Source: a virus
Length of the DNA: 26,184 nt
Direction: 5' to 3' (one strand)
Virus record (IMG/VR): IMGVR_UViG_3300000116_000124
Coordinates: 3,521-29,704 of that record
The notes under the pieces were generated by a model. The model ran no database searches. It was not told the origin of the DNA and was given only the letters and a program-made list of their open reading frames with translations. The number at the start of each line of letters is the position of its first letter. Positions within the stretch are counted from its first letter, which is position 1. The position numbers were made by a program, and so were the translations under genes. This document shows positions 1-26,184 of this stretch, one piece after another.

Positions 1-411
1 AATTTAGCTAATATAGAAGCACAAGCACAAGCTAATGCTAAGGCTAGTGAAGCGGCGGCTATGGCTGAGGTTCAAAAGAAGCAAGCTATAGCAGATGTTC
101 AGTTAAAAGTGGAACAAGGTAAATCAAGTTTTGAAATAGAAAGAATGCGAGTTGAGTCCCAAATAAAAAGAGAATTAATGGAATTAGAGTTTAATTACAA
201 TATGCAGCTAGGAGAGCAAAAGGTAATTAGAGAATCAGAAAGAGAAAAAGATATTGAAGAACGTAAAGACAAAAGAGCTAGAATTGTTGGCACACAACAG
301 AGTGCTATAGCAAATCAAAAACAAAAAGAATTAGACGCGATTGATTTTGAAAATCCTGCAATTGTGCAAGATCTAGAAAATCCTATGAGTAGTATACTGT
401 CGCAGTCTTAA
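1..411 (+). CDS. Portal protein, C-terminal end (5' truncated by window edge)
   Basis: The reading frame is open from base 1, so only the last 136 residues are visible. They form a long charged, Ala/Gln/Glu/Lys-rich helix that looks like a coiled coil, with a run reading IEERKDKRARIVGTQQS about 45 residues from the end. In my memory of crAss-like and marine podovirus portal proteins, the C-terminus is this kind of helix with an E-(D/E)-RKD-(K/E)-RT-type motif followed by ATQQS. The portal is the dodecameric ring through which DNA enters and leaves the capsid. Its position just upstream of scaffold-like and major capsid genes fits that order. The ATG at codon 21 is internal and is not taken as the start. 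The catalytic or wing parts are outside the window, so the call rests on the C-terminal motif and on synteny. Confidence 0.72.
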   Translation, partial: NLANIEAQAQANAKASEAAAMAEVQKKQAIADVQLKVEQGKSSFEIERMRVESQIKRELMELEFNYNMQLGEQKVIRESEREKDIEERKDKRARIVGTQQSAIANQKQKELDAIDFENPAIVQDLENPMSSILSQS

Positions 412-416
412 TTATT

Positions 417-442
417 AATTATTATATTATATTATATTATGG
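417..442 (+). repeat. 26-bp ATTAT-repeat leader, copy 1
   Basis: AATT followed by four perfect ATTAT units and GG. The start codon at 439 is formed by the last unit. The identical 26 bases recur at 3561-3586, again fused to a start codon. No Shine-Dalgarno site is present. It may be a promoter/leader or a translation-initiation element suited to a Bacteroidota ribosome; sequence alone does not decide which. Confidence 0.8.
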
Positions 443-1599
443 CAAAATCAGAAAAGGACACTAAAGAACCTTTAAAAGTAAAAAAAAGAGCTAAAAACTT
501 AAGCAAATCAAGTAACACAATTACTAAGGTAGATTTAAATGCTGAGAAAAGACAAGTTGAAGCCGACAAACAACCTACTAAAGTTGTAATACCTTCTGAA
601 ACAAAAGAAGAAACAGTGAAAGCTGAAGAAAATAAAAATGTTTTAGAAGAGGTAATAGACAAACCTGTAGAAGAAAAAGTAGAAGAAAAAGTAGAAGTAA
701 TAAAAGAAATAATAAAAGAAGAAGCTAAAGATCTTGAAGTAGAAGCAAAAGAAGCTATAAGAGATGAAAAAACTTTAGGTATACAACTTCCAGAAAACGT
801 AGAAAAACTAGTTTCATTTATGAATGAAACAGGTGGTAACGTAGAAGATTATGTTACTTTAAATAAAGATTACAGTAAATACGACGATAAACTACTTATA
901 AAAGAATATTATAAAAAAACTAGACCGCATCTAAATGATGATGAAATTAGATTTGTAATGGAAGATAATTTTACATATGATGAAGAAGCGGACGAAGAAA
1001 GATTTGTACGTAAGCAAAAGCTTGCATATAAAGAAGAAGTTGCAAAAGCCAAGAACTTTTTAGAGCAAATAAAAAGTAAATACTATGATGAAATCAAGTT
1101 GAGGCCATCTGTTACTAATGAGCAGAAAAAAGCTATGGACTTTTTCCAACGATACAATAAAGAACAATCAACCATTGCAGCTAAGCGAGATGAGTTTGTA
1201 GATAACACTAAAAACTATTTTAACAACGAATTTGAAGGTTTCAATTTTAAAGTTGGTGAAAAAAAGTTTAAGTATAAACTATCAAATCCTTCTGATGTTG
1301 GTAATAGTCAAGTTGATGTTAGTAAATTTATTAACAAGTTTACTTCAGAAGACGGATCTATTAAAGACATCGATGGTTATCATAAAGCTATGTATGCTGC
1401 TCGTAATGCAGATAGATTAGCAGAGCATTTTTATGAGCAAGGCAAAGCCGATGCTACTAAAGATATAATTGCAAAATCTAAAAACATAAACTCTGAACCA
1501 AGATCAATGGACACTGGTGAAACATTGCCCAATGGTTGGAAAGTTAGAGCTATAAGCGGGGTTGATAGTACTAAATTGAGAATTAAAAAAAGAACATAA
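439..1599 (+). CDS. Scaffold-like capsid assembly protein
   Basis: 386 residues, very rich in Lys and Glu. Residues 1 to about 115 are low-complexity and probably disordered, with VEEKVEEKVEV-type runs. From about residue 117 a more conserved part starts (LPENVEKLVSFMNETGG, then EDYVTLNKDY). It is mostly helical and has a near-C-terminal FYEQGKADA..DIIAKSKNI segment. The combination of a disordered acidic/basic N-terminus, helical body and position between portal and major capsid genes is typical of phage scaffolding proteins, which guide capsid assembly and leave or are degraded before maturation. Similar proteins recur in marine podovirus-type genomes next to this capsid family. No protease motif is visible. 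The start at 439 is the only good one and sits directly on the ATTAT leader. It could instead be an internal head protein that stays in the virion. Confidence 0.62.
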   Translation: MAKSEKDTKEPLKVKKRAKNLSKSSNTITKVDLNAEKRQVEADKQPTKVVIPSETKEETVKAEENKNVLEEVIDKPVEEKVEEKVEVIKEIIKEEAKDLEVEAKEAIRDEKTLGIQLPENVEKLVSFMNETGGNVEDYVTLNKDYSKYDDKLLIKEYYKKTRPHLNDDEIRFVMEDNFTYDEEADEERFVRKQKLAYKEEVAKAKNFLEQIKSKYYDEIKLRPSVTNEQKKAMDFFQRYNKEQSTIAAKRDEFVDNTKNYFNNEFEGFNFKVGEKKFKYKLSNPSDVGNSQVDVSKFINKFTSEDGSIKDIDGYHKAMYAARNADRLAEHFYEQGKADATKDIIAKSKNINSEPRSMDTGETLPNGWKVRAISGVDSTKLRIKKRT

Positions 1600-1616
1600 A
1601 TAAATAAAAAAACAAA

Positions 1617-3110
1617 ATGGCACTAATCCCAGGCGGGAGTTTTCCCGCGTCAATAACGCCTATGCCAAACCAAGTTCTTGTTCAGGATAATTATATTAAT
1701 TTCCAGGACATAGCAGGTGGTTTTAACCAATGGGCACAACAATATCTACCTGAGCTTTATGAGCAAGAGGTAGAAAGATACGGAAACCGAACATTAGCTG
1801 GTTTCTTGAGAATGGTAGGCGCTGAAATGCCTATGACATCTGATCAAGTTGTTTGGACTGAGCAAAACAGATTACACGTCGCATATAACGATGTTGCCGT
1901 TGCTGCTGGAGCTAATTCAACAATAACCGTAACAATAACTCCAGGTACTGGTAACCCAGCAACTTCAGCTATTAGAGAAGGTAACACAATTATTCTAACT
2001 GATAATGCTACAGGTCTTGTATCTGCTAAAGCTTTAGTTACAGATAGAACTTCTGGTGCTACTACTAACGGTTATACTATTGATTGTATATTATATGAAA
2101 CTACTGCTGCTGCTATTCCAGCTGCTATTACAGGTGGAACTTGTAGCTTATTCGTATATGGTTCTGAATTTCCAAAAGGAAGTAACGGAATGGCTGGAGC
2201 TATCGAGCCAGGTGTTACTACTTTTGTTAACTCACCAATTATCTTAAAAGATAACTACGAAATAAGTGGTTCTGATGCTGCACAAATTGGATGGATCGAA
2301 GTTGCTACTGAAGACGGTACTTCTGGATACTTATGGTATCTAAAAGCTGAGTCTGAAACTAGACTAAGATTTGAAGATTATATGGAGATGTCAATGGTTG
2401 AAGGTGTACTTCAAGCTAACGTAAACGGTAACACTCAATTCCCTACTGCTGCTTTTGGCCCAGGCTCTGCACAGCAAATTAAAGGTACTGAAGGTTTGTT
2501 TGCTGCTATTGAAGCTAGAGGTAATGTATTCCAAGGCTTTGCCGGAGCTGCTGCTCCTGGTTCAGGTGCTTTAGGTGATTTTGATGCGATCCTAAAAAAC
2601 TTAGACAAGCAAGGTGCTATTGAAGAAAACATGTTATTCTTGTCAAGAGAAACTGCTCTTGATTTTGATGATATGTTAGCTGCAACAAACGGTGGATACA
2701 ACTCTACTCAATCTGCTTCTTATGGTTTATTTGACAATGAATCAGAAATGGCGTTAAACTTTGGATTTTCAGGTTTTAGACGAGGTTCTTATGACTTCTA
2801 CAAGACTGATTGGAAATACTTAAACGATGCTACTACTAGAGGATTGTCTAAGCAAATTGATGGTGTGATGATACCAGCTGGTACATCTACTGTATACGAT
2901 CAAATGCTAGGATCAAACATCAGACGTCCTTTCTTACACGTAAGATATAGAGCTTCTGAAACTGAAGATAGACGATTTAAAGCATGGATCACTGGATCTG
3001 TTGGTGGTGCTTACACTACTGATTTAGATACAATGAGAGTAAACTTTTTATCTGAAAGATGTTTAGTAACTCAAGCTGCTAATAACTTCGTGTTATTCAA
3101 AGGAGCTTAA
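1617..3110 (+). CDS. Major capsid protein (HK97-fold family)
   Basis: 497 residues, close to the usual size of major capsid proteins in crAss-like and related marine phages. The N-terminus (residues 1-64) has a helical segment QQYLPELYEQEVERYGNRTL followed by EMPMTSDQVVWTEQNRLH (70-87), a pattern I associate with this capsid family. Residues about 95-200 are Thr/Gly/Ala-rich and look like a beta-strand insertion. The C-terminal third has many Gly/Tyr/Trp positions, as in an HK97 A-domain/P-domain core. It forms the icosahedral shell around the genome. The gene starts 17 nt after the scaffold-like gene, behind an A-rich leader with no Shine-Dalgarno site. Codon choice is noticeably less A/T-biased than in neighbours (many GCT, GGT, AAC, TAC), consistent with high expression. 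The fold is inferred, not shown. Confidence 0.84.
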   Translation: MALIPGGSFPASITPMPNQVLVQDNYINFQDIAGGFNQWAQQYLPELYEQEVERYGNRTLAGFLRMVGAEMPMTSDQVVWTEQNRLHVAYNDVAVAAGANSTITVTITPGTGNPATSAIREGNTIILTDNATGLVSAKALVTDRTSGATTNGYTIDCILYETTAAAIPAAITGGTCSLFVYGSEFPKGSNGMAGAIEPGVTTFVNSPIILKDNYEISGSDAAQIGWIEVATEDGTSGYLWYLKAESETRLRFEDYMEMSMVEGVLQANVNGNTQFPTAAFGPGSAQQIKGTEGLFAAIEARGNVFQGFAGAAAPGSGALGDFDAILKNLDKQGAIEENMLFLSRETALDFDDMLAATNGGYNSTQSASYGLFDNESEMALNFGFSGFRRGSYDFYKTDWKYLNDATTRGLSKQIDGVMIPAGTSTVYDQMLGSNIRRPFLHVRYRASETEDRRFKAWITGSVGGAYTTDLDTMRVNFLSERCLVTQAANNFVLFKGA

Positions 3111-3140
3111 TCAATTATTAACATTTTAAAAGATAAAATT

Positions 3141-3521
3141 ATGAGCGCATATATAAAAGGATTAAAATCAGCTGGAACTGCAACTGCAGCTCCAACTTTT
3201 GACTTAATCAACGTTGACGGAGTTAACAAAGTAAGTTTTACAGGATCTGCTGGATCTAGCCACGTATTAGTATTACACTATGACGGTTTAGTAGTAGACG
3301 CTGCTGGAACTGGTTATGTTGCACCAAGCTTAAACATTGCTTTGCCTGACACTAATACGTCATCAACTACAGTTATAAGAAATGCTTTTGCAGATGCTAT
3401 GAAAGCTGCTGTTCAAGCACCAGGAAGTATACCTGATTTATTCCCTGCTCAACCTAACGGTGAGTTTGGAGTTAATCAAATAATTACTTCTGCTACATCT
3501 TCGTTTGAAGCTGTTGCATAA
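3141..3521 (+). CDS. Small capsid-adjacent protein, possible head decoration protein
   Basis: 126 residues, Ala/Ser/Thr/Val-rich, predicted mostly beta, with no cysteine and few charges. It starts 30 nt after the major capsid gene and ends 14 nt before a strong terminator, so it is likely transcribed with the capsid gene and at a similar level. Small beta-rich proteins encoded directly after a major capsid gene often bind the outer capsid surface as decoration or cement proteins; that role is inferred from size, composition and position only. I do not recognise a named family. The leader TAAAATTATGA lacks a Shine-Dalgarno site. Alternatives are a small head-completion protein or a minor virion component. 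Confidence 0.6.
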   Translation: MSAYIKGLKSAGTATAAPTFDLINVDGVNKVSFTGSAGSSHVLVLHYDGLVVDAAGTGYVAPSLNIALPDTNTSSTTVIRNAFADAMKAAVQAPGSIPDLFPAQPNGEFGVNQIITSATSSFEAVA

Positions 3522-3532
3522 AACACAGTAAT

Positions 3533-3560
3533 AAGATCCCGCTTAGGCGGGGTCTTTTTT
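3533..3560 (+). terminator. Rho-independent terminator after the capsid genes
   Basis: GATCCCGC pairs with GCGGGGTC across the loop TTAG (one T-G wobble), extended by flanking A-T pairs and followed by six T. The G+C-rich stem stands out in an A/T-rich intergenic gap. It would end or reduce transcripts from the capsid and decoration genes before the 266-aa gene. Confidence 0.85.
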
Positions 3561-3586
3561 AATTATTATATTATATTATATTATGG
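3561..3586 (+). repeat. 26-bp ATTAT-repeat leader, copy 2
   Basis: Identical over 26 bases to 417-442 and begins at the end of the T-tract of the preceding terminator. Its last ATTAT unit provides the ATG at 3583. Lying between a terminator and a start codon, it is a reasonable candidate for a promoter plus leader that restarts expression downstream, or for a translation enhancer. Confidence 0.8.
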
Positions 3587-4383
3587 AAGAAACAAAAACA
3601 AAAAAGGCACCAGTTAAAAAAGCTGCGCCTGTAGAAAAAAAGCCAGTAGATAACTGGGAATACAAAACAAGAAGATATTTCTTGATAGGTATGCAAAAAC
3701 CATTAACTCATACTATACCTAGTAAACATAGTCAACGATACCCATTAGTTTATTTCGATAAAGACTTAGGTTATGAAAGAGAGTTAAGATATGCAACTAA
3801 TCAAAAAAGCATATTTGTAGATGAGCAGAAAGGTTCTGTAACATTAAAGCATATTGTATTTGAAGATGGTATTTTAGTTGTACCTTCTGAAAAAAGAAAC
3901 TTACAAGAGTTCCTAGAAAAACACCCTCATAATGGAGTTATATTTAATGAGTTTGATCCTATTATTGAAGCAGAAGATCAATACGATTATTTAGAACTAG
4001 AAATTGACGCAATGAATATAGCATACGAAATGGATATAGATCATGCTGAAGCCATAATGAGAGTTGAAGTAGGATCTAGCGTGTCTAACATGAGTTCTAA
4101 GGAGCTTAAAAGAGATTTATTATTATTTGCTAAGAAAAACCCTAAACTATTAATAGACTTAGCTAATGATGAAAATGTTATTTTAAGAAACTTCGCTATT
4201 AGAGCATGTGAAGAAAATATAATTGAACTTAGTCAAGATCAAAGATCTTTTACTTGGAAAAGTAATGGTAGAAAATTAATGAATATACCTTTTGATGAAA
4301 ACGCCTATTCAGCTATGGCTGCTTGGTTTAAAACAGATGAAGGGCTTGAAGTTTATAGATCTATAGAGAAAAAGTTTAAATAA
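3583..4383 (+). CDS. Conserved virion-module protein of unknown function (266 aa)
   Basis: The N-terminal 20 residues are Lys/Ala/Pro-rich and look disordered. A conserved-looking body follows: KTRRYFLIGMQKPLTHTIPSKH (about 28-49), RELRYATNQKSIFVDEQKG, an acidic stretch FDPIIEAEDQYDYLELEIDAMN, and a helical C-terminal half with SSKELKRDLLLFAKKNPKLL and FAIRACEENIIELSQDQRSF. I recall close relatives in many marine phage genomes at this same place between capsid and ring-protein genes, without an assigned activity. There is no signal peptide, membrane segment or catalytic motif. It is flanked by terminators on both sides, so it forms its own transcription segment. That could mean a head-tail or DNA-linked role expressed at a level different from the capsid protein. 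No function is proposed with confidence. Confidence 0.8.
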   Translation: MEETKTKKAPVKKAAPVEKKPVDNWEYKTRRYFLIGMQKPLTHTIPSKHSQRYPLVYFDKDLGYERELRYATNQKSIFVDEQKGSVTLKHIVFEDGILVVPSEKRNLQEFLEKHPHNGVIFNEFDPIIEAEDQYDYLELEIDAMNIAYEMDIDHAEAIMRVEVGSSVSNMSSKELKRDLLLFAKKNPKLLIDLANDENVILRNFAIRACEENIIELSQDQRSFTWKSNGRKLMNIPFDENAYSAMAAWFKTDEGLEVYRSIEKKFK

Positions 4384-4396
4384 CAAGTGATTATAA
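4382..4396 (+). repeat. 15-bp motif AACAAGTGATTATAA, copy 1
   Basis: The motif begins within the stop codon of the 266-aa gene and lies a few bases before a terminator hairpin. The same 15 bases occur at 11270-11284 just before the 642-aa tail gene. Intergenic placement of both copies suggests a regulatory element, but two copies are weak evidence. Confidence 0.5.
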
Positions 4397-4399
4397 TAT

Positions 4400-4428
4400 A
4401 GGGTGGTATTCTGCCACCCTTTTTTTTT
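4400..4428 (+). terminator. Rho-independent terminator before the ring-protein genes
   Basis: AGGGTGG (4400-4406) pairs perfectly with CCACCCT (4414-4420) over a 7-nt loop, followed by an uninterrupted run of T to 4428. It separates the 266-aa gene from the neck/tail genes, whose first start codon lies 12 nt after the T-run. Confidence 0.86.
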
Positions 4429-4440
4429 AAATACACAAAT

Positions 4441-5193
4441 ATGGCGATTAACGTAAACACTGTATACACAACTGTATTAGCTATACTAAATAAAGAGCAA
4501 AGAGGTTATTTAACACCTTATGAATTTAATACACTAGCTAAACAAGCTCAATTAGAAATATTTGAAAAATATTTTGATGACTTAAATGTTCAGTTAAGAA
4601 GTCCTCAAAACACAAGTGAATATGCAGATAGAGTTAAAACGCTGCAAGAAAAAATTAACGCATTTGAAACATCAGCTGTAGTTCCTGTAACACTGTCTGG
4701 TAGTTTTGGTCAATATAATTTTTCAGCACAAAACCCTGCTGTTCATAGATTTGGTATGTTAGAATACACTAACGGATCTTTACTTCCAGTAGAGGTGGAA
4801 AAAGTACCAAAACATGAATTTTTGTTAACTAGAAGATCTCAGTTAACAGCTCCAACTTCAAAATATCCTATATGTTATATAGAGGGTACTACTATAAACA
4901 TACTACCAGGCATTGCTAGTGTTGCTAGCGCTAACGGCTCTCCTGCACAAGTTTATAATTTAGAGTATGTTAAAAAACCAATTGATCCTGTTTGGGGTTT
5001 CACTGTTGGAACTCTAGGCCAATATGTATACGACAGTGGCTCTGCATCTGTTGATTTTGACATATCTAGTTTAGATCAATCAGAGCTTATATTAAAAATA
5101 TTAACATATGCTGGTGTTATAGTTAGAGACCCAGAAATTGTTCAAGCAGCTGCTGGTGCAGTAGCACAAATAGATAATCAACAACAACAATAA
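4441..5193 (+). CDS. Head-tail ring/adaptor protein 1
   Basis: 250 residues. The N-terminal 45 residues (VNTVYTTVLAILNKEQRGYLTPYEFN, then LAKQAQLEIFEKYFDDLN) form a helical pattern that I recognise from neck proteins of crAss-like and marine podovirus-type phages, where such proteins make a ring under the portal. A Gln/Asn-containing middle helix is followed by a beta-rich part, and the end is Ala/Gln-rich with a poly-Gln finish. It starts right after a terminator and stops 3 nt before the next ring-type gene, so the two are translated from one message. The ring role is by family resemblance and position. No catalytic residues are expected or seen. Confidence 0.68.
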   Translation: MAINVNTVYTTVLAILNKEQRGYLTPYEFNTLAKQAQLEIFEKYFDDLNVQLRSPQNTSEYADRVKTLQEKINAFETSAVVPVTLSGSFGQYNFSAQNPAVHRFGMLEYTNGSLLPVEVEKVPKHEFLLTRRSQLTAPTSKYPICYIEGTTINILPGIASVASANGSPAQVYNLEYVKKPIDPVWGFTVGTLGQYVYDSGSASVDFDISSLDQSELILKILTYAGVIVRDPEIVQAAAGAVAQIDNQQQQ

Positions 5194-5196
5194 GCT

Positions 5197-6402
5197 ATGA
5201 CTAAAACAGTTGCAACAATACCGATGCAGGAAAACAACGCACAATATTATGCGGGTCAACAAATAGTATCTACTACAGGGGGAGGTGGAAATAACTTTAG
5301 TTTTCCAAATCTTAATACTACACTTATTAGTAACTATGATCAATTTGGTACTCAAGTTAGAAGTACAGGTAATTTTTCAGTACATTTACTAGACACTGCT
5401 GCTACAGTTCCTTCTACAGCTAATTTAATAAGCCCTGTTCTTGTTTCAGTTTCAAACGACACTAATAATACTTTATTATTTCAAAATGCTTTAGCTGCAG
5501 ATAAGTTTGTGTTTTTACAATTAACAGACGTAGCCATAGCAGATAATTATGGTAGTTATAGCTACTTATCTTTAGATGACGTAATAAACAATTTTTTAAC
5601 AGCTTATGTTGGACAAGATAAAGTTGTGCAAACTGTTAAACGTAGCGATGTTTTATTTTATGCTAGAAGAGCAATGCAAGAGTTATCTTATGATACTTTA
5701 CCATCTGCAAAATCTATGGAACTTACTATTTCTCCTAATTTAACAGTTCCAATACCTCAAGACTATGTTAACTATGTTAGATTAGCTTGGAGTGATGCTA
5801 ATGGCGTACTACACACCATATATCCATTAAATGGTCTAAGTGGTAATCCAACTGAACTTCCTGCTCAAGACTCTCAAGGTATACCAACCCAAGATGCTTT
5901 TAGTAATAATTTACAAGCTGCTCAGTCTCTAATAGAAGAAAAATGGGCAGCAGCTAACAATAAAGACTTAAGTGGTAACTACGATCCGTATAATAACAAT
6001 GGTGTTTATGATTACATATGGTGGAAACAAGCTTATGGACAAAGATACGGCTTACAACCTTCTACATCTCAAACAAATGGTTATTTTAGTATAAATCAAA
6101 GATTAGGTACTTTTTCTTTTTCTAGCAATTTAAAAAATAAAATTATAGAATTATCTTATATATCTGATGGTTTAAGCGTTAATTTAAATTCTATTGTACC
6201 TAAACTCATTGAAGATGCTATGTACTCAAAAATAATGTCTAACATCGTGCAACCAAGAAGAGATGTTGACGGAGGTACAAAACAGTTTTACAAAAGAGAT
6301 GCTTACGTTAAAACAAGAAATGCAAAAATAAGATTACAAAATCTAAAGCTTGATGAAATAGTTCAAGTATTTAGAAACCAAGCTAAATGGATTAAACACT
6401 AA
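5197..6402 (+). CDS. Head-tail ring/connector protein 2 with an N-terminal extension
   Basis: 401 residues. From about residue 122 the sequence SYLSLDDVINNFLTAYVG..., then RSDVLFYARRAMQELSYDTL and PIPQDYVNYVRLAWSD, matches my memory of a second neck/connector protein that accompanies ring protein 1 in marine podovirus-type genomes. The C-terminus is basic and helical (KTRNAKIRLQNLKLDEIVQVFRNQAKW). Residues 1-120 are a Ser/Thr/Asn-rich beta-type segment with a GGGG run that I do not remember as part of this family; it looks like an added domain. The gene is 3 nt after ring protein 1 and 4 nt before the stabilisation protein, so the three are tightly coupled. It likely forms part of the short neck between portal and tail. 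Confidence 0.66.
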   Translation: MTKTVATIPMQENNAQYYAGQQIVSTTGGGGNNFSFPNLNTTLISNYDQFGTQVRSTGNFSVHLLDTAATVPSTANLISPVLVSVSNDTNNTLLFQNALAADKFVFLQLTDVAIADNYGSYSYLSLDDVINNFLTAYVGQDKVVQTVKRSDVLFYARRAMQELSYDTLPSAKSMELTISPNLTVPIPQDYVNYVRLAWSDANGVLHTIYPLNGLSGNPTELPAQDSQGIPTQDAFSNNLQAAQSLIEEKWAAANNKDLSGNYDPYNNNGVYDYIWWKQAYGQRYGLQPSTSQTNGYFSINQRLGTFSFSSNLKNKIIELSYISDGLSVNLNSIVPKLIEDAMYSKIMSNIVQPRRDVDGGTKQFYKRDAYVKTRNAKIRLQNLKLDEIVQVFRNQAKWIKH

Positions 6403-6406
6403 TTAA

Positions 6407-9400
6407 ATGCAAAATCGTTTTCAACACACATTTACTAAATCTAAAATGAATAAAGATTTAGATGCTAGATTAATTGCTAATGACGAGTATAGAGACGGCG
6501 TTAATATATCTGTTTCAAGAGCTGAAGCTGATGATGTTGGTGCGTTAGAAAACATACTAGGTAACTCCTTAATAAGCTCAATAGCTAGTTCTTCTCCTTT
6601 TTTAATGCAGACAATAGGTTGGTATTTTAATCCTGACAACGATAAATTATATTTGTTTGATACTAACTATCAAGACAACTCAAACGATCAAATTTCAAGT
6701 TTTGCACCAGTAGGATCTTTACATAGAATAATTGTTGTAGACCCAGCTGCTCAAACTTTTTCTGTTATAGTTCAAGGTAGATTTTTGAATTTTTCTTGGA
6801 ATAGCCCTATATTAGATATTGCTATATTAGAAAATTTAATGTTTTGGACAGATTTTAGAAATCAACCAAGAGTCATAAATATAAAAACAGCTGAAGCAAA
6901 CACAACTTATTACAACAATGAAGACCACGTTTCTGTGGCAAAATATTATCCTTATAAACCTATACAACTAACTAATGAACAAGTGGGAAAAGCTGGGTGG
7001 ATTAATGACAATAACACGTATGAAAGCGCATTTGACGGTTTAAATATATATAATTTTTTCTTAGTTGCAAAATCTGGAACTCCTACATGGGGTGTTTCTG
7101 TAGCTTTTGAAAAAATAATCGGTAACATAAGCTATGATTCTAATGGTGATTTAAAAACTTTTGCTCCAAATATAGGTTTACAAGGTTACGTTAAGGGGGC
7201 TGACAATAATTTGTGGGACTTTAAAGTTGCAAATGTTGAAGTAGATCCAACTGGTAGTACTTACCCGTCTCCATACAATGGAGGTTATAAAATTTCTATA
7301 GATAGAGATTTATCAAACGCTCTTGCCTTAGGAGCTGGAGATGGTGGAGCTCCAACTGACCCAAGTAAACTTTTATACCTAATAGATCAAACTTCAAAAA
7401 ATGTTAGTTCACCTTGGCTTGATGAGGATCAAGTTAAATTAGAAGTAAAAACTGTTTCTAGTTCAGTAGGTGGACTTTTAGTCTACTCAAATACAGCTGG
7501 AGCTCCATTTGCTCAAGCATTGTATGCTAAAGGAACAAATACACAAGCCGCTGGGTTAGGCACTGATGTTTTTAAAATACTAAATCATTTTCCAAAAAAC
7601 GATAACCCTACAGGAACTGCTCCGCTTTTAAATAGCACTGGCTTTCCTAGAATAATGTCTCCTAAATTAGATCCATTAGATTATTATGTTGTAACTGGTT
7701 TAGTTCCTGTCGACGGATCAGGTAGTTCTGGAACGCTAGGGTTTTCAATATCTAAATTAAGTGGTTTTGTAGACGGGGAATTAACGTCAATTGCACCAAA
7801 TACTATATTGGCGGGAGGCGATTTAATTTCTATACACTGGCCTAACAAGTTTTATAATTACGAATTTCCTGGTGATTCTAATTTTTTAAAAGAAAAGTTT
7901 GTAAGATTTGCTTATAGGTTTAAGTACGATGATGGACAATACTCTTTAATATCTCCCTTTACACAAAGCGTTTTTATTCCAAAGCAAAAAGGTTATTTTT
8001 TAAAAAAAATAGGTAAACAAAAAACAACTGGAATAAGCGAAAACAACTACGTACCTCAAGAAAATACTTTTGGAGAAAACACCATAAATGATTTTATGGT
8101 TAACGAAATCACTCAATCAACATTAAAGATCTCAACAGAATATAATGTTAACCAATTAGCTGATAAATTAAAAGTTTCTGAAATAGATATACTTTACAAA
8201 GAGTCAGATACTAATAACATAATGGTTGTAGAAACTTTAAAAGTTACAGATTCATCTATTACTCAAAATTCAAGTAAATTCATTGAATACGTTTATCAAT
8301 CAAGAAAACCAATAAAAACTCTTAGGTCAGCGGAAACAACTAGAGTTTATGACTTAGTCCCTACAAGAGCCAAAACTTTATCTTCAGCAGGCAATAGAAT
8401 AATATATGGAAACTTTTTTGATAGACCAACTTCACCACTAGGTTTAACTTTTTTTGCTTGTGCAAATCAAAAATTTACTCCTGCAACTACAACGCAAGTT
8501 AATAGATCAACAGGTGGTAACCAGTATAATCAAAGTCCTTTTTTACCTAATAAATATTCAAATGTTTCTTATCCTAACTCAAGTTTAAAACAAAACAGAA
8601 ATTATCAAGTTGGTATAGTGCTGCAAGATAGATACGGAAGATCTTCTGATGTTATATTGTCTAATTTTTCAGAAACTAATTTTACATTAAGAACTGGATC
8701 TTACAAAGAAGATCCTTTAACGTTTTTTGGATCAACTCTTTTTCATGAATATTTACCATCAGTAATAAGTCCTTTAACTCCTTACGCTGAAATTACGCAA
8801 TCAAATAAAGTTTACTCAGGAATAGTTAATTGGCCAGGAGACTCTTTAAAAGTATTATTTGTTGAACAAGTACCAAGATCTGTTACAGGAGTATCTGGTT
8901 ACCCAGGTCTTTATAAAGATCCTTTTGTAACTTCTACAATGGCAAATGCAACAATTTCACCTGGTAGTTACATAGACGTGCCTACTGGTGGTATAGTTGA
9001 CAGTGTACAACCTGGTATGGAAGTTTTTTGGACTATAGGTCTTACGGAATACTCTGCTTTTGTTCAGTCAGTTATTGTTTTAAATAATGCTACTACAAAC
9101 AGAATAAACCTTGTTAATGACGCAGGTGGCAGTGTTGGAGCGCAAGGAGATAATATTATACCTGCCTTTCCAAATACTAGTGTATTTGAATTTTATGAAG
9201 TTAACAATCCCATTGGTTGGTATTCTTATAAAATAGTCGTTAAACAAACTGAGCAAGATTATTATAACGTATATTTACCAAGCCTTTTAGATGGAGCTCC
9301 AGTAATAAAACCTTTTAGTCTAAACGTTCATTTTACTATTAATTCTAATGTTGCAAATATGCAGCCTATTGGAGATATGGAGTATTTAACATTTCCTCTT

Positions 9401-11254
9401 TTACCAGGTATGAAATTAGTAACAGCAGGTGGAAGAACTTATTTTATAAATAATATATTAAATTACACTCAATTTGAAATATCTCAAAATGCTGCCGCTA
9501 CTGAAGGTACTGGTAGTGGGACAAGCAGTGACCCATATGTTGGCGTTGCTACAGAGTTTTCTACATTGTCGTCACCTGTAAACACTACTACTCTTATAAC
9601 TGACAACGCTAATAAAGTACCACCAGGTCTAAATGAGGTAACTCCAGTTCAACAAAGTTACTCTACTAGTGATGTTCAATTAATACCTAGATATGCTTTT
9701 TCTAACAAATGGTCTGTAACTTCTGGAGATCCTTATAATACTACTAATATAGCATCTATGCCTATATTTCCAGGTACTCAATTTAGTAAGGTGCAATCTA
9801 TAGGAAATTTTGAAAATTTATTTCCTAGGGCAAGCTACAATGGTCTTTACAATGCTGATGCAGATCCTCCAACAGCGACTATTGAAAATCAATTTGATAT
9901 AGGTGAAAGATCAGGATTAGCCAAGCCAACAGCAGAAAAAGAAACTATTGCAGCTCTTTACGAAACAACTCCTGTAAAATCAGAATTAGATATATACTAT
10001 GAAACTAGTACGTCTGGAACTGTAAATGACTTAAACAGCCTTGTAAGAGACAATTTAATAGTACCTCAATTATTAGTTAAATATCCAGATAACTCAGCTG
10101 CTAACTTTGTAGGTGGTACAGACATAGGAATAATATCTGTAGACGAGAGTTTAGATTTTACAACAACGCCAACTTTACAAAAATTTCAAATAGTAGATAG
10201 TGAAGGCGGTTTAATTACTTATACCAATGCGGAAAAATTTGGTATAACAACTGCTTTATATGGAGATGGTGCTAGCGTGAGTGGGACTCCTTATACTGTA
10301 TCTCAATCAGCAGATGCAACAGAACAAGGTAATTCTGTTTATTTAATAAAAGCTACAGCAAATAACTCTTTTTATAGTGGATCTAATGCTAATCAAAATG
10401 TTATTGATTTTAATATTACTTTTGATTTTTTACAATTTGGCGTATTACCTATAAATTATTCTATACCAGTAGAAACTAATGTGCAAAATATAGCTCCTCT
10501 TAAAAATACAGCTTTCGTAAATCAACCAACTGTTGAATATGTATTTTTCCCAGGTGATGGCGCAGATCCAGCGCCAAGACAACCTACCTCTGTCCCGGGA
10601 GCTCCATCTACGTGGACTAATACAAATGGTAATAACACTAGTTTATCGCAATCGACCAATGGTGGAAATGCTAATAACGTTAGCGCTGGAGAAGAATTAA
10701 GCTGGAGTATATGGATAGATGCTAATAACAATGGAGTATACGTGAATGCTACTCAAAACCCAATACAAGATTTAGATTTAACAATATCAGTTCCAACTAC
10801 AAACTCTCCTAATGCTAAAACACAAAGAGTTTTTAATGTTGGTCAAGTTTCTAGTACTTATAGAAATACAACTATAGGTGTTCAAATTAAAGCTATAGAT
10901 CAAAATGGAAATGGATTAGCAACAGTTGTTAGTAGCTTTAAAGTTAGAATTATAACTCCTAGTTATAAATTATTAAAATATAGAGATGGAACAGTAACTT
11001 CTGGAGCTAACTACCCTTGGGGTTTATTATACAACGGTGGAAATGTTAATGTTCCTTTCCCAAGTCCGCTACCTCCAAGCGGAGCTCAATATGGAAGTGG
11101 CCAAGGTATGGCAGGTGTTATGACTAGCTCTACAGGTGATATTACTTTAACATCTGTAGGAACAGGGTTTAACATAGGTGATATTATTGGAGCAGGAACA
11201 GGTAATTTTCCAGGGAGTATAAATCCTTTATATACCGTGCAGTTAGATACATAG
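6407..11254 (+). CDS. Large tail stabilisation protein, P22 gp10-like N-terminus
   Basis: 1615 residues. The N-terminal signature TKSKMNKDLDARLI..DEYRDGVNI followed by DDVGALENILGN (residues 11-53) is the hallmark, in my experience, of phage stabilisation/tail-hub-type proteins related to P22 gp10 and found in crAss-like and marine podoviruses. The rest is rich in beta-strand, Asn, Ser, Thr and Gly, with aromatic residues typical of a repeated beta architecture, and has very few cysteines. A strongly Asn/Ser/Pro-rich stretch lies around residues 1385-1450. Such proteins plug or stabilise the tail base under the portal. It follows ring protein 2 by 4 nt. The C-terminal 300 residues look Ig- or fibre-like and could face outward. 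The N-terminal assignment is more secure than any role for the large C-terminal part. Confidence 0.74.
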   Translation: MQNRFQHTFTKSKMNKDLDARLIANDEYRDGVNISVSRAEADDVGALENILGNSLISSIASSSPFLMQTIGWYFNPDNDKLYLFDTNYQDNSNDQISSFAPVGSLHRIIVVDPAAQTFSVIVQGRFLNFSWNSPILDIAILENLMFWTDFRNQPRVINIKTAEANTTYYNNEDHVSVAKYYPYKPIQLTNEQVGKAGWINDNNTYESAFDGLNIYNFFLVAKSGTPTWGVSVAFEKIIGNISYDSNGDLKTFAPNIGLQGYVKGADNNLWDFKVANVEVDPTGSTYPSPYNGGYKISIDRDLSNALALGAGDGGAPTDPSKLLYLIDQTSKNVSSPWLDEDQVKLEVKTVSSSVGGLLVYSNTAGAPFAQALYAKGTNTQAAGLGTDVFKILNHFPKNDNPTGTAPLLNSTGFPRIMSPKLDPLDYYVVTGLVPVDGSGSSGTLGFSISKLSGFVDGELTSIAPNTILAGGDLISIHWPNKFYNYEFPGDSNFLKEKFVRFAYRFKYDDGQYSLISPFTQSVFIPKQKGYFLKKIGKQKTTGISENNYVPQENTFGENTINDFMVNEITQSTLKISTEYNVNQLADKLKVSEIDILYKESDTNNIMVVETLKVTDSSITQNSSKFIEYVYQSRKPIKTLRSAETTRVYDLVPTRAKTLSSAGNRIIYGNFFDRPTSPLGLTFFACANQKFTPATTTQVNRSTGGNQYNQSPFLPNKYSNVSYPNSSLKQNRNYQVGIVLQDRYGRSSDVILSNFSETNFTLRTGSYKEDPLTFFGSTLFHEYLPSVISPLTPYAEITQSNKVYSGIVNWPGDSLKVLFVEQVPRSVTGVSGYPGLYKDPFVTSTMANATISPGSYIDVPTGGIVDSVQPGMEVFWTIGLTEYSAFVQSVIVLNNATTNRINLVNDAGGSVGAQGDNIIPAFPNTSVFEFYEVNNPIGWYSYKIVVKQTEQDYYNVYLPSLLDGAPVIKPFSLNVHFTINSNVANMQPIGDMEYLTFPLLPGMKLVTAGGRTYFINNILNYTQFEISQNAAATEGTGSGTSSDPYVGVATEFSTLSSPVNTTTLITDNANKVPPGLNEVTPVQQSYSTSDVQLIPRYAFSNKWSVTSGDPYNTTNIASMPIFPGTQFSKVQSIGNFENLFPRASYNGLYNADADPPTATIENQFDIGERSGLAKPTAEKETIAALYETTPVKSELDIYYETSTSGTVNDLNSLVRDNLIVPQLLVKYPDNSAANFVGGTDIGIISVDESLDFTTTPTLQKFQIVDSEGGLITYTNAEKFGITTALYGDGASVSGTPYTVSQSADATEQGNSVYLIKATANNSFYSGSNANQNVIDFNITFDFLQFGVLPINYSIPVETNVQNIAPLKNTAFVNQPTVEYVFFPGDGADPAPRQPTSVPGAPSTWTNTNGNNTSLSQSTNGGNANNVSAGEELSWSIWIDANNNGVYVNATQNPIQDLDLTISVPTTNSPNAKTQRVFNVGQVSSTYRNTTIGVQIKAIDQNGNGLATVVSSFKVRIITPSYKLLKYRDGTVTSGANYPWGLLYNGGNVNVPFPSPLPPSGAQYGSGQGMAGVMTSSTGDITLTSVGTGFNIGDIIGAGTGNFPGSINPLYTVQLDT

Positions 11255-11269
11255 TAAAAAACATTAAAA

Positions 11270-11284
11270 AACAAGTGATTATAA
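11270..11284 (+). repeat. 15-bp motif AACAAGTGATTATAA, copy 2
   Basis: Exact copy of 4382-4396, here ending 3 nt before the start codon of the 642-aa tail gene in a 33-nt intergenic gap. It is a possible promoter or leader element. Bacteroidota housekeeping promoters (TTTG / TAnnTTTG) are not obvious in it. Confidence 0.5.
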
Positions 11285-11287
11285 ATT

Positions 11288-13216
11288 ATGGCAAATACAT
11301 TACCTTTAATTGAAGTAGAATTTTTTAACTGTATGTGGAATAAAAGAATATTAACTCCACAACCAAACAAGCAAACTAATGCAGTGACTGTTCCTGGTAG
11401 CACAGGTATGGCTGCTACTAATGTATATCCATTAAATAATGTATACGCACCTCCTTTAACTTATGTTAATTCTGGTACAAATAAATTTCCTACACTTCCT
11501 TATACTGAGAGTAGTACAACCGCATTAAGTGGATCTGTTGTTAAAGAAAACACATATATAGAAGAGTCTAGAATTAGAGGTGGATACAACAATGTTCAAA
11601 TGGACTTGGGCGCTAGAGCTTACTTAAATGAGGATGAGCCGCTGCAACAACATAGATTAAACACTTTAATATATTCAGGTGTATTTAACTCTTTAACAGG
11701 TATAAACAGAACCAATGAGTTTCCTGTAGGAACAAATATAACTAGATCAGCGAATCCACAATACAATAGTATACAAAAAATATACGCAGAAGAAAACAAC
11801 TTAGTTGTTCTTCAAGAAGACAAGTGTAGTAGGTGCTTGATAGACAAAAACGCTATATACAATGCTGAAGGTGGTGGTAGTGTAACTACTACAAATCAAG
11901 TTTTAGGTGAGATAATTCCTTATACTGGAGAATATGGAATAAGTAAAAACCCAGAAAGCTTTGCTATATATGCCTATAGAAAATATTTTGTAGATAGACA
12001 TAGAAACGCTGTTCTTAGACTATCTGGTGATGGCGTGACTGAAATATCTGAATACGGAATGAGAGATTATTTTAGAGATCAATTAACTCCTTTAACTGAT
12101 AATTATACTAATACTTATACTAAAATACTTTCTGGCGTAGCTGGGATTGATTCTAGTACTGCCTCAACGTCTATAATTGGTATGGGTTCTAGCAGTACAA
12201 TGGGTTTAAGTATTAATTATTTTTTAGGAGCTGAAGTATATTGGAGATCCAGCAGCACTTCTTCATGGGTAGACACAACGGCAAAAGTTACTGGAATTGG
12301 TAACCTGGCGCCAACTATCGCAGGAACAGGATCAATTTTTTTAGATAAAATACTAGACCCTACCTTTTTTGCTTCTGGTAACGTTAATGAAATTAAGTTA
12401 GTTGGCAGATATAGAAGTAGAATTCCAGCGGGTTATGATATATACAACAAACAGTATGTTCTTTCGATACAACCAAATAAAACTATTGAAGACTCTACTA
12501 ACGGAAATTTAAGAAGAGATTTTACTTATTACACTGTAGGTTTTGATGAAGCTATAAACGGTTGGCCTAGTTTTTACACTTATAGACCAGCTCAAATAGG
12601 TAGTTTAAAAAATACTTATTACACTTCTAATAATTACGATTGGAATGGTAGTGGTAATTCTACTTTAGGAGTTTTTCAACATTACAATGACGCTGTACCA
12701 AGAGGTCAGTTTTATAGTATAGACAATCCTTCTACAGTAAGTATAGTTGCAAACTCCCAACCATCTCTGCAAAAAGCTTTTTTAACAATAGACTATGAAG
12801 GAGATAGTGGTTGGCAAGTCTCTTCAGTTGAATCTGACCAAACTGGCTCTAATAGAGTGTTAACACAAAACACGGGTGTTTGGAATGGTGATTGGAATTT
12901 TTTCAAAGATCAATCAACAATAATATATAGTTACGCTGCTGGTGCATATGATAGCTTAGGAAATATAGGGACAGCTGCAAACCCAGTTAATGCCCCTTTA
13001 CTGAGAGCTGGTTTTGACAGAAAAGAAAATAGATATGTTGCTAATTTTATAAATACATCAACAGCTAACAACGCGGAAGTATTATATGGTAATCAAATTT
13101 CTGGATTAAAAGGTTATTATTTAGATGTGACTTTATCAACTGATGGAATAACTAATCCAGGGGCAATGAAAGAGCTATACGCTGTAGGTTTAAGTTACAA
13201 CGTTTCAGCTAGGTAA
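11288..13216 (+). CDS. Tail protein (crAss-like tail/hub family)
   Basis: 642 residues. Recognisable segments are IEESRIRGGYNNVQMDLGARAYL (about 91-113), QQHRLNTLIYSGVFNS, IYAEENNLVVLQEDKCSRCLIDK (about 165-187) and EYGISKNPESFAIYAYRKYF followed by HRNAVLRLS and ISEYGMRDYFRD. I recall this pattern from tail proteins that sit next to the gp10-like stabilisation protein in marine and crAss-like phages, sometimes as one fused gene. The composition is beta-rich with Asp/Asn/Gly turns, which would fit a propeller or tube/hub subunit. It follows the 1615-aa gene by 33 nt, with no terminator between them. A CxxC pair at about residues 179-182 is unusual because cysteine is otherwise rare in these tail proteins. 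Exact role (hub, nozzle or muzzle) is not resolved. Confidence 0.68.
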   Translation: MANTLPLIEVEFFNCMWNKRILTPQPNKQTNAVTVPGSTGMAATNVYPLNNVYAPPLTYVNSGTNKFPTLPYTESSTTALSGSVVKENTYIEESRIRGGYNNVQMDLGARAYLNEDEPLQQHRLNTLIYSGVFNSLTGINRTNEFPVGTNITRSANPQYNSIQKIYAEENNLVVLQEDKCSRCLIDKNAIYNAEGGGSVTTTNQVLGEIIPYTGEYGISKNPESFAIYAYRKYFVDRHRNAVLRLSGDGVTEISEYGMRDYFRDQLTPLTDNYTNTYTKILSGVAGIDSSTASTSIIGMGSSSTMGLSINYFLGAEVYWRSSSTSSWVDTTAKVTGIGNLAPTIAGTGSIFLDKILDPTFFASGNVNEIKLVGRYRSRIPAGYDIYNKQYVLSIQPNKTIEDSTNGNLRRDFTYYTVGFDEAINGWPSFYTYRPAQIGSLKNTYYTSNNYDWNGSGNSTLGVFQHYNDAVPRGQFYSIDNPSTVSIVANSQPSLQKAFLTIDYEGDSGWQVSSVESDQTGSNRVLTQNTGVWNGDWNFFKDQSTIIYSYAAGAYDSLGNIGTAANPVNAPLLRAGFDRKENRYVANFINTSTANNAEVLYGNQISGLKGYYLDVTLSTDGITNPGAMKELYAVGLSYNVSAR

Positions 13217-13227
13217 AATTAAATTAA

Positions 13228-13629
13228 ATGAAAATAAGAAAATTAACAGAGTCTGATTACGAGACTTTAGAAAAGTGGTGGAAAGCCTGGAAATGGCCAC
13301 CAATAGAAAAAGATTTTTTACCAGAAAATGGAACTGGTGGATTTGTAATAGAAAAAGAAGGAGTAATGATAGTTGCTGGATTTGTTTATATAACTAATTC
13401 TAAGGCAGTTTTGTTAGAATGGATAGTATCTAACCCTGATTACAAAGAAAATGATAGAGACATGGCTATAACAGTTCTTATAACTTCTGTAGAAAAAATA
13501 GTTAAAGATTGGGGATATAATTATATATTTACAATTGGTAGAAATAAAAGTTTAATTAGCAAGCATAAAAAATTAGGATGGCAAGTAGATGAAAAGCCAT
13601 CTCACGAAATAGTAAAAAAATTAAAATAA
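13228..13629 (+). CDS. GNAT-like acetyltransferase-fold protein
   Basis: 133 residues. It has the order expected of a small GNAT fold: MKIRKLTESDYETLEKWWKAW at the N-terminus, strands GGFVIEKEGVMIVAGFVYI (37-55) and AVLLEWIVSNP (60-70), a long helix from about 75 to 95, then YIFTIGRNKSLISKHKKLGW (99-118). The final strand-helix part, where the second substrate usually lies, is well formed. The canonical acetyl-CoA loop (Q/R-x-x-G-x-G/A) is not seen before the long helix; NDRDMA occupies that place. It may therefore bind CoA differently or may have lost catalysis. The gene lies between tail and internal-virion genes, an odd place for a metabolic enzyme but one where I recall similar proteins in marine phages. 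It could modify a virion or host protein; the substrate is unknown. Confidence 0.68.
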   Translation: MKIRKLTESDYETLEKWWKAWKWPPIEKDFLPENGTGGFVIEKEGVMIVAGFVYITNSKAVLLEWIVSNPDYKENDRDMAITVLITSVEKIVKDWGYNYIFTIGRNKSLISKHKKLGWQVDEKPSHEIVKKLK

Positions 13630-13634
13630 AAAAT

Positions 13635-14321
13635 ATGGGAGTAGTAGCAGGAATAGCAATAGCTGGTGGTATAGCCGCAGCCGTAGGCGCAACGACTAAT
13701 GCTATAGCGGCTAATAAAGCTAAAAAAGCAATGAATGCTGAGGAGTTAAAAGCGGCTGAACAAAATGAAATATTAGCAGCGCTAGAAGCCGATAGACCGG
13801 TATTTAAAAATCCTTATGCAGACATGAAAAATCAGTTTCAAGATTTAGATAATCCCTATGCTAATCTAACTGTTGCAACTGAAGCCATGAAAATACAAGC
13901 TCAGCAAGCTGATCAAGCTTTAGCAAACAGTTTAGATGTAATGATGGAGACTGGGCAGGCTGCAGGTGGAGCAACTGCTTTAGCTCAAGCTGCGTTACAA
14001 AGTAAAAGAGGTATTGCTGCTAGTATCCAAGGTCAAGAAGCAAAAAACAAATCTATGGCTGCTGAAGGACAGGCTCAAGTTGCACTACAAAAAGCTCAAG
14101 GAGCTGCCAACTTAGATCAACTGAGAGCTAGAGGTAGTGAAATGGAACAACGAGATGCTATTGGTTTTCATGAAAAGAAAATGGACAGAGTTGCTGGCCT
14201 TGCTGATAACGCAGCACAAAACGCTCAAGATCAAAGAGCAGCTAGAGCTGCTGCAATAACTGGGATAGGAACGTCAGTAATACAAGGAGCTAGTATAGTA
14301 GCTAGTGGTATAAAACCTTAA
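13635..14321 (+). CDS. Internal virion protein, T7 gp14-like
   Basis: 228 residues. The first 30 residues (GVVAGIAIAGGIAAAVGATTNAIAA) are a Gly/Ala-rich hydrophobic segment able to span or insert in a membrane. The body is an Ala/Gln-rich amphipathic helix with a repeated FKNPYADM / LDNPYANLTVATEA pair (about 56-79), then LANSLDVMMETGQAAGGATALAQAALQSKRGIAASIQGQEA, a pattern I recall in T7 gp14-type internal or ejection proteins of marine podoviruses. The end is again small-residue hydrophobic (AAAITGIGTSVIQGASIVASGI). Such proteins are stored inside the capsid and ejected first, forming a pore in the outer membrane for DNA entry. It starts 5 nt after the GNAT-like gene and is followed closely by two more candidate ejected proteins, in keeping with the T7 gp14-gp15-gp16 layout. 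Confidence 0.7.
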   Translation: MGVVAGIAIAGGIAAAVGATTNAIAANKAKKAMNAEELKAAEQNEILAALEADRPVFKNPYADMKNQFQDLDNPYANLTVATEAMKIQAQQADQALANSLDVMMETGQAAGGATALAQAALQSKRGIAASIQGQEAKNKSMAAEGQAQVALQKAQGAANLDQLRARGSEMEQRDAIGFHEKKMDRVAGLADNAAQNAQDQRAARAAAITGIGTSVIQGASIVASGIKP

Positions 14322-14331
14322 TAAAATTATC

Positions 14332-16050
14332 ATGAGTTATAGAAACCCGCAAAGAATTATAAACAGAGAAACTGATGCTATATTGAATGGTGGTAGAGAT
14401 ATGGTAAACATTATAGCTAGAACTACTTCAGATATTAGAGCAAGTGTTAAGGCTCAAAAAGAAGAAAAACAAAGACTACTAGACATACAAGATGCGGAGC
14501 AGCAAAGTATGTATTCAAAAATGAATGAAGTAAGCTCTAGTGGTAGTGGTTGTTTAGATGGCAAAATAAAATCTTTTTGGAATGACAAAGTAGATCAAGT
14601 AGCTAAAATAAAAAACCAAATGCAAACGGGTGAGTGGGATGAGTTTGTACCTAATAGGCAAGCAGGAAATCAAATGATAGCCAACATAGATGGTTTAGTA
14701 GATAAATTTGGAAAGCAAGCTGGTGCTTTTGCTCAGCAAAGCTCCGCGTTTAGAGATGCTAAAAAAAACGGAAACTTATCTTCTACTGGCTCAATACAAA
14801 ATAAACAAGTATTAGAAGCCATTGGAAATAATGATTGTTTGGATATTGTTGAAAAAGAAGGCAATATATACTACTATAAGCCTGGTCAAACAGATGATGA
14901 CGGTAATGAGCTTACTATAGATGCAATGATAGAAGGTGGTAAAGGAGCCTTAGTCAATGGCAATGAAATGGTTTCTCAAATAGCTGGTGGGCAAGATATG
15001 TTTGAAACAATGTATAATCCTGGCGAAGGTTTGACGGCAATATACAATAATAATGCAGATCCTGAAAGTGGAGATAGTGAATTTGTAGAGACTGTTAAAT
15101 TAAAAAAAGGCGATGAATATCCTAAAGGTTCAGGAATATTTTTTAATAACATACCAGAAGGTAAAGAATACACTTATTCTTCTTTTAAAGAACAAGATGA
15201 AGAAGGCAATGATAATAAATCAAAAATATTAGATCAAATGTCTTCTAGTAAAGGTATGGATGTTATTATTGGAAACCCTAAAATGAATACAGTCTGGCAA
15301 GATGAAATACCTGATGGTGAATTAGTAGCTGATGAAAATGGAGTACAACCAGGAGGACAAGGTTATATAGAAACTTTTACTCCAAATAGTATAGCTTACT
15401 ATGCTAAGCAATTAAATATTCCACCTCAATTTCAACCTGATGGAAATAATTATGATTTTTTACAAAACAGTGCATGGAAAGAGTTTGCTACAGACATGGA
15501 TCCAGAAGAGCAAGCAGAAATAACTGATTATCAAGATAAAATAGCTAGATTATATTTAGCTCAAAAATCTTTTGATGAAAACGCTAAAAATTATGGCAAA
15601 GCACAGTTAATTCAAAAAAATAATATAATATCACCTCCGGTAACTAATGCTGATAAAAATAAAAATACACCATATCAGTTTGGGAAAGCAGCGGGTGATC
15701 AAATAAACACAAGACAAGCTGATTACGATAGAGTACATGTAGATACTATTAAGCTATTTGAAGGTGGTAAGTCTGATACTAACGCTATTAATGATTACAT
15801 AATGGGTGAATTAGATGGTTTTGTAATGGGTACGGAAATAGAAGGCGCTGATCCTAACGCATTATATACTGAAGACAACGTTAAAGTAAATCCAAGCAGA
15901 ATTAATACACCAGAGAAATTAGAAGAATTTATATTGTTAAATCAAGATATGAATAGAGAGGCTTTAGGTTATTTTAGAAAAAATCAAAAACCAGAAGAAA
16001 AAACTACAAAAAATAATAACAATAATCCAGCAGGGCTAAATCTACCTTAA
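14332..16050 (+). CDS. Internal/ejected virion protein candidate (572 aa)
   Basis: 572 residues, mostly hydrophilic. The N-terminal 170 residues are helical (RETDAILNGGRDMVNIIART.., a Lys/Glu/Gln-rich stretch, then DKFGKQAGAFAQQSSAFRDA). A Gly/Asp-rich, more compact domain follows from about 185 to 400, with Tyr/Trp-containing strands. The last 20 residues are Lys/Glu then poly-Asn, probably disordered. There is no membrane segment and no motif I can tie to an enzyme. Its place between the gp14-like protein and the giant protein, with 10 nt and 1 nt gaps, makes it the positional counterpart of T7 gp15, the middle internal-core protein. That assignment is by synteny, not by sequence. Confidence 0.62.
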   Translation: MSYRNPQRIINRETDAILNGGRDMVNIIARTTSDIRASVKAQKEEKQRLLDIQDAEQQSMYSKMNEVSSSGSGCLDGKIKSFWNDKVDQVAKIKNQMQTGEWDEFVPNRQAGNQMIANIDGLVDKFGKQAGAFAQQSSAFRDAKKNGNLSSTGSIQNKQVLEAIGNNDCLDIVEKEGNIYYYKPGQTDDDGNELTIDAMIEGGKGALVNGNEMVSQIAGGQDMFETMYNPGEGLTAIYNNNADPESGDSEFVETVKLKKGDEYPKGSGIFFNNIPEGKEYTYSSFKEQDEEGNDNKSKILDQMSSSKGMDVIIGNPKMNTVWQDEIPDGELVADENGVQPGGQGYIETFTPNSIAYYAKQLNIPPQFQPDGNNYDFLQNSAWKEFATDMDPEEQAEITDYQDKIARLYLAQKSFDENAKNYGKAQLIQKNNIISPPVTNADKNKNTPYQFGKAAGDQINTRQADYDRVHVDTIKLFEGGKSDTNAINDYIMGELDGFVMGTEIEGADPNALYTEDNVKVNPSRINTPEKLEEFILLNQDMNREALGYFRKNQKPEEKTTKNNNNNPAGLNLP

Positions 16051-16051
16051 T

Positions 16052-19000
16052 ATGCCATACACTATAGAGCAATTTGCAAAAGCAATAAGAGAGAAATACA
16101 ATGCCTATCAAGATGTTGATGATCAATCATTAGCTGACGCAATGATAGAGAAGTATCCAGAATATGCTGATCAAATAATTTCAGAGCCACCGCTTAAAGT
16201 TGAAGAAGCTATAAGTTATGAAACTGTTAATAATGATTTGGCAAAAGAAGAAAGTGAATTGTTTTCAGAAGCCAACGTTAGATTAGCTAACGATAAAGAA
16301 AAAGAGCTTAAAAAGCTTAGAGCAGAAGATGTAAAGTATAAAAAAGCAAGAGATAGATATAGACCTAAAGACTGGGACTATAAAGAAGTTTCTATTGAAG
16401 GTGAAGATGGTCAAGTAAAAACATATCCTTATGCAGAAATACACAATAGGTATGGTGATGTAAATGAATATATAAAAAGGTTTCAAGGCAAAGCTAAGCT
16501 TATAGATAACACTCCTGAAAATATAGTTAATGAAATAAACGATTTAAATAACCCAGAGCTACAAGAAAAATTAAAAAAATCTCAAGAAGAAAGGGTTAAC
16601 ACCATAAAAAGATTAGAAAAAGAAGAAGCTGATAGAATAAACAGTCAAGAAGATTTTTATGCTAGGAAAAATAACATTAATAAATTAGTAAGTGCTAAGA
16701 AACTTAGTCAAGATATTTCAAAAATAGATGATAATTCTGAAGAATCTATAAAAATATTAGGACAAGACATGTTTAGTAGCATAGAAAATAGACTAGACTC
16801 TGCTGCTGCTAATGCTATGGCAAATGACAGGATAGACGATGATTTTTTAAATACTTATTTTGATGCAAAAAATATAGGTATTACAAAAGCTAGAGAACTT
16901 TATAATAAATATAAAGAATATAAAGACAGTGATGGAGAATCTTTTGATGTAGACTACGTAAAAGCGCAAAGGCCAAACGCTATGGCTGCGGCTACTAGAA
17001 AAGCTAAAGAAAAAAATATGGAATTATTCTTTATTGATAATGATTATGATGAAGGAGATAGAAGAGTAGTTACAGAGTTTTTAGCTGATGAATTAGATGG
17101 ACCTGTTAGTGCACAAGAGTTAAGACAAGCTTATAAAGACTATAGAAAAGAAGATGAAGATCTTAAAGGTATTCCTGGCAAAGACTTTGGTACATTTGCA
17201 GCTAATAAACTTTTTGATAAAAAATATGAAGAAATAAATAATCTTAACAAAGGTATAAGCGAAGATGTTGAAATATATAAAAAAGAAAGTGATAAGTTTA
17301 AGTTTGATAATCAAAAATATATTTCAAAAGTAAATAGTATTAATGAGAAATTACAAGCACTAAAAGACAAAGGAATAAACTCTCAATCAACTCAATTAGA
17401 AATTGATGAATATAATGGCCTTATAGCTGATTATAATAAAGTCAAAACATCTATGAGCGAAAGTGGCTATTTTGAAGGAGAAGAAATACTTGCTAATCAA
17501 CTAAGGTCTATAAAAAATCGTAGTGAAGTTTTGATGGACAAGAGTGCTAAGCTAGATGATGTTGCTTTAGCAGGTGAAGTAGCTGTTAAAGATTTTAGTA
17601 ATTTTAATAGAATGCAGTTGCAGCTTGAAAAAGCTTTTATAGGCGGTGGTGCTATGTTAGGTTCTTCGTTAATTAAAGGGTTTTTTGAATTAGGTAAAAG
17701 TGAAGAAGAATTAGAATCTCCATTTTACCAAGATCTTAAAGCTATGAAAGGCGCTGCTGTTAATTACAATGAAGATTTAGGTGCACAATTAGAAGAAGAT
17801 TTTGTAGGTAATTTAACTACTGATGATGTTACAGGCGGTAATATAGGTTACTATATGTCTCAAATGTTTGCTAACAACTCCCCTTCTATATTGGCTACAG
17901 TTCCTATGTTGGCTAGTGGAGGCATTGGTGGTTTGCTTGTAGGTAGTGGTACTAGAATAGCAGGCGCTAAAGTTGCTCAAGCTGGCTTATCTAAAGCTGC
18001 TGGCAAATTAGCACAAGCATCTTTCTTTACAATGGGCTATGGTGGCAAACTATCTGACATGGAAATAGCAAACAAAAATGCTCAAGGACAGATAGATGGT
18101 TTAAATAAGGAATTAGAGAGTGAGGATCTTACAGCTTATGAAAGAATAGAAAAAGAAAAGCAAATAGACAATTTAAATCAAGTGTTATCTATACCTCAAT
18201 GGAAAAGAAGTACTAATGCTTTGTGGTCTGGAAGTGTTGAACTTCTTACTGAAAGGTTAGGTTCGCTTAGCTATATAACTAATTTAAATAAATTTTCTAC
18301 AGTAGCAGGAACTAAACCTTTTAAAAAATTAATGTACGGTGGTATGAATACATTGTACAACGTGGGTATAGAACTTGGTGAAGAAACCACAGCTCAAATA
18401 GCAGGTAATCTTGGAGACATAGTTTTACTAGATGAAGACAAAAGTATAGTAGATGGTATTGATAAAGATTTTTTAGCTAATACTGTTTTTACATCAATGA
18501 CAATACAAGGGCCAGGCATGGGTGGCAACATGTATAATATGTTTAAAGACGAGATGGCTACTCGATCAGAAAGAAAAACTACTAATAAAAGGAGAACAGA
18601 GTTTTATGAATTAACTTTAGACTTACAAGATAGAGCTAGTTTAACTAAAAAACAACAAAAAGAAAAAGTAGCTAGACAAAAAGAAATATTAGAAGCTGAA
18701 GCCTTTGATGATGTAAAAGCCACAAACAAATTAAATAGATTGTCTAAAGAAGAGCAACTTGCTTTATTTGACTTAAATAGACAAAGAAGGAAAAAACTTA
18801 GAGACTTAAGATCTGAAGGAGCCAAAGGCGATACTAAAACTGCTCAACAAAGAAAAAATCAATTAGTATCTGAGTATAAAAAAATTGATGATCAAAGAGA
18901 TAATTTACTTAATAAAAACAAAAGAAAAAACCAGAAAAAAGCAAAAGACAATGTTGACCCTGCTCAATATGAGTTCAATATAGGCATGAATGAGTTTTAC

Positions 19001-22000
19001 ACTGATTTAGTAGAAATGAATCAGGTTAAAAACAAAAGTGGTTTTGAAAAGTTTGAAGAAGGTAATCCACCAAATATAGAAGCTTTAACTGAAAAATACG
19101 GAAGAAAAACAGCTTCTCAAATAATGAATTCATACAAAAAAGGTTCTAATGCGGCTAATGTAGGTAATGATATATTTTTATTTCAGAAAAATATAGATCG
19201 TAACATGGCTAATACCATTCAAAAGACAGAATCAGAAATAGCTGCAGTAGCGCCTATGCACGAGCTTTTGCATATTCAAAATAGAAAAGCTGGATTAGTT
19301 AAAGACGATGTAGTTGTTTCTCAAGCTAATAGAGCTATAAAAGAATTAGATGGAGAGCTAGACGTTGCTTTAGCAGGCGGTAGAGTTACTCAAGAGCAGT
19401 TTGATAATTTTCAAGCTAGAAAAAAAGCTTATACAACTAGCAAAGGAGTTAATGTAGAAGAGTTATTAAACTTATACGGAGATTTTGTATCTATAGGAGT
19501 GTTAAGCCCAAGTAGTTTAAACAACATGTTTGGTATAAAAAATACTTTATCAACTTTAGTTAACAAGTTTAATCCTACTAACCAAGCTTGGTTGTTTCCT
19601 ATGAAGACTGGTAAAGATGTGTACGGGTATTTAGATAGTTTTCAAAAGTCTGCTAAAGAAATGGATGTTGCTATAGATGAAGATGACAAGTCTAGTAAGT
19701 TTTTAGAGCAAAAATCTAACTTAGCTGCTTTAACTCAAGATTTTGATATGGCCACGCCTAAAGGTAGAAGAGCTTTTTTAAATGAAAAACTAGTTAAAGA
19801 TGCTGAAGGTAATTTTGTATCTGACTTGAATCAATCTGAGTTTGGTAAAGAAATAGGTGGAATTATAGAATCTACAACTAAAAGACTATATGATAAAGTG
19901 CCTTCTGATTTAAAAAGAGGTATTAGTAGACAAGATTTTAAAAATGATTTAATAACTTTAGCTAGTACTTTAACGCAACAAGAGTTTGATCCTAGTAAAC
20001 AGGATCTTGATAAGTTTATAAGCAATAGATTGAATCTAAGAGCCAATAAGCTTGCTACAGATACGTTTGGTCAGGAATTTCAAGATGACATCACAGAAGC
20101 CAAAGATGTCGCGATAGATGAGTCTGACGATAGACCAGCAGAAAAAGAAGTTAGAAAGTCAAAATTAAAAGATAGACTAGTTACTAATGAAGATCAAAAG
20201 AAAAATTTAGACAGAGCTTTAGAGAAAATAAGAAACCAAGTTAATAGCTTGCCTATAGACAGTTTAAATTTTAAAACATTAAAAGACTTAGCAACTAGAG
20301 AAGTTCAAAAGATGTTTGGCATAGACCCTAAGCCTGGTAATTTAACAAAGAAAGATGTAAACAATGCTCAAGCTTTTATAAATAAAAATGCAGACGCTTT
20401 AATAGCTATGTTACCTCAAGGCGCTACACCTAGTGGTACTTCTACTGGTGTACAACAAGTTTTATTAAATGAGTTTTATAGAAAAGGTGATAGAGCTTCT
20501 ATGGCTAAGACAGGTACTAAAGCTGGGCTTGCTGTGCAAACTAAAAGAAATGATATAACACCAAGTGAATTTAAAGAAGTTTTTGGTATAAGACCTGCTG
20601 GTGAATCTAATGTAAGTGATAGGAACACTAGCGCTAGAGTAAAAGCTTTAGTTTCTCAAACAGAAAGAATGTTAACTAATCAAGAGGTTAGACAAGCATT
20701 GTCCAAAGAAGGAAGAGATATACCTAGCATACTAGCAGAAGGTAAATCTGAAGTGATGGAGTCTAAATCTATAAATGAACTGTCTCCAGAACAAATAGAA
20801 CTTTATGATAAAATATCAAATGCTAGAGGTATTAATGATGTAGCAAAGATATTAAATCTTGATCCGGTAACAGTTAATGACGAAAATAGAGAGGAAAAAC
20901 AACTAGCTATACTACAAGCTATAAGAGATCATGGATTAAGCGTTAACGTTTTTAAGTCTGCTATGCCTGCTTCTTCTGGAGCCGTAAGATTTGCTGTGAA
21001 AAAGAAAAAAACCGAAAAACAACTAGACGGTTATATAGCTAAGAACAATATAAAAGCAAAAGAAGGAGATTATTATTATAAACTAACTAATGGCGAGTAT
21101 GTTTTAGGGCAAAGAGTTTTAGATAAAGATGGTAAACAAGCTTTTGATAAAAAAGGTAAAAAAAGATTTTTACCTCCAGTAGATAAAGATGGTGTTCCAT
21201 TAACTAATTTAGTTGCAAAAAAAGGAAGACTTTATTATGGCGTTACAGATCCTGCTTATATTACAGCTTTAGAAAGTGCGGTTCCAGACTCTCAAAAACC
21301 TAAAAGAATAACAGTAAAAGGTAGAATTACAAAAGAATTTTACGATTCTAACAAAGAGCAAAGTGATATGAACATGGATATACTTGAAGATGTAGCTACC
21401 CAATTAGGTAAAGCTGTAGCGGACGGTATGAATCCATCTTTAGCAGCTTTATTAATAGCTCAAGGTTATCAAGCAACTGCAGGTCTTATAAAAATATCAG
21501 CACCTTTTACTACTGTTAGTAAATTTTTTGAACATGGTTTAACACCAAAACAACGTACAGGAGTTAAGTACAGAGAAGAACATAACCCTCCAGCATCAGT
21601 AATTGGTGCTACTTTAATAGCTGCTATAGTAAATAATGAAGTAGCTGAAGTATTTCCTTTTATTAGAAAAAATTATTCTCAAACTCAATTGTCAAAATTA
21701 GATGATGAAAAAATTGATCAAGCTAGATTGGATGCTACGCTTCCAGAAGGTTTTAGTATATTTAATAATCCAGCTATAAGACTAGCTAAGTCTGGTATAA
21801 ATTTAAATAGCTTAGTAAACATTAGAACAGGAATAACAGTAGCAGAACAAATAGGTATAGGTGTTTCTGAAGAGTTTGCTAATATCCCAGATGTTATTGC
21901 ATTACAAAACGAGCAATTAGATTTAATAGAAAAAGGTAAATCAATAGAAGAAGCTAACGCCGATATACAAGCATTTTTACCTATATCAAAAGCGATGAAA

Positions 22001-24688
22001 GAGGCTTCTGATGTTACAGTTGCTCAATTGAATGAGTCTAAAGTTTTGAATGTTAATGATAACATGACAACTCAAGATCTTTTAAATAAAGCAGCTACTA
22101 TAGATGCAGCACTAGCTTTAGCTAATAAAGGTAATAAAAAAATAAAGAAAATTAGAGTATTTGATTTTGATGACACTATAGCAAAAAGTAACAGCTTAGT
22201 TTATTACACAAAACCTAATGGCACGCAAGGAGAATTAACAGCAGAACAGTTTGCTTCTAAAGGTGCAGAGCTAGTTAATGAAGGTGCTGTAATGGATTTT
22301 TCAGATTTCAATATAGTTAGAAACGGTGAGCGTGGTCCATTGTTTGAAGTAGCACAAGCTATAAAAGAGTCTAGAGGAAATGAGGATTTATTTATACTAA
22401 CAGCTAGAGCACCAGAAGCTCAACAGGCTATATATCAATTTTTAAAAGACGAAGGTTTAGAATTTAAAATGGATAATATAGTAACTCTTGGCAACTCAAC
22501 AGGTGAAGCTAAAGCAAACTGGATGATAGATAAAGCAGCTGAAGGCTATAATGATTTTTATTTTGCTGATGACGCTTATCAAAACGTTAAAGCAGTTCAA
22601 GATGCTATGTCAGTTATAGATGTTAAATCAGAAGTTCAACAAGCTTTGATAAATGAAAGCGTTAGTTTAAATGATAATTTTAACAAAATCATAGAACAAA
22701 AAACTGGTATAGCTTCAGAAAAAAGATATTCAGAAGCCAAAGCTAAAGTTAGAGGAGAGAAAAGAAAAAAATTCCAATTCTTTATTCCTTATTCTGCTGA
22801 AGATTTTATGGGATTAATATACCCATTATTAAGCAAAGGTAAATTAGGTGACAGCCAGTTAGCTTGGTTTAAAAAGAATTTAATAGATAAATTTGCTAAA
22901 GCTCAGTTAAATTTACAACAAGCTAGAGTTACATTAATGGAAGACTTTAAGAAATTAAAACAAGATCTTAATGTTCCTAAAGATTTATCTAAAGAATCTG
23001 CTGATGGTTTTACAAATGAACAAGCTGTAAGAGTTTACTTGTGGAATAAGTTAGGCTTAACAATACCCGGATTGTCTGCTACAGATACAAAAGAACTAGT
23101 TGCTTCTATAGAAAACAACCCTACGTTAAAAACTTTTGCTGATAAATTAGCTCAAATAAATAAAGATCCTTATCCAGCGCCACTAAAAGATTGGTTAACT
23201 GGTACTATTACAACAGATTTAATGAGAGGATTAAAAGAAACTAAAAGACCTGAGTATTTAAAAGAGTGGCAAGAGAACGTCGATGTAATATTTAGTCCTG
23301 AGAATTTAAACAAATTAGAAGCTGCTTATGGTCCTCGATATAGAGAGTCTTTAGAAAATATATTAGCTAGAATGAAAAGTGGTAGTAATAGAATACAAGA
23401 AGGCAATAGATTAAGTAATAGAATACTTAACTATATTAATGGATCTAATGCTGCTATAATGTTCTTTAATACTAGATCTGCTATACTGCAAACAATATCT
23501 AGTATAAACTTTATGAACTGGAGTTTTAATAATCCAGTTAAAGCTGGTGCTGCTTTTGCTAATCAAGGTCAATACTGGAAAGACTTTATGACATTGATGA
23601 ACTCTGATTTTTTAAAAGACAGGCGTAACGGTTTAAAAATAAATATAACAGAGTCTGAAATAGCTGATGCTGCTAAAACCTCTAAGAACAAAGCTAAAGC
23701 AGTTTTAAACTACATATTATCTAAAGGTTACGCACCAACTCAATATGCAGATAGTTTTGCTATAGCTTCTGGTGGTGCTACTTATTATAGGAATAGAATA
23801 AATGATTTAGTAAAAAACGAAGGTATGCCTATCGTTGAGGCACAAGAGCAGGCTATGCAAGAATTTATGGAGCTTACAGAGGAAAACCAGCAATCTAGTA
23901 GGCCTGATAAAATATCTCAACAGCAGTCTAGTGATTATGGTAGATTAATACTTATGTTTGCTAATACACCTATGCAATATGCTAGGTTACAGAAAAGAGC
24001 TTTTCAAGATCTTGTCAACGGTAGAGGTGATTCTAAAACTAATGTAAGTAAAATAATATACTACGGTGTAGTTCAAAATATTATATTTAACGCTTTACAA
24101 CAAGCTGTTTTTGCTTTAGGTTTTGGTGACGAAGAAGAAGACGATAAGCAAAAGAGTAAACGTGCAATTGGCGTAGCTAACGGCATGGCTGACTCATTAC
24201 TAAGAGGTTTAGGTATTGGTGGTGCAACAGTTTCTGTGGTTAAAAACTTTTTACTAGATATATACGAAAGATCTGGAAGAAAAAGACCTGAGTATGTCGA
24301 CTCAATATATAAGTTACTACAATTTTCACCACCTATAAGTTCTAAAATATCTAGGTTAAGAGCTGCCGCTTGGTCGTTTGATAGTAAAAAAAGAAGGCAA
24401 GAAATGTTAGACAAAGGATTTAGTTTAGATAATCCTGCTTACATGGCAGGAGCAAAAGTAGTTTCAGCTACATCTAACGTACCTTTAGATAGAGTTCTTT
24501 TAAAATTAGATAACTTGTCTGGAGCTATGGATGAAAATAATGATTTGTGGCAAAGAATAGCTTTAGCATCTGGTTGGCCTGAGTGGCAATTAAAACCTCC
24601 TACTATTTACGATACAGCTAAAACAAAAAGCTCTAAAAGAAAAGTAAAAATAAGAAAAAGAAAAGTTAAAAAAAGAAAAGTTAAATAA
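16052..24688 (+). CDS. Giant multidomain virion protein (2878 aa; zincin motif, HAD phosphatase domain)
   Basis: 2878 residues, the largest gene here, starting 1 nt after the 572-aa gene. In order: an N-terminal helical piece ending QSLADAMIEKYPEYADQI, similar to small domains at the start of many phage internal proteins; a long charged helical region; Gly/Ala-rich hydrophobic segments near residues 525-545 and 605-650; an HELLH zinc-protease motif at 1070-1074 with a possible third ligand at E1136/E1137; Lys-rich helices; a complete HAD domain (about 2033-2190); a conserved C-terminal half-kilobase-length helical part with a hydrophobic stretch near 2668-2692; and a Lys/Arg tail (KRKVKIRKRKVKKRKVK). 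No DxDGD-type RNA polymerase signature is present. Position suggests the gp16-like ejected protein: carried in the capsid, entering the cell with DNA and acting on envelope or host factors. Close relatives recur in marine phages, but activities are unproven. Whether both enzyme domains are active is an inference from intact motifs. Confidence 0.8.
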   Translation: MPYTIEQFAKAIREKYNAYQDVDDQSLADAMIEKYPEYADQIISEPPLKVEEAISYETVNNDLAKEESELFSEANVRLANDKEKELKKLRAEDVKYKKARDRYRPKDWDYKEVSIEGEDGQVKTYPYAEIHNRYGDVNEYIKRFQGKAKLIDNTPENIVNEINDLNNPELQEKLKKSQEERVNTIKRLEKEEADRINSQEDFYARKNNINKLVSAKKLSQDISKIDDNSEESIKILGQDMFSSIENRLDSAAANAMANDRIDDDFLNTYFDAKNIGITKARELYNKYKEYKDSDGESFDVDYVKAQRPNAMAAATRKAKEKNMELFFIDNDYDEGDRRVVTEFLADELDGPVSAQELRQAYKDYRKEDEDLKGIPGKDFGTFAANKLFDKKYEEINNLNKGISEDVEIYKKESDKFKFDNQKYISKVNSINEKLQALKDKGINSQSTQLEIDEYNGLIADYNKVKTSMSESGYFEGEEILANQLRSIKNRSEVLMDKSAKLDDVALAGEVAVKDFSNFNRMQLQLEKAFIGGGAMLGSSLIKGFFELGKSEEELESPFYQDLKAMKGAAVNYNEDLGAQLEEDFVGNLTTDDVTGGNIGYYMSQMFANNSPSILATVPMLASGGIGGLLVGSGTRIAGAKVAQAGLSKAAGKLAQASFFTMGYGGKLSDMEIANKNAQGQIDGLNKELESEDLTAYERIEKEKQIDNLNQVLSIPQWKRSTNALWSGSVELLTERLGSLSYITNLNKFSTVAGTKPFKKLMYGGMNTLYNVGIELGEETTAQIAGNLGDIVLLDEDKSIVDGIDKDFLANTVFTSMTIQGPGMGGNMYNMFKDEMATRSERKTTNKRRTEFYELTLDLQDRASLTKKQQKEKVARQKEILEAEAFDDVKATNKLNRLSKEEQLALFDLNRQRRKKLRDLRSEGAKGDTKTAQQRKNQLVSEYKKIDDQRDNLLNKNKRKNQKKAKDNVDPAQYEFNIGMNEFYTDLVEMNQVKNKSGFEKFEEGNPPNIEALTEKYGRKTASQIMNSYKKGSNAANVGNDIFLFQKNIDRNMANTIQKTESEIAAVAPMHELLHIQNRKAGLVKDDVVVSQANRAIKELDGELDVALAGGRVTQEQFDNFQARKKAYTTSKGVNVEELLNLYGDFVSIGVLSPSSLNNMFGIKNTLSTLVNKFNPTNQAWLFPMKTGKDVYGYLDSFQKSAKEMDVAIDEDDKSSKFLEQKSNLAALTQDFDMATPKGRRAFLNEKLVKDAEGNFVSDLNQSEFGKEIGGIIESTTKRLYDKVPSDLKRGISRQDFKNDLITLASTLTQQEFDPSKQDLDKFISNRLNLRANKLATDTFGQEFQDDITEAKDVAIDESDDRPAEKEVRKSKLKDRLVTNEDQKKNLDRALEKIRNQVNSLPIDSLNFKTLKDLATREVQKMFGIDPKPGNLTKKDVNNAQAFINKNADALIAMLPQGATPSGTSTGVQQVLLNEFYRKGDRASMAKTGTKAGLAVQTKRNDITPSEFKEVFGIRPAGESNVSDRNTSARVKALVSQTERMLTNQEVRQALSKEGRDIPSILAEGKSEVMESKSINELSPEQIELYDKISNARGINDVAKILNLDPVTVNDENREEKQLAILQAIRDHGLSVNVFKSAMPASSGAVRFAVKKKKTEKQLDGYIAKNNIKAKEGDYYYKLTNGEYVLGQRVLDKDGKQAFDKKGKKRFLPPVDKDGVPLTNLVAKKGRLYYGVTDPAYITALESAVPDSQKPKRITVKGRITKEFYDSNKEQSDMNMDILEDVATQLGKAVADGMNPSLAALLIAQGYQATAGLIKISAPFTTVSKFFEHGLTPKQRTGVKYREEHNPPASVIGATLIAAIVNNEVAEVFPFIRKNYSQTQLSKLDDEKIDQARLDATLPEGFSIFNNPAIRLAKSGINLNSLVNIRTGITVAEQIGIGVSEEFANIPDVIALQNEQLDLIEKGKSIEEANADIQAFLPISKAMKEASDVTVAQLNESKVLNVNDNMTTQDLLNKAATIDAALALANKGNKKIKKIRVFDFDDTIAKSNSLVYYTKPNGTQGELTAEQFASKGAELVNEGAVMDFSDFNIVRNGERGPLFEVAQAIKESRGNEDLFILTARAPEAQQAIYQFLKDEGLEFKMDNIVTLGNSTGEAKANWMIDKAAEGYNDFYFADDAYQNVKAVQDAMSVIDVKSEVQQALINESVSLNDNFNKIIEQKTGIASEKRYSEAKAKVRGEKRKKFQFFIPYSAEDFMGLIYPLLSKGKLGDSQLAWFKKNLIDKFAKAQLNLQQARVTLMEDFKKLKQDLNVPKDLSKESADGFTNEQAVRVYLWNKLGLTIPGLSATDTKELVASIENNPTLKTFADKLAQINKDPYPAPLKDWLTGTITTDLMRGLKETKRPEYLKEWQENVDVIFSPENLNKLEAAYGPRYRESLENILARMKSGSNRIQEGNRLSNRILNYINGSNAAIMFFNTRSAILQTISSINFMNWSFNNPVKAGAAFANQGQYWKDFMTLMNSDFLKDRRNGLKINITESEIADAAKTSKNKAKAVLNYILSKGYAPTQYADSFAIASGGATYYRNRINDLVKNEGMPIVEAQEQAMQEFMELTEENQQSSRPDKISQQQSSDYGRLILMFANTPMQYARLQKRAFQDLVNGRGDSKTNVSKIIYYGVVQNIIFNALQQAVFALGFGDEEEDDKQKSKRAIGVANGMADSLLRGLGIGGATVSVVKNFLLDIYERSGRKRPEYVDSIYKLLQFSPPISSKISRLRAAAWSFDSKKRRQEMLDKGFSLDNPAYMAGAKVVSATSNVPLDRVLLKLDNLSGAMDENNDLWQRIALASGWPEWQLKPPTIYDTAKTKSSKRKVKIRKRKVKKRKVK
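19230..19470 (+). other. Zincin metallopeptidase motif within the giant protein
   Basis: HELLH at residues 1070-1074 supplies the two zinc-ligand histidines and the catalytic Glu of the zincin superfamily, in the context APMHELLHIQ, where a hydrophobic strand precedes the helix as expected. VEELLNLYGDF at 1135-1145, some 60 residues later, gives candidate gluzincin-type third ligands (E1136 or E1137). Cleavage of a host or virion protein during entry or assembly would fit, but no substrate is indicated. Confidence 0.6.
22148..22640 (+). other. HAD-superfamily phosphatase domain within the giant protein
   Basis: All four HAD motifs are present in order: motif I VFDFDDT with nucleophile D2038 and acid/base D2040; motif II LTAR with T2117; motif III K2154 in EAKANW; motif IV FADD with D2173 and D2174. 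Spacing (about 79, 37 and 19 residues) suits a small-cap HAD enzyme. A phosphatase or phosphotransferase acting on a nucleotide, polynucleotide end or phosphoprotein is possible. An active set of residues in a structural protein is notable. Confidence 0.82.
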
Positions 24689-24695
24689 TTAAGTT

Positions 24696-24851
24696 ATGGC
24701 AAGTAAAACAAAAAAGAAAACAAAAAAAGATGCTTGTTATCACAAAGTAAAAGCAGCTAATAAAGTATGGCCAAGCGCTTATGCTTCAGGTCAATTAGTA
24801 AAATGCCGTAAGGTAGGAGCTAAAAATTGGGGTAAATCAAAGAAAAAATAA
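24696..24851 (+). CDS. Small basic cysteine-containing protein (51 aa)
   Basis: 51 residues starting with ATG at 24696, 7 nt after the giant gene. It has a Lys-rich N-terminus (KTKKKTKKDACYHKVK), then VWPSAYASGQLVKCRKVGAKNWG and a Lys-rich end. I recall a nearly identical module (DACYHKVK...WPSAYASG.LVKCRK.GA.NWG) in proteins from marine phages and giant viruses, either alone or fused to other proteins, without known function. The two Cys, one His and Trp/Tyr suggest a compact fold, possibly metal- or nucleic-acid-binding; the high positive charge would suit DNA or RNA. Its stop TAA shares one base with the next start (TAATG), so translation of the two small genes is probably coupled. It may be a packaged or DNA-associated protein. 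Confidence 0.72.
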   Translation: MASKTKKKTKKDACYHKVKAANKVWPSAYASGQLVKCRKVGAKNWGKSKKK

Positions 24852-25096
24852 TGGCTATTAAAGGAGGAGGAACTAGAAAAGTATGTCTACCTAAATCTAA
24901 AGTAGATTCAATGTCTGATGAAGAAAAGAAAGCAGTTGTTAATGCTAAAAAGAACGCAGCATCAAGAGGTAAGTATAGACGTAGTTCTAAGAGTAATGTT
25001 AAAGGAGCTCGTAAAAAAGGAGCAACTTTAAAAGACTGGTTTGAAAAAGAAAACTGGATAAACGTTGCCACGGGTGAGCCTTGTGGTAAAAAATAA
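24851..25096 (+). CDS. Small basic protein, DUF5872-like (81 aa)
   Basis: 81 residues, start overlapping the previous stop by 1 nt. The layout is GGGTRKVCLPKSKVDSMSDEEKKAVVNAKKNAASRGKYRRSS (about 5-46), then KGARKKGATLKDWFEKENWINVATGEPCGKK. The ending L-x-x-W-x-x-E-x-W-x-x-V-x-T-G-x-PCG and the (K/R)VCLPKSKV opening resemble the DUF5872-type basic proteins that I recall in marine phages, large DNA viruses and some bacteria. The family has no established function. It is strongly basic, has two cysteines (C12, C78) and no membrane segment, and is predicted to be helical in the middle. Binding to nucleic acid is a reasonable guess. It is the last gene of the + strand unit. Family name is from memory and not verified. 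Confidence 0.72.
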   Translation: MAIKGGGTRKVCLPKSKVDSMSDEEKKAVVNAKKNAASRGKYRRSSKSNVKGARKKGATLKDWFEKENWINVATGEPCGKK

Positions 25097-25134
25097 GGAA
25101 CAATAAAATACTGGGCACCATACCCAAAGTTCCT
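25096..25134 (+). other. Nested hairpin in the 3' untranslated region
   Basis: AGGAAC (25096-25101) pairs with GTTCCT (25129-25134), and inside it TGGG (25112-25115) pairs with CCCA (25123-25126). The structure begins at the last base of the 81-aa gene's stop codon and ends 7 nt before the terminator stem. It has no T-run of its own. It may protect the 3' end of the late message or be a small folded RNA. Confidence 0.4.
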
Positions 25135-25141
25135 GTAACCA

Positions 25142-25174
25142 AAAAAGGGGATCTCATTACGAGGTCCCCTTTTT
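25142..25174. terminator. Bidirectional rho-independent terminator
   Basis: AAAAAGGGGATCTC pairs with GAGGTCCCCTTTTT over loop ATTAC, a 14-bp stem with one T-G wobble. The G+C core is flanked by an A-run on one side and a T-run on the other, so it works as a terminator on both strands. It lies between the + strand virion genes and the - strand tRNA, and stops about 5 nt beyond the tRNA 3' end. Confidence 0.9.
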
Positions 25175-25179
25175 ATTTG

Positions 25180-25253
25180 TGGAGAATATCAGAGTCGAAC
25201 TGATGACCTCCTGCGTGCAAGGCAGGCGCTCTAGCCAGCTGAGCTAATCCCCC
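25180..25253 (-). tRNA. trnA(ugc): tRNA-Ala (anticodon UGC)
   Basis: A full cloverleaf of 74 nt reads on the - strand. The acceptor stem GGGGGAT/ATTCTCC has two G-T wobbles, the D-stem is GCTC/GAGC, the anticodon stem is CCTGC/GCAGG with loop CTTGCAC (TGC at 34-36), and the T-stem ATCAG/CTGAT is perfect with loop TTCGACT. The discriminator base is A and CCA is not encoded. The sequence resembles tRNA-Ala(UGC) of Bacteroidota, which suggests capture from such a host. It could support translation of the Ala-rich virion proteins, which often use GCT and GCA codons. A terminator follows immediately. Confidence 0.96.
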
Positions 25254-25260
25254 AACATAG

Positions 25261-25305
25261 CTATTTACAGTATTCGCAAATACCGCCTAAACATAATGGA
25301 CACAT
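25261..25305 (-). CDS. Candidate 14-residue four-cysteine micro-protein
   Basis: ATG to TAG encodes MCPLCLGGICEYCK. Two CxxC pairs (C2/C5 and C10/C13) are separated by four residues, which is the arrangement of a minimal zinc knuckle or ribbon. It starts 9 nt after the 53-aa gene stop and lies upstream of the tRNA on the same strand. Four cysteines in 14 codons are unlikely by chance in A/T-rich DNA where cysteine is rare, but a 14-codon ORF alone is weak evidence for a gene. No Shine-Dalgarno site is seen, as elsewhere in the window. Confidence 0.35.
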   Translation of the reverse strand: MCPLCLGGICEYCK

Positions 25306-25314
25306 ATTATTTAT

Positions 25315-25476
25315 TTAAAATTTAAAACTAATTCCAACAGCTACAAAAAATCCGCCACTAGCTATTGCTAATGTATTAGGATTTAAATCAAACTGTGGTG
25401 CGTGGGGATGCCACAACATATATGAAGTCCCAGCTGTCATTAAGCTGAGACCTCCAATTATTGCTAACTTCTTCAT
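25315..25476 (-). CDS. Small membrane protein candidate coupled to nrdJ (53 aa)
   Basis: 53 residues starting MKKLAIIGGLSLMTAGTSYML. Its ATG overlaps the nrdJ stop as ATGA, a typical arrangement for translational coupling. Residues 4-21 are hydrophobic, followed by WHPHAPQFDLNP, and a second hydrophobic stretch lies at about 36-50 (TLAIASGGFFVAVGISF). The Lys pair before the first segment could mark a signal peptide or the start of a two-segment membrane hairpin. I do not recognise the family. It could be a holin-like protein by size and topology, but a position behind a nucleotide-metabolism gene gives no support for that. A short lipid-associated protein or a spurious ORF are the alternatives; the exact overlap argues for a gene. 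Confidence 0.62.
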   Translation of the reverse strand: MKKLAIIGGLSLMTAGTSYMLWHPHAPQFDLNPNTLAIASGGFFVAVGISFKF

Positions 25477-26184
25477 TTAATTTCGCAATTATCACCTGCA
25501 CAAGCTAATTCTCCTGCAAGATCTGTTTCATCTTCTGTTTCTACGATCTTACTAAGATCAACATCTTTTAAATGTTTCATAGCCATGTCGTAGTTTACTT
25601 TACTTATATCTTCAAACGGAGCTTGAGTATATGTGCCACCATCATAAGGCAGTACAGATAAGCCGTTGTAATGATCTCTGTTTTCCCACATCCACTTACC
25701 AGCTGCGTCCCACTCTTCTTGTTTTAAACTAACGGTAGCTGAAACATTGTGAGTATTAGATCCTTTTCTGTGGCCAGGCTTAACCCATTCAGTAGCTACT
25801 TTCTTTATACGTTCAAGTAGATCAAAAGGTGACTCGCCTCTTATTATAGAACCTTCAGGTGCTTTTTGTGGTATACTAATTACAGCTGTGTCGTGAGGTC
25901 TAAAAAACTCATCTTCAACTAGCTCAGGATGATTAGCAGATAAATACTTATACATAGATTCGTTTTTACCAACCCTGATCCTACGCGTATAATAATCAGC
26001 ATGCCAAGCATGAATACCAGATGAAGTTCCTAATGCCAGAGATGTCGTCCCAGCAGGCTTCACGGTTGTACATCTTGCAGCTGGATTAATACCAATTGCT
26101 TTAGCTGTCTTTGTATTCTCTCTTTTTACTATACTTGCAGCGGCCTTCATATCCAACGGCAGCACAGCGGCACTCGCGATTCCT
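25473..26184 (-). CDS. nrdJ: Adenosylcobalamin-dependent (class II) ribonucleotide reductase, C-terminal part
   Basis: The frame continues to the window edge, so the N-terminal part is missing; about 236 residues are visible. The segment RCTTVKPAGTTSLALGTSS followed by GIHAWHADYYTRRIRV is the conserved barrel region of monomeric class II reductases of the Lactobacillus leichmannii type. SVLPYDGGTYTQAPFEDISK and a final C-x4-C (CAGDNC) follow. That spacing matches the C-terminal cysteine pair that re-reduces the active site in the Lactobacillus enzyme. The enzyme makes deoxynucleotides from ribonucleotides using coenzyme B12, in the cytoplasm, and phages often carry it to supply replication. 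The finger-loop cysteines and the radical-generating Cys are outside the window. A GTG at 26163-26165 is internal, because open sequence continues beyond it. Transcription runs toward the tRNA and terminator, opposite to the virion genes. Confidence 0.92.
   Translation of the reverse strand, partial: GIASAAVLPLDMKAAASIVKRENTKTAKAIGINPAARCTTVKPAGTTSLALGTSSGIHAWHADYYTRRIRVGKNESMYKYLSANHPELVEDEFFRPHDTAVISIPQKAPEGSIIRGESPFDLLERIKKVATEWVKPGHRKGSNTHNVSATVSLKQEEWDAAGKWMWENRDHYNGLSVLPYDGGTYTQAPFEDISKVNYDMAMKHLKDVDLSKIVETEDETDLAGELACAGDNCEIK

Follow-up and report, generated by a model that had tools for sequence, protein, structure and literature searches.

A giant virion-type protein encoded on marine viral contigs combines a zincin-like motif set with a HAD phosphatase-type domain whose catalytic residues are invariant

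Phages must act right after entry, before making any protein. The locus described here, in which a gene for a 2878-residue protein follows a set of virion genes, raises the question of what such a phage might deliver together with its genome. The window, i.e., the whole stretch of DNA that was analysed (26,184 nucleotides), comes from a virus record of 29.7 kb, of which it makes up the right-hand part (26.2 kb). Positions 16052-24688 of its + strand are occupied by a single ORF of 2878 codons, which starts with ATG, contains no internal stop and begins just behind the stop codon (16050) that closes the preceding gene. The choice of the ATG start is supported by the 59% identity of residues 4-42 to the sequence of Maribacter phage Panino. 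The giant gene is preceded by a late operon that comprises the portal C-terminus, scaffold-like, major capsid, ring and tail genes, followed by the genes of a GNAT-like protein and of two proteins of 228 and 572 aa.

16052..24688, + strand: giant virion-type protein, 2878 aa (ORF reading; 69 distinct proteins compared)
13635..14321, + strand: 228-aa protein, second gene upstream of the giant, weakly similar to the virion protein phi40:1 gp99
14332..16050, + strand: 572-aa protein directly upstream of the giant, in synteny with the virion protein phi40:1 gp100

The portal, major capsid and ring/tail neighbours are homologous to those of phi38:1 and elemo. The capsid protein is 37-50% identical to those of a spring-water podovirus, Maribacter phage Panino, Flavobacterium elemo phages and Cellulophaga phage phi38:1, and the gene order around the giant is kept in these phages. 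The 228-aa protein matched phi40:1 gp99 with 26.7 bits (E 6.8e-9 in a small comparison set), while the similarity of the 572-aa protein to phi40:1 gp100 was below significance and the two correspond by synteny alone. Both upstream products are probable ejection partners of the giant.

Other features of the window deserve mention. The GNAT-like protein (133 aa, 13228-13629) has counterparts in elemo, Panino, the spring-water phage and phi40:1; the latter, gp98 (25% identity, E 1.5e-7), is recorded by MS/MS as a virion protein, which suggests a packaged acetyltransferase-like protein. Two genes at 6407-13216, for proteins of 1615 and 642 aa, together match what is one gene in phi38:1 (gp97) and in elemo (gp22), indicating a gene split. 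The giant gene is followed by genes of two small Lys/Arg-rich proteins (24686-25096), by a tRNA-Ala (tgc) gene at 25179-25253 on the - strand, and by an ORF at 25473-26183 on the - strand, which by eye resembles a fragment of a class II ribonucleotide reductase.

The N-terminal part of the giant bears on the question of whether it is a virion component, as the initial annotation had assumed.

16052..17491, + strand: variable N-terminal region, residues 1-480, of which 4-42 are common to Panino (alignment)
17489..18691, + strand: module common to the virion giants of cultured flavobacterial phages, residues 480-880 (profile)

A profile of residues 480-880 matched phi40:1 gp101 with 95.8 bits (E 3.7e-26, scaled to 177,635 sequences) and phi18:3 gp123 with 44.4 bits (E 1.5e-10), as well as the giants of phi38:1, elemo (gp18), Panino and phi13:2. 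The virion evidence for the Cellulophaga giants consists of notes in GenBank records: those of phi40:1 gp97-gp101 and of phi18:3 gp120, gp121 and gp123 state 'annotation based on experimental MS/MS proteomics analysis'. As the giant shares this module and the gene position with phi40:1 gp101 and phi18:3 gp123, it very probably travels in the virion too, judging by the homology of one module and by its place in the operon. We propose that residues 480-880, in which E778 is kept in 62 of 69 proteins, are an ejection or envelope module. The hydrophobic segments noted initially were reduced to one that is strong and membrane-like (611-633), the weaker ones lying inside the EH-P and C-terminal regions described below. 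The HAD domain and the conserved C-terminal half are absent from the cultured relatives with virion records, and hence the delivery of enzymes is something that we infer.

To what extent is the rest of the protein shared? A scan with the whole giant returned 5 relatives; with the HAD domain as the query, 210 viral contigs (marine) were seen to encode a relative. We retrieved 80 of these 210 contigs, which gave 69 proteins, the window protein included, once near-identical copies were dropped. In nearly all of them the domain sits in a giant ORF, and the complete proteins are 2,331-3,593 aa long. They have a common architecture, with a single HExxH motif upstream of HAD and about 660-800 residues beyond it, and the zincin and HAD parts are co-conserved in nearly all members. 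Conservation is by far the strongest in HAD and the C-terminal half, whereas the N-terminal two thirds are variable; in one relative, residues 485-532 form a collagen-like repeat. Matches in genome contigs were to MAG contigs binned with unrelated hosts. Additionally, Foldseek comparison with viral models (BFVD) revealed four proteins of uncultured viruses (A0A218MMX7, A0A218ML07, A0A218MLT5 and A0A7S9STY3) with 28-43% identity over about 800-1350 columns, which are probably direct relatives of the giant.

Among the most constrained parts of the protein is its HAD domain, whose intact catalytic set had been recognized in the initial annotation.

22139..22651, + strand: HAD phosphatase-type domain, residues 2030-2200 (model, motifs, phrog_415 at 6.6e-07)
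22163-22177, + strand: HAD motif I
22400-22402, + strand: HAD T2117
22511-22513, + strand: HAD K2154
22568-22573, + strand: HAD D2173-D2174

HAD motifs I-IV were present in 64 of 64 proteins, and D2038, D2040, D2041, T2042, T2117, R2119, K2154, D2173 and D2174 were each invariant in the same number (64/64). Moreover, when the AlphaFold2 model of residues 2030-2191 was compared with solved structures, VIA-align gave Z values of 8-9.6 and nearly all rows were HAD proteins. Thus, both the catalytic set and the HAD fold hold. Class B/C acid phosphatases, pyrophosphatases and others lay too close together among these matches for the substrate to be distinguished. We did not adopt the label 'polynucleotide kinase' carried by phrog_415, since matches to this profile reflect HAD proteins in general and also arise in ordinary bacterial genomes; PNK was absent among the structures listed for the HAD model. 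An RNA ligase partner had no match in 17 related records, a search in which the positive control gave none either.

In three relatives (L070, L084 and L088) the HAD domain is interrupted, after motif I and before motif II, by a zeta-toxin/AAA_33 kinase. The spacing of these two motifs is 276-277 residues in L070 and in L084, as compared with the usual 77-78. The inserted domain matched Zeta_toxin and AAA_33 with E values of 1.2e-13 and 2.8e-14 in L070, and of 2e-12 and 2.5e-12 in L084. The presence of this nested kinase points the role of HAD toward phosphoryl chemistry. Three of the four BFVD relatives are deposited as uncharacterized and one is labelled UDP-N-acetylglucosamine kinase; the latter is perhaps a version with the nested kinase.

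Upstream of HAD, the alignment singles out a candidate metallopeptidase.

18944..19501, + strand: zincin-like metallopeptidase domain, residues 965-1150 (HExxH and downstream Glu; confident helix)
19259..19273, + strand: HELLH, residues 1070-1074 (motif)
19460..19462, + strand: E1137, putative third metal ligand, 69/69 (alignment)

An HExxH motif occurred in 0.05% of 2,000 composition-matched shuffles of the giant. In the alignment of residues 600-1600 (69 sequences, mean column identity of 14%) the only invariant columns were E1071, H1074 and E1137 (69/69 each); H1070 was H in 65 of 69. The remaining four proteins have EELFH in place of HExxH, so that the first metal-ligand His is replaced by Glu. 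In the AlphaFold2 model HExxH lies on a confident helix and E1137 on a later one, also confident. Pfam matches to zincins were weak and confined to single or few members (ATLF 7.9e-4, M78 1.5e-3, also DUF6782), and a profile search reached small zinc proteases at E 0.2; both are in line with a zincin. Among the rows listed by Foldseek and VIA-align for the multi-domain 600-1600 model, which long helices dominated, there was no zincin. The zincin of the initial annotation is thus strongly supported in its motif set and invariance, but its fold did not appear in the fold searches; by motif and residue invariance, residues 965-1150 are a putative zincin-like metallopeptidase.

The remaining conserved parts flank the HAD domain.

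21254..21976, + strand: EH-P domain, residues 1735-1975, confidently folded (model; E1843-H1844 conserved)
22682..24631, + strand: conserved helical C-terminal region, residues 2211-2860 (alignment, model, polyvalent-protein likeness)
24632..24685, + strand: basic C-terminal tail (charge count)

E1843-H1844 of the EH-P domain are kept in 58-59 of 64 relatives, and the domain has neither a solved-structure match nor a credible Pfam match. The conserved, mostly helical C-terminal part was confirmed for residues 2211-2860, as was the basic tail, with a net charge of +14 in the last 30 residues; 46 of 63 complete relatives have a tail charge of at least +5. When residues 1660-2858 were compared with viral models (Foldseek, BFVD), many large phage proteins were matched, mostly at 10-14% identity and with E values from 3e-13. 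Several of them are annotated as PolyVal ADP-ribosyltransferase, ART-PolyVal-like, LPD-containing or MuF C-terminal; the PolyVal ART, ART-PolyVal-like and LPD-annotated matches had E values of 5e-8 to 2e-4. The same region gave nothing with E below 0.001 against PDB, and Pfam sequence models detected no polyvalent-associated domain in the giant. Taken together with the published description of polyvalent proteins (PMC5512222), this structural likeness of the C-terminal half places the giant in the polyvalent class.

We consider it fairly likely that the giant is a polyvalent virion cargo delivered at infection, with a self-cleaving zincin and a C-terminal half that carries an active HAD phosphatase. 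The protein would be made late and packed with the genome, and ejected into the cell at infection alongside the 228-aa and 572-aa upstream products. Its fast-changing N-terminal half with the 480-880 module would serve packaging and the passage through tail and envelope. The zincin (965-1150) would cut the giant itself, either inside the particle or upon entry, freeing the C-terminal part. Among the domains of polyvalent proteins the zincin is the most frequent, and a self-processing role has been proposed for it (PMC5512222); the cleavage of host proteins appears less likely here than self-cleavage. The freed, nearly constant C-terminal half would bring the active phosphatase, whose most likely targets at an early stage of infection would be phosphates of nucleotides or nucleic acids.

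Alternatively, the giant could be mainly a structural or ejection-channel protein, whose enzymes act only in assembly or tail passage, the zincin as a maturation protease. The cultured relatives devoid of HAD or the C-terminal half are virion structural proteins, and residues 480-880 are the only part clearly common to the cultured virion giants, as would be expected in such a case. However, the strongest conservation, that of HAD and the C-terminal half, is hard to square with passage alone, and it is not obvious what a phosphatase would do during assembly, so that this explanation is unlikely. Somewhat similarly improbable is that the giant is a counter-defence package, in which host defence proteins would be cut by the zincin and nucleotide signals of defence would be degraded by HAD. 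The options proposed for polyvalent proteins include a zincin aimed at the host (PMC5512222), and both enzymes are kept together in nearly all members, but their set does not vary across diverse phages, although rapid exchange would be expected of counter-defence cargo.

A further possibility stems from a domain between the zincin and EH-P regions, which, like the EH-P domain and the nested kinase of relatives, goes beyond the initial annotation.

19805..20107, + strand: sigma-70 region-2-like domain, residues 1252-1352 (profile and structure comparisons)

Four partly independent tests pointed to sigma factors: they ranked first and second in a PDB profile search with residues 1252-1352 (E 0.0076 and 0.021), were included among structural matches at 1214-1341 (Z 6-7.5, a range common among helical folds), were matched by Pfam Sigma70_r2 in 3 of 34 members (best 6.5e-4), and gave P 3e-5 for 1252-1352 in hhalign against four E. 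coli sigma factors. When hhalign was run in windows (15, then 70), only the 1252-1352 stretch scored. Homology to sigma-70 region 2 is thus probable; sigma function is considerably less so. A separate sigma-factor gene of about 250 aa is present in 11 of 17 related records, the other six being 47-52 kb long and possibly fragments.

There is a small chance, comparable to that of a mainly structural role, that the giant is a virion-borne takeover kit lacking an RNA polymerase of its own, joining a self-processing zincin, a sigma-like module that seizes host RNA polymerase to make the first phage transcripts, and HAD, which in some members forms a nested kinase-phosphatase. That the sigma-like domain is the main cargo, gripping host RNA polymerase for phage early promoters, with HAD and zincin as accessories, is quite improbable. 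The four tests would favour it, and T7-type RNA polymerase was unmatched in the 17 related records, although so was the positive control of that search. Against it, none of the 70 windows of the giant contained a convincing sigma region 3 or 4, the domain did not match the profile of the phages' own sigma factor, and the paired tryptophans of E. coli region 2 were not seen by eye in the giant family. Finally, it is very improbable that the giant is a non-virion early protein placed at the end of the late operon by chance, since it is homologous to, and syntenic with, giants that have virion records.

A phosphatase whose catalytic residues are fully invariant, in a giant virion-type protein encoded on more than 200 contigs, is a clean target for learning what a phage delivers with its genome. 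The same family allows one to ask whether the zincin releases the phosphatase and whether the sigma-like module is delivered too. As cultured flavobacterial phages carry giants with the 480-880 module, the delivery system is open to laboratory study.

Among these cultured phages, phi40:1 gp101 (1691 aa) and phi18:3 gp123 (1935 aa) resemble the giant in following two smaller virion genes and in having the 480-880 module. Unlike the giant, the phi38:1 protein, which is near-identical to that of phi40:1, and the phi13:2 protein lack HExxH, HAD and a matching C-terminal half. Flavobacterium phage elemo gp18, a structural protein of 3694 aa, occupies the same position, contains the module (73.8 bits) and has HEIFH with a weak zincin-profile match (19 bits), but differs in carrying DUF3293 and giving no HAD match. 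In phage T7, the genes of gp14, gp15 and gp16 are consecutive and in small-medium-giant order. The giant was initially equated with T7 gp16 by position, and it is indeed the last and largest of three consecutive genes; however, it is more than twice as long, has no family match to gp16, and showed no lytic transglycosylase domain in Pfam or PHROG searches, so that the correspondence in gene and size order is a positional analogy only. In crAss001, a short-tailed phage of a Bacteroidota host, giant virion cargo (gp45-gp50) has been proposed to unfold partially in passage (PMC10172136), and by analogy it is plausible that the giant must unfold during ejection. The likeness is that of a huge cargo in the virion; the largest crAss001 cargo proteins are, in contrast, RNA-polymerase-associated.

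The closest parallel suggested at the outset, that with polyvalent proteins, was borne out by both domain content and C-terminal structural similarity. Polyvalent proteins carry many unrelated enzyme domains per chain, among them a zincin, and are encoded in a late-gene neighbourhood (Iyer, Aravind and colleagues 2017, PMC5512222). The giant combines at least two unrelated functional domains in one chain, the HAD fold and the zincin motif set, and its gene adjoins late virion genes. Zeta-toxin-like kinases are mentioned among polyvalent proteins (PMC5512222), while the main text of that paper uses none of the terms haloacid, HAD superfamily, phosphatase or sigma; the giant has HAD and probably a sigma-like domain. 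No earlier description of this domain combination was found in the literature searched. The phage polyvalent virion protein is a known class, to which the giant adds a domain combination of its own.

Follow-up and report, generated by a model that had tools for sequence, protein, structure and literature searches.

The question raised by this stretch of viral DNA (the window, 26,184 nucleotides in all) is why a very large phage protein should hold what looks like an entire phosphatase active site, and whether that site belongs to an enzyme that is carried into the host. The explanation that best accounts for the whole, and that we regard as rather probable, is that a catalytically competent HAD phosphatase forms part of a giant cargo protein of the polyvalent type, ejected together with the DNA, and that its standalone kin in T4-like phages are delivered by means of a leader peptide.

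The HAD domain and its carrier

The HAD phosphatase domain lies within one uninterrupted ORF (Table 1), and the DFDDT, LTAR, lysine and FADD motifs listed in the initial annotation are all confirmed there, with further support from fold and from PHROG 415. Following HAD convention, we take D2038 to be the nucleophile and D2040 the acid/base. An aspartate nucleophile, an acid/base, a threonine and lysine pair and bound Mg2+ are the established elements of HAD chemistry, in which D2038 would accept the phosphate with D2040 as acid/base, T2117 and K2154 would hold the phosphate, and D2173 and D2174 would hold Mg2+.

Table 1. Features of the window that bear on the phosphatase domain and its carrier
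Feature	Position	Strand	Basis and remarks
Major capsid protein	1617..3110	+	PHROG 13704 E 8e-90; 41-50% identity to flavobacterial podoviruses among the matches listed
Muzzle-protein gene	11288..13216	+	crAss_MUZ_C E 1.2e-6, over cut-off
Two ORFs, 228 and 572 aa, in the inferred cargo-gene position	13635..16050	+	Between the muzzle/acetyltransferase-like genes and the giant
Giant ORF, 2878 aa, HAD carrier; probable ejected virion cargo	16052..24688	+	Gene order, relatives
HELLH (HExxH) zinc-metallopeptidase-like motif	19259..19273	+	aa 1070-1074, conserved E1137
HAD phosphatase domain	22148..22640	+	About aa 2033-2197 of the giant protein; motifs, PHROG 415, alignment, AlphaFold2 model
Motif I, DFD (within VFDFDDT)	22163..22171	+	D2038 = 22163-22165, D2040 = 22169-22171
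Motif II, LTAR	22397..22408	+	T2117 = 22400-22402, R2119 = 22406-22408
Motif III, lysine K2154	22511..22513	+	Alignment of relatives
Motif IV, FADD	22562..22573	+	D2173/D2174 = 22568-22573
Conserved all-helical C-terminal module adjoining HAD	22649..24600	+	Alignment of giants, structure model, profile match

PHROG 415 (polynucleotide kinase) matches along the window domain at E 2.3e-8 and is matched by 38 of the 45 family members scanned, while Pfam DUF2608 matches at 4.4e-4, under the family cut-off. The AlphaFold2 model of the domain is a Rossmannoid HAD fold (mean pLDDT 86, pTM 0.76) whose top structural match is the 3'-phosphatase of T4 Pnkp (Z 12.6, 2.5 A over 126 residues, 16% identity); bacterial Pnkp1 also stands high (Z 12.2), and other HADs come within 1-2 Z of T4 Pnkp. 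A Foldseek search of the model against the PDB returned nothing at E <= 1e-3, PDB sequences searched by phmmer and by profile gave no HAD match of weight, and the NCBIfam search gave nothing above cut-off. By its motif set and predicted fold the domain is a HAD superfamily phosphatase, and it is apparently a catalytically competent phosphomonoesterase. The PHROG 415 match, the confident fold and the structural match to T4 Pnkp rule out a chance set of motifs. Class B acid phosphatase was rejected as the closest family, with Acid_phosphat_B found in just 4 of 45 members and AphA reaching Z 9.7.

The conserved C-terminal part of the giant begins with the domain, which, together with the adjoining C-terminal module, makes up all that is well conserved in the protein. 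The module is modelled as all helical (pLDDT 62.6), and its profile finds a distant match in gene 74 of Tenacibaculum phage Gundel_1 (2482 aa, annotated structural, E 7.4e-11). Its matches in the VIA-align rows, among them the phage ejectosome 8vb2 (the best, Z 4.1), N4 vRNAP (Z 3.1) and the T7 core (Z 2.4), are too weak to count. The HExxH residues are retained in 43 of 44 aligned giants. Recurrent 'KFS' linkers might be cleavage sites. A search that had no positive control did not find the HAD in Gundel_1, Panino or MW202828.

Conservation of the catalytic residues

The intact motifs had been read in the initial annotation as a sign of selection for catalysis, with common loss of D2038, D2040 or the lysine among relatives named as the pattern that would speak to the contrary. 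In a first alignment of 81 rows (the window and 80 relatives), T2117, R2119, K2154, D2173 and D2174 are invariant, D2038 is D in every row, and D2040 is D in 80, the remaining row having a gap; these counts carry a bias, as the patterns used for retrieval included VFDFDDTI and DDAYQNVK. In one relative, L049, D2040 could not be scored owing to a domain inserted just behind motif I, which reads DFDGT by eye. Because of the bias, a second set of relatives was fetched with the C-terminal module, rather than the HAD, as query, yielding 47 loci, two of which (L108 and L121) are cut by contig ends. All seven catalytic residues are intact in 44 of the 45 assessable loci of this set, chosen without reference to the HAD, so that the pattern of common loss was not found. 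The sole exception, L105, has lost the HAD by an in-frame deletion that took motifs I and II, and carries D2173N.

Estimates of dN/dS point the same way, at 0.11-0.17 for the HAD, 0.18-0.25 for the C-terminal module and 0.21-0.74 for the rest of the giant; the HAD has the lowest value in the giant in all five pairs compared, at dS of 0.8-1.8, which is near saturation. These values and the 44 intact loci uphold the claim of selection for catalysis, and on the same two grounds we reject the proposal that the HAD is catalytically dead and its fold kept purely for structure or binding. The loss of motifs I and II and the D2173N change in L105 could be cited in favor of such a scaffold, but that locus also shows that nearly the entire domain can be lost, and with the seven residues kept nearly throughout and purifying selection in the giant at its strongest on the HAD, the proposal is highly improbable. 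In L049 the insertion is a P-loop AAA_33/zeta-type kinase-like domain (E 1.2e-9) in the cap loop of the HAD, and the inserts of L110 and L049 comprise kinase-like and weak ART-PolyVal domains. The clean loss in L105 and the insertion of another enzyme in the cap loop of L049 suit an enzyme carried as a passenger better than a structural element.

Phage context and two proposed routes of packaging

The giant ORF belongs to the capsid/tail block, the part of this marine crAss-like podovirus genome in which genes for virion cargo are located. The PHROG 13704 match to the major capsid protein is strong, the Crass_capsid profile matches the window below its cut-off, and the muzzle gene, over the cut-off for crAss_MUZ_C, marks the phage as crAss-like. 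MW202828 has a gene order that matches the window and ends in a giant of 3860 aa. In crAss001, giant cargo proteins detected by mass spectrometry are thought to be ejected, according to PMC10172136. By analogy, from gene order and relatives, the giant is probably packaged into virions and leaves them along with the DNA. The description of the giant as an ejected-type virion protein in the initial annotation stands as an inference rather than an observation, to which the crAss-cargo-like gene order, the Gundel_1 match of the C-terminal module and the leaders of the standalone relatives now add indirect support. It is distinctly unlikely that the giant instead stays out of the host as part of the tail or as an assembly factor, or is an enzyme made late within the cell, so that its HAD serves metabolism or assembly in the infected cell. 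The fold search with the C-terminal module peaks at a Z of only 4.1, which leaves room for such a role, but the position of the gene within the capsid/tail block, the homology to an annotated structural protein and the CTS-like leaders of the standalone forms argue against it. If virions do contain the giant and it enters the host with the DNA, the phosphatase would be active before any phage gene is expressed.

Standalone HAD relatives are about 190 aa long, and at least one is found in a T4-like phage. They open with a leader, MKLLLENWRxYLxE, that is common to unrelated neighbor genes and ends in a gp21 cleavage motif. The DNA pattern of the leader occurs in 21 of 29 standalone-HAD records, at 62 sites (reversed-pattern control, 0/29), and the leader stands on 51 ORFs from 15 unrelated families, among which hydrophobic-[LI]xE falls at residues 8-24 in 42, as compared with 54 of 426 other ORFs; it is missing from some standalone HADs, such as L226, L252, L253, L176 and L179. 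T4 ipII and ipIII, searched identically, have MKTYQEFIAE in common. At 195,690 bases, the longest record of the 29 carries genes for both gp23 and gp21; a gp21-type prohead protease was found in this record alone, the others being shorter and perhaps fragments. Among the neighbors with the leader are a 3'-5' exonuclease (E 6.9e-11) and a protein resembling a kinase (E 3e-7, slightly short of the cut-off). The leader looks like a T4-like capsid-targeting sequence (CTS) and is a candidate packaging tag, so that phages may ship the phosphatase ready-made into the cell. For the standalone relatives this would be a separate route, in which the CTS-like leader would be cut off by a gp21-type protease. 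On these sequence comparisons, one HAD enzyme appears to be packaged both within a giant cargo protein and as a leader-tagged protein.

Pre-packaged effectors such as T4 Alt, IPI and the N4 RNA polymerase have each exposed a process of the host that the phage needs to bring under immediate control. It is a serious possibility, although one we advance with some reserve, that this phage-specific HAD family is a dedicated 'first-strike' enzyme packaged differently by two unrelated groups, and that its cap loop also docks kinase-like and ART-like enzymes. If two unrelated phage groups package one catalyst, the molecule it acts on must be important within minutes of infection, before phage transcription, and the two routes would point to a phosphate-bearing molecule that is important at DNA entry. 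The leader also makes it possible to catalog, by sequence alone, which proteins of uncultured T4-like marine phages are likely to be injected effectors.

Among 50,697 cultured-phage records, tblastn with the window HAD found none. The same number of phage records yielded none with the standalone HAD of L068, and one, an uncultured phage at 26%, with that of L080. Bacterial genomes hold 14 HAD loci, all in MAGs; nine of these (L166-L174) are embedded in long ORFs (1178-2914 aa), eight of them with the SAEDF motif of the C-terminal module, and therefore look like phage contigs in bins. The literature matches listed include no earlier report of a virion-packaged HAD phosphatase.

Substrate and relation to known systems

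The likeliest substrate, which we put forward tentatively, would be a 3'- or 2'/3'-phosphate on a nucleic acid or nucleotide, as for T4 Pnkp, over a protein or sugar phosphate. A narrower proposal, and a somewhat doubtful one, is RNA or tRNA end healing, in which 3'-phosphates left by host anticodon nucleases are removed before ligation in the manner of T4 Pnkp. The two Pnkp structural matches, the identity of PHROG 415 as polynucleotide kinase and the AAA_33/zeta-type kinase inserted in the HAD of L049 favor this proposal, but the residues do not follow it closely. R176 and D254 are essential in T4 Pnkp; at the R176 position no R is among the residues listed for the 81 rows, and at the D254 position D occurs in 23 of 29 standalone rows and is not among the six commonest residues of the 52 embedded rows, so that the equivalents of this pair are not conserved in the HAD family. 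Alignment to T4 Pnkp by hhalign covers just 22 columns (probability 45). Across 24 large records, themselves fragments, no match was found to RNA ligase PF09414 (6 of 14 controls matched) or to a separate AAA_33 kinase, PF13671 (14 of 14 controls matched), which argues against a complete RNA-repair pathway; the result for RNA ligase PF09511, also 0/24, is uninformative, as no control matched. Phage RNA repair with PNK-HAD and Swiss-army-knife HADs is described in PMC7824862.

The alternative that the domain is an injected anti-defense phosphatase, which soon after DNA entry strips phosphates from nucleotide immune signals (linear or cyclic oligonucleotides, ADP-ribose derivatives) or from defense phosphoproteins, as suggested in the initial annotation, is in our judgment unlikely. 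There is no tie between the domain and any such signal, and the opening of cyclic phosphodiesters is not a usual activity of HAD phosphomonoesterases. Delivery in pre-packaged form would be well suited to early counter-defense, the leader-bearing exonuclease and kinase-like neighbors are in keeping with it, and precedents are found in PMC9026906 and PMC3012670, where T4 IPI, a CTS-bearing protein, is injected and acts against restriction, and in PMC7824862 and PMC5512222, where DNA-injected polyvalent proteins are proposed as carriers of signal-targeting enzymes. A 3'-phosphate on a nucleic acid or nucleotide suits the predicted Pnkp 3'-phosphatase fold no less well than defense signals do, or better.

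Taken as a phosphatase carried in virion cargo, the window domain shares with T4 Pnkp (pseT) its fold, its motif order and its closest solved structure, along with a DGTLAK/DDTIAK stretch (41% over 22 residues). Unlike T4 Pnkp, the window protein has no kinase domain, its HAD lies within a giant cargo protein rather than a separate intracellular enzyme, the R176/D254 pair is not kept and no RNA ligase was found alongside. The Swiss-army-knife and PNK-HAD phosphatases, as presented in PMC7824862, are phage HADs too, and the T4-like relatives resemble the former in standing alone at about 190 aa, a likeness that does not establish clade membership; the window HAD differs in that it would be packaged as cargo. 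With the T4 internal proteins IPI, IPII and IPIII the standalone relatives share a leader that is common to unrelated neighbors and ends in [LI]xE, as well as gp21 and gp23 in the longest record, but the leader differs from MKTYQEFIAE, it heads an enzyme instead of a small inhibitor, and packaging and cleavage are here predicted from sequence. The cargo proteins gp45-gp50 of crAss001, in PMC10172136, are likewise large, encoded after the tail block and proposed to be ejected before the DNA, a likeness of description rather than of compared sequence; the word 'phosphatase' has 0 occurrences in that paper.

A further comparison is with the polyvalent proteins (Iyer et al., 2017, PMC5512222), which are very large, multidomain and probably injected, with zincin-like HExxH motifs and with ART-like and kinase-like insertions such as those seen in relatives of the window giant. 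The giant shows the trait of a giant multidomain protein with zincin and enzymatic domains in its conserved HExxH and its HAD, and in relatives in the inserts of L049 and L110. In the main text of PMC5512222 'phosphatase' occurs 0 times and 'had' three times, as a verb in the passages shown, and a HAD would seem to extend the list of polyvalent-protein domains given there. What is new here is the leader on the standalone relatives, at least one of them in a T4-like phage.

The HAD domain and its conservation

The 26,184 bases of the window belong to a virus record of 29,704 bases, and the complete set of HAD phosphatase motifs that the initial annotation placed at 22148-22640, within a giant protein, is confirmed, all four motifs lying inside this range.

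Location of the giant protein and of its HAD motifs
Feature	Window position	Residues of the giant
Giant ORF	16052-24688 (+)	2878 aa
Motif I, DFDDT		2038-2042
Motif II, LTAR		2116-2119
Motif III, K		2154
Motif IV, FADD		2171-2174

With the HAD domain as query, IMG/VR yielded 98 relatives, 80 of which were kept, 51 embedded in long ORFs (1146-3700 aa, some ending at a contig edge) and 29 standalone in short ORFs (172-364 aa); FastTree splits 29 standalone from 52 embedded domains with support of 0.996 on one side and 0.681 on the other. The catalytic residues are essentially invariant in this alignment, whose members were fetched partly by the motifs themselves, and a second set was therefore retrieved through the conserved C-terminal module adjoining the HAD domain (the C-module; query, window 23402-24604). 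This yielded 47 loci, 10 of them on contigs from the first set, and 45 were scored after L108 and L121, on contigs cut before or within the HAD domain, had been left out. D2038, D2040, T2117, R2119, K2154, D2173 and D2174 are all retained in 44 of the 45, so that the common loss of D2038, D2040 or the lysine, named beforehand as the mark of a non-catalytic role, is not seen. Motif I varies to DFDQT (L120), DADDV (L122) and DFDGT (L049) with both catalytic aspartates retained. The one exception, L105, carries D2173N and has lost most of the domain through an in-frame deletion (ORF aa about 2164-2250) between retained flanks; unless this is an assembly error, at least one phage appears able to do without the phosphatase. 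Members of the family are almost missing from the collection of phage records: neither the window query nor that from the relative L068 matched any of 50,697 records, and the query from L080 found one uncultured phage.

Across 44 complete giants, aligned and profiled in 50-residue blocks, conservation is low over the N-terminal two thirds (about 0.15-0.37 column identity per block) and high over aa 2001-2850, which comprise the HAD domain and C-module, with the peak (0.81) in block 2151-2200, inside the HAD domain. Pairwise dN/dS between the window giant and five relatives, a rough measure because dS is 0.8-1.8, is lowest in the HAD domain in all five pairs (0.11-0.17), with values of 0.18-0.25 for the C-module, 0.22-0.53 for aa 1300-1990, 0.21-0.41 for aa 1000-1300 and 0.37-0.74 for aa 1-560. 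These ratios, together with the retained residues, support the earlier proposal of selection for catalysis.

Several relatives have acquired further domains. In L049 a P-loop domain (ORF aa about 2546-2770; AAA_33, E 1.2e-9; Zeta_toxin, 4.3e-9) sits in the cap hairpin directly after motif I, placing a kinase-like domain within a phosphatase, and in L110 (8330-8800) about 130 residues that match ART-PolyVal weakly (E 0.024, below the cut-off) occupy the same hairpin, so the cap loop seems prone to insertions. Directly behind the HAD domain of L039/L103 (one contig), L083, L084, L114 and L126 lies an insert of roughly 150-200 residues, followed by a second VLDVxDVKSxVQ-like copy; the copy of the insert in L114 gave no match in a Pfam scan, and insert and duplication together are a possible trace of domain entry into polyvalent proteins. 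Because of these insertions and the near-complete loss in L105, the HAD domain suggests a passenger enzyme rather than an architectural part. The giant also carries a zinc-metallopeptidase-like HExxH (window 19259-19273, aa 1070-1074) in an otherwise variable part, conserved among 44 aligned giants (H1070 in 43, E1071 in 44, H1074 in 43, and downstream E1137 in 43). This motif and the domains inserted in relatives correspond to the make-up of polyvalent proteins, and a term search of the paper naming these (PMC5512222) did not return the word phosphatase.

The giant as putative virion cargo

The major capsid protein belongs to PHROG 13704 (E 8e-90) and matches 85 phage records, mainly of phages of Flavobacterium and Cellulophaga, with identities of 41-50% among the matches listed; ORF 11288-13216 matches the C-terminal domain of the crassvirus muzzle protein above the family cut-off. 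By capsid the closest record is MW202828, whose genes follow the order seen in the window: terminase, portal, capsid, tail genes, an acetyltransferase gene, two ORFs and, in MW202828, a giant of 3860 aa. From these three lines of evidence we assign the phage to the marine crAss-like podoviruses and the giant to the site of the crassvirus cargo genes. A small ORF at 13228-13629, between the muzzle and cargo genes, matches the annotated acetyltransferase gene of MW202828 in position. In PP540027 the giant's N-terminal 39 aa match the minus strand at 33699-33887, immediately upstream of the CDS 28228-33717, which carries the annotation 'tRNA methyltransferase', and the start of this Panino giant may be misannotated.

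Passages of PMC10172136 report that the crAss001 cargo proteins gp45, gp46, gp47, gp49 and gp50 are detected by virion mass spectrometry, and propose their ejection through the tail; by analogy, the giant is likely to be ejected with the DNA. The C-module profile matches gene 74 of Tenacibaculum phage Gundel_1 (E 7.4e-11; 2482 aa), annotated as structural, and a term search of the Gundel_1 paper for 'mass spec' gave 0 occurrences. The C-module model is all helical and of low confidence, with fold matches too weak to use. The giant's C-terminal tail (window 24630-24685) is rich in Lys and Arg (KRKVKIRKRKVKKRKVK) and possibly binds DNA.

Substrate and role of the phosphatase

HAD phosphatases proceed through hydrolysis of a phosphoaspartate with the help of an acid/base aspartate and of Mg2+ held by aspartates. 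In the giant the substrate would phosphorylate D2038, and D2040 and Mg2+ bound by D2173/D2174 would aid hydrolysis; an enzyme arriving with the DNA would work ahead of phage gene expression.

The nearest fold and the PHROG match point to nucleic-acid 3'-phosphates as a possible substrate, which would make the domain Pnkp-like in action. The polynucleotide kinase family PHROG 415 aligns along the domain (E 2.3e-8), and the AlphaFold2 model (pLDDT 86, pTM 0.76, from an alignment of 45 rows) has the T4 Pnkp 3'-phosphatase as its best VIA-align row (Z 12.6, 2.5 A, 126 residues), followed by further T4 Pnkp entries and bacterial Pnkp1 (Z 12.2); the kinase-like insert of L049 is consistent with such a substrate. 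Other HADs are close behind (8a0m, 11.8; LNS2-type Nir2, 10.8; Lem4, 10.0), Foldseek found 0 PDB matches to the model at E <= 1e-3, and Pfam gave DUF2608 alone, under the family cut-off (E 4.4e-4). Against a Pnkp-like activity, R176 and D254 of T4 Pnkp lack a conserved counterpart in the embedded domains, hhalign aligned the motif I stretch alone with Pnkp, and searches of 24 large records, one of the three without a working control, found neither an RNA ligase nor a separate AAA_33 kinase. An injected anti-defence phosphatase, as initially suggested, is possible, the link to defence being speculation.

Standalone relatives and the internal proteins of T4

Most standalone HADs (21 of 29) begin with MKLLLENW[RK]x[YF][LI]xE|S, followed directly by SKLRVFDFDDT. 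This leader is found on 51 ORFs of the standalone loci, of which 30, from 14 families, are not HADs (some contigs being near-duplicates). It does not belong to the HAD fold, since the 51 fall into 15 families without mutual BLAST similarity once the first 20 residues are removed. The first eight codons, written as a degenerate DNA pattern, have 62 sites in 21 of the 29 records and 0 in the reversed control. Unrelated genes in the 21 leader-bearing loci (among L053-L076) have nearly identical first codons (ATGAAACTCCTACTTGAAAATTGG), as might be expected of a recombination cassette. A second leader, M..KLKDILxE, stands on the HAD and its neighbours in L077, L078 and L080 and likewise in L213, L218 and L177; some standalone HADs have no leader. 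In L053, two genes with the leader of the HAD (8006-8893 and 8893-9951) encode candidate co-injected effectors, the first match being to a 3'-5' exonuclease (E 6.9e-11) and the other, at E 3e-7 slightly short of the cut-off, to a protein-kinase-like protein.

Matches to gp23 (E 8.5e-60) and to the gp21 protease (E 7e-35) came from one of the 29 records, the longest at 195,690 bases, and from none of the other 28; a common downstream ORF is present in 17 of the 29 loci, including the one on that record. A hydrophobic-[LI]xE pattern at residues 8-24 occurs in 42 of 51 leader ORFs; among other ORFs it is found in 54 of 426, and among internal 17-mers in 17 of 488. As a control, the annotated internal virion proteins ipII and ipIII of T4 both carry MKTYQEFIAE|A. 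Passages of PMC9026906 state that the first ten residues of T4 IPIII direct its packaging and that gp21 cleaves after L/I-x-E. We regard these observations as good, though not conclusive, evidence for packaging of this putative HAD phosphatase in T4-like phages as well, its leader ending, as read here from sequence, in [LI]xE like the mark of the internal proteins of T4.
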